DNA of 64,000 nucleotides from the NCBI RefSeq assembly GCF_030758295.1, contig NZ_CP132335.1:2642412-2706411 (forward strand). The letters are read 5' to 3'. This document shows, in pieces, positions 1-64,000 of the stretch. Position 1 is the stretch's first letter; the number at the start of each line of letters is the position of its first letter. Position numbers and translations under genes: made by a program. Origin of the DNA: Pararhizobium sp. IMCC21322 (GTDB taxonomy: Bacteria; Pseudomonadota; Alphaproteobacteria; Rhizobiales; GCA-2746425). Under the pieces are notes generated by a model, which saw only the letters and a program-made list of their open reading frames with translations, did no database searches and was not told the DNA's origin.

Positions 1-842
1 CAAAGGAGCTGAAGGAAGACCGCATCCTTCCCAGGCTGGCAGATCTTTGGAAATACAAACGAACAATCGGGCGGTCGGGAATTATCGGAACTCTGGTCGG
101 CATTATACCCGGCGTTGGCGAAGATATTGGTGCCTGGGCGTCTTACGCTGCCTCAAAACGAAGCAGCAAAGAGCGCAAAGAATACGGCAATGGCTCCAAG
201 GAAGGTCTGATCGCTGCTGAAACGGGCAACAGTGCGGTGGTTCCCGGCGCACTCATTCCTGCCCTGACCCTTGCTGTTCCAGGCTCTGCGCCTGCGGCCG
301 TTCTTATCGCGGCCCTGTTCATTCATGGTGTTCGGCCAGGTCCAATGATCATGATCGAGCAGCCTGACTTCATCTATTCTGTCGCTGCCATGCTGTTCTT
401 CGCGACCCTTGCGATTACGATCTATGGTTTGTCATTGACGCGGCTGTTCATACTGGTCTTGCGCATTCCAAGAGAGTATCTCATGCCGGTTGTCTTCACG
501 CTGTGCGTGATCGGGCCCTTTGCGTTGACGCAGCGCATATTCGACATTTGGGTCATGGTCGGGTTTGGCCTGGTTGGGTTTGTTTTGCGAAAAATGAACT
601 ATCCGATGGCACCACTCGTTCTTGGAATTATTCTGGGAAGTCTGCTCGACAAATCGCTGCGGCGGGGCCTGACGCTGTCCAATGGATCGCTGGAACCGTT
701 TTTCCTGCGCCCGATTTCGGCAATGTTTGTAGCTGTAATTGTTCTGAGTATTATCCTGAGCCTCCCAGCCGTGCAAAAGGCTATGTCACGTTGGATTGAC
801 CGTCTGATGCCTTCTGGCAAGCGTGCGGAGGAAGATCAGTGA
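1..842 (+). CDS. TctA-family TTT transporter large permease, 5' end cut by window
   Basis: This is the C-terminal part of the large membrane subunit of a tripartite tricarboxylate transporter, which imports carboxylates with a periplasmic binding protein and a small TctB subunit. The frame is open from base 3. It shows the conserved TctA stretch GTLVGIIPGVGEDIGAWASY, then GNSAVVPGALIPALTLAVPGS and several hydrophobic segments. The full-length TctA at 48248 in this window shows the equivalent motifs, which supports the call. About half of a normal 500-residue TctA is present, and the missing part lies upstream of the window. Its stop codon overlaps the GTG start of the TetR gene (GTGA), so the two are translationally coupled. 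TctB and TctC are presumably just outside the window. Confidence 0.93.
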   Translation, partial: KELKEDRILPRLADLWKYKRTIGRSGIIGTLVGIIPGVGEDIGAWASYAASKRSSKERKEYGNGSKEGLIAAETGNSAVVPGALIPALTLAVPGSAPAAVLIAALFIHGVRPGPMIMIEQPDFIYSVAAMLFFATLAITIYGLSLTRLFILVLRIPREYLMPVVFTLCVIGPFALTQRIFDIWVMVGFGLVGFVLRKMNYPMAPLVLGIILGSLLDKSLRRGLTLSNGSLEPFFLRPISAMFVAVIVLSIILSLPAVQKAMSRWIDRLMPSGKRAEEDQ

Positions 843-1501
843 GCTCCAATCTGAAAGTCGTCAGGAAAGGCCCGAAGAGAGATGCCGCCGCTTCCAAGCG
901 CCGCATTCTTGAGGCCGCGCTTCATGAATTTTCTCGGTATGGGCACGCAGGTGCACGTATGGATTCAATCGCGGAAGCTGCTGATGTATCCAAGCCGATG
1001 ATCTACACCTATTACGGCGACAAGGAAGAGCTTTACAAGGCAGCCCTGCGAGAGAGCTACGTGCAAATCCGGCGAGGTGAATTGAACCTTCAACTGGGCG
1101 ATCTTGATCCTGAAGCAGGTATACGCGAGCTGGTAAGCTTCACGATGAACCACTTCGTGTCAAAGCCATGGTTCATATCCATGTTAAACACAGAGAACCT
1201 TCTGGGCGGCGATGCTATCCGCCAGATTGGCGACGCCGATGCAATTCAATCTCCCCTGATCGATGGGATCGGCAAACTGCTTCAAAGAGGCGCAAGCACC
1301 GGGCTGTTTCGCGATGATATCGACCCGGTGGAACTTTACATCACAATCGCCTCGCTTTGCTATTTTCCAGTTTCGAACCAGCACACTCTGCGCTCGGTTT
1401 TTAAAGTCCCCATTGATGCTCCGTGGTTGGCGCAAAGGTCCGAAATGATCTCAGACATGGTTGTGCAATACCTCAGATCCGAGAAAGCGACCGAGCAATG
1501 A
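839..1501 (+). CDS. TetR/AcrR-family transcriptional regulator
   Basis: This is a 220-residue regulator with an N-terminal TetR helix-turn-helix at about residues 17-62 (RRILEAALHEFSRYGHAGAR, then DSIAEAADVSKPMIYTYYGD). The C-terminal ligand domain has no recognisable ligand signature. The start is GTG at 839, overlapping the TGA of the upstream tctA. The basic leader SSNLKVVRKGPKRDA before the helix-turn-helix fits this start. Placement between a TTT transporter and a sugar-type catabolic operon suggests that it controls one or both in response to a substrate or intermediate. I could not identify an operator palindrome in the 106 bases before the next gene. Confidence 0.9.
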   Translation: MSSNLKVVRKGPKRDAAASKRRILEAALHEFSRYGHAGARMDSIAEAADVSKPMIYTYYGDKEELYKAALRESYVQIRRGELNLQLGDLDPEAGIRELVSFTMNHFVSKPWFISMLNTENLLGGDAIRQIGDADAIQSPLIDGIGKLLQRGASTGLFRDDIDPVELYITIASLCYFPVSNQHTLRSVFKVPIDAPWLAQRSEMISDMVVQYLRSEKATEQ

Positions 1502-1607
1502 AATTGGCTCTGTTCCAAACATCTATAGACCTAGGTGCCAGCTACCCACATCAAGGCTGAAACCAATAAACGATTGATCAAAAATACTTCTGAAAGGGAT
1601 CTCCACC

Positions 1608-2759
1608 ATGCGACAAACACGAATAGGTATCATCATGCACGGCGTTACCGGCCGCATGGGTATGAACCAGCATTTGATCCGCTCTGTTCTTGCGATCAGG
1701 GAACAGGGTGGCGTTGCCCTGAAAGATGGCTCATTTCTCGTCCCCGACATCATTATTGTCGGGCGCAATGCTGAAAAGGTTGAAGCACTGGCAAAGCGTC
1801 ATGGCATCGAGCGCTGGACAGATGATCTGGACACAGCACTGGCCAATCCGGATGACACGCTGTTTTTTGATGCAGCTTCAACCAAATTGCGGCCAGCCTT
1901 GCTGCGCAAAGCCATTGACGCAGGCAAGGACGTCTATTGCGAAAAACCGGTTTCTGAAAGTCTGGAAGAGGCGGTAGAGATTGCAAAATACGCCAAAGAG
2001 AAGGGCGTCAAGAACGGAATCGTTCACGACAAGCTGGATCTTCCGGGCCTTGCCAAGCTGAAACGTCTGCGTGACAGCGGTTTCTTTGGACGCATCCTCA
2101 ATGTCAAAGGTGACTTTGGATACTGGGTGTTCGAAGGCGACTGGATGCCGGCCCAGCGACCGTCCTGGAACTACCGTGCTGCGGATGGTGGCGGTATCAT
2201 TTCCGATATGCTGTGCCATTGGCGCTATGTACTCGACAATATCGTTGCGCCTGTGAAATCAGTGAGTTGCCTTGGCGCAACCCATATTCCCGAACGCTGG
2301 GACGAAAATGATCAAGCCTATGAAGCAACGGCGGATGATGCAGCCTATGCCACATTCCAGTTGGAAGGCGGTATCGTCGCTCAAATCAATTCCAGTTGGT
2401 GTACCCGTGTGCGGCGCGATGATCTGGTGACATTCCAGATTGACGGCACCCACGGCTCCGCCGTGGCCGGTTTGCATAAATGCTGGAGCCAGCACCGCGT
2501 CAACACGCCAAAACCTGTCTGGAACCCGGATCAGCCCCAGACGATGAACTTCTTCGAAGATTGGGAAGAAGTGCCTGACAATCAGGTATTCGACAATGGC
2601 TTCAAGGTGCAGTGGGAGCAATTCCTGCGCCATGTCGCGGAAGATGGCCCGTGGAATTACACGCTGGTCGAGGGCGCCAAGGGTGTTCAGCTTGCTGAAG
2701 CAGGTTGCCAAAGCTGGGAAGAACGCCGCTGGATCGATCTACCGGAACTGGAGATATAG
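1608..2759 (+). CDS. Gfo/Idh/MocA-family oxidoreductase
   Basis: This 383-residue NAD(P)-dependent sugar or polyol dehydrogenase is the first gene of a three-gene operon. The N-terminal Rossmann segment is IGIIMHGVTGRMGMNQHLIR, an unusual dinucleotide-binding variant (GVTGRMG) instead of plain GxGxxG. The family's EKP signature is present (DVYCEKPVSES, about residues 108-118), and its Lys is the presumed catalytic residue. The ATG is preceded by AAAGGGA at a good distance. The stop is two bases before the ATG of the DUF993 gene, so the operon is tightly coupled. The chemistry is probably oxidation of a cyclitol or sugar acid, but the substrate is not readable from sequence. Confidence 0.9.
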   Translation: MRQTRIGIIMHGVTGRMGMNQHLIRSVLAIREQGGVALKDGSFLVPDIIIVGRNAEKVEALAKRHGIERWTDDLDTALANPDDTLFFDAASTKLRPALLRKAIDAGKDVYCEKPVSESLEEAVEIAKYAKEKGVKNGIVHDKLDLPGLAKLKRLRDSGFFGRILNVKGDFGYWVFEGDWMPAQRPSWNYRAADGGGIISDMLCHWRYVLDNIVAPVKSVSCLGATHIPERWDENDQAYEATADDAAYATFQLEGGIVAQINSSWCTRVRRDDLVTFQIDGTHGSAVAGLHKCWSQHRVNTPKPVWNPDQPQTMNFFEDWEEVPDNQVFDNGFKVQWEQFLRHVAEDGPWNYTLVEGAKGVQLAEAGCQSWEERRWIDLPELEI

Positions 2760-2761
2760 AA

Positions 2762-3904
2762 ATGCCGAAACTCAATCTCCCAGGAGGCGCGGTGGACTTG
2801 ACGGCTGGTGCCTTGCCTAAAAAAAGTGATGGTTGGAATCGCATTGCCTATGCTGCGGCTCATGTGGTCGCCGATCCGCTGGTTGAAGCGGATCCATGGC
2901 TGGACTGTCCCATTGATTGGGATCGAACGCTCGCCTTTCGCGAACACCTTTGGTCCCTGGGGTTTGGTGTTGCCGAGGCCATGGATACGGCCCAGCGCGG
3001 TATGGGGCTGGATTGGCCGACTTCCCTTGAATTGATCGAGCGTAGTGTTGCGCTGGCAAAACCAGGCGGGCATCTGATCGCCTGTGGTGCAGGCACAGAT
3101 CATCTGCAGCCAGGCCCTGATGTCACGGTTGATGATGTCATCGCCGCATATGAGTTGCAGTGTGAGGCTGTTGAAGCAACCGGTAGCCGCGTAATTTTGA
3201 TGGCGTCGCGTGCTTTGGCAAAAGCTGCAAAGGGGCCGAATGACTATGCAAGAGTGTATGACCGCATTCTGTCAGGGCTTGCGCAACCGGCCATTCTGCA
3301 TTGGCTGGGTGAGATGTTTGATCCGGGCCTGGAAGCCTATTGGGGTGATGCCGACCATATGCGCGCCATGGACACCTGTCTCAAGGTGATCGCCAATAAT
3401 GCCGACAAAGTAGACGGGATCAAAATCTCGCTTTTGTCCGCCGAGAAAGAAATCGCAATGCGCCGCCGTCTGCCTGATGGCGTCAAAATGTATACCGGCG
3501 ATGATTTTAACTATCCTGAACTGATTGCTGGCGATGAACAGGGCTATTCCCACGCCCTTCTTGGAATATTCGATCCAATTGCCGGCGCTGCTGCAAATGC
3601 GTTGTCAGCACTCGGCAATGGAGACGAGGCCACTTACAGGAAAGTCTTTGAACCAACCGTTCCGCTGTCGCGGCATATTTTCAAGACACCAACGAGATTT
3701 TACAAAACCGGTGTGGTTTTCCTGGCCTATCTGAATGGTCATCAGGATCATTTTACCATGATTGGCGGTCAGGAAAGCACACGATCAACACTGCACCTGG
3801 CCGACATAGTGCGGCTTGCCAATGTGGCTGGCCTGTTCACCGACCCTGACGCGGTGGCAGCTCGTGCGCGCCCGGTCTTTGCTGCACGTGGGGTGGAGAT
3901 TTGA
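2762..3904 (+). CDS. DUF993 family protein (dihydrodipicolinate synthase-like TIM barrel)
   Basis: This 380-residue protein belongs to the DUF993 group, distant relatives of the DHDPS/NAL aldolases and often annotated as dihydrodipicolinate synthase family. I chose ATG 2762 because a GGAG (in the last codons of the upstream gene) sits just before it. Recognisable stretches are MGLDWPTSLELIERS, CGAGTDHLQPGPDVTVDDVI, HWLGEMFDPGLEAYWGD and the Lys-containing GIKISLLSAEKE, which may hold the Schiff-base lysine if it is an aldolase. It lies between an oxidoreductase and a sugar isomerase with spacings of two bases and one base. A retro-aldol step on a keto-sugar made by its neighbours is the natural guess, but no substrate is established. 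Confidence 0.85.
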   Translation: MPKLNLPGGAVDLTAGALPKKSDGWNRIAYAAAHVVADPLVEADPWLDCPIDWDRTLAFREHLWSLGFGVAEAMDTAQRGMGLDWPTSLELIERSVALAKPGGHLIACGAGTDHLQPGPDVTVDDVIAAYELQCEAVEATGSRVILMASRALAKAAKGPNDYARVYDRILSGLAQPAILHWLGEMFDPGLEAYWGDADHMRAMDTCLKVIANNADKVDGIKISLLSAEKEIAMRRRLPDGVKMYTGDDFNYPELIAGDEQGYSHALLGIFDPIAGAAANALSALGNGDEATYRKVFEPTVPLSRHIFKTPTRFYKTGVVFLAYLNGHQDHFTMIGGQESTRSTLHLADIVRLANVAGLFTDPDAVAARARPVFAARGVEI

Positions 3905-3905
3905 G

Positions 3906-4727
3906 ATGATCACACCTGATAAATTATCGCTCAACACGGCGACGGTTCGTGAAAAATGGGATCTTGCCAGCTGCATTGAGGGCTGTGCACGCCATGGCAT
4001 TGGTGGCATTGCTCCTTGGCGTGACAAACTGCAGGAAATGGGGACTGAAAAAGCGGCGCGCGCGATTCAGGATGCCGGATTGCGCGTCAGTGGCCTGTGC
4101 CGGGGAGGTTGGTTTACAGCTTCCGGGGCCATTACGCAGGACGTAATTGATGACAATCGCCGGGCCGTTGATGAAGCTGCAACGATCAAGGCGGACTGTC
4201 TTGTCATGGTCGTGGGCGGACTTGCAGATGGATCTCGTGATTTGCCCCACGCACATGAATTGGTCGAGGAGGGCCTTGCCCGGACATTGGAATATGCCCG
4301 CACTGTTGGCGTCAAAATCGCCATAGAACCGTTACATCCAATGTACGCAGCTGATCGCTGCTGCGTGAACACAACGCGCCAGGCGCTGGATATCTGCGAC
4401 CGGCTGGGCGATGGAATTGGCTGCGCAATTGATGTCTATCATGTCTGGTGGGACCATGAATTGCGATCCCAGTTAAAACGGGCAGGTCGCGACCGGATCA
4501 TGGCGTTTCACATCTGCGACTGGCTGATGCCAACGGCCGATATGTTGACCGACCGCGGCATGATGGGCGACGGCGTTATCGACATTCCTCTGCTACGTTC
4601 ATATGCGGAAGCAGAAGGTTTTGACGGCCTGTATGAAGTGGAAATATTCTCGGCTGAAAACTGGTGGAAGCGCGACCCCGACGAGGTTCTGGAAACCATC
4701 ATCAAGCGCGGGCGCACAGTCTGCTAG
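3906..4727 (+). CDS. Sugar phosphate isomerase/epimerase (AP-endonuclease-2 TIM barrel)
   Basis: This 273-residue protein has the xylose-isomerase-like/AP-endonuclease-2 fold. Probable metal-binding acidic and His residues lie in IAIEPLHPMYAADR, CAIDVYHVWWDHE, MAFHICDWLMP and LYEVEIFSAENWW, the usual succession in this family. The start at ATG 3906 follows GGAG in the end of the DUF993 gene, one base after its stop. It is the last gene of the Gfo/Idh-DUF993-isomerase operon and probably interconverts a keto-sugar or inosose in the same catabolic route. Several IolE/IolI-like enzymes look similar, so the exact reaction is unknown. Confidence 0.88.
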   Translation: MITPDKLSLNTATVREKWDLASCIEGCARHGIGGIAPWRDKLQEMGTEKAARAIQDAGLRVSGLCRGGWFTASGAITQDVIDDNRRAVDEAATIKADCLVMVVGGLADGSRDLPHAHELVEEGLARTLEYARTVGVKIAIEPLHPMYAADRCCVNTTRQALDICDRLGDGIGCAIDVYHVWWDHELRSQLKRAGRDRIMAFHICDWLMPTADMLTDRGMMGDGVIDIPLLRSYAEAEGFDGLYEVEIFSAENWWKRDPDEVLETIIKRGRTVC

Positions 4728-4873
4728 CGGCAAAACACCAATTTTTGCTGGTGCCTGCTGGTTGGCTGATCAACAAATGAGCAGCGATCCGGACACAACA
4801 CGGTAATCCTTCAACAACTGGGAACGGATGCCAAATCGTTGTTCAAGTTCGGGATTTCGCGACATGTTTACGG

Positions 4874-4919
4874 GCTCATTCAGGACGACATCCATTCGAT
4901 GATCATGCCCTGAATGAGC
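4874..4919. repeat. 11-bp perfect inverted repeat downstream of the basic small protein gene
   Basis: GCTCATTCAGG at 4874-4884 is matched exactly by its reverse complement at 4909-4919, with a 24-base loop. It lies between two convergent genes (the isomerase ending at 4727 and the small protein ending at 4928) and could act as a transcript-end hairpin. No clear T-run follows on either strand. Confidence 0.6.
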
Positions 4920-4927
4920 AAGCGGCG

Positions 4928-5164
4928 TTATGAAGCTGCGGTCTTGGCAGCTCGTTTCCGTGGGCTTGGTTTTTTTGCAGGTTTTTCCGCCAAATCCTCA
5001 GCTTCCTTTGCAAGACGCAGGGCTTTCAAACGTGCGGTGTTTTTGCTGATCGCCGAAGCTCTGGCCTCTCGTTCGTTGAGAGTCTCCTTTTGGATTTTGC
5101 TAATTGCCGCCAAACGATCTTCTGCGCGGGTTCTGGAAGTGCTCACTATGATTTGGTCCTTCAT
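4928..5164 (-). CDS. Small basic Lys/Ala-rich protein of unknown function
   Basis: This is a 78-residue protein starting MKDQIIVSTSRTRAEDRLAA. The middle is charged and probably helical (ISKQK-like and LKALRLAKEAEDLA), and the C-terminal tail is KKPSPRKRAAKTA, very rich in Lys, Arg and Ala. An alternative start six codons upstream (MWPHPD) has no better ribosome-binding site. The basic tail resembles those of small nucleic-acid-associated proteins, but I recognise no domain. It lies 41 bases downstream of the cold-shock gene on the same strand and may be cotranscribed with it, which is compatible with an RNA- or DNA-binding role (inference only). Confidence 0.6.
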   Translation of the reverse strand: MKDQIIVSTSRTRAEDRLAAISKIQKETLNEREARASAISKNTARLKALRLAKEAEDLAEKPAKKPSPRKRAAKTAAS

Positions 5165-5205
5165 GTCGGGGTGGGGCCACATAAATGCGTGGTCCGGTTC
5201 GCGTG

Positions 5206-5415
5206 TTAGTCGGCCAACTGCAAATTCGTTGCCGAAACCTTGCCGTCGCGGCCACTTTCCAGGTCATAGGAAACTTTCTGGCCATCGGAGAGACCAGTAA
5301 GGCCGGCATTTTCGACAGCAGAAATATGAACGAATGCGTCCTTGCCACCATCATCGGGTGCAATGAAGCCGAAGCCTTTTGAGGCATTGAAGAATTTTAC
5401 GGTGCCAATTGTCAT
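5206..5415 (-). CDS. cspA: Cold-shock protein, CspA family
   Basis: This 69-residue single cold-shock domain protein contains both nucleic-acid-binding motifs, KGFGFI (RNP1) and DAFVHIS (RNP2-like). It is a standard-length CspA-type RNA chaperone and single-stranded nucleic-acid binder. AAAGG precedes the ATG, and a promoter-like pair lies at 5474-5502. The product is cytoplasmic. Alphaproteobacteria carry several paralogues, so which cold-shock protein this is, and whether it is cold-inducible, cannot be told from the gene alone. Confidence 0.95.
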   Translation of the reverse strand: MTIGTVKFFNASKGFGFIAPDDGGKDAFVHISAVENAGLTGLSDGQKVSYDLESGRDGKVSATNLQLAD

Positions 5416-5473
5416 GGCTGAAACCTTTAAAAATGCCCGAAGCCTGAGGCGAGCGAGCGATGTTCCGATGCGT

Positions 5474-5502
5474 TATTCACACAAGGGTTGAAACGTTTTC
5501 AA
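5474..5502 (-). promoter_or_regulatory. Putative sigma-70 promoter of the cold-shock gene
   Basis: On the minus strand TTGAAA (5502-5497) and TGAATA (5479-5474) are separated by 17 bases. The -35 element is embedded in a near-palindrome, TTGAAACGTTTTCAA on the plus strand (5488-5502). It lies about 60 bases upstream of the cspA start, leaving a modest 5' leader. Confidence 0.45.
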
Positions 5503-6169
5503 AATCAGGGGAAGCAAAGCAATCGGGCAAACCGTTGGTTTAAATAGCCAATGATGGCTTGAAACGCACGCAATACATAGGTGTTTTCGCGCAGAAATCA
5601 AGATCAGCCGTAAACCAGGCAGACTATTCGAATGAGAATGCCCGCCGATGATTGCAGCACACGATCCCCATTGCCTGTAACGGCCTCTGGCTTTCTCAAT
5701 TGGTGGGGGGAGTTTTCGGTCTGAACACGAGGCGGCTGTAAAGGGGCACTGGTTCTTATAGCTTGCAGAAGCGCAGGAAACATCGGAGAATTAACGAAGA
5801 AACTATAACAAATTTGGGGCCATTGATTGCAGAACCCCGACAGAATTTATGAAATTGGATTACGCATCCGGTCCGTCCTCGCGACGAAGCCAGAAATCTC
5901 TACTTCATGGCAGGGCAAGAAGGGTTGCGGTTCAAATCCGGAAGAGAGTTGACACGTAATTGGGTGAAACCGGGAGAGCAGGTCACTGATTGTAATTGAC
6001 AATGAGTAATAACACACATTTGCTGCATAAACTGGCGGTTTCTCGTACCTCGACAAGGCAGCGCTCATCCGCGAGCGTGAACTTGAAACCGAGGGCCATA
6101 GGGCGCTTGCTAGGCAGAATTCTGATGCATTGCATCACCAAGCCTGCAATCTAACAAAGGAATGATTTC
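5503..6169. other. Gene-free stretch between cspA and the DUF1344 gene
   Basis: I see no convincing protein gene or structured RNA in these roughly 670 bases. A 73-codon minus-strand frame at 5847-6068 has no ribosome-binding site, no recognisable family and biased composition, and is rejected. A small ATGCA-TT-GCAT-type palindrome lies near 6123. The first 90 bases belong to the cspA promoter region. Confidence 0.5.
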
Positions 6170-6436
6170 ATGAAATATACAACCCTTCTGACGTCCGCTT
6201 TAATACTGGTCTGGTCTGCAAGCGCTTCCTATGCGGACCAGTTCACAGGCAGCGTTGTTGCTTTCGACCGCAAGGCCAATGTCATTGTCCTCGACGATAA
6301 ATCCGTTTTCCTTTTCGAAGGACAAGAAGCCCAGATACCAGATGACCTGAAAGCCGGCGACAAGATTGAAATCGAAGGCGAGGGAGAAGGGGAAGACGGT
6401 TACGGAAACCTTACATCCATTAAAATCGTCGAGTAG
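6170..6436 (+). CDS. DUF1344-like small periplasmic protein
   Basis: This 88-residue protein has a clear Sec signal peptide (MKYTTLLTSALILVWSASAS, cleavage probably after YA at about 22-23). A roughly 65-residue mature part follows: DQFTGSVVAFDRKANVIVLD, then an acidic GDKIEIEGEGEGED loop. The pattern of a short beta-rich domain stating 'variation on V-V-x-D-R-x-x-x-x-I-x-L-D' matches the DUF1344 proteins of rhizobia, whose function is unknown. AAGGA precedes the ATG. The acidic stretch could bind divalent cations, but this is inference. It appears to be monocistronic. Confidence 0.75.
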   Translation: MKYTTLLTSALILVWSASASYADQFTGSVVAFDRKANVIVLDDKSVFLFEGQEAQIPDDLKAGDKIEIEGEGEGEDGYGNLTSIKIVE

Positions 6437-6497
6437 CGCAAGCAGACCCCGTCAGTGGTGTACGACTGCCTGGCGGGAGATGAACTGAAGAAATTTT

Positions 6498-6533
6498 GGG
6501 TCTGGACTCAATCTCCAAATTGGGTTCAGACCC
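6498..6533. repeat. 15-bp near-perfect hairpin
   Basis: GGGTCTGGACTCAAT (6498-6512) and ATTGGGTTCAGACCC (6519-6533) pair at 13 of 15 positions around the loop CTCCAA. It follows the DUF1344 gene by about 60 bases. On the minus strand it begins inside the stop of the short helix-turn-helix-like fragment at 6526-6606. It may be a terminator-type hairpin or a terminal inverted repeat left by a mobile element. No T-run is present. Confidence 0.6.
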
Positions 6534-6606
6534 AGCAATAGGCGGGAAACGTGCCTTTACGATAGGCCTGGTTCACGCCGGAGCGGGAAATGTCGATGGT
6601 GTCCAT
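6526..6606 (-). pseudogene. Possible remnant of a small helix-turn-helix (Cro-like) gene
   Basis: On the minus strand an ATG at 6606 opens a 26-codon frame (MDTIDISRSGVNQAYRKGTF, then PAYCWV and stop). The pattern SGVNQAYRKGTFPAYW resembles the recognition-helix end of small Cro-like repressors that finish in FPAxWW. Upstream bases in other frames give short matching-looking pieces interrupted by a stop, so this is probably a frameshifted relic. The rest of 6437-6910 contains no other gene that I can support. Confidence 0.3.
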
Positions 6607-6910
6607 TATCAGCTCTTATGCCTCGTCATGGCAGGTTTGCATCTGGACTGCCAGGCGAATGGCTCTGTGAAGTCCAAAATTTTGCTGAATTCAGCGGCCT
6701 GAATGACGCTTTCCAGTGTCAACGGAGGTCAAAAATTGGATGCTCCAGGCCCTATAACTGCTGACATTCAAATCGACCGGTCGAGCTAAGCCCAAATCAA
6801 TGTCATTCCGGTATATTTTTCTGACAACGACGATCTATGAATTTATGATCACCCGAATAGGACGGGAATCAAAACGTTGACATTAATATGCTCAACCAGA
6901 ACAGGTTCAA

Positions 6911-7687
6911 ATGCTGCGTATAAACGATTTGTCACGCATTTTGCGAAAGGATCGTGTCTCCGGCAGGGAGAGACTTGATCTGACTCTTGCGTACGAAAAT
7001 GTCTATGTGATTGGCGACATTCACGGGTGTTTTGATCAGCTCATGTCTCTGGAGCAAAAAATTTACGCTGAAAAAAAATCAAGCGAGCAGGATGATCTGA
7101 TTATCACCCTGGGTGATTACGTGGACAGGGGCCCCAGATCAGCAGACGTGATCGAGCATTTGCTCGCACCGCCAGAGGCAAATTTCAAACGAATTTGTCT
7201 GCTCGGAAATCATGAACTGGCAATGCTTAATTATCTGGAAGGTCAATTACCGCTTCAATCATGGATGAATTTGGGGGGCACGCAAACGCTGCTTTCCTAC
7301 GGGATAGATATCGACCGTCTGGAGACGATCTATAGCAAAAGCAAGCAGGTTGATGAGAAAATCCGGGAACTTGTACCCAATTCCCACAAACAGTTTTTAA
7401 AAAAACTGCCGATTTTGATCCAGACCCAAAGGTTTCTGTTTGTGCATGCCGGCATTCGCCCGAATGTAAAAATTGAAGATCAGAAGGATCATGATCTCAT
7501 CACTATCCGCGATGAATTTTACAAGAATGCAGATATGTCAGACTACATCGTGATTCACGGCCACACGCCGGTAAAATCTCCCCAGCTCAAAACAAATCGG
7601 CTGAACATTGATACCGGTGCTTATCGTAGTGGCGTGCTTAGCGCCGTGAAACTGAATCAGGATGGGATAAAATACCTGTCATCATAG
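6911..7687 (+). CDS. Metallophosphoesterase (PPP-type serine/threonine phosphatase-like)
   Basis: This 258-residue protein has all the calcineurin-like phosphoesterase motifs in order: GDIHG (about residue 35), GDYVDRG (about 66), GNHE (about 97), HAGI (about 178) and HGHTP (about 217). These supply the two-metal site. Length and motifs fit bacterial PPP-type protein phosphatases and ApaH/PrpE relatives. It lies next to, and convergent with, exoP, whose product is a tyrosine autokinase. A role in EPS control is conceivable, but PPP enzymes of this type are usually Ser/Thr- or dinucleotide-specific. There is no signal peptide, so it should be cytoplasmic. Confidence 0.88.
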   Translation: MLRINDLSRILRKDRVSGRERLDLTLAYENVYVIGDIHGCFDQLMSLEQKIYAEKKSSEQDDLIITLGDYVDRGPRSADVIEHLLAPPEANFKRICLLGNHELAMLNYLEGQLPLQSWMNLGGTQTLLSYGIDIDRLETIYSKSKQVDEKIRELVPNSHKQFLKKLPILIQTQRFLFVHAGIRPNVKIEDQKDHDLITIRDEFYKNADMSDYIVIHGHTPVKSPQLKTNRLNIDTGAYRSGVLSAVKLNQDGIKYLSS

Positions 7688-7721
7688 GTGTTAGGCTGCG
7701 AGTTGGAACATCACGTCCTTA

Positions 7722-10100
7722 TCAAACAGTTTGCGCTCCGGTGCCGTAATACTGATTATATTCCTTGAGAAATTTTTCAGACGTGCCGTCGGTGCTGTAT
7801 TTGGGCAGGGATTTGAGGTCGACCTTATTGAGGATCACACCCAACAGCTTGTCCGAAATCGCAGCCTCGGCATTCAGCTGTGACGCAACCAACAGGCGAG
7901 GGGTCTTTCCCCACTCGGTAACCATGATGTAAGCGTCGACTATCTGCGACACGGCTTTGGCATCAACCACAGGTCCTATCGGCGGCAGATCGAGAATGAT
8001 GTAGTCAAACGTCTCTTTGGCTTCAGCAACAAATTGCTGCATCCCCTCCGAGGAGAGCAATTCGCTCGTATGTGAAAATTGTCCGCTTAGATTGTTGCCC
8101 ACAAAACATAAGTTGGTGCCCTCAATGATCTTTGCGACATCCCGCCAGGTTTTGTTTTCAATCACCGCTTTCAACAATCCATCGGTGGGTTCCGACAACA
8201 TGGCCCGGCTAAGGCCGGGATTGCGGATATCTCCATCAATGATGAGAACTCTGGAATCATTGGAGGCCAGAAGGGCCGCGAAGTTTGCCGCAATTGTCGA
8301 CTTTCCCTCACCGGGCAGGATCGACACAAAACCGATCACTTTGTGCTGTTTCGCCTGCAACACCACATCGGCTGCAATGCGGGCATTGCGCAAGGTTTCT
8401 GTGAACATGGATGTCGGATTTGCAAGAGCGGCCAGCATCCTGGATTTCTCAAGTCTGGTGGTTGGCGTAACACGAAGGTCCGCGAGTTCCGCTTTCATAT
8501 TTCTCCGGCCATGATCTTTGGCAAGACTGGCAGTTTTGCCGTCGATTTTTGGTGCATAGCCTAGAAATTTGAGCTTCAGGACATCTCTCACTTCGCTGCC
8601 TGTGCGGAAGAAGCGTTCATTGTACTCGCGGAAAATACCAATCATGCCGCCAATCAATCCCCCAAGCACAATCATCAGGCCCAAAGTCGGTATGGTTCTG
8701 GGGCTGCTCTTGGCGCGTGGTACCGTAGCCTCGGAAATAATTCTGACCGCTGATACTGGGAAAGACTGTTGCTGCGACACCTCTTCATAACGGGACAAAA
8801 ACGTTTGATAGAGGCTGTTTACCGCTTCTGATCTTTGCTCCAATCCACGCAGGGCAATTTGCGCCTGAGACGCCTCACTGTTTCGGCCAGTGGCCAAAGA
8901 TACGCTTTCCTCAAGCGCATCTTCTCTAGCTTTGGAAATTTCAAATTCGCTCCTGAGGCTGGCTGACAGATTGTTGAGTTCAGTTGTTATCTGCCGGACA
9001 ATCTCTCTCTGCTCAGCTTGCAGCAATACGGCCTGTGGATGGTCCTCACCGAAATTCAACCGGATTTCCTGTTCCCGCTGATCAATGGCATCCAGTCTGG
9101 TTTTCAATTCGACCAGAGCGGCATTGCCATATTCCTCTGAAGAAATCAGAGAAAAACTGGAAAGCCCTTGCGTGTCTGTATCAAGCACCTGTCTGAACTG
9201 TTGGAACCGTGCTTCGGCTCTGGCAGTCTCGGCTCTGGCCAAAGCTAGTTGTGAGTTCAGTTCAGACAATTGTTGTTCGGTTATCAGCAGTCCGCGTGTG
9301 GATGAAAGGCCATTGCGGGACCGAAAATCTTCCGTCTGCTGCGAGGCCAACTGGGAGCTTACCTGAAGTTCCTGGAGTCGGGTTTGCATCCACTCGGTTG
9401 CTTGCTGTGTCGCGTCAAAATTGGCCTCAAGTTGATCGGCTATATAGGCCTCAGCGTAAGCATTTGTAATCTCGGCGGCCAATTGGCTGTCATGGGACCT
9501 GAAGGCAATTGAAATTACATAACTTCTCCCGGCGCGCTCAACCCTGACATTACTCTGGAGAATGGCTCGGACGTATTCTTTCAGGGCAGCATTCCTTGCC
9601 ACCGCAAGTTCAGCATCACTTGCGTCGGAACTGTTCTCACCGGACGTTGACGTGCCCGGGAGCAGTGAGCGGATAGAGCCTCTAATTGTGCCAATTATCT
9701 GCCCGAGCATTGAAGATGGCGGGCTCAGGAACACCTGATTTTCTTGCAGATTGAGAGCCCGGCCAACAGCGTCAGCAATTCGAGCGGAACGGATTACCTC
9801 GATTTCGCTCAGCAGGGCCGCATCATTTCTGACACGTTGAGGTGCTGGAGACGCTTCTTCAACGATTTGACTCAAGCGATCATCAATCAGAACTTTTGCG
9901 ACTGCGGTATATTGGGGCGGCGTTGTTGCCAAAATCGCCAGCCCCAATACGAACCACACGATCACAAAGCCTGTCACGAGCAAAAACTGCCGTCTGGCCA
10001 TCGCAATCAAACGATTCAGGTCAATGAACTCGCTTTGTTTTTCGTCGGAAAACGGCTGATGTTCAGCAAGGTTTCTGATCGGGTATTCAAAAGTGTTCAT
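7722..10100 (-). CDS. exoP: ExoP-like EPS chain-length regulator / BY-kinase
   Basis: This 792-residue inner-membrane polysaccharide co-polymerase is fused to a bacterial tyrosine kinase. TM1 is at about residues 38-60 (FLLVTGFVIVWFVLGLAILA). A long periplasmic coiled-coil region rich in Glu, Gln, Ala and Leu follows, then TM2 near 465-487. The cytoplasmic kinase has Walker A GEGKST at about 597, Walker A' LIIDGDIRNP and Walker B YIILDLPP near 703. The C-terminal end carries a tyrosine cluster (KEYNQYYGTG), the usual autophosphorylation site. It heads the exoP-N-O-M-A-L-K order known from Sinorhizobium succinoglycan. Because the operon reads from exoK towards exoP, exoP is the last gene transcribed. 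It controls polymer length together with ExoQ, ExoT and ExoF. Confidence 0.92.
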   Translation of the reverse strand: MNTFEYPIRNLAEHQPFSDEKQSEFIDLNRLIAMARRQFLLVTGFVIVWFVLGLAILATTPPQYTAVAKVLIDDRLSQIVEEASPAPQRVRNDAALLSEIEVIRSARIADAVGRALNLQENQVFLSPPSSMLGQIIGTIRGSIRSLLPGTSTSGENSSDASDAELAVARNAALKEYVRAILQSNVRVERAGRSYVISIAFRSHDSQLAAEITNAYAEAYIADQLEANFDATQQATEWMQTRLQELQVSSQLASQQTEDFRSRNGLSSTRGLLITEQQLSELNSQLALARAETARAEARFQQFRQVLDTDTQGLSSFSLISSEEYGNAALVELKTRLDAIDQREQEIRLNFGEDHPQAVLLQAEQREIVRQITTELNNLSASLRSEFEISKAREDALEESVSLATGRNSEASQAQIALRGLEQRSEAVNSLYQTFLSRYEEVSQQQSFPVSAVRIISEATVPRAKSSPRTIPTLGLMIVLGGLIGGMIGIFREYNERFFRTGSEVRDVLKLKFLGYAPKIDGKTASLAKDHGRRNMKAELADLRVTPTTRLEKSRMLAALANPTSMFTETLRNARIAADVVLQAKQHKVIGFVSILPGEGKSTIAANFAALLASNDSRVLIIDGDIRNPGLSRAMLSEPTDGLLKAVIENKTWRDVAKIIEGTNLCFVGNNLSGQFSHTSELLSSEGMQQFVAEAKETFDYIILDLPPIGPVVDAKAVSQIVDAYIMVTEWGKTPRLLVASQLNAEAAISDKLLGVILNKVDLKSLPKYSTDGTSEKFLKEYNQYYGTGAQTV

Positions 10101-10130
10101 GATGATCGTTTCTGGTTCAGACGGCCGAAA

Positions 10131-11024
10131 TTATCGAAGGCCAGTGTATTCTGACATTTTGCTGATTTTGGATTTTGAAGCGCTGGCGTAGTCGGCGCGC
10201 TTCAACGCGAAGGCCACATTGGCCTCAACGAAGCCTTCTCGTCGTCCGCAATCGAACATTCGGCCAGTGAAGGGCTGAGCATAGAAATTGTCTGTCTTCA
10301 TCAGACTCAGCATCGCATCGGTGAGTTGTATTTCACCGCCAGCACCTTGCTTCTGCGTTTCAAGTATCTCAAATATTTCGGGTTGAAGGATGTAACGGCC
10401 ATTGATGAAATAGTTGGACAGGGCATCTTCGGGCTTTGGTTTTTCAACCATTCCGTTGATCGAGAACCCTTTGCCAAATGTCGTGCCGGGCGAGACAATA
10501 CCGTAGCTGCCGGTTTCACTGGGATGACATTCTTCGACAGAAATCACATTCTCACCGGTCTGATTGTACAGCTCGATGGCCTCTGCCATGCAGCCGGTAT
10601 CACCGAAGGAGACCATATCTGGAAGCATGATTGCGAAAGGTTCGTGACCGATCAGGTTGCGTGCACACCAAATGGCGTGGCCAAGCCCCTTTGGTGATTG
10701 CTGGCGTGTGAAACTCACCATACCGGCATCTGGCAGAATGTCATCGAGCATGGCAAGGCTGTCTGCTTTTTGGCCGTTCTGCAGTGAAGAGTAGAGTTCA
10801 GGTGCCTGATCAAAGTAGTCCTCAATGGCCGATTTATTTCGCCCGGTAACAAAGACAATATGTTCGATCCCGGCCTCAATGGCCTCGTCAATGCAATACT
10901 GAATGACAGGCCTGTCGACGATCGTCAGCATCTCCTTCGGGATGGATTTTGTTGCCGGAAGCATCCGGGTTCCAAGTCCAGCAACTGGAACAACTACTTT
11001 TCGTACTTTCTGCATCTTGTCCAT
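10131..11024 (-). CDS. exoN: ExoN/GalU-like UTP-glucose-1-phosphate uridylyltransferase
   Basis: This 297-residue nucleotidyltransferase makes UDP-glucose, the sugar donor for the EPS glycosyltransferases encoded upstream. The N-terminal nucleotide-binding signature is [20 protein letters not shown], followed by [19 protein letters not shown], typical of GalU/ExoN. The Asp-containing IMLPDMVSF and [11 protein letters not shown] segments are also present. The start follows GAGGAAAT. It is named ExoN because of its position between exoP and exoO, as in S. meliloti. A separate housekeeping galU may exist elsewhere. Confidence 0.9.
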
Positions 11025-11059
11025 ATTTCCTCAAAAGTTACGGTTCAGATTCATGTGAT

Positions 11060-11992
11060 TCAGTTTGCCACCCAGCGCTGCCATCGCGCTGCAATTGGCA
11101 TGCGCAAATGCCGTGCAGCCATAGGGTCGCTCAACACGGCTCTCAACGCCTTGACGGGAGAGCGTGACTTAAGGTGCTCAATCAACTCCAAAAAGCTGAT
11201 AGCCTCGTCTATGCTTTTGGAGCGCTTCTTGAGGGCGTGCATTTCAGCACCATTCAAGACAGCCTGTTGCTGGAACACTGTGTCGGCTGTTTTCATGTCA
11301 TGCAGGTGATGAAGTTTCAGAACCCGTGAAATGGACCCGTCTCGAACATGGTAGTTATAACCGGCGATTGGATGAACGCTGCATTTGACACCCATGGAAA
11401 GGGCCGTCGCTGCAAACAGATAATCTTCGCCAATGCGCAGCATTTCATCATAAGACAGAGAATGATCGACGATGAAATCGCGTCGGATAACCGGCTTCAG
11501 ATAACCCAGATTGAATGTGCTGGCGAAGAGAGTGTTGCCCAGAATGTAATCTGCCAAACTGATGCTGCTTAATTGCGCCCAATTTTCCGGAGGAAACATG
11601 CGGGAGATGCTGCGATCATCGCCGTGATTGATGTTCAGATTATCCACCACAATCTGCGCGCCATTCGTGCTGGCAAGGCCGATCATGTTGTAAAGGCGGT
11701 CGCTTGCCAAAGTGTCATCTGAGTCCAGCATTGCCAGCCATGTGCCAGTCGCGTTTTTAATGGCTGTGTTTCGTGCAGCGCCCGGTCCGCGGTTTTCAGT
11801 ATGCTGGAAGAGTTTGACGGTGTGATCCGGGAAACTGTTCGCGATGGCTGCTGAATTGTCCTGCGAACAATCATCGACAACAATCACTTCCACGGAAACG
11901 CCAGTCTGCCGCGTCGCGCTTTTTATAGCGGCGCCCAGGCTTTCTGCTGAATTGAAGCTGGGAATTATAACCGAGACATCAGGTGGGCTCAT
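11060..11992 (-). CDS. exoO: ExoO-like family 2 glycosyltransferase
   Basis: This 310-residue GT-A glycosyltransferase begins DVSVIIPSFNSAESLGAAIK with VIVVDDCSQD. It has the DxD-type metal/nucleotide motif LDSDDTL at about residue 90 and the acceptor-side GEDYLFAATAL near 190. In succinoglycan synthesis ExoO adds a glucose to the growing lipid-linked octasaccharide at the cytoplasmic face of the membrane. Its 3' position relative to exoM, with a 14-base region shared near their ends, matches the S. meliloti order. The GT domain of the 16509-18740 fusion protein is clearly a paralogue of this one (shared xLGxLKPVxxRxF and GEDY blocks). Confidence 0.85.
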   Translation of the reverse strand: MSPPDVSVIIPSFNSAESLGAAIKSATRQTGVSVEVIVVDDCSQDNSAAIANSFPDHTVKLFQHTENRGPGAARNTAIKNATGTWLAMLDSDDTLASDRLYNMIGLASTNGAQIVVDNLNINHGDDRSISRMFPPENWAQLSSISLADYILGNTLFASTFNLGYLKPVIRRDFIVDHSLSYDEMLRIGEDYLFAATALSMGVKCSVHPIAGYNYHVRDGSISRVLKLHHLHDMKTADTVFQQQAVLNGAEMHALKKRSKSIDEAISFLELIEHLKSRSPVKALRAVLSDPMAARHLRMPIAARWQRWVAN

Positions 11993-12929
11993 TGCTGACC
12001 CCTGTGCGCGCGGGCATGCCGTATTGCTCTAACTCATTGAAACCAAGTATGCCGCTGATCGTTCCAATATGCAGACCACCGCGCAAAAGCGCTGTGTTTC
12101 GCCGTGTGCGACTGGTGATGTGCAGGCAACTGCAAAAAGCGCTATAGATGACTTTTGAAAGCGCACGGGCGGTTTCGAACATCTTTGCGGCTGCACCAAG
12201 GGGTTCTGCAAGGAGTTTGCCGTGGGTTTGACCCGCGCGAAACCGTCTCCTCATCAGCCAGTCGAATGTGGCGCGCTTTTCAGGGACGGTTTCGGTGACG
12301 ACTGCGTCTTCGCTATAGGAAAACTGGCCACCGCTCTCGAACATTTTTTTGAAGAATTCAGTGTCCTCGCCGCCGGTTTGACCACGCAACAGGTTGAACC
12401 GCCTTCCCGAAAGACTGGGTGCGGTCATATTCATCAAAACATTGCAGGTATAGCCTGTCCTGATCTGTCCCTTGACCCAAACAGGGTAGGTGGAATGAAA
12501 ATCGCCAACTCTGAGCCATTTCGGCGCAGCATCCAGATAGCTGGCAATGACCGGTCCTAAAACCACGTCAGCGCCGGAATTCCGCATTTCCTCTGTCAGA
12601 CTTTTCAACCAGTTTTCCGTCACGATCTCATCATCATCGACAAAGGCGATAAGCCTGGCTGAGCTGGCTTCCAGACATTTGTTTCTGGCAATGGAAATAT
12701 TGCCCGCAGGACCGTGCAGATAGGTAATCGGGTGTTTGGATCTAGTTGCGAAATCATCAACCAGCGCTTTTGCGGTAGGCTTCCAATCATTGTCGACAAC
12801 AATGATCCGAACCTCATGGCCCTCTATCATCTCCAATCTGTTGAGAGATTCCAGAGTGTGAATGAGTTCAGTGCGTTGAAACGTGCACACACAAATATCG
12901 ATTGAAATTGGTTCGCTCGGATGCCTCAT
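11979..12929 (-). CDS. exoM: ExoM-like family 2 glycosyltransferase
   Basis: This 316-residue GT2 enzyme begins ISIDICVCTFQRTELIHTLE and carries IIVVDND, GNISIARNKCLE and the catalytic-type FVDDDE motif at about residue 95. The first residues and the NISIARN block are characteristic of ExoM, a glucosyltransferase acting in the middle of octasaccharide assembly. I chose ATG 12929, four bases after the exoA stop. An upstream ATG at 12962 would overlap exoA by 29 bases and add 11 non-conserved residues. It overlaps exoO by 14 bases at its end. Confidence 0.87.
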   Translation of the reverse strand: MRHPSEPISIDICVCTFQRTELIHTLESLNRLEMIEGHEVRIIVVDNDWKPTAKALVDDFATRSKHPITYLHGPAGNISIARNKCLEASSARLIAFVDDDEIVTENWLKSLTEEMRNSGADVVLGPVIASYLDAAPKWLRVGDFHSTYPVWVKGQIRTGYTCNVLMNMTAPSLSGRRFNLLRGQTGGEDTEFFKKMFESGGQFSYSEDAVVTETVPEKRATFDWLMRRRFRAGQTHGKLLAEPLGAAAKMFETARALSKVIYSAFCSCLHITSRTRRNTALLRGGLHIGTISGILGFNELEQYGMPARTGVSNEPT

Positions 12930-12933
12930 AAGC

Positions 12934-13923
12934 TCAATCGCCCGGTTTCGTTGCGGCGACAACCATCTGTCGCCAGAATCCGATCGACCAGGCCAGATGC
13001 ATGGTCATGGCTGAGAGACCGGCCAGTGAGATTGACCAATCGCGGTGTTGATACGCCAGATAAAACCCGTAAGAGAGACAGACAGCCATCCATACCATGA
13101 GCGGGATAATGGCGGCCCAATGAAAGACCGCCAAGGTCGACAGCAGGACGATTGGCAGAATGGTAACCGGAAGCATTTGCCTGGCTTTGGGAACCACACA
13201 GTGTTTGATCAGGTTCTGGGCCCTGCCGAACCCATAATTCTGATATTGCCGGAACAGGCTGGTTACTGTCTGACGCGGGTAATATGTGCATCTGGTTTTG
13301 CTGGTGAGCCAAATCCGGTATCCGGCAGCGGACAAGCGGTAGTCCAGTTCGGCATCTTCATTGGCCTTAAAGGCGACATCGTAGCCGCCAACATCACAAA
13401 ATGCCGAAATGGTCATCAGGGCATGATGACCATGATCAACCCATTGACCTGACACGATTGATCGGTGTTTGGCACCGCCATTGCCAAGTTTTGAATTTTG
13501 CGCCGCAGCGTTGGATTTCTGAAAAGTCCTGAGCCCGACAGTATCCATTGAAACGGCAACGGAATCAGCATTGGTTGCTTTGGCTTCCTGAATCAATTGC
13601 GCGCAATAATCATCCGGGTATTCGCAGTGTGCGTCGATCCGAATGAGATAATCCGCCTCGTCACCAAACTCGCTGACACACAGATTCACGGCCCAGCTTT
13701 GGATCTTGTAAGGGTTGTCAAACAGGACAATGTTTGGATGTTCGGAACTGAATTTCTCGACAATTTTTCTTGTTCTGTCCTGGCTGCCGCCATCGGCGAC
13801 AATGATCTTGAATTTTTCAGGGTCGGTTTTGACTGCCAGCTGAGCCAGCAGGGAACCAATGTGAGCCTCTTCATTCAGACAGGGAATGATGATCAGGGCG
13901 GTGTATCGATTTGAACTCGCCAT
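12934..13923 (-). CDS. exoA: ExoA-like succinoglycan beta-1,3-glucosyltransferase
   Basis: This 329-residue membrane-associated GT2 enzyme has ALIIIPCLNEEAHIGSLLAQ, VADGGSQDRT, the IRIDAHCEYP motif (DxD-type, near residue 95) and NEDAELDYRLSAAGYRIW. The C-terminus is hydrophobic, with two to four membrane segments from about residue 240. ExoA adds the first glucose to the galactose-pyrophosphoryl-undecaprenol made by ExoY. The start is one base after the exoL stop (TAGTATG). Sequence and neighbours agree, so the name is well supported. Confidence 0.9.
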   Translation of the reverse strand: MASSNRYTALIIIPCLNEEAHIGSLLAQLAVKTDPEKFKIIVADGGSQDRTRKIVEKFSSEHPNIVLFDNPYKIQSWAVNLCVSEFGDEADYLIRIDAHCEYPDDYCAQLIQEAKATNADSVAVSMDTVGLRTFQKSNAAAQNSKLGNGGAKHRSIVSGQWVDHGHHALMTISAFCDVGGYDVAFKANEDAELDYRLSAAGYRIWLTSKTRCTYYPRQTVTSLFRQYQNYGFGRAQNLIKHCVVPKARQMLPVTILPIVLLSTLAVFHWAAIIPLMVWMAVCLSYGFYLAYQHRDWSISLAGLSAMTMHLAWSIGFWRQMVVAATKPGD

Positions 13924-13924
13924 A

Positions 13925-15166
13925 CTAGGTTCTCTCCAGGGAAACTGAGGCGGGAATTTCTCGGGCGCTGGACTGGCTGGTTACAACCGAGCCGGCAATT
14001 TTTGAAACCAGCGCTTCACAATCTTTCAGGTCGTAGACCCACAGTTTTTTGGGAAGCGCTGTCACCGCGTTTCGGTGCGCGTAATATTGCTCGCTGGTAA
14101 GCGTGCTCAAGACCCTCATGAGCTCAGAGACGGACAGATCCTCCATCGCAATGCCGATGAGCCTGGAGGACAGGAATTCTGCGGTTTCGGTGTTCTTTAC
14201 GGCAATCGGAACTGCTGCGAAACGACATCCCTCATACAGCCGGTTTGGCAAAAGCCACGCGGAGTTTTGGCCTGCCTCAAACAGATCGATCACCCAGGAA
14301 AAGTGAACGTCCTCATATATGGCCGATAAGTCTTCGGGGTTTTTGTAACGCCCCTCGAAAGACATGTAGGGCTGGGCTTTGACGAAGCCATGAAAATCCG
14401 GGAAGACATCCAGCGAAGGAATGCCGCGCAAGACAATTTGGAAGCGTCCCCGTTGCTCCTGCGTAAATTCCGAAAGCACTTCCAAAGAGCGTTTACATCT
14501 GAGCGCTCCAAACCACCCGATTTTCCAGGGGGAGTGCGCGCGCGCGCCTGCATCATCTCCATCTGTTGCAGAACTATTGACCAGTTCAAGGTGCTTGTTT
14601 TCAACGATTTCTATTGGCTGAGTGATGTCGGCGAGGGGCCTGAAATAGTTCCGCACAAACGCCGGTGAACTCGTGATGATGATCGAGACATGTCTGAGCA
14701 GCCGCTTTTCCAGCCCTCTTAAGGCGCTGCCAGTCCGGTCCTTGCGCAACATCAGACGATGGATATCAAGGCACTCATAGGCAATCTTGATCTCCGGCGA
14801 ACCAAAAAATGACTTCAGCCGAACAGCGACCACCAGCATCTCAAGGTTTCTAGCAATGATCACCTCAGGTTTCGCCAGATGCCCAAACTTGCTGCGGATG
14901 GACAATGTGGATCTCGCAACGGCAACAGCGCGCTGCATGAAATTGCCATTCTCGGTCTGCCCGAGCTCAATGGGGGCAACATCTTCGATAAGTGCCGCAG
15001 GTTCCTGTGATCTCCTGAACCCGGCTATTGCAACGTCTGCACCGCCAGCCTGGAACATCATGAGGCGTCTGCGAACAGCCGGGTCAGCAAGGTCGTGCAC
15101 AAGATACAGAAAGTGGGGCGGCGCCCTACCAGTCCTGTCGGGTTCGCCGAGGTCCTGCGGGCGCAT
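13925..15166 (-). CDS. exoL: ExoL-like succinoglycan glycosyltransferase
   Basis: This 413-residue protein begins MRPQDLGEPDRTGRAPPHFL and contains FLYLVHDLADPAVRRRLMMF, VIIARNLEMLVVA and IAYECLDIHRLML, all typical of the ExoL group with a GT-B-like arrangement. ExoL adds the second glucose to the lipid carrier. ATG 15166 sits one base after the exoK stop (TGATATG). An in-frame ATG at 15253 would lie inside exoK and is less likely. Its position between exoA and exoK is exactly as in S. meliloti. Confidence 0.88.
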   Translation of the reverse strand: MRPQDLGEPDRTGRAPPHFLYLVHDLADPAVRRRLMMFQAGGADVAIAGFRRSQEPAALIEDVAPIELGQTENGNFMQRAVAVARSTLSIRSKFGHLAKPEVIIARNLEMLVVAVRLKSFFGSPEIKIAYECLDIHRLMLRKDRTGSALRGLEKRLLRHVSIIITSSPAFVRNYFRPLADITQPIEIVENKHLELVNSSATDGDDAGARAHSPWKIGWFGALRCKRSLEVLSEFTQEQRGRFQIVLRGIPSLDVFPDFHGFVKAQPYMSFEGRYKNPEDLSAIYEDVHFSWVIDLFEAGQNSAWLLPNRLYEGCRFAAVPIAVKNTETAEFLSSRLIGIAMEDLSVSELMRVLSTLTSEQYYAHRNAVTALPKKLWVYDLKDCEALVSKIAGSVVTSQSSAREIPASVSLERT

Positions 15167-15167
15167 A

Positions 15168-16436
15168 TCAGTTTCCCGCTGGTTCAAAGTTGCAGGCGAC
15201 GGATCCGTCGAACTGACAAGGTTCATCAAAGCCGGTGAAAGCGACCCGATCAACGAACATCAAAACCGGCTCATCCGGCGCTGAGAAGGGCCCCATCCAA
15301 TCGACAAATGTGTCTGATCCCCACAGGCTGAAATAAATCTTCTGAAGATTGCTCGGCAGCACATCTGTGTCACTGGTCTGGTGAACCAGATTGCCGTTGA
15401 CATACCAATGCATCTGCCCTGGTTCCCAGACAAATGCGTAATTATTGAAGCCACTGTCCGACGTGTCTTCAAGGGGGATGAAGGCTTCATTGCCACCACT
15501 GCCACCCACATAATAGTTGAGTTGAACTTTGCTTGTGTCCTTCAGGAGGAATTCAAAATCGATCTCATCGTGGGGTTTTTTATGCACTGGTCCGATATAG
15601 GTGAAAAATGCAGCATTGAGGCCAGAGCCACTGCCGGTTTTTATCCGAGCTTCATAGACGCCGTATCCAAACCGTGCGTAGGTCTGCACCTCGCCACATG
15701 CATAGTTTCGATCAGCGGTCGTCTGCTGTTTGAATTGCAGCACAAGCATGTCATCTGAAATGCCGGTTGCGCCCTTTGACCAGGTGCAGTTTTGGTGGTC
15801 GCCATTGGCCCATCCGTCAGAGATGTACCAGCGGATTGAATCCAGAGAGTTGAAGTTATCGACAAATGATACGCCGCTGTCCAAATCGTCCGCGTAGGAT
15901 GGTTCAGACGAAAGTGTTGTCAGAGCAGTTGCGGTGACTGACGCAATCAAAAAGGCCGCCAGAACCTGCTTGACCTTCTTGTTCTCCGGAATTGGCTTTG
16001 GATTTTGGCCTGAAGCATTGGGAGCCGCAGGTGCCGGCTCGCTGACCACAGCAGCCTCACTTGAGGTGACATCAGCGACCATCTTCAGGGCCAGTTTCTC
16101 AAGCTCAACAATTCCTTTGTGCTGCTCCGCAAGCGTCAAAATCCTGGATTGACAAGCCAGCAATGTCTCTGTCAGTTCGTCCGATCGTTTGTTGGAATTT
16201 TCAGGAGCATCGCCACTATCCATTGTGTCCTGCAGGAAGGCTGCCGATGTTGCTGCGTTCCTGGAACGGGATTGCAACCCAGAAAGCTCTGTTTGAATGG
16301 CTTTGCTGCAGTTACGAATATTGTGGACCAAATGCTCAAATCTTTTGGAATCCGTTGCTGCATCCCGCGCGCTGGACCGAACATAAAATTCGTTGTGATC
16401 CGGATTGGTTCGATTTTTGATGTAATTGAAAACCAT
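15168..16436 (-). CDS. exoK: ExoK-like GH16 endo-glucanase with a long N-terminal extension
   Basis: This is a 422-residue protein. The C-terminal 240 residues form a family 16 glycoside hydrolase with the catalytic segment HDEIDFEFL near residue 288 (the two Glu act as nucleophile and acid/base), plus WYVNGNLVHQ and IYFSLWGSD. In S. meliloti ExoK cleaves nascent succinoglycan and is a short secreted protein. Here the hydrophobic segment VLAAFLIASVTATALTTLS, ending in a signal-peptidase-like SYA, sits at about 157-180. It follows about 155 polar, helical residues that look cytoplasmic. The enzyme may therefore be membrane-anchored or processed internally. No Met lies close before the hydrophobic segment (the nearest is near residue 118), so a simple wrong-start explanation is not convincing. 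Confidence 0.85.
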   Translation of the reverse strand: MVFNYIKNRTNPDHNEFYVRSSARDAATDSKRFEHLVHNIRNCSKAIQTELSGLQSRSRNAATSAAFLQDTMDSGDAPENSNKRSDELTETLLACQSRILTLAEQHKGIVELEKLALKMVADVTSSEAAVVSEPAPAAPNASGQNPKPIPENKKVKQVLAAFLIASVTATALTTLSSEPSYADDLDSGVSFVDNFNSLDSIRWYISDGWANGDHQNCTWSKGATGISDDMLVLQFKQQTTADRNYACGEVQTYARFGYGVYEARIKTGSGSGLNAAFFTYIGPVHKKPHDEIDFEFLLKDTSKVQLNYYVGGSGGNEAFIPLEDTSDSGFNNYAFVWEPGQMHWYVNGNLVHQTSDTDVLPSNLQKIYFSLWGSDTFVDWMGPFSAPDEPVLMFVDRVAFTGFDEPCQFDGSVACNFEPAGN

Positions 16437-16508
16437 CTTACGCCGCCACCTGCGCTAGCCCGTTGCACAATATCGGCATAGCTACGCCACTGGATTTGAG
16501 GGTGAACC

Positions 16509-18740
16509 TCATTGATTGGCTCCAATTCCATTGACCGGAAACAAAACCTGTTGGTCTCGATAAATATTCGCCGGTGGTTTTTGGCTTTTTGTCAGGCCAA
16601 TTTTACCAATCTTGTCAAACGCAATACCGCTAAACACAGCGAGAAAAATAGACGGGTTTGAACAGGCAAATTTCAGGGCTTGCCACGCCGTTTTGTCTTT
16701 CTTCAAATCGAGAAATTCGCGAAGTGCGAATTTGCTGTGGATATGCCGTTCGTGGCGCATCAACATTGAGCGGTTGGCAGCAGAGAGAGCATGGTCATCC
16801 AGCATGGAACGGTCGGCTTTCACCAATGCTTCCAGATCCGAAGTCTGATGTTTTGCGCTGAGTGAATTGGAACGGATTATTGCGGCATATCCCAAAGATG
16901 GTGAGATTTTGAAGCGCGCCTGTTTCAGGAGCGCTCTTGAATACAGCTCATAATCCTCACCCAGGCGAAGATTGCGCTGGTATCGGATGCCATGCGCCTG
17001 GAGAAATCCCCGTTTCATGACGGGTTTGAGAAATCCCAGTTCGCCGCGCATCAGGCCGCGTTTGGAAATATTCCCGGCAATAAATTCAGCGAAACTCAGC
17101 GTCGTTTGTTTGGGGCTGTTGCCCAATAATTCCGTGGTTTCAAACGTGCCAATCGCCTCTTCGTCCAGAAACACGATGTTATCGCCGATAAAATCCCAAT
17201 CATCGTCTTCAATCAGCGGTTTGAAACGATCCTTCAGGAAAAAATCATCTGCATCCAGGACGGCAATCAGTGGAGCATGTGAATTGTCTATGGCGATGTT
17301 TCTGGCTTCGGCAGGACCAACATTTTGCGACAATTCAATCAATTTCAGGCGATTGGTTCCGTCTTCTGCAAGCCGCGCTGTGACGACTGTTTGGTCCGTC
17401 GAAGCATCATCAACAACGATGACTTCTGACACCTCCGCCTGATTGAGTGCTGAGGTCACAGCCCGAGCAATTGAATCTTCAGCATTGAAGGCAGCAATTA
17501 TCACGCAAACAGATTTTGCATTGCGACTATGCTGCTGGCCCTCAGCCAGGGTTTCGACTGGGTTTTCATGCCCATGGGAGTTTGCCATATTCTGAACCTC
17601 AGCCGACTGTCGTGGTTTTGCTGTGCGTTTTTCCTGAGTGATGCGACGGCTGACATCTGCCGATATCGCCCATAAAGATTCACTGGCGAATCTGGCCGGA
17701 GAGCGTTCGCAGAGTTCCCACAACACCTGTCGGCGCTTGGGCCAGTTTGACGCGTTTTTTTCGGGCAGAAGCAGAAGGTTTTTAAGAGATGCATCACTGA
17801 CCGAAGCCAGGATTTCTGGTTCGGGCGTTTTTGTCATTGGATGATCAACATTCAGGACAGCTTTTGCAGAACGAAGGCCGAGCGAGAGAATGGCTGACAA
17901 ACCCTGCTGCTTGCTGAAAGCCTGTATGGCCGTGATATCCTGTGTCCGCAAATTACAAAGGCTCGCATGGACATCAGCAATATGGCCTCCGCACGGCTCA
18001 CGATTGAACATCGCTTTGGCAATGCTGATCGACGACATAAGCAAAAAGTCATCCGGGTGCATGAACGGCACCTTGATCCCGGCAACATCGACAAACTGTT
18101 TCCGCTTTATAAATTCACCGGTATCAGTTGGTTGCGGTGAACCGGGTTGCTGAATCCTGTAGTGAAGATCAATTGCCGGGGACCCTGGCAGGTGGGGCTC
18201 AAAATGTTGCTCGCCTAGAAAATTGACCCACCAACTTGAATCCGTTCTGTCGACCACGGCAAACCCGGCCGTTCCCAGCACGTCTCTGGCCCGCTTAAAG
18301 TCATTGCCGTGTACGAGCAAATCAACATCACCGGCGGGTTTTACAAAATAGCTGCCATAGAGGATTTTCTGCTGAATTACGCCCTTGAAGACAATGAACT
18401 CAACATCAGCCTTCACCAGCGCATTCGAAATTTTCGAGATATGGGCAAGACAGGCCGCATTCAGAAGTGCTGTCCGTTTGCGATAGATATTCAACCATAG
18501 ATCGAATTTCTGATCGTCCGAACGTCTATGTTCACGCGAAGATCCCAAGAAATTTGCGACCTTGTTGGTGCGCAGAAATTTCTGAAATGCATCATGTCTC
18601 GTAATGTCATGCAGCCGATCCTGAGGGTCCGTCATTCCCGCAAATACATATTTGCCGAGGGAATTTGCGACCGTATGGAAAGTGTCTGTAACGTTTGCGA
18701 GTGGACCGAATTGGGTAGGGGGTTCGGCAATCTGTATCAT
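16509..18740 (-). CDS. Nucleotidyltransferase-family / GT2 glycosyltransferase fusion, lasso-cluster associated
   Basis: This 743-residue protein has two recognisable parts. Residues of about 95-390 match the nucleotidyltransferase group found in lasso-peptide clusters (NTP_transf_5 type): FIVFKGVIQQKILYGS, then PAGDVDLLVHGNDF with the metal-binding DxD. After a polar linker (about 385-412), a family 2 glycosyltransferase follows: VCVIIAAFNAEDSIARAV, VIVVDDASTDQT, LDADDFFLKDR and LRLGEDYELYSRALL. It is closely related to ExoO. ATG 18740 is preferred over TTG 18746. It points away from the lasso operon across a shared 486-base AT-rich region and runs towards exoK. It may tailor the lasso peptide, act in EPS synthesis, or link the two. 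The fusion itself is directly visible, and its job is inferred. Confidence 0.8.
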   Translation of the reverse strand: MIQIAEPPTQFGPLANVTDTFHTVANSLGKYVFAGMTDPQDRLHDITRHDAFQKFLRTNKVANFLGSSREHRRSDDQKFDLWLNIYRKRTALLNAACLAHISKISNALVKADVEFIVFKGVIQQKILYGSYFVKPAGDVDLLVHGNDFKRARDVLGTAGFAVVDRTDSSWWVNFLGEQHFEPHLPGSPAIDLHYRIQQPGSPQPTDTGEFIKRKQFVDVAGIKVPFMHPDDFLLMSSISIAKAMFNREPCGGHIADVHASLCNLRTQDITAIQAFSKQQGLSAILSLGLRSAKAVLNVDHPMTKTPEPEILASVSDASLKNLLLLPEKNASNWPKRRQVLWELCERSPARFASESLWAISADVSRRITQEKRTAKPRQSAEVQNMANSHGHENPVETLAEGQQHSRNAKSVCVIIAAFNAEDSIARAVTSALNQAEVSEVIVVDDASTDQTVVTARLAEDGTNRLKLIELSQNVGPAEARNIAIDNSHAPLIAVLDADDFFLKDRFKPLIEDDDWDFIGDNIVFLDEEAIGTFETTELLGNSPKQTTLSFAEFIAGNISKRGLMRGELGFLKPVMKRGFLQAHGIRYQRNLRLGEDYELYSRALLKQARFKISPSLGYAAIIRSNSLSAKHQTSDLEALVKADRSMLDDHALSAANRSMLMRHERHIHSKFALREFLDLKKDKTAWQALKFACSNPSIFLAVFSGIAFDKIGKIGLTKSQKPPANIYRDQQVLFPVNGIGANQ

Positions 18741-19226
18741 AAACAAGCCCTGTTGCTTTCGCTATCAGTCTTGGTAGCCGTTGCCTCCCTCTTAAAGTAA
18801 ATATCAAAATTCAGCGCTCGTCAAACATCATTTGATGACGTTTTTACTGCGAAAAACGATCAAAATTGTGACTGAATATTGTTCTGAATTGAAATGCGGG
18901 ATCAGCGGAAAAATATAAATGCCTGTAATCATTCAATAAAAATAATCGGGCAATGAGAACACAATTTAGGCAATATTCAAAAATGCATAAAAAATAGGCA
19001 TAATATAACAGGAATTTTTCTGCATAAGTAAACATGATGAAAATTTAAGCGGTATAGAGAAAAATCAATGAAATTAGAGGTCTGTGGAATTTTTAATTTA
19101 ATGTGATAAGTATTCGGTCATTTTTTCTTGACATGCAATATGACGCTGGTCTTACTCAGCGAGTGCGGGATGGTTCTGCACGACCAAAAACCGTAAAGTT
19201 CCGACGTGGAGTAAAGGGAGATTTTG
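18741..19226. promoter_or_regulatory. AT-rich divergent control region of the lasso operon and the NTase-GT gene
   Basis: This stretch is strikingly AT-rich compared with the surrounding genes and has no credible gene. It holds TAGGCAATATT (18967-18977), ATAAAAAATAGGCA (18987-19000) and CCTGTAATC (18922-18930). All three words recur in the exoX-exoY intergenic region (25406-25424 and 25474-25482). AT-rich exo promoters in rhizobia are commonly bound by MucR/Ros-type regulators, and such control is plausible here. Confidence 0.6.
19128..19156 (+). promoter_or_regulatory. Possible lasso operon promoter
   Basis: TTGACA at 19128-19133 is a perfect -35 hexamer. Seventeen bases later lies CTTACT (19151-19156), a weak -10. 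It would place transcription start about 65 bases before the precursor ATG. Confidence 0.35.
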
Positions 19227-19385
19227 ATGAAAACAGCTTCGAAAAGTTTGAGCCCGAAATACGAGGCGCCGTGTCTCACGGTTCACGGTTCAATCGAACA
19301 GATAACCCAGGGTGCTTCTACCGGATCGGCACTTGATGCTGCGTTTCCGGTTGGAACGACATTTGGCGATCTGACCTTCTCTTAA
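19227..19385 (+). CDS. Lasso peptide precursor (A)
   Basis: This is a 52-residue peptide gene with a good ribosome-binding site (AAAGGGAG, six bases before ATG). The leader is MKTASKSLSPKY, then EAPCLTVHGSIEQITQ. It carries the canonical lasso leader pattern YxxPxLxxxGxxxxxT at Tyr12, Pro15, Leu17, Gly21 and Thr27, with Thr27 at the penultimate leader position. Cleavage after Gln28 gives a 24-residue core starting G-A-S-T-G-S-A-L-D, so a nine-residue macrolactam between Gly1 and Asp9 is predicted. The 15-residue tail contains Phe12, Phe18 and Phe23 as possible steric plugs and ends DLTFS. The C-terminal Ser is the residue that lasso kinases phosphorylate. It is followed in the same direction by B1, B2, C, kinase and exporter genes. 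The product is probably new, judged only by not matching any core I remember. Confidence 0.93.
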   Translation: MKTASKSLSPKYEAPCLTVHGSIEQITQGASTGSALDAAFPVGTTFGDLTFS

Positions 19386-19403
19386 GAAGGCGGACGTTCA
19401 AAG

Positions 19404-19435
19404 AAAGGCTGCGCGGCACATTGCTGGGCAGCTTT
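19404..19435 (+). terminator. Attenuator-like hairpin between precursor and B1 genes
   Basis: AAAGGCTGCGCGGCA and TGCTGGGCAGCTTT form an imperfect stem around CAT, starting 18 bases after the precursor stop. There is no long T-run. Such a hairpin could protect or partly terminate the transcript, so that more precursor than enzyme is made. This is a common arrangement in peptide clusters. Confidence 0.4.
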
Positions 19436-19537
19436 GGGGCAGAGTTGGTTTGTATGACCAGCCTGTTCGTGTTTTGTCAGGCGACAAAATTCGTGGGCAA
19501 TTGCCGGGTTGGGCGGAAATTGTCAGGTGTGTCAGCA

Positions 19538-19843
19538 ATGAATGGTTCTTCACCCATGACAGAAGATCGTGACCCAATATCCCAACGTCTAAAAGCGTCC
19601 TCGGAAGTTGTCGCTTGCGAGTTTGGCGAAGGCATAGCGCTGCTTCATTTGAAAAGTAATGTCTATTATAGCCTCAATTCTGTTGGCGCAGACATCTGGG
19701 ATTTTATACAAAAGCCTTCATCAAGGGACGATATTTATAAGTATATAGAGGAAAAATTTCAGATTCAGAAAGAAGTATGTCGTGCAGACGTAGAAAAAAT
19801 TCTGTCAGAATTTAAGAAGTACAATTTGTTGTCTCCATCATGA
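19538..19843 (+). CDS. Lasso peptide B1 protein (PqqD-like leader-binding)
   Basis: This protein of about 101 residues has a PqqD-type fold: VACEFGEGIALLHLKSNVYY, SLNSVGADIWDFIQ, then a helical C-terminus with VEKILSEFKKYNLL. B1/RRE proteins bind the leader's YxxPxLxxxG motif and deliver the precursor to the protease. ATG 19538 was chosen from conservation of the start of the domain. ATG 19556 is also possible, and both have weak ribosome-binding sites. Its TGA overlaps the ATG of the B2 gene (ATGA). The neighbours make a role in PQQ synthesis unlikely. Confidence 0.9.
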   Translation: MNGSSPMTEDRDPISQRLKASSEVVACEFGEGIALLHLKSNVYYSLNSVGADIWDFIQKPSSRDDIYKYIEEKFQIQKEVCRADVEKILSEFKKYNLLSPS

Positions 19844-20259
19844 CAAAGGTAATGCGATTTTTTCGCCTAAGTATTTCAGAGAAAATCTTCCTCGCCCATT
19901 GCATTATTGTGTTGTGCGTCATTCGTCTTGCTCTGTCACTGAAGTCAGCTTCTTTCATCATGCGGAAGATATCGGCAATTCATGTCACTGAAGACGGCGA
20001 TCAAAAGTCGTCAAGCATGGTCGCATGGGGGGTCGGTGCGTGCTCCAATTATGTGCCCGGTGCAACGTGCCTGACACAGGCTCTGGCCGGGCAGTATTTG
20101 ATGGCCAGACACAACTACCGTTCAATCGTGAGAATTGGGATAGAGCGGGATGACCACAAAAACATAAAGGCGCATGCGTGGCTGCTAAGCGGCGGGTTTG
20201 TTGTGTTGGGTGGAAAGGCATCTGACATGCCACTTTATGCAACCATGGTAGATTTGTAG
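19840..20259 (+). CDS. Lasso peptide B2 protein (transglutaminase-fold leader peptidase)
   Basis: This 139-residue protein has the catalytic Cys77 in VPGATCLTQALAGQYLMARH and His112 in IKAHAWLLSGG, the arrangement of the transglutaminase-like cysteine protease that removes the lasso leader. A hydrophobic segment (FLAHCIIVLCVIRLALSL, about 17-34) precedes the catalytic part, as in many B2 proteins. It overlaps B1 by four bases and lies 11 bases before the cyclase gene. With B1 it forms the split form of the McjB function. Confidence 0.92.
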   Translation: MTKVMRFFRLSISEKIFLAHCIIVLCVIRLALSLKSASFIMRKISAIHVTEDGDQKSSSMVAWGVGACSNYVPGATCLTQALAGQYLMARHNYRSIVRIGIERDDHKNIKAHAWLLSGGFVVLGGKASDMPLYATMVDL

Positions 20260-20270
20260 GCGATGATACC

Positions 20271-22196
20271 ATGAGCGCTATTGCAGGCATATTCAGCAGA
20301 GCAATGAGCGGAGAGCCTACCGAGGCCTGTCTGCACAAAATGCTATCGGCGATGCAAGCCAGATTTTCTGATGGCCAGAAGGTTTTGACGATTGGTCCGG
20401 TGACGCTCGGGCTCGGTTGGACGAATACTTCAGGTGAGCGTAAAGGCGGGCCGTTTTCATCTCATGGTAAAGCCCTTTCGATCGTCGGCGATATCAGATT
20501 GGACAATCGTGAAGCACTCATGTCCATCTTGGGAAATTGCGCTGGCGGAATAACCGACAGCGAGTTGGTGCTGAAGGCCTATCGAAGATGGGGTGAAGGC
20601 ATGCCGAGCCATCTGGAGGGCGATTTCGCTTTCGTGATATGGGACGATTCCAGACAAGCGGTCTTCTGCGCACGGGATCGTTTTGGTATCAAGCCGTTCT
20701 ATTTTCGCCTGACCGAAATACAATTCTCAGTTGCATCCAGTATTTCGGCACTTGTTGAAATGCAGGGCAGTGGATTGGATGTCGACGAGGATCGCATTGC
20801 CGACTTTCTGGTTGGCCTTCCCAGCGAGACCGGCAAGACGGCATTTCAACAGATCAGACGTTTGCCGCCCGGGGAATATATGACGGTCACCCGTGACGAT
20901 GTTCGCACCGCCGGATATTGGGTGATCGAACCAAAGCAGCCCGTTGCACAGGCCGAATTGCCAGACGCATTCGCGGAGCTTTTCACGCGGTCTGTAGCGA
21001 ACAGGATGCGCGGAACCGATCAAGTGGGAGTTATGCTCTCGGGAGGACTGGACTCATCATCCATTGCCTGTGTTGCTCGTAATCTGAGGTCAATGCAAGG
21101 GCAAGGCGCACTTGACACCTACTCACTTGTATTCGAGCGGGGAAGCGGTGCCGACGAAATCCATTCTATCCAGTCTGTGCTGAATACAGGTGGCTTTAAG
21201 CCCCATTTTCTGGGCCCGGAACTGCCGGAGCCTTTTGCTCAACATGAGAGTGTGCTTCGGGAACAATCAGAACTGTTTCTGGCGCCCGGGCTGTCAAACA
21301 TCCGTTCAATTTATGCACAGGCCAAGGCCAACGGGCAACGCGTGCTTCTGGATGGTCACGGCGGTGATGAAGTTGTGTCCCACGGTTATGGACGGCTTCG
21401 GGAATTGACTGATCAGGGCAACTGGCTGAGATTGTGGCGGGAGGCCTGTGGTGCAGCAAAAACCCTGAATGTCAGCCCTGCTACGATATGTCTGCAATTG
21501 CTGACAAGCCGGTTTGCCGCCTCAGGCAATCTCTTCAACTCGTTCAGCACATTTTCTCAATCCAGACTGCCTTATCGCGTGAGAGCAAAACTCTCCAGAA
21601 AACGGACCGAATGGCGTCAACTCGTGAATGAGGATCTGGTACATCGTAGCAATCTGATCGCCAGATATTCAGCAGCGCGAGACACCAAAGCTGGAGATGC
21701 CAGTGAGCAGGATGAGCATATGCACATTCTCGCCAATCCTCTCATTCCTCACGCATTTGAGGTGTTGGACCGCGCAGCGGGTGCCAATTGTATCGAACCG
21801 CGATATCCCTTCTGGGACAAGGAATTGTTGTTGTTTTGTCTTGGGCTTCCGGCCAGTCAAAAACTGGGCAATGGCTGGACCCGATTAATCCTCCGACAGG
21901 CGATGGAAGACATCCTGCCGACTGCAGTGCAATGGCGCCGCGACAAGGCTGATTTCACATCAAACACTGCGGTCAGCATGCTGAGCCATAATCAAGCGCT
22001 GATGAGCAGCATTATGGGCGCCGAAGCCGATAGATTAGCGCCCTACGTGAACATGGATTTCCTGCGAAAGGCTTTTCAACGCCTGTCGCAACAAGGTGAC
22101 CGTGCCCAGCTGGAGGACATCCTGCATGTATGGCGATCTGTATGGCTGTCACTCTGGTTGAAGCAGATGGAACGGGGCACAAGCATTGAGTATTGA
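20271..22196 (+). CDS. Lasso peptide macrolactam synthetase (C), asparagine-synthetase-like
   Basis: This 641-residue protein resembles class B asparagine synthetase. The N-terminal glutaminase-like domain starts MSAIAGIFSR, so the nucleophilic Cys2 of true asparagine synthetases is replaced by Ser. The synthetase domain has the ATP-binding loop LSGGLDSSS at about residues 256-264 and the later DGHGGDE. In lasso clusters this enzyme adenylates the ring-forming Asp or Glu (here Asp9) and joins it to the N-terminal amine of the core peptide. The loss of Cys2 fits an enzyme that does not use glutamine as ammonia donor. It overlaps the kinase gene by 11 bases. Confidence 0.92.
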   Translation: MSAIAGIFSRAMSGEPTEACLHKMLSAMQARFSDGQKVLTIGPVTLGLGWTNTSGERKGGPFSSHGKALSIVGDIRLDNREALMSILGNCAGGITDSELVLKAYRRWGEGMPSHLEGDFAFVIWDDSRQAVFCARDRFGIKPFYFRLTEIQFSVASSISALVEMQGSGLDVDEDRIADFLVGLPSETGKTAFQQIRRLPPGEYMTVTRDDVRTAGYWVIEPKQPVAQAELPDAFAELFTRSVANRMRGTDQVGVMLSGGLDSSSIACVARNLRSMQGQGALDTYSLVFERGSGADEIHSIQSVLNTGGFKPHFLGPELPEPFAQHESVLREQSELFLAPGLSNIRSIYAQAKANGQRVLLDGHGGDEVVSHGYGRLRELTDQGNWLRLWREACGAAKTLNVSPATICLQLLTSRFAASGNLFNSFSTFSQSRLPYRVRAKLSRKRTEWRQLVNEDLVHRSNLIARYSAARDTKAGDASEQDEHMHILANPLIPHAFEVLDRAAGANCIEPRYPFWDKELLLFCLGLPASQKLGNGWTRLILRQAMEDILPTAVQWRRDKADFTSNTAVSMLSHNQALMSSIMGAEADRLAPYVNMDFLRKAFQRLSQQGDRAQLEDILHVWRSVWLSLWLKQMERGTSIEY

Positions 22197-23142
22197 TAGA
22201 CACCTCTCCCATGCGACGGCTACGCAGGATCACGCGGCAGGAACCGCCCGGTTTTACACAGCCTATGGTCTGGTTTTTGCCTCCGCCCTTGTTCTGCCTG
22301 AGTTGATCGAAGTTGAGCCTTGTGCCGCTGATGTATGGATCAACATAGGGAACCCCGAAGAACAGGAAGCCCCAGGTGGAGACACGACCTGGTATCGGTT
22401 TGAAGAGGATAGTGCAGTCCTTCACTGGGATGCTGTCGGCACATTCAAGGTCCGTTACGGAAATGAAATCGTCGTTGAACAGGCAGAGAATGTGGCAGAC
22501 GATCTTGTCGCCTTTCCGCTGCTAGGGCCGGTTCTGGCTGTGCTGCTGCATCAGCGTGGACTGCTTATCCTGCACGCCAGTTCCATTAGCATCAAAGGCC
22601 GTGGCCTGTGCCTTTTGGGAGACAAGGGCGCGGGCAAGTCGACAACTGCGGCGTCATTGGTCGCGGCGGGACATATGTTGTTGACTGATGATATCGTTGC
22701 AATCGAGTGCGATGCAGACGGCGATTTTTACGTTCTCGCCGGCTTTCCCCAAATCAAGTTAGCCGCAGATGCCGGTGCCCGAATAGGTCTGGCAGATGCC
22801 AGAATTCTTGCGCAAGCACATCCTTCCATTGACAAAAACCGACACCGCCTGATGTCAGGGTTTTCCGACCACCGCGTAAAACTGGAAAAGCTGTTTATTC
22901 TGGTCCGCGGCAACGAGATAGGTGTCACGAGCCTATCCGACAAGCAAAGTCTCGATGCGCTGATCCGCTACTCATACATGTCCAGGTTCGGGACTTCCGC
23001 AATGGCCGGAGCCTCTGTTGCGGTCCATTTGATGCAATGCGCGAAAATTGCCGGGGCCTTGAAAGTCAATGTCTTGACCGTCCCTGACAATCTGGGCCGG
23101 CTCGGTGAGTTGGTGGACGTTCTTGAAAGGCAGGCGGCCTGA
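22186..23142 (+). CDS. HPr-kinase-like lasso peptide kinase
   Basis: This 318-residue protein has an HPr kinase/phosphorylase C-terminal core: LLILHASSISIKGRGLCLLG, Walker A GDKGAGKST at about 145-153 and MLLTDDIVAIE. The N-terminal part is divergent. The likely start is TTG 22186, inside the end of the cyclase gene, because no ATG or GTG occurs soon after. Homologues in paeninodin-type clusters phosphorylate the C-terminal Ser of the precursor, and the precursor here ends in Ser. It shares ATGA coupling with the ABC exporter gene. There is no HPr or PTS gene near, so a role in carbon control is unlikely. Confidence 0.87.
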   Translation: MSIDRHLSHATATQDHAAGTARFYTAYGLVFASALVLPELIEVEPCAADVWINIGNPEEQEAPGGDTTWYRFEEDSAVLHWDAVGTFKVRYGNEIVVEQAENVADDLVAFPLLGPVLAVLLHQRGLLILHASSISIKGRGLCLLGDKGAGKSTTAASLVAAGHMLLTDDIVAIECDADGDFYVLAGFPQIKLAADAGARIGLADARILAQAHPSIDKNRHRLMSGFSDHRVKLEKLFILVRGNEIGVTSLSDKQSLDALIRYSYMSRFGTSAMAGASVAVHLMQCAKIAGALKVNVLTVPDNLGRLGELVDVLERQAA

Positions 23143-24983
23143 TGAACATTGCGCCATCAAACCTTCCGGAGTCAGCGGCCTCTCTGGGTATGGGCAGAAA
23201 GCAAATAGCGACACAAATTCGGCTTCTGATGGCGCATATAGGGCGCATTTCAGGAGGCCGGTTTTGGATGGCGCTTATTCTGCTGCTTTTTGGCAGCCTG
23301 ACCGAGGGCATTTCCATATTTCTGTTGATCCCGCTGCTTCATATTATGAATCAGACCGATGGCGCATTCGTGATGCAACTCGGCCAGATAGACGCATTGT
23401 CCCGTTGGTTACCCGACATCGCTGTTTCGCTTCCGGTAATACTCGCATTGCTCATCGGGCTGGTGTCCCTTCAAGCCTTCTTTGTCAGGTGGAAGTCGAT
23501 TTATCTGGCCCGGATGCTCATCGATTTTCTCAATCAGACGCGTATCGAATTGTTCGACGCGATTGCGCGCGCACGCTGGGAGAAAGTGGCGCAGAGCCGA
23601 AAATCGGAACTTGAGCATGCTCTGACCGCAGATATTGAAAAAATCCAGGCATGTGGTTTTTTCCTGCTCAATATATGCCAAACCCTTGTTATTATGTCGG
23701 TTTACGCCGGTCTATGCTTCCTGATTTCAGTTCCTACCACCTTGATCGTGCTGGCTGTGGGCGCAATCCTCTATGCTGGTTTGTCGCCTTTTCGCGTGAA
23801 TGCCGCAAAGTTTGGCGTGCTGACCACACGAAACAGAAAGGAACAATATCGCACCATTTCGGATTTCCTGTCCGGCATCAAAATGGCAAAAATGTTGAAC
23901 GGCGAGCGGTTCTATTTTGACCTTCTGGATCGAAATTTGGCCCGGATAACAAAAGACAACACATCCTATGTAAATCAAAGCACCATTGGCACCGCCGCTT
24001 TCCAGGTTGCCAGTGCAATCGGGTTAGCTGCTTTCGCTTATATCTCTCTGGTGGTGTTCAGGGTTTCCATGGTGGAGTTTCTGGTTCTTCTGGTGATTTT
24101 CGTCCGTGTCACCCCCAGATTGTTAAGCCTTCACACCCAGGTGCAGCAATTTCTTGTCAGCCTGCCGGCCTATGGTTCGGTTTTGAAATTGACCGGAGAG
24201 TTTGCAGCGGAACGCGAACTTGCAAAGGAAACCCGTGTGCCAGTTTCGTTCAAGCTGGAAAAAGGGATCACCCTGAAGCATGTCAGCTATTGCCATGAGA
24301 TGGCCGGGCGTAATTTTGCCCTGCGTGACATCTCACTGGAAATACCAGCTGGCAAAGTGACGGCGCTTATCGGGCCATCGGGGGCGGGAAAAAGCACCTT
24401 GGCGGATATCATTGCCGGTTTGATTGAAGTGACGTCAGGAGCAATGTCCGTAGATGGCATGTTGATTGGCTCGGACAATCAAAGGGCATGGCGCTCTCAC
24501 GTCGCCATCGTTCATCAGGACGTCTTTCTGCTGCATGACACCATCAGAGCCAATTTACTCTTTTCCAAGCCTGATGCGAATGACGCTGAAATTTCAAAGG
24601 CCCTTGATATCGCGCAAGCGCTGGAATTTACAAAACATCTGCCTCTCGGCCTGGACACAATTGTTGGAGAAAGAGGTGGGCTGCTGTCCGGGGGAGAACG
24701 CCAAAGGATCGCCATAGCTTGTGCTGTTTTGAGAAAACCCAAACTGCTCGTGCTTGATGAAGCGACCAGCGCACTGGATTGGGTCAATCAGGCGCTGATT
24801 GCTGAAACCATCGAAAAATTACGCGGTGAAACCACCATTCTGACAATCGACCACGGGGACGCGATGATTGCTCATGCCGATCAAGTCATTGCGATGGAGG
24901 AGGGCAGGCTTGTCGATTCTGGAAAATATTCAAAATTGCGAACAAAGCGTGAGCCTCGTTTATCAAAAGTGATTGCAGGTTAA
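23142..24983 (+). CDS. ABC exporter (lasso D), fused membrane and ATPase domains
   Basis: This 613-residue half-transporter has a six-helix exporter domain (about residues 45-330) and one nucleotide-binding domain. The latter has Walker A GPSGAGKST at about 410, signature LSGGERQRIA at about 515 and Walker B LLVLDEATSALD at about 535. The H-loop is TIDHGD. There is no C39 peptidase domain, consistent with leader removal by B2. It probably exports the mature lasso peptide and may provide self-protection. It is the last gene of the operon and is followed within 10 bases by an intrinsic terminator. Confidence 0.93.
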   Translation: MNIAPSNLPESAASLGMGRKQIATQIRLLMAHIGRISGGRFWMALILLLFGSLTEGISIFLLIPLLHIMNQTDGAFVMQLGQIDALSRWLPDIAVSLPVILALLIGLVSLQAFFVRWKSIYLARMLIDFLNQTRIELFDAIARARWEKVAQSRKSELEHALTADIEKIQACGFFLLNICQTLVIMSVYAGLCFLISVPTTLIVLAVGAILYAGLSPFRVNAAKFGVLTTRNRKEQYRTISDFLSGIKMAKMLNGERFYFDLLDRNLARITKDNTSYVNQSTIGTAAFQVASAIGLAAFAYISLVVFRVSMVEFLVLLVIFVRVTPRLLSLHTQVQQFLVSLPAYGSVLKLTGEFAAERELAKETRVPVSFKLEKGITLKHVSYCHEMAGRNFALRDISLEIPAGKVTALIGPSGAGKSTLADIIAGLIEVTSGAMSVDGMLIGSDNQRAWRSHVAIVHQDVFLLHDTIRANLLFSKPDANDAEISKALDIAQALEFTKHLPLGLDTIVGERGGLLSGGERQRIAIACAVLRKPKLLVLDEATSALDWVNQALIAETIEKLRGETTILTIDHGDAMIAHADQVIAMEEGRLVDSGKYSKLRTKREPRLSKVIAG

Positions 24984-24990
24984 GGACGAT

Positions 24991-25026
24991 GAGTGTCCCA
25001 ACAGGAATTCAAGACACTCTTTTTTT
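24991..25026 (+). terminator. Rho-independent terminator of the lasso operon
   Basis: GAGTGTC (24991-24997) and GACACTC (25013-25019) form a perfect 7-bp stem followed at once by seven T (25020-25026). It begins eight bases after the exporter stop and overlaps the last codons and stop of the convergent exoX gene. Confidence 0.9.
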
Positions 25027-25263
25027 CAACGGTTCGGTCTTGCTGTATGTTTTGGCGTCAGTAGGCGCTTTTTCATCCACTTTTTGTTTCTGTTGTGCGC
25101 GTACCTTCATAAGGATGAAACAAAAATATCCTATCTGGAGGATGACGAGCACAATGACTGCTCTGATCGCCACGGTCACAAAATCTGCGCCATCATATAA
25201 TGACCACATTGTCACGATGATGGTGGTGCAAACCAGACCCAATAAGAATTTTGGCAAAGTCAT
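25009..25263 (-). CDS. exoX: ExoX-like exopolysaccharide production repressor
   Basis: This 84-residue protein begins MTLPKFLLGLVCTTIIVTMW and has two hydrophobic segments (FLLGLVCTTIIVTMW and AIRAVIVLVILQIGYFCFIL). A charged tail follows (KVRAQQKQKVDEKAP). Size, topology and location opposite exoY match ExoX/Psi, a small membrane protein that lowers EPS output post-transcriptionally, with the ExoY sugar transferase as presumed target. ATG 25263 is preferred because TTGAGGT precedes it. Longer in-frame starts up to 25365 lack a ribosome-binding site. The 3' end coincides with the lasso operon terminator. Confidence 0.8.
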   Translation of the reverse strand: MTLPKFLLGLVCTTIIVTMWSLYDGADFVTVAIRAVIVLVILQIGYFCFILMKVRAQQKQKVDEKAPTDAKTYSKTEPLKKRVS

Positions 25264-25547
25264 TGCTACCTCAAGTTGCTGATATAAATTACCACAAACC
25301 GGCCACAAATGATAGAGGTCAGGGTTTAAGAATTGGCGAATGCTGAACGTGTCTGAATTGGGCATTTAGTTGAGTATAAAAATTGTGCAATCTCGCAAAA
25401 ATAAGATAAAAAATAGGCAATATTGTCATATTTTGTAAGCGGAAACATAAGTGTTTGATGAATTTTCAAATTTCCTGTAATCGCACTTGTGATTGATAAT
25501 TTTATATGTATTCTACTTTTGGGAGGCTGTGATAAACCAAGGAGCCA
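25264..25547. promoter_or_regulatory. AT-rich divergent exoX-exoY control region
   Basis: This 284-base divergent intergenic region is AT-rich. It contains ATAAAAAATAGGCAATATT (25406-25424) and CCTGTAATC (25474-25482), both also found in the lasso promoter region. The exoY ribosome-binding site AAGGAG lies just before its start. Both exo genes are probably controlled from here. Confidence 0.6.
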
Positions 25548-26246
25548 ATGATGGCTGTTTTCGAAAAATCCTCCCCTTGGCGCATACAAGCTCGCCAGGT
25601 TCGACAAACACAAAACGAAAATCTGCCCCGAATATCCAGAAGTTCCTTGAAGCGTATTTTTGATGTTGTCGGCGCCTCAATCGGGTTGGTCGTCCTGTCT
25701 CCATTGATGCTCATGTTAGCCGCGCTCGTTAAGTTCACTGATGGCGGTTCTGTATTTTACGGGCATCGTCGTATCGGGCGAAACGGTTCAACATTCAAAT
25801 GCCTGAAATTTAGGACAATGGCTGCGAACAGCGAAGAATTGTTGGAAATTTACCTGTCTGAAAACGAATCTGCTCGCGTTGAGTGGGACCGCGACAGAAA
25901 ACTCAAAAGTGACCCCCGGATCACATCGATTGGCGTGGTTCTCAGAAACCTGAGTCTGGACGAACTTCCGCAACTCTTCAACATCCTACTCGGCGAAATG
26001 AGCATGGTGGGTCCAAGGCCGGTGGTCAGCGACGAGCTGGAAAAATATGGGGCTGCAGCACAGTATTATCTCAGCACCCGGCCAGGACTCACAGGACTTT
26101 GGCAAATCAGCGGTCGCAACGATGTCAGTTATGGGCGTCGTGTGGAGCTCGATCAGATTTACGTGAAAAATTGGTCATTCCAGTCAGATCTCGTGATCAT
26201 TATCAAAACGATCCCTGTCGTATGTCTGGCTAAGGGCAGCTACTGA
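25548..26246 (+). CDS. exoY: ExoY-like undecaprenyl-phosphate galactosephosphotransferase
   Basis: This 232-residue initiating sugar transferase loads galactose-1-phosphate onto undecaprenyl phosphate to begin each EPS repeat. It shows the bacterial sugar-transferase pattern: LKRIFDVVGASIGLVVLSPL, the single N-terminal membrane helix, YGHRRIGRNGSTFKCLKFRT, LSLDELPQLFNILLGEMSMV, GPRP and TGLWQISGRNDVSY. Two adjacent ATG codons are possible starts. The second (25551) has the better spacing from GGAG. It is the first gene of the plus-strand EPS arm. Confidence 0.93.
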   Translation: MMAVFEKSSPWRIQARQVRQTQNENLPRISRSSLKRIFDVVGASIGLVVLSPLMLMLAALVKFTDGGSVFYGHRRIGRNGSTFKCLKFRTMAANSEELLEIYLSENESARVEWDRDRKLKSDPRITSIGVVLRNLSLDELPQLFNILLGEMSMVGPRPVVSDELEKYGAAAQYYLSTRPGLTGLWQISGRNDVSYGRRVELDQIYVKNWSFQSDLVIIIKTIPVVCLAKGSY

Positions 26247-26262
26247 CCAAATTCCGTACTGA

Positions 26263-26297
26263 CGACCTGATCTGATCTGCTTTTCTAACTCAGGTCG
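26263..26297. repeat. 8-bp perfect inverted repeat between exoY and exoF
   Basis: CGACCTGA (26263-26270) is mirrored by TCAGGTCG (26290-26297) with a 19-base loop, 16 bases after the exoY stop. It could be an intercistronic processing hairpin or a weak terminator. No T-run follows. Confidence 0.5.
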
Positions 26298-26346
26298 ATG
26301 ACGTTTGACGTCTTTGCACGGTCGCGTAACCTTCGGGAGTAAGCAT

Positions 26347-27597
26347 GTGAACACCAGATATGACGTAACGAATCTGAATATTTTTTCCATTGCCGCGTTG
26401 GTGTTGGTCTGGTTCTCATCACTCAGTTATGCCCAGGCTGAGTACCAGCTGGGTGTTGAAGACAAGCTGATGATCCGGGTCTATGAGTGGCGCAGCGTTG
26501 AAGGCGAAGTTCGCGAGTGGCCAGCCCTGACGGGCGAATATGTCGTTGGCGCGTCCGGCAAATTAACATTGCCGTTTGTGGGCTCTGTCCCTGCCATTGG
26601 CAAGACCACCGAGGAAGTTGCCGGCACAATTGGCAGCAAGCTGAAAAATGTACTGGGTCTGGTTGATAAGGCGGAGGCTTCGGTTGAAGTCATCGAACAC
26701 CGACCCTTCTTCATATCGGGCGAGGTGAAAGCATCCGGGCGATATCCCTATTCGCCCGGCCTTACGGTACAGCGTGCAATAGCGATTGCCGGGGGTGGTT
26801 CCCAACTGGCCACAACGGGATCCCGCGCTTCCCGCGATGCCATAAGTGCGACCGGAAACATTGGTATCCTGCGCGATCAGCTGGTGCGCCTGCTTGTTCA
26901 GCGCGCCCGCGTCAATGCCGAAACCAACAAGACAGATATTGTTGTGCCGGTGATCAGAGGCGCTCCTTCAAATTTCATCTCATCCCTGGTGGAGGATGAA
27001 ACGGTGATCATGGTCTCGCGCCAACGCAAGATTGATCAGGAACTCTCCGCGCTGGACTCGCTGCAATCCCTGCTCGAACGGGAAATCGATACGCTTCGAC
27101 AAAAGATGGTGTCGATTGAATCTCAGATGGAGAGCGTCAGCAAGGAACGGAAAGGCATGGAGGAACTTGCCAAAAAGGGGTTGGTAAACAACACCAGATT
27201 ATTCCAGGCGGAAAGAAACAGTGTTGATGTCGAGGGCAAGGCGCTTGATCTGACCACCGCAATTCTGCGTGCCCAGCAGGAAATTGGCAAAGCCAATCAA
27301 TCAAGAATTTCATTCCTCTCCGGAAGAGAAGCTGAATTGGCGCTTGAGCGCCAGAAGCTTGATTCTCAGATCGGCGAGATCGAACGCAAGATCGATATGC
27401 AGCAAGGTTTGCTGGCGGAAGCCGCGGCGTTTTCATCGACGACCGATGCAGCGCTTGGAGATGAGGGTCTGGTTCTGACCTACAAAATCACAAGAGATAT
27501 GGAGGGCGGGTTGAAGGAACTGACTGTGGACAAAAACGCGCCAGTCCAACCCGGCGATGTTGTGGTGGTCGAACTGTCAATTCCCGTCGGCAACTAG
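26347..27597 (+). CDS. exoF: ExoF-like polysaccharide export protein (Wza-type/SLBB)
   Basis: This 416-residue protein starts at GTG 26347 after GGGAG. A signal-peptide-like segment follows (IFSIAALVLVWFSSLSYAQA). The mature part opens with the Poly_export domain (YQLGVEDKLMIRVYEW and GEYVVGASGKLTLPFVGSV), then a soluble-ligand-binding beta domain (FFISGEVKASGRYPYSPGLT). The second half, about residues 225-370, is a long coiled coil. In succinoglycan production ExoF works with ExoQ and ExoP in polymerisation and export across the periplasm. Length is close to S. meliloti ExoF. Confidence 0.9.
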   Translation: MNTRYDVTNLNIFSIAALVLVWFSSLSYAQAEYQLGVEDKLMIRVYEWRSVEGEVREWPALTGEYVVGASGKLTLPFVGSVPAIGKTTEEVAGTIGSKLKNVLGLVDKAEASVEVIEHRPFFISGEVKASGRYPYSPGLTVQRAIAIAGGGSQLATTGSRASRDAISATGNIGILRDQLVRLLVQRARVNAETNKTDIVVPVIRGAPSNFISSLVEDETVIMVSRQRKIDQELSALDSLQSLLEREIDTLRQKMVSIESQMESVSKERKGMEELAKKGLVNNTRLFQAERNSVDVEGKALDLTTAILRAQQEIGKANQSRISFLSGREAELALERQKLDSQIGEIERKIDMQQGLLAEAAAFSSTTDAALGDEGLVLTYKITRDMEGGLKELTVDKNAPVQPGDVVVVELSIPVGN

Positions 27598-27641
27598 GGT
27601 CTGCCACCTCAAAGTTCTTTAGCGAGAATTGTACGAACACC

Positions 27642-28919
27642 ATGAAAATCAGAAGATCACTGTTTGTCGATCAGGAATGCAATTCGCTTTACGCTGCAAC
27701 TGCGATTGCCGTGTCGATATTCGTGTTCGCCTATTCATCCCGCTTTGGTCAGGTATCTGTCCTGCTTTATTACGGGCTTTGGCTGCCGCTGATTATGGTC
27801 GACCACAGGCGAGTTCTCAGCACAGTTCAGACGTTTCCAATCATCTACCTGTTTGCTGCATTGGCCGTGTTGTCTGTGTTCTGGTCACAGGCCCCCGGGG
27901 TCACTTTGCGGGGCGGCATACAAATGCTGTCCCATGTCATATGCGCGACATTTGCCGCCAGCGTGGTGAGCAATCGCTCACTTTCAATTGGTGTGCTTTG
28001 GGGCACGACGCTGGTGTTGTTGTACTCGCTCTTTTTTGGCCGCTACAGCTATAATCCCATTGATGGTTCATACACATTTGTCGGGTTGTTCTCGTCAAAA
28101 AACCAACTCGGATTTTTCGCTTCTCTGGGCCTGGTTTTCGGGTTTTTCAATCTGTTTTATGTCGTAACAGGCAATGCGCAGAAACTATTGTGTTTGGGTA
28201 TAATTCTTCTCAGCGCTTATATACTTGCGATTTCTTCATCTGCGACTTCCATTGTCTCTGTATTCATCACTCTTAGTTTCCTGTTCGGGTTGATGAGTCT
28301 GTCAGTTTTCACACCAAACACCCAAAAAGTTATATTTTTTTCCAGTCTGGTTTTGGCTGTTTGTGGATTTTATTTGGCTGTTGAACTGAATGTTTTCGAA
28401 TTTATCCTGGCTTTGTTTGGAAAAGATACAACCTTAACGGGTCGTACCTATCTCTGGTCAGAGGGCTTTGCAGCCGCGACAGAAGCACCCTGGTTTGGGT
28501 GGGGTTATCTCGCCTATTGGGTGCAGGGATTTTCTGAAGCGGAGCGTCTATGGGCCGAATTCTACATTGAATCCCGCACAGGCTTTCATTTCCACAACAC
28601 CTATATCGAAGCGCTGGTCGAGCTTGGTTATGTGGGGGCCGTTCTCTTGATCTGGCTTTTGATTTCCACGCTTGTGATGGCCTTTTCCAAACTGATGAAA
28701 GGCCATTTCCAGCCAGAAGCTATGCTCACATGCAGCCTGTTGGTGCTGTTGACCATACGCTCCGTGTCTGAAGTCGACATTCTGACGCCCTACACCGTCG
28801 GCTCCTTCATTTTCTATTTTCTGGCAACGAAGTCGCGCGTGGCGCAGCGCCGCAATGCAGGGTCTTATCTGGTAAAGCCGCGCTATGCCGGACCGAAGGT
28901 GAGGGCGCTGGGTGGATAA
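27642..28919 (+). CDS. exoQ: ExoQ-like EPS polymerase (Wzy/O-antigen ligase superfamily)
   Basis: This 425-residue polytopic inner-membrane protein has around ten hydrophobic segments and the large periplasmic loop typical of Wzy/WaaL proteins, including GRTYLWSEGFAAATEAPWFG and FHFHNTYIEALVELGYVGAV. The latter is the conserved HN-xx-LE region. ExoQ joins lipid-linked octasaccharides into high-molecular-weight polymer. It lies between exoF and exoT. The stop overlaps the GTG start of exoT by eight bases. Confidence 0.9.
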   Translation: MKIRRSLFVDQECNSLYAATAIAVSIFVFAYSSRFGQVSVLLYYGLWLPLIMVDHRRVLSTVQTFPIIYLFAALAVLSVFWSQAPGVTLRGGIQMLSHVICATFAASVVSNRSLSIGVLWGTTLVLLYSLFFGRYSYNPIDGSYTFVGLFSSKNQLGFFASLGLVFGFFNLFYVVTGNAQKLLCLGIILLSAYILAISSSATSIVSVFITLSFLFGLMSLSVFTPNTQKVIFFSSLVLAVCGFYLAVELNVFEFILALFGKDTTLTGRTYLWSEGFAAATEAPWFGWGYLAYWVQGFSEAERLWAEFYIESRTGFHFHNTYIEALVELGYVGAVLLIWLLISTLVMAFSKLMKGHFQPEAMLTCSLLVLLTIRSVSEVDILTPYTVGSFIFYFLATKSRVAQRRNAGSYLVKPRYAGPKVRALGG

Positions 28920-30432
28920 TTCGGCAAAAATGTCTTCTGCGGCTCTCAGTGCCGCTACCAAGGGTCCCGCTGTTTCCTTGGCTCACCTCAGGTCTGGCCG
29001 GGGGATCGCGGCACTCAAAGGCGTGTTCTGGTCGTCCATAAACACGCTGGTTCCAGCCATTTTGGGATTGGCGGTTTTCATTGTGAGTTCCCGATTTCTC
29101 ACACCCACTGATTTTGGTCTTGTGGGACTGGCCGCCAGCATTGGCATGTTTGCCAGCGCGATTGCGCCAGGCGCATTCGCAGAAGCCCTGATCCAAAGAT
29201 CAAAGCTTACAAACGATCATGTCGATACGGTTTTCTGGTTATGCGCGGCCTCTGGCCTTGCCCTGTTTTGCCTGTTGCTCGTATTCGCCTCTCCCATTGC
29301 CAGCCTTGTAGGGCAACCATCGATAGCTCTGCTCATTCAGGTCTTCGCATTGCGGTTTCTGTTTGATCTGTTGGCCAGTGTTCCAAATGCCCTGATCGCA
29401 AGATCAATGCTGTTCAACCTGATCGCATTGCGAACCACAATTGCCTCGACAATTGCTGCGGTCTGCTGCTTTGCGCTGCTCTATCTGGGGTATGGGCTTT
29501 GGGCATTGGTCGTATCCCAGGTCGCGGCATCATTCATAAGCTTCGTCGTTGCTTTCTGGGCCGCAAAACACATTCCAGCGTTTCGTTTCGATTTGCCAAG
29601 TCTCAGGGACGTTGCGAGCTACGGCATTTTTGCCTCGGGCACGAGATTTGTCGGAACAATGAAACTGGATCAGATTCTTCTGGGCTCATTGGCAGGCCCA
29701 GCGGTTCTGGGTATCTACAATTTTGCCAGGCGATTGCTGACCATTTTGAACAGTGTCATGGCTGGCACGCTGGCCTCGGTTTCCCATTCGCTTTTTTCGT
29801 CTCTGCAGGAGAGTCAGGCGAAGGTCAGAGAAGCGTTCCTGTTGGCGACATTTGCGTCTCTTACAGTTTCATTTCCGGTTTTTGCCGGTTTGGCGCTGAT
29901 TGCAAATGAACTCATTCCCCTGGTGTTTGGCGAAAAATGGCTGAGTGCAATTGTGCCTGTTCAGGCCCTTTGCGCTGTCGGTCTTATCGCCAGCGTTGGC
30001 ATCGTCCAATCCTCTCTGATTGCCAGTCAGGGCAAAACAAACTGGTGGTTCTATTATCAGGCGATGCAACAAGGGATTACCCTTGGAATAGTCCTGACAT
30101 TCCACTCTTATGGTGTTGAGGTTTTGACCATTGCAATTGCAATCAAAACCTATCTCCTTTGGCCGATATCATTCCTCATGTCTGCCGCTCTGGTGAAAGT
30201 GAGCGTCTGGAAATACCTCCAGCAAATGATACCAGCGGCGGTCTCCGTATTTGCCATGGGTTTCGTCCTGATCGTGACCCGAGACAGCCTGTCAGCTTTC
30301 GATCCGTATTTCAGATTGTCACTTCAGGTTCTGATCGGCGGCACTGTCTACGTCTCTCTCGTCTCAATCTTATCTTTTCACCGGATCAAACATCTCGTGA
30401 AGGTGTTCCAATCTCGCAGAAAGCAGCATTGA
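28912..30432 (+). CDS. exoT: ExoT-like Wzx flippase (polysaccharide transporter)
   Basis: This 506-residue MATE/MVF-like membrane protein has about 14 hydrophobic segments, beginning FWSSINTLVPAILGLAVFIV and SSRFLTPTDFGLVGLA. It also has the typical DQILLGSLAGPAVLGIYNFA mid-protein helix pair. It should flip the lipid-linked repeat unit to the periplasm. The start is GTG 28912, overlapping exoQ; ATG 28930 is an alternative. It overlaps exoV by one base (TGATG). Confidence 0.88.
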   Translation: MDNSAKMSSAALSAATKGPAVSLAHLRSGRGIAALKGVFWSSINTLVPAILGLAVFIVSSRFLTPTDFGLVGLAASIGMFASAIAPGAFAEALIQRSKLTNDHVDTVFWLCAASGLALFCLLLVFASPIASLVGQPSIALLIQVFALRFLFDLLASVPNALIARSMLFNLIALRTTIASTIAAVCCFALLYLGYGLWALVVSQVAASFISFVVAFWAAKHIPAFRFDLPSLRDVASYGIFASGTRFVGTMKLDQILLGSLAGPAVLGIYNFARRLLTILNSVMAGTLASVSHSLFSSLQESQAKVREAFLLATFASLTVSFPVFAGLALIANELIPLVFGEKWLSAIVPVQALCAVGLIASVGIVQSSLIASQGKTNWWFYYQAMQQGITLGIVLTFHSYGVEVLTIAIAIKTYLLWPISFLMSAALVKVSVWKYLQQMIPAAVSVFAMGFVLIVTRDSLSAFDPYFRLSLQVLIGGTVYVSLVSILSFHRIKHLVKVFQSRRKQH

Positions 30433-31322
30433 TGAAACTTTTCTATTATGACCATGCGCGAAATTTTGGCGATGATCTGAACCTCTATTTGTGGCCCAGA
30501 TTGCTACCCAAAAACTTTCTGGATGAGGATGAAAGCGAGCTTTTTGTCGGTATCGGCTCAATTCTTTGGGATTTTTTGCCGAAAGAACCCATGAAATATG
30601 TCGTTGGATCAGGGTATGGCGCATATACCGCTCCGCCCAATGTGAATGACGGCTCCTGGGACGTGCGCTTTGTCAGGGGGCCGAAAACAGCGTCCGCATT
30701 GGGTATCCGTGCTGACAAATCGATCTGTGATGCGGCAGTGTTGCTTCGTGGAGTGGAACTGCCGGAAGTCGCTTCCCAATCGTTCGAGATTTCCTTCATG
30801 CCGCATTTTGACAGCATCGATCGCGGAAACTGGAAAGAAGCTTGCCGTTTGGCAGGCGTTCATCTGTTGGATCCCACTTTGCCCTGCGCGCAAATCCTGT
30901 CCGAAATACGGGCGACAAAGCTCCTCATCACCGAAGCCATGCATGGTGCAATTGTTGCAGATGCATTGAGAGTGCCGTGGATTGCTGTGGAACCCCTCCA
31001 TCATCCGCACCGGTTCAAATGGTATGATTGGGCGGCGTCCCTTGATATCGACTATCAGCCACAAAAATTGTGGCCTTCCAGCATGCGCGAGCTTTGGACC
31101 AGAACAACCGGCGGGCAGGGGAAAGGCAAAGTCACCAGATTTCTGGCCGGAAAAGCGGCCTATCCGGCAAATATGGTTATGGCAAGAATTGCTGCGCAGG
31201 GGCTTCAGAGTCTAAGTCGTCGGCCACCGCAACTGAGTTCAGACGCAGCCATTGAGCGGGCTTCTGATCGGTCATTATCAACGGTTGATTTGTTCGTTCG
31301 CCAGAGAAAATCAGCAGCTTAG
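30432..31322 (+). CDS. exoV: ExoV-like polysaccharide pyruvyl transferase
   Basis: This 296-residue protein begins MKLFYYDHARNFGDDLNLYL and contains FVGIGSILWDFLP, VRGPKTASALGI, and TEAMHGAIVADALRVPWIAV, in which His is the conserved residue of the pyruvyl-transferase family. ExoV uses phosphoenolpyruvate to put a ketal pyruvate on the terminal sugar of the repeat, giving the polymer negative charge. ATG 30432 overlaps the exoT stop. The order exoT-exoV-exoW differs slightly from S. meliloti. Confidence 0.9.
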   Translation: MKLFYYDHARNFGDDLNLYLWPRLLPKNFLDEDESELFVGIGSILWDFLPKEPMKYVVGSGYGAYTAPPNVNDGSWDVRFVRGPKTASALGIRADKSICDAAVLLRGVELPEVASQSFEISFMPHFDSIDRGNWKEACRLAGVHLLDPTLPCAQILSEIRATKLLITEAMHGAIVADALRVPWIAVEPLHHPHRFKWYDWAASLDIDYQPQKLWPSSMRELWTRTTGGQGKGKVTRFLAGKAAYPANMVMARIAAQGLQSLSRRPPQLSSDAAIERASDRSLSTVDLFVRQRKSAA

Positions 31323-31349
31323 TTCATAAAATTACCAGGAGTGACAAGC

Positions 31350-32372
31350 ATGTCTGACCGGGTTGTTGCCGTCATTATTCCTTTTTTTCAAAGAGAGAAG
31401 GGCATCTTGCTGCGTGCTTTGAACTCCGTTGTTGGCCAAAAACTACCCGCCGGGACAATGGTGAGAATTCTGGTAATTGATGACAGCTCGCCGGTTTCCT
31501 CGGCCAGCGAAATCAACGGGCTGGCCCTGCCGGACAATTTCAATCTGGAGCTTGTTGAACAACCCAATTCCGGACCGGGCGGTGCAAGGAATAGGGGTCT
31601 GGATATGTTGAATCCGGACGAAACCACATTTGTTGCCTTTCTTGATTCAGACGATGTGTGGACAGATGATCATCTGGCGCTTGCCATCGCAGGGCTTGGC
31701 AGCGAGTGCGACTTCTTTTTCAGTGATCATACCAGGTTCAACATCGATATTACCTGGTTCGAGGATCTTGAAACCACTCGGGATTGGAAGCGGAATCCAG
31801 ACACATATATGACCGTGGTTTCGGGCCAGAACCAGATCTATCGAATTGACACCGATCTTCTGTTTACCGGTTTGCTGAATGAATATTTGAGCCAAACGTC
31901 GACAATCGTTTTTCGATTTTCGCGCCATAGTCAACTGAGATTTGACATTGAACAACGTAGTGCAGGGGAGGACCATTTGTTCTGGCTTTGCCTGGCAAAA
32001 AACAGCCGTGCCTCGGTGATTTGCATGAAGGAAAATGTGTTCTGTGGCAGGGGCGTCAACATTTATTACGAGGCGCTTGAATGGACCTCCGCAAAGGTGG
32101 CTGATCGCTACGGCTATCTGGTTCTGTTTCTGGTCAAAGCCAAAGAGCAGTTTGAGTTAAGCCGGCAACAAAATGCAATCATTGACCGGCGATTGCAACG
32201 CTACACACGGGCCTATGGTTATCTCTTCATCCGGTTTTTGACCAAACGCCAGTTCCCATCGCTTCCCCTTGCCCAAAAGATTTTTGCGCGCGATCCACTG
32301 CGGATCGTCCTCATTCCCTATTACTTCCTATCGGTCCTGCCCAACCGAGCTGCCGAGGCAAAAACATGGTGA
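31350..32372 (+). CDS. exoW: ExoW-like family 2 glycosyltransferase
   Basis: This 340-residue GT2 enzyme starts MSDRVVAVIIPFFQREKGIL and has ILVIDDSSPVSSA, GPGGARNRGLD, the FLDSDDVW motif at about residue 95 and AGEDHLFWLCLAK. The opening PFFQRE and overall layout match ExoW, a glucosyltransferase for a late side-chain residue. ATG 31350 follows AGGAG by nine bases, so it is preferred over the in-frame GTG at 31341. It lies 27 bases after exoV. Confidence 0.87.
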   Translation: MSDRVVAVIIPFFQREKGILLRALNSVVGQKLPAGTMVRILVIDDSSPVSSASEINGLALPDNFNLELVEQPNSGPGGARNRGLDMLNPDETTFVAFLDSDDVWTDDHLALAIAGLGSECDFFFSDHTRFNIDITWFEDLETTRDWKRNPDTYMTVVSGQNQIYRIDTDLLFTGLLNEYLSQTSTIVFRFSRHSQLRFDIEQRSAGEDHLFWLCLAKNSRASVICMKENVFCGRGVNIYYEALEWTSAKVADRYGYLVLFLVKAKEQFELSRQQNAIIDRRLQRYTRAYGYLFIRFLTKRQFPSLPLAQKIFARDPLRIVLIPYYFLSVLPNRAAEAKTW

Positions 32373-32415
32373 GCAATCTGTTTGTACTTGTGCCCAGCAC
32401 TCGGGCGGTTTTCCC

Positions 32416-33243
32416 ATGAGTGCCGACGCTGCGCCAAAATTGGTATTTGTCATTCCTGTCCGGCATCCGGGCTCGGTTTCCAATTGGAATCTGGTCCATC
32501 GCAATTTAAGCGAAACTGCCCAGTCAATTGCAAATCAGAATGACCCGAATTGGCGGTGTGTTGTTGTAGCAAATGAAGGCGCTGATTTGCCCAGTTTACC
32601 GAGCGGTTTTGTGGTTCGCTATGTTGATTTTCCTCTGCCTGACCTACCCGCAAGAGCAGACGATGAAGAGGCATTCTATGATGCGGTGCGATTGGACAAG
32701 GGACGACGCATTTTACACGGAATTGCTGATGCAAATGACCACGATTACATTATGGTTGTTGACTATGATGACTGGGTCAGCGCGCGGCTTACATCCTGGG
32801 TTCAACGAAACATTGGCGATCCCGGTTGGCATTTTCGCAAGGGCTACGTTCACGATGGCTCTCAGTACATTTTGCTACACAGAGATTTCTCCGAACTCTG
32901 CGGGACCTCGCATATTGTGCGCAAGGATTTGCTTTGTATTTCTGAAACCTGGACGGCAACATCTGAAACCGTGATCAAGCGCAATTTGGGCAGTCATATT
33001 TTCTTGCGTCATGATCTGGCCGGGACAGAAAATGCGTTGGCAGAATTGCCGTTTCCCGGTGCCATCTACCGTGTTGACTATGGCAGTTCAAACAGCAGCA
33101 GCGAAGGTGTTTTGCAAACCTATGTTCCCAAATGGAAGCTGAGAAAGAGGCCGTTTGAGTTCGTGTCCAATGCGATCGGGCTGCGCATTATGACGCGCAA
33201 AATTCGCTCGGAATTCAATCTGCAATCTCCAGATAGCCGCTGA
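32416..33243 (+). CDS. Probable glycosyltransferase (GT-A type), EPS cluster
   Basis: This 275-residue protein starts MSADAAPKLVFVIPVRHPGS. It has a GT-A-like beginning, a mid-domain VVDYDDWVSARLTSWVQ segment that could be the DxD metal site, and a stretch (CGTSHIVRKDLLCI) resembling the inspection of imported acceptors in GT2 relatives. It is not one of the standard Exo glycosyltransferases that I recognise. It may add a sugar that makes this EPS different from succinoglycan and might take the place of ExoU, for which I see no clear counterpart. It follows exoW by 43 bases. Confidence 0.65.
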   Translation: MSADAAPKLVFVIPVRHPGSVSNWNLVHRNLSETAQSIANQNDPNWRCVVVANEGADLPSLPSGFVVRYVDFPLPDLPARADDEEAFYDAVRLDKGRRILHGIADANDHDYIMVVDYDDWVSARLTSWVQRNIGDPGWHFRKGYVHDGSQYILLHRDFSELCGTSHIVRKDLLCISETWTATSETVIKRNLGSHIFLRHDLAGTENALAELPFPGAIYRVDYGSSNSSSEGVLQTYVPKWKLRKRPFEFVSNAIGLRIMTRKIRSEFNLQSPDSR

Positions 33244-33353
33244 AGCGTTATTGCGCAGGAAGATTTTGCACCGAAAAAATCCCGTCAAAACGCATCACAG
33301 AAACAGACTTAATCGGCATACGAATTTTCATACGCAGCCTGAAGGTAAAAATT

Positions 33354-34151
33354 ATGGAACTTGCGCAGAAACTCAGAAAGCTCGACGTTTTTAAAATTCT
33401 GCCGGAGAAAAAGTCGAATTTTAAAGTCTGGATGGGGCAGTTCAGTCCAGAGCTGGATTTCCCGACAGAGACTGTCCCGACACGAAAATATGTCGTCACG
33501 TCGACCCCACGTTCCGGCAGCCACTTTCTGGGCCATCTTCTTTATTCCACCGGCGCTGCGGGGTACCCCATCGAGTATTTCAACAAGCGAAATGTGCCCC
33601 ATTGGAAGGAAAGGTTTCCCGGACCACATTACTTTCGTGACGTTCAGAAAAAGCGCACGTCTGCAAATGGTGTGTTCGGAATGAAACTGCATTCCGAGCA
33701 ATTGTCACCTTTCCGGGACTATTGCGCTGATGATCTTCAGGAGTCTCTTTCAGATTACAAATTCATCTTCCTGACCAGGAAAGACAAAGTCGCCCAGGCC
33801 GTTTCCTACAGCCGCGCGTTGCAGACCGGCTCCTTTATTTCCGACGTGAGTGAAAAACAGACCTTTGATTATGACGAAACCCAGATTGAGCAATGCCTTG
33901 GCGAGATCATGTATGGAGAAATGGCATGGCGAAAGTTTCTGTCGATAGTGCCCGGACGAACCATCGAGATAGGGTTTGAGGATTTACGAAATAATCCTGA
34001 AAACACGATGAACCAGATTTTTGAATTCCTGGGCATCTCGCATGGGGCTGCGGATTTGGATATTTCTTTCCTCAAACAAAGACAGAGTGATGCGTTGAAT
34101 GCGCAATACCGGGATCGATTCATCGAAGCGCAACAAAAAGAACTGTGTTGA
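33354..34151 (+). CDS. Stf0-family sulfotransferase
   Basis: This 265-residue protein has the PAPS-binding 5'-loop in YVVTSTPRSGSHFLGHLLYS, followed by GAAGYPIEYFN as in Stf0-type trehalose sulfotransferases. The 3'-phosphate-binding segment is FLTRKDKVAQAVSYSRALQT. It transfers sulfate from PAPS to a hydroxyl group. AAGG precedes the ATG. In this place it most likely sulfates the EPS repeat or a lipid-linked intermediate. Sulfated polymers are common in marine bacteria. Trehalose or another small glycan is the alternative substrate. Confidence 0.85.
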   Translation: MELAQKLRKLDVFKILPEKKSNFKVWMGQFSPELDFPTETVPTRKYVVTSTPRSGSHFLGHLLYSTGAAGYPIEYFNKRNVPHWKERFPGPHYFRDVQKKRTSANGVFGMKLHSEQLSPFRDYCADDLQESLSDYKFIFLTRKDKVAQAVSYSRALQTGSFISDVSEKQTFDYDETQIEQCLGEIMYGEMAWRKFLSIVPGRTIEIGFEDLRNNPENTMNQIFEFLGISHGAADLDISFLKQRQSDALNAQYRDRFIEAQQKELC

Positions 34152-34275
34152 GAAGCGCAAGACTGAGGCTGCGTTTCAACGAAGGTGCCTGCTTACGGTA
34201 TCGGAGTTGCTAATCGTGTTCTGAAGTCAATCCGGGGGGATGTCCGATTAAGCGTTGTAAAATTGGAAAAAACCC

Positions 34276-35496
34276 TTGCTAAAAACATCACGCCAGAAGC
34301 GTATCACCGGAATTGATATCTGCCGCTCAGTGGCCATTTTGCTGGCGATGTTCAGTCATTCCTTGATCGAGTTCAACTTCTACCAGTTTCGTGATTTTGA
34401 CACTTATGCGCCCTTCCGCTTTGCGATTCAGATGGCCCCTCCCATTTTCATCTGCCTGTTCGGCGCGATGCTGGAAATCATCTACAAGCCGCAATTCGAA
34501 CGGGGGGATAAAGAAGCCGTTTTTCAAAAACTGTTTAACCGCGCCATTCAGTGCTACGTGCTCTATGTCGTGACGCTGCTCGCTCAGCTTGCACTGGGTC
34601 AGATATCTCTTGGGTATATGTTGCGATGCGCACTGATGATCGGTGTTTCGCCTTATGCTGACATTCTGAAATTCTACGCGGTCGCTTTGGCGCTTTCACC
34701 CTGGCTGATCAGTCTGAGAGTATCCTATGGGCCGGTGTATCTGCTTGGTGCGGCACTGACTGTTCATCTGCTTTTCCCGGTTCTGCAAATGATCCCAAAA
34801 CCACCGCTTGTTTTTGGCAAAGACTATCTGGGGATGCCAGCAGGCTTTCTCTACGGTGGCGGGGAGGGCGTCGGCGGACCGTCCATTCTTCATGGCATGA
34901 CATTTGTGGTGATCGGGATGATCATCGGTCGTGCAGTTCTTCTAAGCTTTGACGAGCAATCCGCCATGCGGCGCAAAGGGGCTGCCATTTTGGGTGCGCT
35001 GTTCGTTTGCTCGCTTGCCGTATCTGCCCTGCTTTGGGACTTTCAAACACCCTTTCAGACGGTGCGCAACATTGCCAACATGTCGCTGCGCAACCTGAAC
35101 CACCCGATTTATTTCTCGCTCGGAATAGGCGCGACTATTTTTTGTGTCGTGATTTGTATCTGGTTGTTCGATGTCCAAAAATACTCATGGGCGCGATGGA
35201 TCAGCTTTTTGGGAAAGGCCAGCCTGTTTACGTTTTCCTTTGGTAATATTCTGCTCTATGCCGCGCCGGATGTGGGCGTCGACAAAACTTCGTCTCTGGT
35301 CTTCTCACTCATCGCATTATTCCTGATATGCCTGCAGACATATGTGTTCATAAAACTCGTGGTGCCGGGAAAAACAGGCCGTATGTCGGTTTTGGGAGGG
35401 CTGCAAACCGCGTTCCAGAAATTTGTTCGAGTGCTGCAGTTGCCGCTCCTAAATCTGTCTGAATTGTTGGCTTCAAAATTGGCGAATGAGCGCTGA
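34276..35496 (+). CDS. Integral membrane acyltransferase-like protein (acyltransferase-3/OpgC type)
   Basis: This 406-residue protein has about ten membrane segments. The N-terminus KRITGIDICRSVAILLAMFS, with HS following, has the RxxxxDxxR...H pattern of membrane acyltransferases that modify polysaccharides. A C-terminal GKASLFTFSFGNILLYAA matches the late family helix. The start is probably TTG 34276, as no ATG occurs until after the first helix. It may add acetyl or succinyl groups to the EPS, the job of ExoZ and ExoH in S. meliloti, neither of which is otherwise seen here. Assignment to one of them is not possible. Confidence 0.7.
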   Translation: MLKTSRQKRITGIDICRSVAILLAMFSHSLIEFNFYQFRDFDTYAPFRFAIQMAPPIFICLFGAMLEIIYKPQFERGDKEAVFQKLFNRAIQCYVLYVVTLLAQLALGQISLGYMLRCALMIGVSPYADILKFYAVALALSPWLISLRVSYGPVYLLGAALTVHLLFPVLQMIPKPPLVFGKDYLGMPAGFLYGGGEGVGGPSILHGMTFVVIGMIIGRAVLLSFDEQSAMRRKGAAILGALFVCSLAVSALLWDFQTPFQTVRNIANMSLRNLNHPIYFSLGIGATIFCVVICIWLFDVQKYSWARWISFLGKASLFTFSFGNILLYAAPDVGVDKTSSLVFSLIALFLICLQTYVFIKLVVPGKTGRMSVLGGLQTAFQKFVRVLQLPLLNLSELLASKLANER

Positions 35497-35537
35497 TGAA
35501 GTGCAAAACGGAGCAGTCTTAATACTGTCCGAGCAGT

Positions 35538-36374
35538 TCAGCTGTCGCTTGTGCCATTGGCAAGTTGCTGGATCAGGAAGTCCTTGAACAGCTGAATCCG
35601 CTTCGGCAGGTGGTTTTTGTCGTGATACACAAGGTACAGCGGGAGCGGATCGTGCAGACCATCCGGGCCATCAGCTTCTTCCAATTGCTCAGTTGCCAAA
35701 GCGTCTTTGCAAATCTGCCTTGGAAGATAGGCACAAGCCTGTCCGGTGATCACAAACGCGAGTGACAATTGTAAAGACCGGGTTGTGAGGCCTTCCAATC
35801 TGTCCCGAACGCTGGTGCGTCTTGCCAGGGGCCGCAATACGGGAAGGCTTGTATCCCCAGAACATCCCGGTGGGCCAACAAATATGACTTCAGTATCTGT
35901 CAAACGGCGGGCGATCAGACCGTCTCCGCCAGGTGCACCGCCACGCAATGCCAAATCAACCCCGTCTTCTATGAACGACGCTGGTCGGTCATCAACATAC
36001 ACCCTGATCGAGATGTCCGGATAGCTGGAGCGGAACCGACCAACGAGTCCGGCAAATTGATCCATAGGAAACGCAGTAGGAATTGATATGCGGATCTGTC
36101 CTGACGACTGATGGGCTGCGCCGACTGCTTCACGGGCTAGCGTCAGTTCATGTAATGCCCTCTGACAATGCACCAAAAAAAGCTCCCCTTCTGCAGTTAT
36201 CGCAACCGATCGCGTCGATCGGTCCAACAGACGCACGCCCAGTTGAGATTCCAGTGACTTGACTCTTGTCGTCACGGTGGATGCCGGCAAGCCAAGACGT
36301 CGTCCTGCATCTGCAAAGCTAAGGCCATCTGCCACTTCCATGAAGGTTTCCAGAGCCCTGAGGTCCGTGATCAT
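35538..36374 (-). CDS. LysR-family transcriptional regulator
   Basis: This 278-residue protein starts MITDLRALETFMEVADGLSF. It has the LysR helix-turn-helix (FADAGRRLGLPASTVTTRVK, about 18-37) and linker helix. The effector domain is recognisable (GQIRISIPTAFPMDQFAGLV and VDLALRGGAPGGDGLIARRL). Its distal part between about residues 195 and 240 seems about 30 residues shorter than usual, so a deletion in the ligand domain is possible. ATG 36374 is preferred over an upstream in-frame ATG because conservation begins there. It is divergent from the exported hydrolase gene at 36466 and probably regulates it. Confidence 0.88.
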   Translation of the reverse strand: MITDLRALETFMEVADGLSFADAGRRLGLPASTVTTRVKSLESQLGVRLLDRSTRSVAITAEGELFLVHCQRALHELTLAREAVGAAHQSSGQIRISIPTAFPMDQFAGLVGRFRSSYPDISIRVYVDDRPASFIEDGVDLALRGGAPGGDGLIARRLTDTEVIFVGPPGCSGDTSLPVLRPLARRTSVRDRLEGLTTRSLQLSLAFVITGQACAYLPRQICKDALATEQLEEADGPDGLHDPLPLYLVYHDKNHLPKRIQLFKDFLIQQLANGTSDS

Positions 36375-36465
36375 TCGATATTTCCGTTTAATGAGTTCAG
36401 CACTTCGCTGGTAATTTGAATTTAAAATTCGGGTTACGTCAACGGGGCAACTCATGGAGGTACAA

Positions 36466-37371
36466 ATGTACAGACGAGATCTACTCAAACTTGGCGGCGC
36501 TGTTGCGGCAAACGCTGTATTTTCGCCGCTTCAGTCCGCAGCGGGAATTTCTGCATCAGACATCTCGGTCCGCTGGCTTGGTGGTGCCATGCTCGAACTC
36601 GCCATCGGCGACATACGCATCCTCACCGATCCATGCCTTGGCGAGGGGAAGCAGGCGTTTGAGATGGGCGATCCAAATGAAATGTTTGATCTGTCAAAGG
36701 GACCCAACATCAAGACGCACGAACGGCTTACATCATTTCCGGGCATGGTTATGCCGGAATATGACGTGGTGCTGCTGAGCCACGCACACGAAGATCACTT
36801 TGACCAGAAAGCACAAGCATGGCTTCGCGGTAAAGACTCCATTCTTTGTGCCGCTCACGATATGGATTCGCTTGTCAAAAAGGAATTTGCAGCTCAGGCG
36901 TTGGATCACGGTAAACAACGCACATTCACAGGTGGCGACACGGAAATTTCCATCATGTCGGTTCCTGCCGTCCACTCTCTCAATCAGGGCATTTCAGACG
37001 TCCTTGGCCTAGGCAATGGCTACTGGCTGAAAGCGACAATTCAAGGCAGGACATACAATATCTACTGGGGTGGCGACACTTTCATGGTTGATCCGGTTTG
37101 GCAGGCCATTCAACATCTTCCCACACCTGACTTGTTCATTCCGCATATCGGAAATGTGGGCATCACTGGCGCACTCGGTCAATTATCGATGAACGGGAGG
37201 CAGGCAGTTGAGTTTGCGGCCCGTATCAAGGCTGGCATAGTCTTGCCCATCCACCACTCGACATACGCGCTTTACCAGGAGCCGGTATCCAAAATGATTG
37301 AAGCACATGAAGCTTCAGGCAATCTGTCGGCATTGCGTGTGCTTGGGGAGGGCGCTGCGATCGCGCTCTAA
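36466..37371 (+). CDS. Exported MBL-fold metal-dependent hydrolase
   Basis: This 301-residue protein starts MYRRDLLKLGGAVAANAVFS, a twin-arginine-type signal (RRDLLKLG). The metallo-beta-lactamase fold has the ligand set LSHAHEDHFD (HxHxDH, about residues 105-110), VHSLNQG, WGGDTFMVD and LPIHHSTYA. It resembles UlaG-like lactonases and related phosphodiesterases of the MBL superfamily. ATG 36466 follows GGAGG by five bases. With the neighbouring LysR it forms a small unit. The substrate is unknown, and a periplasmic lactone or phosphodiester is likely. Confidence 0.83.
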   Translation: MYRRDLLKLGGAVAANAVFSPLQSAAGISASDISVRWLGGAMLELAIGDIRILTDPCLGEGKQAFEMGDPNEMFDLSKGPNIKTHERLTSFPGMVMPEYDVVLLSHAHEDHFDQKAQAWLRGKDSILCAAHDMDSLVKKEFAAQALDHGKQRTFTGGDTEISIMSVPAVHSLNQGISDVLGLGNGYWLKATIQGRTYNIYWGGDTFMVDPVWQAIQHLPTPDLFIPHIGNVGITGALGQLSMNGRQAVEFAARIKAGIVLPIHHSTYALYQEPVSKMIEAHEASGNLSALRVLGEGAAIAL

Positions 37372-37744
37372 CCTATGCCTCTGTTTGCCTTGCTATCTGG
37401 ATTTGTCATGTCTGCACTGGCCAATCGCGCACCTTGGGATCGAAGGGCCGCTCTGATAAAGAGACATGAATGTTCATGCTTTGCATACGTAATGCTCTTA
37501 TTTAGCTTGAAAAAATCCAGCAGAAATCTATAATTTTGCAATCGCATGCAAATCGGATTTTCAGGGTTGAATAAAGTGAGCGGAAATTGAATAGCGCAGC
37601 CTCTTCAAATTTAGGGCGTGTCCCGTGGGGTGCCAATTTTGGCCGGGCAAATATGTACAGAACGTATCTTGTCGTTTCTCCACCCTTCACCGTCTTGCAA
37701 GGCCACATCGGATCACGAAATTCACAGATAAAGAGGATGAACCA
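37372..37744. promoter_or_regulatory. Regulatory region upstream of the HpsN-like gene
   Basis: I see no gene in these 373 bases. They hold several palindromes: CATGAA-TG-TTCATG at 37465-37478, a TACGTA-centred element at 37486-37491, and TTTGCA-ATCGCA-TGCAAA at 37535-37552 with a CG centre, as LacI-type operators have. The word GCTTTGCAT at 37479 recurs at 39105 before the SDR gene of the same operon. Binding by the LacI protein at 39950 is a reasonable guess. Confidence 0.4.
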
Positions 37745-39085
37745 ATGACGATTGAATATCTCAAGAGAGGCAGGGCGGAAGCCGACAAAGCCGCCGACGA
37801 CGCCAACACACGCCAGATTGTGGAAACCACTCTTGCCGATATCGAAGCACGTGGTGATGTTGCCGTTCGTGAATTATCGGCAAAATTCGATGGCTATGAG
37901 CCCGCTTCGTTCCGCCTGTCATCCGGAGAGATAGAGGCGCTTATGAACCAGGTGTCGGACCGCGACATGGAAGATATCAAGTTCGCCCAGGCTCAGGTGC
38001 GGAACTTCGCTCAGGCGCAGCGCGACAGCATGCTGGATATCGAGCTGGAGCCAATTCCCGGCATTATTCTCGGTCACAAGAATATCCCGGTTCAGTCGGT
38101 GGGCTGTTACGTTCCTGGTGGCAAGTTCCCGATGGTCGCCAGCGCGCATATGTCTGTGGCCACAGCTTCTGTGGCAAAGGTGCCACGCATCATCGCATGT
38201 ACGCCGCCGTTCAAAGGCGCTCCCAATCCAGCGGTGATCGCCGCAATGCACCTTGGCGGGGCGCATGATATCTACGTGCTGGGCGGCATCCAGGCGGTTG
38301 GAGCTATGGCTTTGGGCACCGAGACCATCGATCCGGTTCACATGTTGGTTGGTCCGGGCAATGCTTTCGTAGCGGAGGCCAAACGCCAATTATTTGGGCG
38401 TGTCGGTATCGATCTATTCGCCGGTCCAACAGAAACCATGGTGATTGCAGACGACACGGTGGACGGCGAGTTGTGCGCGACAGACCTGCTGGGGCAGGCG
38501 GAACACGGTTACAACTCACCTGCAGTGCTGTTGACGAATTCGCGCAAACTGGCAGAGGACACATTGGCTGAGATTGACCGTATTCTGGAAATTCTCCCGA
38601 CAAAGGAGACCGCCATGGTGTCTTGGCGTGATTATGGTGAAGTCATCCTTTGCGATACGTATGACGAAATGCTGGAAGTCGCCGATGATATTGCGTCCGA
38701 GCACGTGCAGGTGATGACCGATCGGGACGACTGGTTCCTTGAAAAAATGACCTGCTATGGTGCGCTGTTCCTGGGTGCCCGCACCAATGTTGCCAATGGT
38801 GACAAGGTTATTGGCACCAACCACACCTTGCCCACCAACAAGGCCGGGCGCTATACTGGCGGCTTGTGGGTTGGCAAGTATCTCAAGACCCATAGCTACC
38901 AGAAAGTGATGACGGACGAGGCGGCGACGATGATCGGTGAATATGGGTCACGCTTGTGTATGCTCGAAGGGTTTGTGGGCCATGCGGAACAATGCAACAT
39001 CCGCGTCCGACGCTATGGCGGCCAGAACATCCCATACGGCGCAGCGGCCCCATTCCGTGAAGCTTCCGAAGAGCCAGTAAAATGA
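37745..39085 (+). CDS. HpsN-like sulfopropanediol 3-dehydrogenase (histidinol dehydrogenase family)
   Basis: This 446-residue member of the HisD fold starts [20 protein letters not shown]. Family core pieces are [40 protein letters not shown] and [17 protein letters not shown]. The C-terminal [20 protein letters not shown] and [10 protein letters not shown] are, as I recall them, features of HpsN rather than of histidine-biosynthetic HisD. HpsN oxidises (R)-2,3-dihydroxypropane-1-sulfonate twice to sulfolactate with NAD and a zinc ion. No other histidine gene is near, whereas an SDR, a LacI regulator and sulfatases are. A different polyol substrate remains possible. Confidence 0.78.
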
Positions 39086-39098
39086 CCGATGGTGATGT

Positions 39099-39110
39099 GA
39101 AAACGCTTTG
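39099..39110. promoter_or_regulatory. LacI-type operator candidate before the SDR gene
   Basis: GAAAACGCTTTG fits the common LacI/GalR core AAnCGnTT. It lies in the 100-base gap between the HpsN-like and SDR genes, whose next downstream gene is a LacI regulator. Confidence 0.3.
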
Positions 39111-39185
39111 CATGTGCACGGTCGATAGGAAATTCGAAATGGGCCATCCCTCTGGTGACATCATTCCATCGGCAGGCGCTTTCTC

Positions 39186-39950
39186 ATGACGCTTCCGGTG
39201 ACGCCCAGTTTCCGGCTTGATGGCAAACGGGCGCTTGTTGTTGGTGCGTCTTCCGGCATTGGCGAGGCTTGCGCTGTTGCCATGGCCGAAGCTGGAGCAC
39301 ATGTCACGCTTGCGGCGCGGCGCGCTGATAAGCTTGCTGAGCTTGCCGGAGACATAACCGCTCGTGGTTGGGCCGCGGAGACGATGCCGCTGGATGTTGC
39401 AAACGTAGCGGCGACCGAAGACGCGGTTGCGGCACACGGCCCCTTCGACATCCTCGTCAACTCTGCCGGTCTGGCCCGTCATAGCCCGTCATTGGATACA
39501 CAGGAATCCGATTTCGATGCTGTCTCTGATCTGAACGTCAAAGGCGCATATTTTCTTACCCGGGCGGTTGCCAAAGGCCTTATCGAGGCCGGAAAGCCTG
39601 GCAGTCTTATCAATATCTCGTCACAAATGGCGCATGTCGGCGGCGTTGATCGAGCTGTTTATTGCGCTACCAAACACGCAGTGGAAGGTTTTACCAAGTC
39701 TTTTGCCATTGAATGGGGCGGTCACAACATTCGGGTCAATACGGTCTGCCCAACCTTCATACGCACGGCGTTGACAGCTGCCACGTTTGACAATCCTGAA
39801 CGCAGCAAGTGGATCAAAGACAAGATCAAACTGGGGCGGATTGGCGAAGTTGAGGATATCATGGGTCCGGTCATCTTCTTGGCTTCCGACGCTTCGGACA
39901 TGGTGACCGGCTCATCGCTTCTGGTGGACGGGGGCTGGACAGCGGACTGA
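39186..39950 (+). CDS. Short-chain dehydrogenase/reductase
   Basis: This 254-residue classical SDR has the cofactor motif VVGASSGIGEA near residue 20, NSAG at about 95, catalytic Ser in INISSQMAHV and YCATK (Tyr and Lys) near 160. The C-terminal SSLLVDGGWTAD is standard. The acceptance of NADP or NAD is not decided. It is cotranscribed with the HpsN-like gene and lacI. It could be the partner dehydrogenase that interconverts DHPS enantiomers (HpsO/HpsP-like) or act on another hydroxyacid. Its stop overlaps the LacI start by one base. Confidence 0.88.
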   Translation: MTLPVTPSFRLDGKRALVVGASSGIGEACAVAMAEAGAHVTLAARRADKLAELAGDITARGWAAETMPLDVANVAATEDAVAAHGPFDILVNSAGLARHSPSLDTQESDFDAVSDLNVKGAYFLTRAVAKGLIEAGKPGSLINISSQMAHVGGVDRAVYCATKHAVEGFTKSFAIEWGGHNIRVNTVCPTFIRTALTAATFDNPERSKWIKDKIKLGRIGEVEDIMGPVIFLASDASDMVTGSSLLVDGGWTAD

Positions 39951-40969
39951 TGGGCAAAAGCAAAGTTACATCGCTTGAAGTTGCGCGCCGCGCTGGTGTC
40001 AGTCAGTCGGCGGTAAGCCGCGTTTTCACGTCGGGTGCCTCTGTCAGCGACAAGATGGACAAAAAGGTCAGGATGGCTGCCGACGATCTCGGCTATCGGC
40101 CCAATCCCATCGCACGCGCGATGATTACGGGGAAAAGCCGTATCATCGGCCTCGTTTTTTCGTATCTGGACAATCAATTCTATCCGCTTGCGCTGGAACG
40201 CATTATCCGAGCGCTCAAGACTCACGGCTATCACACCCTCGTTTTCATGGCAGAAAACTCGACCAAGGATGTGGATGATGTGGTCAAGGAACTGGTGGCC
40301 TATCAGGTCGAGGGGATTGTCGCTGCCTCAGTGGACATGACGAACGACCTTGCCACTCTATGCGAGGCAACCGGAATCCCTGTTGTGTTGTTCAATCGAG
40401 GTCAGGATGATTCACGTCTGAGCGAGGTAACTTCGGACAATATCGCTGGTGGCCGAATGGTCGCCAATTTCCTTGTTGGCGGTGGTCACAAGCGCATTGC
40501 GCATATCTCGGGCTGGCAAGGATCATCGACCGGACAGGACAGAGCAAACGGATTTCTCGAAGGCCTTTCCAAAAAGGGCGTTGATCCCGTTGCAGTTGAA
40601 GACGGCGCTTACGACCAGAAACGCGCAGGCGAGATCACACGAACTTTATTCTGTGGCTCAGACTACCCTGATGCAATCTTCGTGGGAAATGACCATATGG
40701 CGTTTGCCGTTATGGACGTATTGCGGTTTGAGTTCGGCCTATCAGTTCCAGACGATGTTTCGGTGGTTGGTTACGACGACGTGCCAATTGCAAGTTGGCC
40801 AGCCTATGATCTGACCACAATCCAGCAACCTATAGATCAGATGGTTTCATCAACGGTCGACACGATTATGGCGCGCATCGAGGGTGAACCAAACCCCAAA
40901 CGCATACTCATTCCAGGTCCGCTTATACTCAGAGGCTCAGCCAGAAAACCCAAGGGTTTTACCGCCTGA
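39950..40969 (+). CDS. LacI-family transcriptional regulator
   Basis: This 339-residue regulator has an N-terminal LacI helix-turn-helix (TSLEVARRAGVSQSAVSRVF, residues 5-24), hinge-helix residues NPIARAMITGKS and a periplasmic-binding-protein-like sensor domain (IIGLVFSYLDNQFYPLALER). ATG 39950 overlaps the TGA of the SDR gene, so it belongs to the HpsN-like operon. It is likely a local repressor of this operon. It differs clearly from the second LacI at 55074, although both act near catabolic genes. Confidence 0.92.
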   Translation: MGKSKVTSLEVARRAGVSQSAVSRVFTSGASVSDKMDKKVRMAADDLGYRPNPIARAMITGKSRIIGLVFSYLDNQFYPLALERIIRALKTHGYHTLVFMAENSTKDVDDVVKELVAYQVEGIVAASVDMTNDLATLCEATGIPVVLFNRGQDDSRLSEVTSDNIAGGRMVANFLVGGGHKRIAHISGWQGSSTGQDRANGFLEGLSKKGVDPVAVEDGAYDQKRAGEITRTLFCGSDYPDAIFVGNDHMAFAVMDVLRFEFGLSVPDDVSVVGYDDVPIASWPAYDLTTIQQPIDQMVSSTVDTIMARIEGEPNPKRILIPGPLILRGSARKPKGFTA

Positions 40970-41065
40970 CCTAAGCAGAATTAAGTGGTTTCAGCATAAG
41001 TCAGCCAAAACTGGCCCCGAACGCAGCCCTTGGATCAAGCCACCGCATTTCAAAGGCCGGCATTC

Positions 41066-42535
41066 TTAATACTTTTCAATTCTCTCCGGACCTGGAGAAA
41101 TAGACGCCATCATTGCATCGAAGTGCAAATGCATTAACCGATCTCGATTTTCTTTGTTCGCGGGGTTGTCCCAAAGATCGTCAAATTCGTCTGGATCCGA
41201 CGCCAGATCATACAACTCCCCGATCCCCAGGCCGTGATAGACAATTATCTTGTAGCGACCATCAAAGTACATGCTCCCGTTGGACGCATTCGGCATCGCG
41301 ACAGAATCTCTATATTCACAGATCACATGGTCACGAATGATCGAGGCATCTGCCTGACCGGTTAGAACTGGCATGAGGCTGTTGCCTTGGAAGCAACTGG
41401 GGATATCCAACCCTGCGGCGTCCAAAAGGGTGGGCGCAACATCGACGAGTTCGACCAAGCCTTCACTTTTCAGGTTTTCACTGAATTTCTGAGGCCAGCT
41501 GATGATGAGGGGCACATGTACCAACCCTTCGAAAAATCGGCAGCCCTTGTAGATTAATCCATGATCGCCCAACATTTCGCCATGATCACTCATGAACACT
41601 ATGATGGTATTGTCGAGCTGTCCCGTTTCTTCCAGGCTCCTTACAATCCGCCCGAACTGGTGATCTATCAGTTCGATCATGGCATAGTAAGCGGCCTTGA
41701 CTTCACGCCCGTTAAATTCGAGCGGAGGCTCGTAAGCGCGTGCTTTGCGATCCGCAAGGGGAATGTCGTCCTGGCTCGAATGGCAATTGATCGGATCTAT
41801 CGCTATTTTGGATTGCTGATCGACTTTTTCAAACTTGGCGTTCCGCGGAATGTCTTCTGGCCGGAATGCTGGATGAGGTAGGTCTTCTGCCCTGTAACGG
41901 TCCAGATAGTTTGCCGGCGGATCAAAAGGCGGATGCGGGTCGAAGCAATTGACGCTTAGTAGCCAGGGCTGGTCCGGGTCTCGCTCTTCGGAAATAAAGT
42001 CGATTGCTCGCTCCGCGCACCAGGTTGTCTGGTGATGTTCTTCCGGAACGCCTGCGCCACAGAAATTGGTAATGCCTGAATATACGGATTCCGGGGACAC
42101 TCCTTTTTCGTCTTCCAGCCAATGAGCATAGTCGTGCCCTGCGGGATAATCGGGCGTTGGGTGATGGCTCCAGTGGAAAACGCGATAGCCGTCGTCGGGC
42201 CGAACTTCCAACTTGCTCGCTGCCGATAAATGCAATTTTCCAATGAGCCCACAATCGTAACCTGCATCGGCAAATAATTTGGTAACCAGAGTTTCGCCCG
42301 AAGGAAAACGTTTGTTCCCATTTCGGTAAACATGGGTGCTGGACGGGTACTTTCCGGTTAGGAACGACGCGCGGCTGGGTGTGCAGATTGGGCTCTGGCA
42401 ATAGGCATTTGTGAAGGCAACGCCACGTGCGACCAATGCGTCGATATTGGGCGTGGTGATGTGCTCATTGCCCAGAGCTGCAATTGTATCAAACCGCTGC
42501 TGGTCGGTGCAGAACCACAAGATGTTTGGTTTCAC
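41066..42535 (-). CDS. S1-type sulfatase (formylglycine-dependent)
   Basis: This 489-residue cytoplasmic-looking sulfatase has no signal peptide. The metal-binding start is KPNILWFCTDQQRFDTIAAL, and Cys51 in PICTPSRASF is the C-x-P-x-R site that is converted to formylglycine. FMSDHGEMLGDHGLIYKG supplies further ligands. The start is GTG 42535 with AGGA seven bases before. A CGATATAT palindrome at 42677-42690 lies upstream. It hydrolyses a sulfate ester, and related enzymes act on choline sulfate, aryl sulfates or sulfated sugars. It is a paralogue of the sulfatase at 42866. Confidence 0.92.
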   Translation of the reverse strand: MKPNILWFCTDQQRFDTIAALGNEHITTPNIDALVARGVAFTNAYCQSPICTPSRASFLTGKYPSSTHVYRNGNKRFPSGETLVTKLFADAGYDCGLIGKLHLSAASKLEVRPDDGYRVFHWSHHPTPDYPAGHDYAHWLEDEKGVSPESVYSGITNFCGAGVPEEHHQTTWCAERAIDFISEERDPDQPWLLSVNCFDPHPPFDPPANYLDRYRAEDLPHPAFRPEDIPRNAKFEKVDQQSKIAIDPINCHSSQDDIPLADRKARAYEPPLEFNGREVKAAYYAMIELIDHQFGRIVRSLEETGQLDNTIIVFMSDHGEMLGDHGLIYKGCRFFEGLVHVPLIISWPQKFSENLKSEGLVELVDVAPTLLDAAGLDIPSCFQGNSLMPVLTGQADASIIRDHVICEYRDSVAMPNASNGSMYFDGRYKIIVYHGLGIGELYDLASDPDEFDDLWDNPANKENRDRLMHLHFDAMMASISPGPERIEKY

Positions 42536-42676
42536 TGATATATCCTAACTTGATGCATATATTTTTGAACATGAAAATTCAGGTGTGAGCCAAAGACTTC
42601 GATCTGCAATCGATGTCGAGCAAGGGGCGAATTGCTTTCGTAAGGTAACGCGTTGGAGTGCGCGAATTCTCAGTAT

Positions 42677-42690
42677 ATATATCGATATAT
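42677..42690. promoter_or_regulatory. ATATATCGATATAT palindrome upstream of the first sulfatase
   Basis: This is a perfect 14-bp palindrome 142 bases upstream of the sulfatase start at 42535. It belongs to the CGATATAT family of elements that also occur at 45402, 46632 and 46674. It is a candidate site for the GntR regulator at 44493. Confidence 0.5.
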
Positions 42691-42822
42691 CAGTTATTAA
42701 GAGACGTCAAGATCGCCTTTGAGGACCATCTTCCAGTTTCCACAACACAGATGAATCCAGTGCCGCGCTGGTGCTTTCAATGTCTGATTTGAGAGGGGTC
42801 GAGGCAGCAACCTTTCACAAGC

Positions 42823-42882
42823 AGATCGCCTGAACCCAGATCGCCTGAACCCAGAATGCCAGAACTCAGTTCGCCTGGGTTC
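42823..42882. repeat. Four tandem 15-bp units at the 3' end of the second sulfatase
   Basis: Two exact copies of AGATCGCCTGAACCC (42823-42837 and 42838-42852) are followed by two diverged copies (42853-42867 and 42868-42882). The array straddles the stop codon of the sulfatase gene (42866-42868). It looks like duplication of the end of the gene, and the codons after the stop stay in a similar frame. Confidence 0.8.
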
Positions 42883-44338
42883 GGGGAAGTCCGGCATCGC
42901 TGGTCGAAAGCCATCGCTGCAAATGCCGCTCCAAAAGGTCCGACTTCAACTCTGGCTCGATACCACTCAGCACCAGATTGTTGAATTCCCCCGGGTCCTC
43001 TTTCAGATTGTAGACTTCCAGCAATCCATGGTTCTCATAAACACAGGTCTTGTAAGTTCCGTCAAAGACCATGCTGCCGTGTTCGGGTTCGAAATGTGCA
43101 AGGGTGTCGTTGTATTCTGCGGTAACCGAGGGACGAAACTCATGTGGATCGCCATTGCCCTGAATCAGCGGCCAGAAAGATCTTCCCTGCATTCTCGGCG
43201 GGGCCTGGACATCAGCGCAATCCAGAATTGTAGCTGCGATATCAATGCTTTCAACCAATGCATCGCTTGTTGTTCCAGCCACGACACTTCCCGGCTTGCG
43301 GATGATCAGGGGGACCCGAACCAGCTGATCATAAAACCGGCAACCCTTGTATAGCAGTCCGTGGTCGCCCAGCATCTCGCCATGGTCTGATGTGAAAATA
43401 ACAAGCGTTTCGCCATCCTGTCCCAAGTGTTCCAGGTGTTTCAGCAGCGAGCCAAAGACATCGTCGATGAGTTCGATCATCGCATAATATGCGGCCTTGA
43501 CTGCGCGGCCGTCGAAGCTTTGCGGTGGTTTGGCGGCAACTTGGCCCGGACGGCTGGGGTCAGCGCCGGAACCGTTGCGGTCTGGCGTCGGGCCAAATAC
43601 ATCCAGAGGTTTCCGAGTCTGGAAAGGCGTGTTCGAAAGGAATTCCTGATTGGCCTGATCGCTGTCCCGGTAGGCTGGCGGCCTGAGGTTCTGGGGGTTA
43701 TAACGGTTCAGATATTCCGCTGGCGGGTCAAATGGTGGATGCGGGTCAAACACATTTACCATCAGGAACCAGGGCTTGTCTGAATCCTCCGCGATGAATT
43801 CCTTGGCCCTTTCGCCGGCCCAGGTTGTTTGGTGATGTTCAGCGGGCACGCCGGCACCGCAGAATGTCGTACGGTCAGCAAAGAGTTCCGCGTGATCAAT
43901 ACCTTTTTCCTCAAGCCAGTCGGTATACCCGTTCGGACCGCCCTGATAAGCAGGTTGCGGGTTCCAATCAAAATAGCTGAATCCATCATTCTGCGGGCGT
44001 TTTTCGCCTTTCGATTGAGCAGAAAGATGTAACTTCCCCACCAATCCACAGCGGTATCCCGCATCGGCAAGAACTCCCGAAACCAACTCCTCGGACGCTG
44101 GGAATTCCGAGGCCCCGTTCCGCATGACGTGGTGACTGGCTGGGTAGCGTCCGGTTAACATGCTGGCGCGGGATGGTGTGCAGATGGGCGACTGGACATA
44201 AGCAGAGGTAAAGGCCCAACCCTGCGTACAAAATGCATCGAGGTTGGGAGTGTTGATTTCAGAATTGCCGAGTGCAGAAATCGTATCGAACCGCTGCTGA
44301 TCCGTGCAGAACCATAGGATATTTGGGGGCTTTGGCAT
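42866..44338 (-). CDS. S1-type sulfatase, paralogue of 41066
   Basis: This 490-residue sulfatase starts MPKPPNILWFCTDQQRFDTI, with formylglycine Cys53 in PICTPSRASM and FTSDHGEMLGDHGLLYKG. It matches the first sulfatase throughout (shared FCGAGVPxEHHQTTW, VNxFDPHPPFDPPA and KAAYYAMIELID). It carries an insertion of about 20 residues before FDGRAVKAAY. ATG 44338 is preferred, since the upstream 19 codons are not conserved. No signal peptide is seen. The two genes arose by duplication and may act on related sulfate esters. Confidence 0.92.
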   Translation of the reverse strand: MPKPPNILWFCTDQQRFDTISALGNSEINTPNLDAFCTQGWAFTSAYVQSPICTPSRASMLTGRYPASHHVMRNGASEFPASEELVSGVLADAGYRCGLVGKLHLSAQSKGEKRPQNDGFSYFDWNPQPAYQGGPNGYTDWLEEKGIDHAELFADRTTFCGAGVPAEHHQTTWAGERAKEFIAEDSDKPWFLMVNVFDPHPPFDPPAEYLNRYNPQNLRPPAYRDSDQANQEFLSNTPFQTRKPLDVFGPTPDRNGSGADPSRPGQVAAKPPQSFDGRAVKAAYYAMIELIDDVFGSLLKHLEHLGQDGETLVIFTSDHGEMLGDHGLLYKGCRFYDQLVRVPLIIRKPGSVVAGTTSDALVESIDIAATILDCADVQAPPRMQGRSFWPLIQGNGDPHEFRPSVTAEYNDTLAHFEPEHGSMVFDGTYKTCVYENHGLLEVYNLKEDPGEFNNLVLSGIEPELKSDLLERHLQRWLSTSDAGLPRTQAN

Positions 44339-44436
44339 CAATCTCTCCTGAGGCGTTTCATGGCAGCGCGCCTGGTCAATGGATGAAGGCCGCATGGCGG
44401 GGACAAGGATTGCCGTGCCGCTCGATTTTGTACGTT

Positions 44437-44454
44437 AATTTGATCAGTCAAATT
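44437..44454. promoter_or_regulatory. Inverted repeat upstream of the second sulfatase
   Basis: AATTTGA (44437-44443) and TCAAATT (44448-44454) form a perfect palindrome around TCAG, about 100 bases before the sulfatase start and 40 bases after the gntR stop. It is a possible operator, different in sequence from the CGATATAT sites. Confidence 0.4.
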
Positions 44455-44492
44455 GATCTTACCATGGAGGCCAGATCCTCAGTCCAATTGCT

Positions 44493-45290
44493 CTATTCGT
44501 TGCGCTCTATACTCAGGTGTTGCGCAAGCAATTCCTCCGCACCATGGGAGAACAGTTCCTTGCGCTCGTTCATCACGAATTGGAGCGAGTTGAAAAAGTT
44601 CCCCAAATGACTGTGCATCGCTTCGCGGGCCAAGCCAGGGTCCCGAGATTTCAGCGCGGTCACAATTGCAGCATGTTCTTCCAGAATCTGATCCAGCCTG
44701 TTCTCACGGGGATATGCCAGATGCCTGACTCGGTCTACGTGTGCCTTTGCGGACTTTATGATCCGCCAGGTACGGCTGCTTGCTCCGATAGAGGCTATGA
44801 GTTCGTGAAATTCCTCGTCCAATCTGAAAGACAAATGCAGGTCGGGAATGGCAGCTGCCTGATGTTGTTGATACATGCTGAGATCCAGGGCCCGCTCGTG
44901 TGCCGGTGTCATTCGCATCGCGGCGAGCCTGACCAGCTTAACCTCGAGTGATTGGCGGATGAGTTGACCTTCCAGCATGGTTTCCAGGTCGATCTTCGCG
45001 ACGGTCGTGCGTTGGTTTGGGACAATCTTCACAAGGGCTTCGTCGTTCAATTTTAACAACGCCTCCCTCAAGGGCGTTCGGGAAATGTGCAGTTCTTCGC
45101 ATATCTTTTTTTCATTCACAGGACTCCCCGGGGGCAGGACCATTTCGATAATCGCCCGGCGCATCGCTGAATAGGTTTGAGATGTTAGTGGCGTTGCTGG
45201 TTTGATTTCGCTGAAAATCCAACTGGGAAAAATTGGAATATCGGCTTCTGACTGTCGTGCTTCCAGTTCCTTCTTTGTCGGCCTTGGCAT
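44493..45290 (-). CDS. GntR-family regulator with FCD ligand domain
   Basis: This 265-residue FadR-type regulator has a winged helix at about residues 38-100 (TYSAMRRAIIEMVLPPGSPV and EELHISRTPLREALLKL). It has an all-helical FCD effector domain with acidic/His metal-binding positions (DEEFHELIASIG and EEHAAIVTALKSRD, then HSHLGNF). An N-terminal extension of about 35 residues precedes it. It is divergent from the SDR at 45490 and next to the sulfatases. Nearby CGATATATCG palindromes make it the likely regulator of the SDR, the TTT transporter and at least one sulfatase. The ligand is probably a carboxylate. Confidence 0.9.
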   Translation of the reverse strand: MPRPTKKELEARQSEADIPIFPSWIFSEIKPATPLTSQTYSAMRRAIIEMVLPPGSPVNEKKICEELHISRTPLREALLKLNDEALVKIVPNQRTTVAKIDLETMLEGQLIRQSLEVKLVRLAAMRMTPAHERALDLSMYQQHQAAAIPDLHLSFRLDEEFHELIASIGASSRTWRIIKSAKAHVDRVRHLAYPRENRLDQILEEHAAIVTALKSRDPGLAREAMHSHLGNFFNSLQFVMNERKELFSHGAEELLAQHLSIERNE

Positions 45291-45401
45291 GATTGTTGTT
45301 TCTTTCCAGAAATTTGTCGATCAGGGCGGCGAAACGTTCATTTCCGCATGGCAAATCTAAGACACTGTGTGCAAAAAGTCAGTTGTTGCAAAAATAATAT
45401 A

Positions 45402-45412
45402 CCGATATATGG
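45402..45412. promoter_or_regulatory. CCGATATATGG element between gntR and SDR genes
   Basis: This imperfect copy of the CCGATATATCGG operator lies within the 199-base divergent region, 112 bases before gntR's start and 78 before the SDR start. The position suits autoregulation. Confidence 0.45.
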
Positions 45413-45489
45413 ATAAATGTCACGCCCCACCAGCCCTTAGTAGCAAGTGGGGCAAACAGAACTCAGTTTTATATTAGGAGAGACCAATT

Positions 45490-46227
45490 TTGCTATCAAG
45501 TAAGAACGCAATGGTAACAGGAGCTGCAGGAGCCATTGGTCGCGCGGCAGTAAAAGCCCTTGTTGATATGGGGGCACATGTCGTGCTGGTCGATATCGAC
45601 GTCGGCAAGCTGGGTGAGATGGCTTCAGATTTTGGCGATATGGTATCCGCTGAGCCATGTGATGTGGGGGATATGGCCGCAGTACAATCGGTTGCGGATA
45701 ATGCACTGAAACGGTTGGGGCATGTCGATGTTCTCGTGAACGCTGCGGGTATTCTGTCGAACAACAAACTTGAGACAACCGAGATTGATGAATGGCGACG
45801 GGTGTTTCAGATCAATGTGGAATCAGCGTTTTTGCTGTCCAGGGCCTTGGTGCCCAGCATGGCGAATAACGGCTTTGGTCGTGTGATCAATATCTCGTCC
45901 TATGCAGCTAAATGCGGTGGCCTGACCGCTGGTACAGCCTATACGGCTTCAAAGAGCGCAATGACCGGCTTGACCTTCTCGATCGCACGCGAGTATGCGG
46001 CCAGAGGGGTCACGGCAAACGCAATTTCGCCAGCTTACGTGATGTCGCCGATGGTATCCGAGCAACTAAGCGCTGAACAGCGGGACGATCTGCTTTCAAA
46101 GATACCTGTTGAACGGTTTTGCACGCCGGATGAGGTAGCGCATTCGATTGCCTATCTGGCGTCCCCGCTGTCTGGCTTCATCACAGGTGAGGTGATCGAC
46201 ATGAATGGCGGACTGCAGTTTGACTGA
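45490..46227 (+). CDS. Short-chain dehydrogenase/reductase
   Basis: This 245-residue SDR begins at TTG 45490 after AGGAG. An internal ATG at 45511 would lose part of the first strand. Motifs are MVTGAAGAIGRAAVKALVDM (cofactor site), NAAG, INISSYAAKCGG with catalytic Ser and YTASK with Tyr and Lys. The end is GFITGEVIDMNGGLQFD. It is the only gene in its direction before the TTT set and is probably induced with it, reducing or oxidising the imported compound. It resembles the 3-oxoacyl-ACP-reductase/glucose dehydrogenase branch, so substrate prediction is not safe. Confidence 0.9.
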   Translation: MLSSKNAMVTGAAGAIGRAAVKALVDMGAHVVLVDIDVGKLGEMASDFGDMVSAEPCDVGDMAAVQSVADNALKRLGHVDVLVNAAGILSNNKLETTEIDEWRRVFQINVESAFLLSRALVPSMANNGFGRVINISSYAAKCGGLTAGTAYTASKSAMTGLTFSIAREYAARGVTANAISPAYVMSPMVSEQLSAEQRDDLLSKIPVERFCTPDEVAHSIAYLASPLSGFITGEVIDMNGGLQFD

Positions 46228-46738
46228 TCAGATGGCCCGGACATTGTCCTGAATGACGCTTCGAAAGCTGCCGGTCGCCGGCGCCGGTCGGGTGTAGACC
46301 TGCGGCTGTGCCCAATCCGCACTGGCATTGGGCATCTGGGAGTTGGAAATTTTCACTGCATATCTAACCGATTGCATCGATGTTACCCTTCAACCGGGAG
46401 AACTGGGTTTTGCAATCAGCGGAATGTTGTTCGCAAGCTCTCCCGTTCGGCCTCAGATGCAGGCCGGCAAGCTTGGCTCTAATCCCTCTTTTGCCGCCGA
46501 CGCGACACAGCCAGAAAATTTCTGGTGAGTCACATAAGTCATATCCAGGAAGACGATTGGAGCGCTGCTCTTCAGGGCGTATTGGAGATTCAGCATAAGA
46601 AATCGGTGTAAAACGAGCTCTCGAAAAAAACCGATATATCGATACTTGATTTAATTGGGGCAGGGAAATATAACCGATATATCGGCGCAAGCATGTTCGC
46701 GAACCGCTCGGTCAATCCAACAAACTGGGAGGAAGACA
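46228..46738. promoter_or_regulatory. Control region of the TctC-B-A operon with two operator palindromes
   Basis: No gene is supported in these 511 bases. The last 110 bases hold CGATATATCG at 46632-46641 and CCGATATATCGG at 46674-46685, both perfect palindromes. Their centres are 43 bases apart, close to four helical turns. A further GC-rich inverted segment lies near 46270 after the SDR stop. Confidence 0.65.
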
Positions 46739-47680
46739 ATGTCGAAAAAGTTAGTACTGGCCACAGCAATCCTATTTGGTGTCACTGGCGCAGCCCTCGC
46801 TGAATTTCCTGAAAAGCCAATCACAATCGTCGTGCCAAATGGCGCGGGCAGCACCCTGAACGCTGTCGCCCGGGTTTATGAACCTTATCTGGAAGCTGAA
46901 CTTGGCGTTCCGGTGAATGTCGAGGTAATGCCGGGTGCGGGGACGACTTTGGGTTCGCGCCACGTGATTGAATCCGAACCCGATGGCTACACTATTTTGA
47001 TGTCGAACGAAAATCTTCTGGGTGTATTCGGTCAGAACAAACTGGATCCCTATCAACTGGATTCATTGACTCCAATCGTCAAAGCGGGAGGGATTCCAAC
47101 TGTTCTTGTGGGGCGTCCCGGAATGGACGGGGACCCGCTTGAATTGCTCAAGGCCAGTTCAAGTGAAGCACCTATGATCGCGGCGGTTCAGATTGGCGCG
47201 CTAAGCCATCTTGTGATGCTGGATCTGGCAGCAAAATCAGGCGCAACTTTCCGACTGATCCATCAAGGCGGTGGTGAACAGGTTAAAGCGGCATTGGCTG
47301 GCAAAGTTGATGTGACCGTCCTGACAGTCGTCGCTGCAAAGCAGCATCACGAGGCTGGTACGCTGAAAGTCATGGCTATTGGAACCCAGGAACGGCTGGA
47401 CATCATGCCGGACGTGCCGACCTTTGCTGAACTTGGCCTGGACGTGAACTTCAAGATCAGTTGGCTGTTTTTCGTACCGAAGGGCACTCCGGCTGATCGC
47501 GTCGAAAAGCTGGAAGCGGCCTTTACAGGAGCCTTCAACAACCCTGAAGTCGAGGCAAAGTATGCCGAGATGACAATGGTTGATCGTACACTCCTGACGG
47601 ATGAGGCCCTGACTGAGTATGTTGAAAAGCAGGCAAACCTCATGAAGCATCTTGCCGAGACGTCCGGTCTTCGCAAGTAA
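46739..47680 (+). CDS. TctC-family periplasmic substrate-binding protein
   Basis: This 313-residue protein has a Sec signal peptide (MSKKLVLATAILFGVTGAAL, cleavage after ALA near 22). A Bug/TctC domain follows: EFPEKPITIVVPNGAGSTLN, then GAGTTLGSRHVIESEPDGYT. It captures a carboxylate in the periplasm for the TctAB permease. The start ATG 46739 has a strong GGGAGGA. It is the first gene of a complete TTT operon and is preceded by two operator palindromes. The ligand is unknown, and the sulfatases and SDRs around suggest a carboxylate derived from a sulfated compound. Confidence 0.93.
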   Translation: MSKKLVLATAILFGVTGAALAEFPEKPITIVVPNGAGSTLNAVARVYEPYLEAELGVPVNVEVMPGAGTTLGSRHVIESEPDGYTILMSNENLLGVFGQNKLDPYQLDSLTPIVKAGGIPTVLVGRPGMDGDPLELLKASSSEAPMIAAVQIGALSHLVMLDLAAKSGATFRLIHQGGGEQVKAALAGKVDVTVLTVVAAKQHHEAGTLKVMAIGTQERLDIMPDVPTFAELGLDVNFKISWLFFVPKGTPADRVEKLEAAFTGAFNNPEVEAKYAEMTMVDRTLLTDEALTEYVEKQANLMKHLAETSGLRK

Positions 47681-47753
47681 CTGAAGATACACGAATGGCG
47701 CGGGTCATGATGAGTCATGTCGCCGCGCCATCCATCTGCAGGGAGCCAGTCAT

Positions 47754-48248
47754 ATGGGACGTCAAAAAAAGGACATCATGGAATTTCTGTTCATGACGTC
47801 AGTCGTTTTTGGGGCAATCTATCTATTTGCTGAGTCCAGAAAAATTGCGCCTCCCGAATACGAAATCCTTGGTCCGGCATTCATGCCGAGAATTCTGGTT
47901 ATTGCAGTAGGCGGGTTCGCTGCGTTTCTGGCCGCGCAAAAACTGATCTCATGGATCAGATCGGAGGCCCCAAATTCCGAACCGATCGACGCAGAAGCCC
48001 GTATCGCACTCACTCTGTCGCAGATACGTTTCGGCGCAATCCTGATCTTACTTGCCGTGTTCATTACCACATTCGCGTTGCAGGCCCTGCCATATTGGGC
48101 ATGTGCCACCCTGTTTCTGATCCTGTCCCATTTGGTGCTGTCGTCCGGTACGCCCAAACAAATCATTCTTTCGGTGGTTGTCGCAGTAGTTTCCGTGTCC
48201 GCGATTTATGTGCTGGCCACGAGCTTCTTTGACAAGGTGCTGAACTAA
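47754..48248 (+). CDS. TctB-family small permease subunit
   Basis: This 164-residue membrane protein has four predicted helices, including LFMTSVVFGAIYLFAES and ILILLAVFITTFALQALPYW, with the late AIYVLATSFFDKVLN end typical of TctB. GGGAG precedes the ATG. It overlaps the tctA start by one base (TAATG). It completes the transporter with TctC and TctA. Confidence 0.9.
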   Translation: MGRQKKDIMEFLFMTSVVFGAIYLFAESRKIAPPEYEILGPAFMPRILVIAVGGFAAFLAAQKLISWIRSEAPNSEPIDAEARIALTLSQIRFGAILILLAVFITTFALQALPYWACATLFLILSHLVLSSGTPKQIILSVVVAVVSVSAIYVLATSFFDKVLN

Positions 48249-49750
48249 TGGACCTTCTGTTACAGTCTTTCGTAGATTTGGTGGCTTTCTGGCCATTGTT
48301 TTACGTAACCATTGGCGTGGGTGCGGGAATCATATTTGGTGCAATTCCCGGATTGAATGGCGGCATCCTTCTGGCGTTGGTTTTGCCCCTGACCTTCAAT
48401 ATGGATACCACTCATTCAATCGTACTATTGGTCAGCATTTACACCGGCGGTGTAAGTGGAGGGCTGATCTCAGGTACACTGATTGGTGTTCCTGGATCGC
48501 CCGCAGCGTTAATGACGACCTTCGATGCCTTCCCCATGGCTCGCAAAGGCCATCCTGCACGCGCGCTGTCGCTGGGGATTGTTGCATCATTTGTGGGGGG
48601 GCTCATTTCCTGGTTGTTTCTTGCCTTTCTATCGCCTCCGCTCACGCGGATTGCATTGAAGTTCTCGGAATTCGAGATTTTCTCGATGGTGATGATGGGA
48701 ATTGTTCTGATCGGATCCGTTAGCGCGGGGTCCTTGGCGAAAGGATTGTTTTCAGGGGCTTTGGGTATGCTCATTGCAACAGTCGGATGGGACGAGGTCA
48801 CAGGAGAAAGCCGGATGACCATGGGCTTTCAAGATCTGGCAGTCGGTTTTGAACTGCTTCCAGTGTTCCTTGGTCTGTTCGCCGTTACGCAGATGCTTTC
48901 TGACGTGCAAGATGTCGATAAACCCCGTGATCTTATTCACACGACATTCGCCGAAGTCATGAAGTCCATAGGAGGCATGAAGACCCATATCGGCAATTAT
49001 ATTCGCTCTGCAATTATTGGGACCTGGATTGGCATTTTGCCGGGAATTGGAGCGTCAGCGGGCTCGATCATCGCATATACAGCTGCAAAGAAGGCATCGA
49101 AGAAGCCTGAGGATTTCGGCCAGGGATCAGAAGAAGGTATCGTGGCTTCGGAAACAGCAAACAACGCCACTATAGGCGGGGCACTGATACCGATGATCAC
49201 TCTGGGCATTCCAGGAAGCGTGGCCGATGTCATCCTTCTGGCCGCCCTTATTTTGCACAGTGTGGTTCCTGGCCCGCTGTTGATGCTCAATAATCCGGAC
49301 GTTTTCTACGGAATCATTTCGTCCGCTCTGCTGGCAAACATCATTATGTTCGTCATCATGATTTCAACCGCCGCATATATCGGTCGGATTATAGATATCC
49401 ATCAAATGTTCCTGATACCGATCGTATTGTTCCTGTGCGTCATGGGGATCTTCCTGGTATCCAGCAACCCGTTTAACCTGTTTGTGCTGTTGGGCTTTGG
49501 AGTATTGGGCCTGGTGCTGAAGTTTTTTGGTATCCCGACTGCTCCCTTCGTCATTGGCTATATCCTTGAACCGGTTGCCGAGGAATCCCTGCGAATTGGT
49601 CTCATGTTGTCAGATGGAAGCTTTGCACCGCTCTTCACCCGCCCACTATCGGCTGTTTTCCTGGCTATTGCGTTTGGCTTTCTTGTGTGGTCGCCTCTCA
49701 AGAACAGCCTTCGTGCTCACAAGTTGAGACGCGAGAGCGTTGGGTCGTAG
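48248..49750 (+). CDS. TctA-family large permease subunit
   Basis: This 500-residue protein has about twelve membrane segments. Conserved blocks are GAIPGLNGGILLALVLPLTF, GGLISGTLIGVPGSPAALMT and GTWIGILPGIGASAGSIIAY. ASETANNATIGGALIPMITL and GIPGSVADVILLAALILHSV follow. Full length matches the family. It is the ion-driven translocation pore of the TTT transporter. The next gene, an SMP-30 lactonase, follows 38 bases after its stop and may be in the same transcript. Confidence 0.94.
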   Translation: MDLLLQSFVDLVAFWPLFYVTIGVGAGIIFGAIPGLNGGILLALVLPLTFNMDTTHSIVLLVSIYTGGVSGGLISGTLIGVPGSPAALMTTFDAFPMARKGHPARALSLGIVASFVGGLISWLFLAFLSPPLTRIALKFSEFEIFSMVMMGIVLIGSVSAGSLAKGLFSGALGMLIATVGWDEVTGESRMTMGFQDLAVGFELLPVFLGLFAVTQMLSDVQDVDKPRDLIHTTFAEVMKSIGGMKTHIGNYIRSAIIGTWIGILPGIGASAGSIIAYTAAKKASKKPEDFGQGSEEGIVASETANNATIGGALIPMITLGIPGSVADVILLAALILHSVVPGPLLMLNNPDVFYGIISSALLANIIMFVIMISTAAYIGRIIDIHQMFLIPIVLFLCVMGIFLVSSNPFNLFVLLGFGVLGLVLKFFGIPTAPFVIGYILEPVAEESLRIGLMLSDGSFAPLFTRPLSAVFLAIAFGFLVWSPLKNSLRAHKLRRESVGS

Positions 49751-49788
49751 ATGCGCGCACTTTTTTCCTTGACGGTCCGGGAAGCCAC

Positions 49789-50667
49789 ATGAGCGACGTA
49801 TCACTTGCGGTGGAGATCAAGGCCAAGACAGGCGAAAGCCCGGTATGGTCCAAATCAAAAAACGCCTTGTATTTTGTCGATATTGTTGGGGGAACAATTC
49901 ACTGTTTCTCGCCATCTGAAAATCGATTGTCGCGTTGGGACTTCGGTCAATATGTCGGATGCCTGGCGGAAAAGCGCAGCGGTGGGCTTGTTGTCGCTGC
50001 GCAGCATGGCATCTACAGCTTTGATATTGAAACCGGCGGAAAAGACCTGGTTTCGGACATCGAAGCGCACTTGCCGGACAACCGCTTTAATGATGGCGCT
50101 GTTGATAGCCACGGCCGCCTGTGGGCCGGCACAATGAAAATCCCCCAGATCGGTTCCGGGCCAGTTGGAAGGATCTATAGTATTGATGGGGCCTATCGCG
50201 TTCGCGAACACCTCAGCGGGTTGTCTATAGTCAATGGTATCGCCTTTTCGCCGGACAACAGAACATTCTACGCGGGTGACACATTCGCAGAAAAAGTATG
50301 GGCCTTTGATTTCGATGCGGATGCCGGAATCATCGAAAACAGACGACTTTTTGTCGACTTTTCCGCGCTGCCCGGGCGTCCGGATGGCGCAGCCGTCGAT
50401 GAAGACGGTTTTTACTGGATTGCTACGCCCGGGGGATGGGAAATTTGCCGTTTTGCACCCAACGGAAAGCTGGATCGCCGTGTCCCGATGCCAGTTGAAA
50501 TGCCAACCAGTCTAGCATTCGGAGGAGAGAAGAACGACAAGCTGTTCATTACCTCGCTAAGCGGTAAAATCTCGACAGGTACCGAAGACCGGCAGCCTCT
50601 CGCGGGATCGGTTTTCGTCTACGAGCCTGGCGTCTGCGGGGCACCGGTCTATAATTTCGCCGGCTGA
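49789..50667 (+). CDS. SMP-30/gluconolactonase/LRE family protein
   Basis: This 292-residue six-bladed propeller hydrolyses sugar lactones with a divalent metal. It starts MSDVSLAVEIKAKTGESPVW, whose Glu is a metal ligand. It continues with NRFNDGAVDSHGRLWAGTM (Asn/Asp ligands) and SIVNGIAFSPDNRTFYAGDT (Asp). An in-frame longer start inside tctA is less likely. It lies 38 bases downstream of tctA and may open a lactone formed by the upstream SDR or dehydrogenase. It is cytoplasmic, with no signal peptide. Confidence 0.9.
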   Translation: MSDVSLAVEIKAKTGESPVWSKSKNALYFVDIVGGTIHCFSPSENRLSRWDFGQYVGCLAEKRSGGLVVAAQHGIYSFDIETGGKDLVSDIEAHLPDNRFNDGAVDSHGRLWAGTMKIPQIGSGPVGRIYSIDGAYRVREHLSGLSIVNGIAFSPDNRTFYAGDTFAEKVWAFDFDADAGIIENRRLFVDFSALPGRPDGAAVDEDGFYWIATPGGWEICRFAPNGKLDRRVPMPVEMPTSLAFGGEKNDKLFITSLSGKISTGTEDRQPLAGSVFVYEPGVCGAPVYNFAG

Positions 50668-50933
50668 ATGATGCTTTTTAAAAGCCGTGTCTGTCGCTAC
50701 GGATTTTCGGTTTGACCGCCTGCCGATTTGATCCCACGTCGAAGACTTCAAGGAACGGCTAACCTAAGTTCAGAGTGCGCAGAAAACAGCGTGAAATTGG
50801 ATATGCAGGGAATTATATCGCCGAAGGTCACTGTTATTGATGCGTTCGATATAGAGTTCCATGCGGGCTCTCAAACGACTGCATGAAGTAAGGCCAGGAT
50901 ATTGACGCGCTCGACAGTTCTGAATTCCACTAC

Positions 50934-51063
50934 ATGAGCCCATCAAATTTCTCCAAGACCTTGTACAAATGGCGCCATAAGGTGGAAAATATGTTTGGAA
51001 GACCCAGGTTTGGCGGCATATCGCAACGCGCTATGTCAGATGCGCTGATATCTTCATGGCAGC
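50934..51063 (+). pseudogene. IS5-family transposase C-terminal remnant
   Basis: The frame at 50934 reads MSPSNFSKTLYKWRHKVENM, then FGRPR. After a frameshift, a second frame from about 51013 reads RHIATRYVRCADIFMAA. YKWRHKVENMFGRLKDWRRIATRYDRC is the usual end of IS5-type DDE transposases, so this is a decayed copy. No intact ends or target duplication were seen. The rest of 50668-51166 shows no gene. Confidence 0.7.
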
Positions 51064-51113
51064 GAACCCCAGACGTCGTGGCCAAGGTGACTAAGGCCTA
51101 GGCATGCGGAATT

Positions 51114-51138
51114 GCTAGCGGGTGTAAAGCCCGCTAGC
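51114..51138. terminator. Hairpin downstream of the sugar permease gene
   Basis: GCTAGCGGG (51114-51122) and CCCGCTAGC (51130-51138) form a perfect 9-bp stem with a seven-base loop, 29 bases beyond the permease stop on the minus strand. There is no clear T-run. It probably marks the end of the ABC transporter transcript. Confidence 0.6.
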
Positions 51139-51166
51139 GCCAAATAGGTTTCCGCGATTGTGGTCG

Positions 51167-52159
51167 TTAGCCAATGTCGGTTGCTTCGCGGCCACGCGTT
51201 AGCTGGGAAATGGTTACAGCGATAATCAGCGCACCGCCATTGAAGACGTTAGTAACCCACAACGGAATGCCCAACATTGTAAGGCCGGTAATACCTGTTC
51301 CCAAAAAATAGACCGCGGCAACAGCGCCGAGCGGATTGAACCGGCCGGGCAAAATCGTTGTCGAGCCCAGAAATGCAGCGGCGAATGCCGGGAGCAGGAA
51401 ATTGAGCCCGGAGTAGGGATCAGCCGAGCCAAGAACACCTGCATACATGACGCCGGCAATGGAGGCCAAAACCGCCGAAACGACCAACGCGCCGACACGC
51501 ATACGGCTGACCGAAATACCATTCAACCGTGCGACTTCGCGCCCCCGTCCAACGAATAGGAGCCTACGGCCCAGCGGAGTGAACTCAAACACATACCACA
51601 TCACCACCATGGCAGTCAGAGCGTAGTAAAAGACGTAAGGCACACCCAAAAAGCGGCCTCCGACCACAGCCATCACCAACGCATTATCAATGCCACCGAT
51701 AGTGGATGAGTTTGTCATCAACTGCACGATGCCAGTCATAAGTGAGGTCGATCCCAATGTGACCACAAGTGAGGGTATCCGGAAGTAAACGATAAACAGG
51801 GAATGGAACAGGCCGATCAACACGCCAGCCCCGATGGCAATCAAAATGGCGATGCCTATCGGAAAGTCCATCCAAACGTTGAGCACCCCAATTGTGCAGG
51901 AGGACAGGGTGAGGGTGGCTCCGACCGACAAATCATAATCCCCAGCCGTTAGCGGGACGATGATTGCCAATGCCAGCAATGCAGCAGGGGCATAGGAGGC
52001 GAAGAGAATGGAGAAATTGCCCCAGTTTAAAAAGATGTTGGGCATCGCGAAGTGAAACCCGGCGATCAACAGCACCCAGACCAGCAACAAGGCGACACGC
52101 TCAAAAAGGCGCATGAAGTTGATCTGCGTAGTCGCAGTTTCAGGTGCGGCGTCACTCAT
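51167..52159 (-). CDS. Sugar-type ABC transporter permease (RbsC family)
   Basis: This 330-residue BPD_transp_2-type permease has about nine hydrophobic segments, with AALLALAIIVPLTAGDYDLS (the conserved Gly-Asp-x-Asp-Leu-Ser turn) and GRRLLFVGRGREVARLNGIS, the cytoplasmic EAA-like loop. It is the membrane channel of a high-affinity importer of the ribose/galactose type. It is the last gene of the binding protein-ATPase-permease operon, 31 bases after the ATPase stop. Confidence 0.92.
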   Translation of the reverse strand: MSDAAPETATTQINFMRLFERVALLLVWVLLIAGFHFAMPNIFLNWGNFSILFASYAPAALLALAIIVPLTAGDYDLSVGATLTLSSCTIGVLNVWMDFPIGIAILIAIGAGVLIGLFHSLFIVYFRIPSLVVTLGSTSLMTGIVQLMTNSSTIGGIDNALVMAVVGGRFLGVPYVFYYALTAMVVMWYVFEFTPLGRRLLFVGRGREVARLNGISVSRMRVGALVVSAVLASIAGVMYAGVLGSADPYSGLNFLLPAFAAAFLGSTTILPGRFNPLGAVAAVYFLGTGITGLTMLGIPLWVTNVFNGGALIIAVTISQLTRGREATDIG

Positions 52160-52190
52160 AGTCCATGCCTCAATCTTTGGAATAGTCTGG

Positions 52191-53804
52191 TCATTGGTTC
52201 GCTCGTTCTGCTGCCGTTATCGATCCGTAACAGGCTTCGGCAATGGCATCTTTTTTAACTGCGTCACCGCGAAGTTCCTGTACTAACCGACCACGTGCGA
52301 ACACCAGGACGCGGTCACAAATAGCTGCCAGTTGTTCAGCGTCAGAACTTGCGCACACAATGGACATTCCGCCATCAGCTGCAGCAGTCAGCGCTTTAAA
52401 AATTGTATCTCGGGTGCCCACATCAACACCCTGGGTCGGTTCATCCAGCAAGAGCAGCTTTGGATTGCGATGCATCCAGCGGGCAATCAGTACCTTTTGG
52501 GCGTTTCCACCTGAGAGCGCTGACAAGGGCAGGTCAGGATCGTTGGGTCTAACTTCATATTGTGCGCCCAGCGTTTTTGCTTGTCGCCGCATGGCGCGGG
52601 CATTCAAAAACCCGCCCTTGAAATATTCTTCGATATCGGGCAGCAGCATATTTTCAAATATAGACAGTGTGTCGACGCCACTTTGGGTGTGTCTGTCGCC
52701 CGGCAATAGCGCAAAATTCTCAGCTATCGCCCTTTTGGGTGACATCTCACTGAGAGGGATTTCTGCCCCATCCGCAATCTTCAGGGAGCCGGTCTCAGCT
52801 TTCGTGGCTCCGAACAAAAGATAGGGGACTTTGTCATAACCAGAACCAATAAGCCCGGTCATACCCAGTATTTCTCCCGCACCGATTTCAATGTCGCAGG
52901 ATTTGAGGCCGTTGCCAGATAGGCCACGCGCATGGGCATAGATCGGTTTTTGAACCTTTTTATGCGAAACTGTTTTTTCTGTCTGGATAAGCTTCCGCCC
53001 GATGATCATTTCAACCATCTGATCGTGGGTGGCGTCTGCTGTGTTCACTTTCCCCGAGACCTTGCCGTCCCGCAAAATGGTCACCTTGTCGGTAATCTCC
53101 ATCACTTCTTCGATGTCGTGAGAGATGAAAATGACGCTTGAGCCATGACCGACAATCTGACGGACCAGGCCAAATAGCTTATCAACGCCTTCCTTGGGCA
53201 AAAACGGCGTTGGTTCGTCGAGGAGAACCAATCCCGGCTTGCCGGTGATTTCGCATCCCTCGCGAATTTCTTCAAACGCTCGCACAATGGCCAGCAGGGC
53301 ATGATTGACGGCACTGATTTCATCGACCCGTCGCCAGGGTTCAATATCAACTCCGTAGCGTTCGAGGGTCTCGCGGGCGGCTTTCTTTTGTGCCGGCCAA
53401 TTGATCATCGCGCCGCCTGATAATGCGATCTGCGACAATCTTAGATTTTCAAGAACAGTCAACGAGGGGACAAGACCGAGGTTTTGATGCGCAAAACTCA
53501 TGCCCAGGCGGCGGAAGTCTTGCGGCTTCAGCGGCAGGCTTACCGGTTCGCCATTAAAATGCATAAGCCCGCCGGGTTCCGGTGCATGGAATCCGGCGAG
53601 AACTTTGATAAGTGTCGACTTGCCAGATCCGTTGGTTCCGAGCAGGCCGTGGACTTCTCCCGGCATCACATCAAATGAAACGTCGTCAAGGGCACGCGTG
53701 GCGTGGAAGAACTTGGAAATGTTTTTAAGACTAAGCGTAGGCGGCGTCGAAGACGCCGCCTCGTTTGAGCCATCTGAAACCAAAGTTTCCGCAGCCATTG
53801 TCAT
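52191..53804 (-). CDS. Sugar-type ABC transporter ATPase with two nucleotide-binding domains
   Basis: This 537-residue ATPase of the RbsA/MglA type. The first domain has Walker A GTNGSGKST near residue 58, and the Walker B is VLLDEPTPFL with FISHDIEEVMEI after it. The second domain keeps the signature LSGGNAQKVLIARWMHRNPK and LLLLDEPTQGVDVG but has a degenerate Walker A (GLIGSGYDKV), normal for this subfamily. ATG 53804 lies two bases after the binding-protein stop. An in-frame GTG (53822) and ATG (53798) are alternatives. Confidence 0.92.
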   Translation of the reverse strand: MTMAAETLVSDGSNEAASSTPPTLSLKNISKFFHATRALDDVSFDVMPGEVHGLLGTNGSGKSTLIKVLAGFHAPEPGGLMHFNGEPVSLPLKPQDFRRLGMSFAHQNLGLVPSLTVLENLRLSQIALSGGAMINWPAQKKAARETLERYGVDIEPWRRVDEISAVNHALLAIVRAFEEIREGCEITGKPGLVLLDEPTPFLPKEGVDKLFGLVRQIVGHGSSVIFISHDIEEVMEITDKVTILRDGKVSGKVNTADATHDQMVEMIIGRKLIQTEKTVSHKKVQKPIYAHARGLSGNGLKSCDIEIGAGEILGMTGLIGSGYDKVPYLLFGATKAETGSLKIADGAEIPLSEMSPKRAIAENFALLPGDRHTQSGVDTLSIFENMLLPDIEEYFKGGFLNARAMRRQAKTLGAQYEVRPNDPDLPLSALSGGNAQKVLIARWMHRNPKLLLLDEPTQGVDVGTRDTIFKALTAAADGGMSIVCASSDAEQLAAICDRVLVFARGRLVQELRGDAVKKDAIAEACYGSITAAERANQ

Positions 53805-53806
53805 TC

Positions 53807-54925
53807 TTATTCCAGACCCCACAAAGTACGGAAGCCTGTCACGTATGCATCGCCATAGCCAGTATCAAACTGCGCCGGCGTGCCGGCATCAGCAACATTG
53901 CCATCATCGAAGATATAGAATGGTACGTTGAGCTTGTCGGGCACCGGCAAGTCACAAAGGTCGCGCATATGACCGTCGATTGTCGCATAGGCAATCCAGT
54001 CAAGACTTTCACCGATGTTCATGTCGACATAGCCCTGTTGAATAAAGTCGAGCACGAAAGGTGTACCGTTGAAGGTCGCAACTTTCACATCGCCAAGCTT
54101 GCCGGCCAGCCGCAGGGCGGGAATCACGAACTGGGACATGGAGTCATAAATCGGGATCACCAGGTTGATCTCTGGATGAGCCTGCAGAGCAGACTGTACC
54201 GATGGCTGGATTTTGGTACCCCATTCGGCAACGCCGACATTGATCTCGCGGACGATTTCGCAATTCGGGCAATTCTCGGCCAATTCGCTCATGATGCCAT
54301 CAACCAGAGGAATGGTTGGCGGCACATCGCGTGAGACCACAAGCGCTATTTTGGCTTCACCGTCTGTATTGACCGTGGCCCAGTTCGCCAGAATTTTACC
54401 GATTTCGTTAAAGCCGATAGGCAGCGCGCTCGAAATCAGCGGATTTGGTTCAAACGATGGATCGTAGAAATGCGATGTCATCGTTTTGAGACCGGCTTCA
54501 TTTGCGGCACGAATTTGCGGTTCAACTGTATCAGGTGAAATGCCTGAGATCAGGTTGATGACGTGAAATTCATTGCGTACAGCAAAGTCAAAACCTTGAA
54601 CCCACTGATTGGGCTGGCCCTGATTTTCCCATTCCACAACTTCCAGCCCGATGTCTTCACCGACAGCTTTCATACGGTCGATGATGCCCTTCAGGAAGGG
54701 ATTAGCGCTGCTGTTGGGAATTGAGAGCATTTTCTTGTCTGCGGCGCAGGCGCGAATATCAAACGGATCACCGGGCGCCGTAAACTCCGGCACGTTTGAA
54801 TAAGCGGCGAGGCGTTCGGTTGCTCGTGCAATCCCTTCATCTGCGCTTTGCGCGAAGGCGCTGGGTACTGCAAGTGCAACCGCCAACGCTGTGGCGATTC
54901 CAGATGCTTTTGAAATTTTATTCAT
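53807..54925 (-). CDS. Sugar-type ABC transporter periplasmic binding protein
   Basis: This 372-residue lipid-free binding protein has signal peptide MNKISKASGIATALAVALAV, with cleavage after FAQ near 26. The domain is of the periplasmic-binding-protein type 4 (KKMLSIPNSSANPFLKGIID and ILVSRDVPPTIPLVDGI-like region). GGGAG precedes the ATG 54925. It is the first gene of the importer operon, with the LacI operator 59 bases upstream. The ligand is unknown. The shared operator with the hydantoinase genes suggests a nitrogen-containing ring compound or its glycoside rather than a plain sugar. Confidence 0.9.
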   Translation of the reverse strand: MNKISKASGIATALAVALAVPSAFAQSADEGIARATERLAAYSNVPEFTAPGDPFDIRACAADKKMLSIPNSSANPFLKGIIDRMKAVGEDIGLEVVEWENQGQPNQWVQGFDFAVRNEFHVINLISGISPDTVEPQIRAANEAGLKTMTSHFYDPSFEPNPLISSALPIGFNEIGKILANWATVNTDGEAKIALVVSRDVPPTIPLVDGIMSELAENCPNCEIVREINVGVAEWGTKIQPSVQSALQAHPEINLVIPIYDSMSQFVIPALRLAGKLGDVKVATFNGTPFVLDFIQQGYVDMNIGESLDWIAYATIDGHMRDLCDLPVPDKLNVPFYIFDDGNVADAGTPAQFDTGYGDAYVTGFRTLWGLE

Positions 54926-54983
54926 CAAACTCTCCCGTGTTGTGTGGCGCATTCGAGCTAATCGACCATGCCACTTTGAATTT

Positions 54984-54997
54984 TGAATACGTATTCA
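54984..54997. promoter_or_regulatory. TGAATACGTATTCA operator between ABC transporter and lacI
   Basis: This perfect 14-bp palindrome with a CG centre is typical for LacI-family operators. It lies in the 148-base divergent region between the binding protein gene and the LacI gene at 55074. The identical sequence occurs at 60051-60064. Confidence 0.85.
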
Positions 54998-55073
54998 TAT
55001 ATTTCCGCATTTGTGTGCTAGGTGTCAATCGTTTACTTAAAAACAATTGAAGGCGTCAAAAAGCGGACATGAA

Positions 55074-56123
55074 ATGAAGCGCAAGCCAAATCGGGTCACC
55101 TCACATGTAGTCGCTAAGCTGGCGGGTGTTTCTCAGCCCACGGTGTCTCGCGCCTTTACGCCCTCTGCGAGTATCGCAAAAGACAAACGTGATCGCGTTT
55201 TGGCCGCAGCAAAACATCTGAATTATCTACCAAACTCCATCGCGAGTAGTCTGTCGAAGGCCCACAGCAATATTGTAGCTGTCATTGTGGGGGACATGAA
55301 TAATCCCTTTTATGCCGAGAGCTTAGAGGTATTTATTAATCGTCTGCAAGCGACAGGTCGGCAGGTTTTGGTGTTCTCGATCGCAGATGGGCGTGATTGT
55401 GATGACGTGTTGATGCGGGCACTGCGATATCACGTCGACGGTGTGGTGGTAACCTCTGCGCATCTATCTTCAGATCTCGTCAGCCTCAGCCAGGGCGTGG
55501 GTATTCCCATCACGCTGTTTAACCGCAGCACAGCCGATCACGCGCTGAACTCGGTGCTGTGCAACAGTATAACTGGCAGTGAAATTTTAGCCCAGGCGAT
55601 GCACGATGCGGGCGCTCGTCGCTATTTGATTGTTCGTGGCGATCCTCAGGGTTCGACGAGTCGTAACCGTGTGAAGGGGTTCAGAGACAAGCTGGAGAGT
55701 CTGGCAGTATTGCCCGAAGCCATTGAGGAGATTGATGGTGGTTCCAGTTACAGCGGCGCATTTGACACGATCAGCCAAAAATTTGCGGGCGAGGGGATTC
55801 AACGTCCGGATGCAATATTTGCGGTCAATGATATCATGGCAATGGGGTGTGCGGATGCGCTACGCGACGTTTTCAAGCTGCGCATTCCGGAGGATGTCAT
55901 GTTGGCAGGTTTTGATGGCATTCGCCCGGCCCAGCTGGCTGCCTATCAACTCACCACCATCCGACAACCGATTGAAGAGATGGTCGAAAAGACCCTGGAA
56001 CTTCTGGATCAAACCAGCACGACGGACGATGACGATGACGAAAAGGATCAGATCACGCAGACTGATCATCTGTTGACCGGGACATTTGTGCCGGGAAAAA
56101 CTGTTCCCGGCACAAATGTTTGA
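55074..56123 (+). CDS. LacI-family transcriptional regulator
   Basis: This 349-residue regulator has helix-turn-helix THVVAKLAGVSQPTVSRAFT-like residues 10-30, hinge LPNSIASSLSKAHS and a sensor domain (IVAVIVGDMNNPFYAESLEV). ATG 55074 was chosen over TTG 55047. The C-terminus is unusual: a run of acidic residues (TDDDDDEK) followed by QITQTDHLLTGTFVPGK and TVPGTNV. The last codons form half of a perfect hairpin. It most likely binds TGAATACGTATTCA at 54984 and 60051 and so controls the importer, hydantoinase and dehydratase genes. Confidence 0.92.
   Translation: MKRKPNRVTSHVVAKLAGVSQPTVSRAFTPSASIAKDKRDRVLAAAKHLNYLPNSIASSLSKAHSNIVAVIVGDMNNPFYAESLEVFINRLQATGRQVLVFSIADGRDCDDVLMRALRYHVDGVVVTSAHLSSDLVSLSQGVGIPITLFNRSTADHALNSVLCNSITGSEILAQAMHDAGARRYLIVRGDPQGSTSRNRVKGFRDKLESLAVLPEAIEEIDGGSSYSGAFDTISQKFAGEGIQRPDAIFAVNDIMAMGCADALRDVFKLRIPEDVMLAGFDGIRPAQLAAYQLTTIRQPIEEMVEKTLELLDQTSTTDDDDDEKDQITQTDHLLTGTFVPGKTVPGTNV
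56082..56119. terminator. 16-bp perfect hairpin at the 3' end of lacI
   Basis: ACATTTGTGCCGGGAA (56082-56097) and TTCCCGGCACAAATGT (56104-56119) pair without mismatch around a six-base loop. The stem lies inside the last codons of lacI, four bases before its stop codon ends. The convergent hyuB gene ends 39 bases further on. No T-run follows, but the stem is strong enough to block transcription from both sides. Confidence 0.75.
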
Positions 56124-56157
56124 GTCTTCAGATCGTTCGTAGGGGAGAGAACGGCAA

Positions 56158-57936
56158 TCACTCAGCCGCTTCATGCACTCCAGGAATAAAGCCGAAATCA
56201 AAGGGTTCAATTTCACCTCGGTCTGACTTCATTTTTGAACGCAAAGCCTCCGTGGCCGTTTCGTCAACCTCATTATCTGTTGTGATAACAACACCATAGT
56301 CGGTTTTAGCCCGTTCAGTTGATACCAGATCCGCCAACACATCCTTGCGAACCTTTTTAGTATCCCGGTCAAGTGGGTCACCCCAACCGCCGGACCCGGC
56401 AGTGATGAATATCACCTTGTCGCCAGGTTCTACCGGCAAATTGTCGAGCTTTGACTTGATGCGTTCAGGTGTATCACTGCCTGCTTTTTGCAGCCACTTG
56501 CTCGATGTGCCGCCATGTAACCCGCCATTGATACCCCATGGTGGTACGGTTTCACGGTCATCGTGAATTGAGATCGTTCCGGCCTCCAGAAGACGATAGA
56601 CTTTCTCAATGCCTGCTCCACCGCGGTGCAGACCTGCGCCACCTGCGTCTTTGACCGGACGATAACTTTCGACCAGAACCGGATAATAGTTCTCGATATA
56701 CTCGATTGGCGTAGCGCTGAACAAAGGCCACCACGCATGTCCATCAAAGCCGTCTCCAAGCGGTCGGCCTGGTACGCCGCCAAACAGCAATTCCATCAAC
56801 TGGAAATATTTGCCGTTCTTGTCATGCCCGGTGAAGATAAAGTGAGGGCTGGTGCCGTAACCCGCTGCCATCGACAGATGGGGGGCTTTCTGACCCAGTG
56901 CACCGGCCTGGCAATCGAAAAACCGCGTATGGGTGTTAAGACGGTTGGACAGCGCGGCCGGAAATCTTGGATTTAACAGGCTGCCTTCGGGCAGAATCAC
57001 TTCAAACAGGTCATAGAATCCCTCATTGAACATGATCTTTGGATCAAAGGCCATGATCATGTAAACGCCGAAGAACAGTTTGCAGAGGCCTTCATGGATA
57101 TGGAAATTGATCGGGCCTTCAGCCTGATCGTCGGTTCCCGTCCAGTCAAACACTGCTATGTCACCACGCCGATAGATCGACAGATGCATTTTGAATGGCC
57201 CGTTCCCCAAACCATCATCATCAACATAATCTGTGAACGAAACAGGTTCCTTGGAAATATACTTGTCGATCAGAACCTTCATCGCTTCACGCGTCCGGTC
57301 AAGCAGCATGTCGCACGCCGCCATATAGGTATCGCGGCCAAAACGGTCGCAAATTTCATTAACGCGCTTCGCGGCCGTCCGGCACCCGGCGATCAAGGCC
57401 ATCAAATCGGCCCGGTTCATATCCGGCGTGCGGGTGTTGTTGAGCATGATGTCCAGCACACCCTGGTTGACCTCGCCCTTGGCGTAGATTTTTACCGGCG
57501 GAATACGCAGGCCTTCCTCCCAGATGGTGCGCGCATCCGCTGGCATGGATCCTGGAACAGTGCCACCAACATCGACCATATGCCCGAAGATCGAGCTGAA
57601 ACCGACATGGATGTCCTTGTGGAAGATGGGCATCATCACGCACCAGTCATTGTTGTGCGAAATCGAGCCCTTGCAGGCATAAGGATCGTTCCACACGAAG
57701 ATATCGCCTTCGTGAATGTCGTCCCCATACTGTTCGACGATGCCTGGAATGTAAGATCCGAACTGTCCGACGACCATCTGACCGCGCTCGTTGCAGATCA
57801 TCGGGAATTCGTCGTGCTGCTCACGGATTACCGGAGAAAGCGCCACGCGGACGACCACGCTGTCCATCTCAAATCGGGCATTCAAGAGCGCGTTTTCAAT
57901 CAGGTCGAGGGTGATGGGATCAATCTTGATTGTCAT
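56158..57936 (-). CDS. hyuB: Hydantoinase B/oxoprolinase family protein
   Basis: This 592-residue beta subunit of an ATP-dependent cyclic-amide or ketone carboxylase-like enzyme. Recognisable blocks are DPITLDLIENALLNARFEMD, FVWNDPYACKGSISHNNDWC and PGSMPADARTIWEEGLRIPP. GGGVPGRPLGDGFDGHAWW-like and GDKVIFITAGSGGWGDPLDR complete the family features. GGGAG precedes the ATG two bases after the hyuA stop. Together with HyuA it should open a lactam, hydantoin or imide ring using ATP. Members of this family also include acetone carboxylase and 5-oxoprolinase, so the ring is not known. Confidence 0.9.
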   Translation of the reverse strand: MTIKIDPITLDLIENALLNARFEMDSVVVRVALSPVIREQHDEFPMICNERGQMVVGQFGSYIPGIVEQYGDDIHEGDIFVWNDPYACKGSISHNNDWCVMMPIFHKDIHVGFSSIFGHMVDVGGTVPGSMPADARTIWEEGLRIPPVKIYAKGEVNQGVLDIMLNNTRTPDMNRADLMALIAGCRTAAKRVNEICDRFGRDTYMAACDMLLDRTREAMKVLIDKYISKEPVSFTDYVDDDGLGNGPFKMHLSIYRRGDIAVFDWTGTDDQAEGPINFHIHEGLCKLFFGVYMIMAFDPKIMFNEGFYDLFEVILPEGSLLNPRFPAALSNRLNTHTRFFDCQAGALGQKAPHLSMAAGYGTSPHFIFTGHDKNGKYFQLMELLFGGVPGRPLGDGFDGHAWWPLFSATPIEYIENYYPVLVESYRPVKDAGGAGLHRGGAGIEKVYRLLEAGTISIHDDRETVPPWGINGGLHGGTSSKWLQKAGSDTPERIKSKLDNLPVEPGDKVIFITAGSGGWGDPLDRDTKKVRKDVLADLVSTERAKTDYGVVITTDNEVDETATEALRSKMKSDRGEIEPFDFGFIPGVHEAAE

Positions 57937-57938
57937 TT

Positions 57939-59996
57939 CTATTCTCCCTTCGCATTTGGCCAGATCAGCATATTGCTTTGATCGTCAACAATTGCGTGGT
58001 GATCCGGTAAGAGCACGGTTGTTGTGTCATACTGCCGAATAATGGCAGGGCCTTCGATCCGCGCGCCAGTGGCAAGCTTGTCACGATCAATATGCGGGGT
58101 GTCATGCCAACTGCCGCCAAAATAGGCCTTGCCCATTTCCATTGTGGCCGCGCCAATGTCCGTTGTGCCGCCTTCCGGCAGAACTGTGTTCACCGGTGGG
58201 GTAGAGCCAGTAGCCACTGCACGCAGCGCGACAAGCTCAATCGGCAGGTCAAAGCGAACGCCATAAAGCTGCTCGTGGGTCTCATGGAAATCATCCAGAA
58301 CGGATTCCAGACCATCTTTGTTTTCAACAAGTTCCTCTGGCACCTTGATGCTGACTTCAAAGCCCTGTTGTTCATAACGCAGATCGACCGCATAGCTTAT
58401 TCCGCGATCAGCCTCCTCCACTTCCTGTTCAACCAGCCAGGCAAGGGCGCTGTCACTCAGTGTGCCAAAGCTTTGCCAGATTTGTGCCTCATCAATACCG
58501 CTGCCAGAGCGGATGAGGGTCCGGACAAATTCGTTTTTGAACTCTGCTTCCAGGAAGCCAAGAGCTGAAAGCACGCCGGGGTTGGATGGCACAACGACCG
58601 GATAGCAACCCAGCAATTGCGCCATGGCATTGGCGTGCAATGGTCCGGCGCCGCCAAATGCGACGATGCCGAAGTCCCGCGGGTCCAGTCCGCGCTGCAC
58701 GGTTATAACCCGCAAGGCACCCAGCATGACTTCGTTTGCAATTTGCAAAATGCCTTCTGCCGCATCTTCCGGCGAGAGGTCAATTTCTGCACCAATATCA
58801 GCGACGGCCTTGCGTGCATCTTCAACGTTCAATTCCATCTCACCGCCAAGAAGTTTTGACGGCAAATAGCCTAGAACCACATTGGCATCACTGACCGTGG
58901 GTTCCGTGCCACCGCGATTGTAGGCGACAGGTCCCGGCATGGCGCCAGCACTGCGCGGGCCAACGCGTAAAGACTTGGTGAGTTCGGCCAGTTCCGCAAT
59001 TGAGCCACCACCAGCGCCGACACTGCGCACATCAAGGGTAGGGACCTTCGCGGGGAATGAGCCAATCTCGGTTGACCGCGAAATCAGGGTTTCCCCGTCA
59101 ATAATGACAGATACGTCGGTTGAGGTGCCTCCCATATCAAAAGCCAGAAGTTTTTTAAGTCCGGTGCGCCGCGCGGTCACTGCGGTGGCGGTTACGCCGC
59201 CTGCCGGGCCGGACAATACAGTGTGTACAGGGCGGTCTGCTGCAGCGGATGCACTCATCAATCCACCGTCTGAACGCACGATATGCAGCTTGCATGTCAC
59301 GCCTTCTGCCGCCAGTCGCTCTTCAATGCGAGATAGATAGCGGGTCATGATCGGGCGCACATAGTCATTCATTACAGTGGTAATGGCCCGGTCATATTCC
59401 CGAAATTCCGGCAAAATCTCTGATGAAAGCGAAACCTGAATATCGGGATTGGATTCATGCACCATATCGCGCAACGCGCGTTCATGCTCATCATTGGCAT
59501 AGGAATGTATGAGTGAAATCGTCAGGGCCTCGATGCCCGAATTACACAAATCTTTGATCAAAGCTTTTGATTTTTTGACATCCAGTTCGCGGACAATGTT
59601 GCCGCGCGCGTCCATGCGCTGAGGAATGCCACGTGTATCCTGAAGACTGGCCAGGGGCTCGGGTTTCTCCATCACAATCCAGCCGAACAAGGGGCCGGGC
59701 GTCCATGACTTTGCCAAGTGCAAGGTGTATTCAAATCCCTCGGTTACCAGCAATCCAACCCGTGCGCCCTTGCCCTCAAGCACTGCGTTGGTCGCAACTG
59801 TCGTCCCATGCAAGACCAGGGAAATATCAGCGGGGGCAATACCTGCCTTCTCGCAGATCAACTTGATGCCGGTCGCCACGCCGATTGATTGATCCTCGGG
59901 TGTCGAGGGCGTCTTAGCGCGATAAGTTTTCCCGGAAATATCATCCTGCAAAAGCAGGTCGGTGAACGTCCCGCCAACATCGACACCTAGCCTCAT
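57939..59996 (-). CDS. hyuA: Hydantoinase A/N-methylhydantoinase A family protein
   Basis: This 685-residue alpha subunit with an actin-like ATPase fold has LGVDVGGTFTDLLLQDD (phosphate 1) and LLAFDMGGTSTDVSVI (phosphate 2), and a further GAGGGSIAEL loop. It ends in a C-terminal domain of about 150 residues. It activates the substrate by phosphorylation for cleavage by HyuB. ATG 59996 follows GGGAG. An in-frame ATG at 60065 would run through the operator region and is rejected. The operator at 60051-60064 lies 54 bases upstream. Confidence 0.9.
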   Translation of the reverse strand: MRLGVDVGGTFTDLLLQDDISGKTYRAKTPSTPEDQSIGVATGIKLICEKAGIAPADISLVLHGTTVATNAVLEGKGARVGLLVTEGFEYTLHLAKSWTPGPLFGWIVMEKPEPLASLQDTRGIPQRMDARGNIVRELDVKKSKALIKDLCNSGIEALTISLIHSYANDEHERALRDMVHESNPDIQVSLSSEILPEFREYDRAITTVMNDYVRPIMTRYLSRIEERLAAEGVTCKLHIVRSDGGLMSASAAADRPVHTVLSGPAGGVTATAVTARRTGLKKLLAFDMGGTSTDVSVIIDGETLISRSTEIGSFPAKVPTLDVRSVGAGGGSIAELAELTKSLRVGPRSAGAMPGPVAYNRGGTEPTVSDANVVLGYLPSKLLGGEMELNVEDARKAVADIGAEIDLSPEDAAEGILQIANEVMLGALRVITVQRGLDPRDFGIVAFGGAGPLHANAMAQLLGCYPVVVPSNPGVLSALGFLEAEFKNEFVRTLIRSGSGIDEAQIWQSFGTLSDSALAWLVEQEVEEADRGISYAVDLRYEQQGFEVSIKVPEELVENKDGLESVLDDFHETHEQLYGVRFDLPIELVALRAVATGSTPPVNTVLPEGGTTDIGAATMEMGKAYFGGSWHDTPHIDRDKLATGARIEGPAIIRQYDTTTVLLPDHHAIVDDQSNMLIWPNAKGE

Positions 59997-60050
59997 AATA
60001 TTTTCTCCCGCCGTTTCATTGCTCTTGGAATATGGAGAGCGTTTAACTCT

Positions 60051-60064
60051 TGAATACGTATTCA
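60051..60064. promoter_or_regulatory. TGAATACGTATTCA operator between hyuA and leuC-like gene
   Basis: This second copy is identical to the palindrome at 54984-54997, in the 174-base divergent region. It could repress both directions through the LacI protein at 55074. Confidence 0.85.
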
Positions 60065-60170
60065 TTAAACAGTATCATGTTCGAAAGTTCAATCGAAATT
60101 TCCACCCGATATGTATTTGACGCCGCTCCGGGTAGGCAAAGCGGACCGCACAAAGAAAGATGTAGATTCG

Positions 60171-61574
60171 ATGGCAGGGCAGACCTTGTACGATAAAATC
60201 TGGGCATCGCACGTGGTGAAAACCTATCCGGGTGGCGATGCGCTTATCTATGTTGATCGTCATCTGGTGCAAGAAGTTTCCAGCCCACAGGCCTTCGCGA
60301 TTTTGGAGGAAAAGGGCTGGAAAGTGCGACGCCCCGAAGCGCATATTGCGGTTGCTGACCATGCAATTCCCACCAAACACCGCGATAACATGTTGGCGGA
60401 GAGCCTGGCAGCCAGGCAGATCGAACGATTGAAAAAAAATACGACCCACCATGACATGCCCTATATTCCGGTGGATGATGATCGACACGGGATTGTGCAT
60501 GTCATCGGCCCGGAATTGGGTTTCACGCTGCCGGGAACGATCCTGGTTTGTGGTGATAGCCACACCTGCACACATGGCGCTTTCGGATCTATCGCCTTCG
60601 GCATAGGAGCCAGTGAATGCGCCATGGTTTTTGCGACCCAGACGCTTCGGCAGCGCAAACAAAAGAGCATGCGCGTAACTCTTGACGGCAAGATGGGCAA
60701 AGGCATTGCCGTCAAGGATGTTCTTCTCGCGCTGATTGCGCAGATCGGCGCTGGCGGCGGCATTGGTTACGCGCTGGAGTTCGCGGGGTCAGCGGTTGAT
60801 GCGATGTCGATGGAAGCTCGGATGACATTGTGCAACATGGCCATCGAAGCGGGGAGTCGCGTTGGACTGGTCGCTGTTGATGACAAGACCGTTGACTATT
60901 TAAAGGGTCGTGCGCTTGCACCCAAAGGCGCTGATTGGCAGGCAGCGATTGCTGACTGGGCTAATTTGAAAAGTGATAGCGATGCGGTTTTTGCTCAGGA
61001 AGTGAGCCTTAATGTGTCAGAACTGGCACCGCAAATTTCCTGGGGCACGAGCCCGGATCAGACGTTGCCGGTCACTGGCAGAATTCCTGATCCAGAAGAC
61101 GAGCCGGATCGGTTGCAACGCGAACGACTGACAAAAAGCCTCTCCTATATGGCGCTGACCCCTGGCACAGCGCTGGAAGACGTAAAAATTGAGCGGGTCT
61201 TTATCGGCTCGTGTACGAATGGACGGTTAGAAGACCTGCGGTCTGCAGCCTCGGTGGTGAAAGATCGGTCCGTCGCGCAGGGTGTATCAGCCATTGTTGT
61301 GCCCGGTTCTGCAACAACCCGGATCGCAGCGGAGGCGGAGGGGTTGGACATTATCTTTCGTGACGCCGGTTTTGAATGGCGCGATGCAGGATGTTCCATG
61401 TGCGTCGGCATGAATGATGATCGACTGTCCGAAGGCGAGCGCTGCGCATCAACATCAAACCGCAATTTTGAAGGACGGCAGGGCCTTGGCGGGCGCACGC
61501 ATTTAATGAGTCCGCAAATGGCTGCGGCAGCGGCCATAACCGGTCGTCTGACAGATGTCAGAGAGCTGATTTAA
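60171..61574 (+). CDS. LeuC-like dehydratase large subunit (aconitase family)
   Basis: This 467-residue iron-sulfur hydro-lyase starts AGQTLYDKIWASHVVKTYPG. The [4Fe-4S] ligands are in IGSCTNGRLEDL, CSMCVGMNDD (second and third Cys). VCGDSHTCTHGAFGSIAFGI is the characteristic family stretch. It could be isopropylmalate isomerase, but its neighbours suggest a catabolic maleate- or dimethylmaleate-type hydratase. The start ATG 60171 follows AAAGAAAG. The small subunit follows five bases after its stop. Confidence 0.85.
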   Translation: MAGQTLYDKIWASHVVKTYPGGDALIYVDRHLVQEVSSPQAFAILEEKGWKVRRPEAHIAVADHAIPTKHRDNMLAESLAARQIERLKKNTTHHDMPYIPVDDDRHGIVHVIGPELGFTLPGTILVCGDSHTCTHGAFGSIAFGIGASECAMVFATQTLRQRKQKSMRVTLDGKMGKGIAVKDVLLALIAQIGAGGGIGYALEFAGSAVDAMSMEARMTLCNMAIEAGSRVGLVAVDDKTVDYLKGRALAPKGADWQAAIADWANLKSDSDAVFAQEVSLNVSELAPQISWGTSPDQTLPVTGRIPDPEDEPDRLQRERLTKSLSYMALTPGTALEDVKIERVFIGSCTNGRLEDLRSAASVVKDRSVAQGVSAIVVPGSATTRIAAEAEGLDIIFRDAGFEWRDAGCSMCVGMNDDRLSEGERCASTSNRNFEGRQGLGGRTHLMSPQMAAAAAITGRLTDVRELI

Positions 61575-61579
61575 GCATA

Positions 61580-62206
61580 ATGGAAAAACTGACACCATTC
61601 TCCAGCGTTGCGGCACCTCTCTTGTCGAACAATGTCGATACCGACATTATTTTCCCCGCGCGTTTTCTACTAATTCTGGAAAAAAAGGGCCTGGGAAAAT
61701 ACGCCTTCAGTGAAAAGCGCGGCGGGCTGAAATCTGATTTCGTTCTTGATCAAGCGCCTTTCGACACGGCAAAAATTCTTGTGGCGGGGCGGAATTTCGG
61801 CATTGGATCAAGTCGGGAACAAGCCGTTTGGGCCTTGGCTGATCTTGGTATCCGATGCGTGATTGCGCGTAGCTTTGGTGAAATATTCTTCTCCAATTGC
61901 TTTAAAAACGGTGTGCTTCCCATTCAGTTGGATGGCGACGAGATGTCGGCAGTCGAGGCTGCTTCACTTGCCGAGGAAGAGGTTTTTGTCGACCTCTCCG
62001 CCCAGCATCTTCGCCTCCAGTCCGGCGCGGAAATTGATTTTTCCACTGATCCTCATGGAAAGCGCGCGCTGCTTCTGGGACTTGATGAAATAGAAATGGT
62101 TCTTGCTGAAGACAGTGATGCAATCGAGGCTTTCGAAGCACAGCGCGAAGCTGAAACACCATGGATCGTCGGCCGTGCCGACCAGTTAGCTAACCTTAAG
62201 AAATGA
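61580..62206 (+). CDS. LeuD-like dehydratase small subunit
   Basis: This 208-residue swivel-domain partner of the LeuC-like protein has NNVDTDIIFPARFLLILEKK, GRNFGIGSSREQAVWALADL and ARSFGEIFFSNCFKNGVLPI, all standard for LeuD. It forms the active heterodimer with the large subunit. The length is normal. It lies 13 bases before the isochorismatase gene in the operon starting at 60171. Confidence 0.88.
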   Translation: MEKLTPFSSVAAPLLSNNVDTDIIFPARFLLILEKKGLGKYAFSEKRGGLKSDFVLDQAPFDTAKILVAGRNFGIGSSREQAVWALADLGIRCVIARSFGEIFFSNCFKNGVLPIQLDGDEMSAVEAASLAEEEVFVDLSAQHLRLQSGAEIDFSTDPHGKRALLLGLDEIEMVLAEDSDAIEAFEAQREAETPWIVGRADQLANLKK

Positions 62207-62219
62207 GGCCTTATCTGAG

Positions 62220-62861
62220 ATGAATGACACAGCAGAGCTAGAAGAAAACTATCGGCGCGCCTATGGCAACCGCATTGGGTTTGGCACAAGGCCTGCACTG
62301 ATCATGATTGACTTTGTGCAGGCCTATTTTGATCCCGAATGTGAACTCTATGCCGGGGTGGAAGACGCACTAAGCTCTGCATTGCGCATTCGAGAGGTCG
62401 CCCGTGCCAACAAGGTTCCAGTGATCTATACCAATGTCACTTATCAGCATGATGGTCTTGACGGGGGGCGGTTTTTCCAAAAAGCCAAACCACTCCGTAA
62501 TTTCGTGAGTGGCAATCCCATGGGCAACTGGCCGGAAGGTCTTGCCGTTGGTGACGATGAGCTTGTTATCTCCAAGCAATATCCCAGCGCTTTTTTCGGA
62601 ACCTCACTCGCTTCGACCTTGACGACATGGGGCATTGATACCTTGATTCATACGGGTCTGAGCACCAGCGGATGCGTACGCGCCACATGCGTGGACTGCA
62701 GCTCTTACGGCTTCATTCCCATTATCGCCCGGGAAGGTGTCGGTGATCGGCACAGCGCCCCGCATGAGGCCAATCTGTTTGATATGGACGCAAAATATGG
62801 TGACGTCGAAAGTGAAGGTACTATTATGGACTATTTGAACAAAATTGGAGCGTCGAAATGA
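62220..62861 (+). CDS. Isochorismatase-fold amidase (N-carbamoylsarcosine amidase-like)
   Basis: This 213-residue cysteine hydrolase has catalytic Asp in ALIMIDFVQAYFDP, Lys in LVISKQYPSAFFGTS and Cys in GLSTSGCVRATCVD. The FGTRPALIMID and HEANLFDMDAKYGDV blocks resemble N-carbamoylsarcosine amidase and maleamate amidohydrolase. It should release ammonia from an open-chain amide, fitting the ring opening by HyuAB. Its stop overlaps the next ATG (ATGA). The exact amide is unknown. Confidence 0.85.
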   Translation: MNDTAELEENYRRAYGNRIGFGTRPALIMIDFVQAYFDPECELYAGVEDALSSALRIREVARANKVPVIYTNVTYQHDGLDGGRFFQKAKPLRNFVSGNPMGNWPEGLAVGDDELVISKQYPSAFFGTSLASTLTTWGIDTLIHTGLSTSGCVRATCVDCSSYGFIPIIAREGVGDRHSAPHEANLFDMDAKYGDVESEGTIMDYLNKIGASK

Positions 62862-63724
62862 CCCGGCCCAGTCTGAGAAAGGCGCTCAACGCCGGAACAT
62901 TTGTTGCAGCACCAGGTATCCATGACATGATTACAGCCGTTGTGGCCAACAAGGTTGGTTTTGACTTTGTCTATTCGTCCGGCTTCTGGGGTACCGCATC
63001 CGGGCAGGGCCTGCCTGATGCCGGAATTACAACATACACCGAGATGCGCGAGCGGGTCGCAACACTTTGCCGTACGGTCAATGCAAGTGTTATCGCCGAT
63101 GCTGACACCGGTTATGGTGGGCTTTTAAACGTGGATCACACAATACGTGGATACGAGCAGGCAGGTGCCATCGCGATCCAGATTGAAGATCAGGAGTTTC
63201 CGAAAAAATGTGGTCACACGCCCAATAAGCGCGTTATCCCGCTGCAGGATATGCTTGATAAAATCAAGGTTGCATGCGCTGCGCGTGCCAACCCCGAAGA
63301 AACACTGATTATCGCGCGCACCGACGCGCGGCAAGTTGAGGGCTATGAGGGTGCGGTTGCACGCGGGCTGGCTTTTCAGGACGCAGGGGCAGATATCGTT
63401 TTTGTCGAAGCGTTGGAGAGCGAGACAGAAATGCGTGATGCTTGTGCCCGTATTGAAAAGCCCATGATGGCCAACATGGCAGATGGCGGCAAAACACCTA
63501 TCCGCTCTGCCAGCCAACTTGAAGAAATCGGCTATCAGATGGCCATCTTTCCCTCAATTACAGGACTGGCAGCCGCAGCCGCAGCCGAGCACGCTCTGAC
63601 GGTTCTCAAAACTGAGGGCACCTCGAATTCGCCCAATCTGGAGCTGTTTGACTTTGCTGAGTTTAATCAGTTGATCGGCTTCCAGGAAGTCTGGGACTTC
63701 GAGAAAAAATGGGCGCGTGACTAA
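62858..63724 (+). CDS. Isocitrate lyase/PEP mutase family C-C lyase (2,3-dimethylmalate lyase-like)
   Basis: This 288-residue TIM-barrel enzyme has VIADADTGYGG (metal-binding Asp) and the catalytic Cys loop KKCGH at about residue 118. The loop marks lyases such as methylisocitrate lyase and dimethylmalate lyase rather than PEP mutases. It starts TRPSLRKALNAGTFVAAPGI. It probably splits a substituted malate made by the LeuCD-like enzyme into pyruvate (or glyoxylate) and a small acid. It is coupled to the amidase gene by ATGA. Confidence 0.87.
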   Translation: MTRPSLRKALNAGTFVAAPGIHDMITAVVANKVGFDFVYSSGFWGTASGQGLPDAGITTYTEMRERVATLCRTVNASVIADADTGYGGLLNVDHTIRGYEQAGAIAIQIEDQEFPKKCGHTPNKRVIPLQDMLDKIKVACAARANPEETLIIARTDARQVEGYEGAVARGLAFQDAGADIVFVEALESETEMRDACARIEKPMMANMADGGKTPIRSASQLEEIGYQMAIFPSITGLAAAAAAEHALTVLKTEGTSNSPNLELFDFAEFNQLIGFQEVWDFEKKWARD

Positions 63725-63746
63725 CCGGGCCCGTGACTAACTGGGC
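63715..63746. repeat. 16-bp tandem duplication spanning a stop codon
   Basis: GCGTGACTAACCGGGC (63715-63730) is followed immediately by CCGTGACTAACTGGGC (63731-63746), 14 of 16 bases alike. The unit contains the lyase gene's stop codon, so the end of the gene was duplicated into the intergenic space. Confidence 0.8.
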
Positions 63747-63761
63747 GAAGGGAGATTTGTA

Positions 63762-64000
63762 ATGGCCAAAATCGCATGTATTGGGGCTGGAACAGTTGGC
63801 CAGGCATGGGCTGCCGTGTTCGCACGGGCAGGGCACGACGTCATGCTTTACGATGCACAGCCTGATGTTGTCAGCAATGTTGCGCTACCCCGTGCGCGTC
63901 AGATCATCGCCGATCTGGAAGCCAGCATGCCGACCAGCACCAGCGCCGATGAAGCTGCGGATCGAATCACCGACGCGGCTTCAATTGCTGCAGCCGTTGA
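63762..64000 (+). CDS. 3-hydroxyacyl-CoA/3-hydroxyacid dehydrogenase, NAD-binding domain, cut by window end
   Basis: The first 79 residues are visible. MAKIACIGAGTVGQAWAAVF is an N-terminal Rossmann motif (GAGTVGQ), with acidic Asp after the second strand (HDVMLYDAQPDVV) pointing to NAD. The family includes 3-hydroxyacyl-CoA, L-carnitine and L-gulonate dehydrogenases. GGAG precedes the ATG. It continues the catabolic operon and may oxidise a hydroxyacid product. The gene is incomplete here. Confidence 0.85.
   Translation, partial: MAKIACIGAGTVGQAWAAVFARAGHDVMLYDAQPDVVSNVALPRARQIIADLEASMPTSTSADEAADRITDAASIAAAV

What the first reader, a model, noticed from the sequence alone, without database searches (positions are those of the whole stretch)
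19227..24983. Complete lasso-peptide gene cluster hidden inside an exopolysaccharide locus
Six consecutive same-strand genes encode precursor, B1 (PqqD-like), B2 (Cys77/His112), C (asparagine-synthetase-like), kinase and ABC exporter, overlapping or closely spaced downstream of B1 and ending in an intrinsic terminator. The precursor gene is only 52 codons and easily missed. Lasso clusters of Alphaproteobacteria commonly encode an isopeptidase and TonB receptor. This one has neither and instead has an exporter plus kinase. It sits between the two arms of a succinoglycan-type locus.
Basis: partly seen in the sequence, partly recalled or inferred. Interest (0 to 1): 0.93.

Follow-up and report, generated by a model that had tools for sequence, protein, structure and literature searches.

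The report
Lasso peptide cluster in exopolysaccharide locus
A complete set of genes for a small knotted peptide, probably decorated with phosphate and sugar at its tail, sits inside the genes for the cell's slime coat, and the same pairing recurs in Mesorhizobium, a genus of legume symbionts, so the peptide probably acts at the cell surface rather than as a classic antibiotic.

Summary
Window 19227-24983 carries a lasso peptide cluster: precursor, B1, B2, cyclase, HPr-like kinase and ABC exporter, with key residues intact and purifying selection on the precursor. It is of the known kinase type (paeninodin-like), which accounts for the missing isopeptidase and TonB receptor. The EPS setting is not incidental. 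All 38 Mesorhizobium loci in a capped cyclase scan carry the same cassette at the same place beside exoU, with the two enzymes as separate neighbours. Clusters in three further lineages also adjoin EPS genes. In a seven-gene EPS tree, seven loci with the cassette split from seven without (100/99), although exoY alone disagrees. All 43 precursors read have a 24-residue core with invariant Gly1, Asp9 and Ser24. Best reading: a C-terminally phosphorylated, probably hexosylated lasso peptide made with a particular EPS type. The chemistry and the EPS-related role are inferred. Co-localisation with capsule loci is already in print for Bacilli (2026); the exoU-linked alphaproteobacterial form and the fusion were not seen in my searches.

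The parts
19227..19385 (+). Lasso precursor A, 52 aa: leader with YxxPxLxxxGxxxxxT motif, predicted 24-aa core GASTGSALDAAFPVGTTFGDLTFS (Gly1-Asp9 ring, C-terminal Ser24)
   Evidence: NF033528 32.2 bits, cut-off 33; dN/dS 0.093; 22 distinct cores, all 24 aa; 0 hits in 60 shuffles
19386..19537 (+). Intergenic stretch A-B1 with a stem-loop just after the precursor; possible attenuator or mRNA-processing element
   Evidence: 19386-19530, z -4.14; 5 relatives, z -3.20, -2.02, -1.70, -3.84, -1.78
19538..19843 (+). B1, PqqD-like leader-binding (RRE) protein
   Evidence: PF05402; TbiB1 5v1u, E 6.7e-7
19840..20259 (+). B2, leader peptidase, Cys77 and His112
   Evidence: NF033537 over cut-off; Cys77, His112 in 78 of 78 rows
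20271..22196 (+). C, lasso macrolactam cyclase (asparagine-synthetase-like)
   Evidence: NF033535, 600.3 bits, cut-off 525
22186..23142 (+). K, HPr-kinase-like lasso kinase with His130, Lys151, Asp168, Asp169
   Evidence: PF07475; the four residues in 77 of 77 rows
23142..24983 (+). D, MsbA/HepA-like ABC exporter
   Evidence: best NCBIfam models all under their cut-offs
16509..18746 (-). Divergent 745-aa fusion: N-terminal NTP_transf_5 nucleotidyltransferase (about 1-320) + C-terminal GT2 of ExoU type (about 400-745); part of the cassette
   Evidence: PF14907 88.9 bits, PF00535 89.6; same 2 of 5 genomes as the cyclase; separate neighbouring ORFs in 38 of 38 Mesorhizobium loci; D140, D142 invariant in 18 rows; dN/dS 0.213
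24991..25026 (+). Terminator-like element: GAGTGTC / GACACTC stem, 15-nt loop, 7 T; overlaps the 3' end of the opposing exoX-like gene
   Evidence: read by eye; z -0.06: weak
7722..16436 (-). Left EPS arm: exoP (TIGR01005 over cut-off), a gene at 10131-11024 not scanned (UTP-glucose pyrophosphorylase-like by eye), three GT2 genes, a weak GT4-like gene, exoK (NF052392 over cut-off)
25009..30432 (.). Right EPS arm: exoX-like (-, weak, under cut-offs), exoY-like sugar-phosphate transferase, exoF-like, Wzy_C polymerase, Polysacc_synt_3 flippase
   Evidence: gene names partly by position and homology, recalled

Best explanation
This is a paeninodin-like lasso peptide cluster built into one lineage of exopolysaccharide (EPS) locus. 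B1 binds the leader and B2 cuts after Thr-Gln. C closes a Gly1-Asp9 ring in a 24-residue core. [quoted passage not shown] The nucleotidyltransferase half of the neighbouring fusion then adds hexose to that phosphate, as reported for PsmN in pseudomycoidin, and D exports the product. The ExoU-like half still serves EPS synthesis; in this genus the two activities share one polypeptide, so both run together at the membrane. The mature phospho-(glyco)lasso peptide most likely works in or with the EPS matrix, as a cell-surface factor or signal, rather than as a classic narrow-spectrum antibiotic. Shown here: the genes, conserved key residues, constrained precursor, conserved position, and co-segregation of cassette and EPS lineage. 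Inferred: every chemical step, export, and the EPS-related role.
For: Family hits and conserved residues. Core of 24 aa with invariant Gly1, Asp9, Phe12, Thr16, Thr22-Phe23-Ser24 in 22 distinct sequences from 43 precursors; a C-terminal Ser beside a kinase is the reported substrate rule. Order and strands exoU-like, NT | B1 B2 C K D | exoX-like, exoY, exoF in 38 of 38 Mesorhizobium loci kept by a capped cyclase scan, with exoK in 37. Seven lasso-less exo loci of that layout have exoU-like and exoY about 1.1-1.3 kb apart with no cassette, and those genomes have no lasso B2 anywhere (7 of 7). EPS genes also adjoin the clusters of G331, Pseudaestuariivita and Caulobacter sp. S45. In 397 genomes of the order all 8 with the cyclase over cut-off are among the 17 with exoK over cut-off. 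Seven-gene EPS tree splits 14 loci by cassette, 100/99, and rejects one clade of all Mesorhizobium, p-AU 0.005. NT-ExoU fusion intact in two species, dN/dS 0.213.
Against: No product, expression or mutant data. The 38 Mesorhizobium loci are one lineage and were picked by their cyclase; in an even sample 6 of 8 genomes of that genus code have the cyclase over cut-off. Independent EPS associations are four or five at most. Single-gene EPS trees are mostly unresolved, and exoY groups lasso and lasso-less Mesorhizobium together (84/84), against the combined split; exoK and exoF agree with it (83/84 and 83/94) and gt13925 pairs the window with a lasso Mesorhizobium weakly (84/84). Long window branch and odd composition are flagged. 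NTP_transf_5 is common without this cyclase (71 of 397 genomes) and PsmN's activity is not established in vitro. The fusion could be a neutral stop-codon loss between neighbours. Many relatives have the EPS genes without the cassette, so the peptide is not needed to make EPS. Outside the order the class sample gave no cyclase over cut-off (at most 3 candidates scored per genome).
Confidence: 0.62

Rival explanations
1. An ordinary antimicrobial lasso cluster that landed in the EPS locus and is merely carried along with it; export gives self-protection and the EPS genes are irrelevant.
For: Exporter D is present, and antibacterial action is common among lasso peptides (general knowledge). The block is accessory: 3 of 5 genomes of the genus lack cyclase, NTP_transf_5 and exoK alike, and lasso B2 too.
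Against: The core is strongly conserved between families, which would be unusual for an arms-race peptide (general knowledge, not tested here). EPS loci of different layouts are involved (G331 against Mesorhizobium). The NT gene is fused to an EPS-type glycosyltransferase. EPS genes together split by cassette.
Confidence: 0.2
2. The peptide is a regulator or signal for EPS production, so the cluster sits beside exoX/exoY for shared control, without chemical contact between peptide and polysaccharide. (Not exclusive of the best explanation.)
For: Cassette lies next to the exoX-like gene and shares the divergent control region with the NT-exoU gene; upstream region partly conserved with G003.
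Against: No receptor or two-component system recognised beside the cassette among the genes scanned; the nearest regulator seen is a LysR gene at 35538. Kinase and NT point to chemical decoration. The exoX match is weak and under cut-off.
Confidence: 0.3
3. The NTP_transf_5 domain serves EPS synthesis, not the peptide; its link with lasso genes is indirect and the fusion is neutral. (Concerns one step of the best explanation.)
For: NTP_transf_5 over cut-off occurs in 71 of 397 genomes, 8 of which have this cyclase over cut-off; it is fused to an EPS-type GT here.
Against: In lasso-less exo loci of the same layout no NT hit is seen in 7 of 7; 5 of those 7 genomes have no NTP_transf_5 match at all and 2 have one on another contig. 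NT lies beside the cassette in G331, Pseudaestuariivita and Caulobacter, where the EPS layout differs. Nucleotidyltransferases go with HprK-type kinases in pseudomycoidin and LPP clusters.
Confidence: 0.25

Closest known systems
Paeninodin (PadeK) and pseudomycoidin (PsmK, PsmN) clusters of Firmicutes
   Same: B1/B2/C machinery with HprK-like kinase acting on a C-terminal Ser, transporter, and in pseudomycoidin a nucleotidyltransferase (passages)
   Different: Here a 24-aa GxxxxxxxD..F...T.....TFS core family in Proteobacteria; NT fused to an ExoU-like GT, whereas fusion to B2 is reported in Firmicutes. Their sequences were not compared here
Sphingobium yanoikuyae SyanA/SyanK cluster
   Same: Proteobacterial kinase-type lasso cluster with C-terminal Ser
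Paeninodin-like and LPP clusters in capsular polysaccharide loci of Bacilli (PMC13381572)
   Same: Kinase, NTP transferase, MsbA-like transporter, embedded in polysaccharide loci; role unknown, biofilm only speculated (passages)
   Different: Bacillota, extra RRE and signal peptidase; no succinoglycan-type exo locus and no NT-ExoU fusion in the passages read
NCBIfam lasso_cyano / lass_lactam_cya (NF033528, NF033535)
   Same: Cyclase over cut-off; precursor 0.8 bit under cut-off; two Nostoc relatives also end in TFS
   Different: In the two Nostoc loci the precursor lies after C; NT is hit in 13 of 38 non-alphaproteobacterial loci, mostly downstream of K and D
Rhizobial succinoglycan-type exo locus
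   Same: exoP...exoK, exoU-like, exoX-like, exoY, exoF, exoQ order (gene names partly recalled)
   Different: No lasso cassette between exoU-like and exoY, and several kb between exoK and exoU-like where the cassette loci have about 1 kb or less

Membership tests
Lasso peptide biosynthetic cluster | Cyclase C of the lasso type | tested here: met
   NF033535 600.3 bits, cut-off 525
Lasso peptide biosynthetic cluster | B2 leader peptidase with Cys-His | tested here: met
   NF033537 over cut-off; Cys77, His112 invariant in 78 of 78 rows
Lasso peptide biosynthetic cluster | B1/RRE protein | tested here: met
   PF05402 over cut-off; TbiB1 match; but the lasso-specific NF033536 gives 50.5 bits, under its cut-off of 80
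Lasso peptide biosynthetic cluster | Precursor with Y..P.L...G leader, Thr at -2, acceptor Asp/Glu at 7-9 (definition recalled) | tested here: met
   curated precursor models narrowly under cut-off
Lasso peptide biosynthetic cluster | Threaded, macrolactam product | not testable with these tools
   no mass or NMR data
Kinase-type (paeninodin-like) lasso cluster | HprK-like kinase with His-Lys-Asp-Asp | tested here: met
   PF07475 over cut-off; H130, K151, D168, D169 in 77 of 77 rows; motif from PMC9266682, matched by order without PadeK's sequence
Kinase-type (paeninodin-like) lasso cluster | C-terminal Ser in the core | tested here: met
   43 of 43 precursors
Kinase-type (paeninodin-like) lasso cluster | Phosphorylated product | not testable with these tools
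   needs LC-MS
Phosphoglycosylated lasso (pseudomycoidin type) | PsmN-type nucleotidyltransferase with the cluster | tested here: inconclusive
Phosphoglycosylated lasso (pseudomycoidin type) | Hexose on the phosphate | not testable with these tools
   needs LC-MS of NT deletion
Isopeptidase/TonB lasso clusters of Alphaproteobacteria | Adjacent isopeptidase and TonB receptor | tested here: not met
   none among the genes scanned between 7.7 and 34.2 kb (10131-11024 not scanned); rest of the genome not searched for them

The most novel reading that the evidence does not exclude
The lasso peptide becomes part of the exopolysaccharide: the kinase and the NT-ExoU enzyme build a phosphodiester or glycosyl-phosphate bridge between Ser24 of the peptide and the part of the EPS unit that ExoU extends, so the cell displays threaded peptides on its slime. 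In Mesorhizobium this would put a lasso peptide on the polymer whose truncation in exoU mutants is perceived through the legume receptor EPR3.
Probability: 0.1. Interest if true: 0.93.

Novelty: new variant of a known kind. Interest (0 to 1): 0.58.

Why it matters
The role of paeninodin-like lasso peptides is stated to be unknown, and their place in capsule loci of Bacilli has been noted but not tested (PMC13381572, passages). Here similar machinery is tied to an exoU-like EPS gene. In Mesorhizobium loti an exoU mutant makes truncated EPS and forms few, ineffective nodules (PMC5748678, passages). Deleting a 50-codon gene in a tractable Mesorhizobium that carries the cassette would test the EPS role directly. 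It also raises a control question for existing M. loti exoU work, if the strain used has the cassette; two loci named M. loti do (L055, L057), the studied strain I could not check.

Tried and rejected
Chance ORF: rejected. Asparagine-synthetase or XrtA-type amidotransferase of EPS loci instead of a lasso cyclase: rejected, the lasso model scores 600 bits against 145 for the XrtA model.

Recent arrival in the window genome only: rejected, G003 has the block at 87-90% DNA identity and Mesorhizobium has the cassette at the same place.

Empty site inside the genus: led nowhere. The left flank gene 6911-7687 is itself only in the 2 lasso genomes and the right flank gene has several paralogues.

A control of lasso-like cyclase hits without the TFS core: 16 loci, 0 with exoK, exoF or exoP and 3 with an exoY-like hit. 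It is weak: 11 of the 16 show neither B1 nor B2 and may not be lasso clusters, and two contexts are short (12 and 5.9 kb). Cyanobacterial and other loci: exoP-like hits in 14 of 38, no control made, so not used.

Precursors were found by pattern in only 3 of those 38 non-alphaproteobacterial loci (L080, L082, L084). The order-level Fisher p of 1.7e-12 ignores kinship; by genus (counted by hand) it is 2 of 2 against 7 of 141, p 0.002. One search scored at most 2 candidates per genome, so its misses are not proof of absence; for the 13 comparison genomes without cassette I repeated the search with all candidates scored: no lasso B2 match and no cyclase over cut-off in 13 of 13, while G331 has B2 over cut-off and the cyclase under it. 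L077 has the precursor but its 4.5-kb contig is too short to test context.

The combined tree used 14 of the 20 loci (dropped: G331, G201, G304, G368, L078, L050) and seven EPS proteins of my choice; its test groups were named before that tree but after the single-gene trees.

Literature: 9 searches, seen as titles and abstract starts, some lists capped (20 of 41, 11 of 12, 12 of 183, 12 of 303). No listing shown named a lasso cluster in a rhizobial exo locus or an NT-ExoU fusion; the library holds open-licence papers only. PMC9266682, PMC8498205, PMC13381572, PMC5748678 and PMC9332814 were seen as passages; the rest as search listings.

Structure of the fusion: not obtained. No solved relative of the NT half or of B2 by sequence at E 0.01.
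Full report
What is there. Window 19227-24983 holds precursor A, B1, B2, C, an HPr-like kinase K and an ABC exporter D, all on the + strand. B1/B2 overlap by 4 nt, B2 and C are 11 nt apart, C/K overlap by 11 nt and K/D by one base. A stands 152 nt upstream of B1. The precursor falls narrowly short of its curated cut-offs. B1 matches the solved lasso protein TbiB1 (E 6.7e-7). The genome is one contig of 5.25 Mb with a single PF13471 (B2-type) match.

The precursor is real. Its leader pattern occurs once in the window and in none of 60 shuffles (pattern drawn up after seeing the sequence). Against the sister genome G003 it has 3 amino-acid differences, one in the core, with dN/dS 0.093 over 52 codons. 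Precursors were found in 41 of 41 alphaproteobacterial loci L041-L079, L088 and L092; with the window and G331 that makes 43. The 43 give 22 distinct cores, every one 24 residues long, with Gly1, Asp9, Phe12, Thr16, Thr22, Phe23 and Ser24 invariant. Caulobacter sp. S45 (L086), outside this count, has a diverged precursor, by eye also with an Asp at 9 and a C-terminal Ser.

The kind of lasso cluster. The kinase keeps His130, Lys151, Asp168 and Asp169 in 77 of 77 aligned rows, which fits the His-Lys-Asp-Asp motif reported as essential (PMC9266682; I matched the residues by order, without PadeK's sequence). Kinases of this type phosphorylate the C-terminal Ser of the precursor. So the exporter-plus-kinase make-up is that of paeninodin-like clusters, known in Firmicutes and Sphingobium, and not an oddity.

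The missed seventh gene. The divergent ORF 16509-18746 (745 aa) has NTP_transf_5 at its N-terminus and a GT2 glycosyltransferase at its C-terminus. In pseudomycoidin a gene annotated as nucleotidyltransferase, PsmN, is needed for one or two hexoses on the phospho-Ser; that PsmN is of the same Pfam family is recalled. In the genus, 2 of 5 genomes have the cyclase and the same 2 have NTP_transf_5. Residues D140 and D142, in the DxD position of nucleotidyltransferases (recalled), are invariant over 18 rows. The GT2 half is 47-51% identical to the GT2 nearest exoY in the seven lasso-less exo loci, the place of exoU; the name rests on position and homology, since NCBIfam gave no ExoU hit. In 38 of 38 Mesorhizobium loci the two are separate neighbouring ORFs; in 2 of 38 they are in one frame with a single stop between. 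The fusion is therefore most simply a joining of neighbours, kept under constraint in two species (dN/dS 0.213).

The EPS setting recurs. A capped scan of genome contigs with the cyclase alignment kept the best 80 of 452 loci. In 38 of 38 Mesorhizobium loci among them exoU-like, NT, B1, B2, C, K, D, exoX-like, exoY and exoF stand in the window's order and strands, with exoK in 37 (exoX matches are weak). Seven lasso-less exo loci of this layout (G247, G264, G294, G360, G322, G395, G186; the first two g62) have exoU-like and exoY 1.1-1.3 kb apart with no cassette, an exoX hit being seen in 2 of the 7. With all candidates scored, these genomes have no lasso B2 at all (7 of 7). G331, of another family, has its cluster between exoK/exoF and exoP in an EPS locus of different layout, and its relatives G201, G304 and G368 show neither cassette there nor B2 anywhere. 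Pseudaestuariivita rosea and Caulobacter sp. S45 also have EPS homologues within 10 kb. L077 cannot be judged. So all alphaproteobacterial loci of this kind that I read with enough context adjoin EPS genes: the window, G003, 38 Mesorhizobium, G331, L078 and L086, 43 of 43, but only four or five lineages.

Co-inheritance. Of 397 genomes of the order, 8 have the cyclase and 17 have exoK over cut-off, and all 8 are among the 17; by genus p is 0.002. One search scored at most two candidates per genome. In a tree of seven concatenated EPS proteins (2223 columns, 14 loci; three of the seven proteins missing for four of the five lasso Mesorhizobium) the seven lasso loci lie on one side of a branch with support 100/99, and one clade of all Mesorhizobium is rejected, p-AU 0.005. 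Against this, exoY alone groups all Mesorhizobium (84/84); exoK and exoF agree with the split (83/84, 83/94); the others do not decide. The tree is unrooted, the window branch is long and its composition unusual; in the exoF tree, with the f6 loci outside, the lasso loci would be the older side, so loss of the cassette is as open as gain. The fair reading is that cassette and EPS locus have moved or diverged largely as one unit, not that a single origin is proven.

How it probably works. B1/B2/C make a Gly1-Asp9 lasso, K phosphorylates Ser24, NT hexosylates the phosphate, D exports. Genes and residues are shown; the chemistry is inferred from characterised relatives. The hairpin after A (window z -4.14; five relatives -1.70 to -3.84) may keep precursor mRNA in excess; inference. 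The tight core conservation, the EPS co-segregation and the NT-ExoU fusion favour a surface or matrix role. A lasso peptide covalently attached to EPS is the boldest reading that nothing here excludes.

What is known. Popov et al. 2026 (PMC13381572, passages seen) report lasso clusters of the paeninodin-like kind, with kinase, NTP transferase and MsbA-like transporter, embedded in capsular polysaccharide loci of Bacilli, with joint up-regulation of an EPS-related gene, and leave the role open. So co-localisation with polysaccharide genes is in print for Bacillota. The alphaproteobacterial exo-locus form, its presence across Mesorhizobium beside exoU, the shared split of EPS lineage and cassette, and the NT-ExoU fusion were not seen in my nine searches of an open-licence library. 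I rate it a new variant of a known kind.

Noticed in passing
window 40961-51166: About 10 kb absent from the otherwise syntenic G003; it holds two sulfatases, a GntR/FCD regulator and a TctA transporter, so it looks like a catabolic insertion or a deletion in G003.
   Followed up: partly
window 30159-34151: Downstream EPS genes include a weak pyruvyl transferase, a GT2 and a Stf0 sulfotransferase: the EPS may be sulfated.
   Followed up: no
L143:10655-11695: A second NTP_transf_5 gene downstream of the lasso cassette in Mesorhizobium genome G137; further matches appear on the cassette's contig in G072, G107, G208 and G228.
   Followed up: no
L144:3214-3871: G231 has three neighbouring lasso-precursor-like ORFs of a different core type beside C, K, B1 and B2 homologues.
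   Followed up: no
L084:12053-13391: A Pyrinomonadaceae locus has two lasso precursors, one before and one after the kinase, ending TLS and AFS.
   Followed up: no
L137, exoK region 6146-6910: exoK of G331 shows one in-frame TGA in the family match, possibly a decayed gene.
   Followed up: no
window 6911-7687: A gene at the left edge of the EPS block (metallophosphatase-like by eye) is matched only in the two lasso genomes of the genus (2 of 5), so the accessory block may be larger than the EPS genes.
   Followed up: partly
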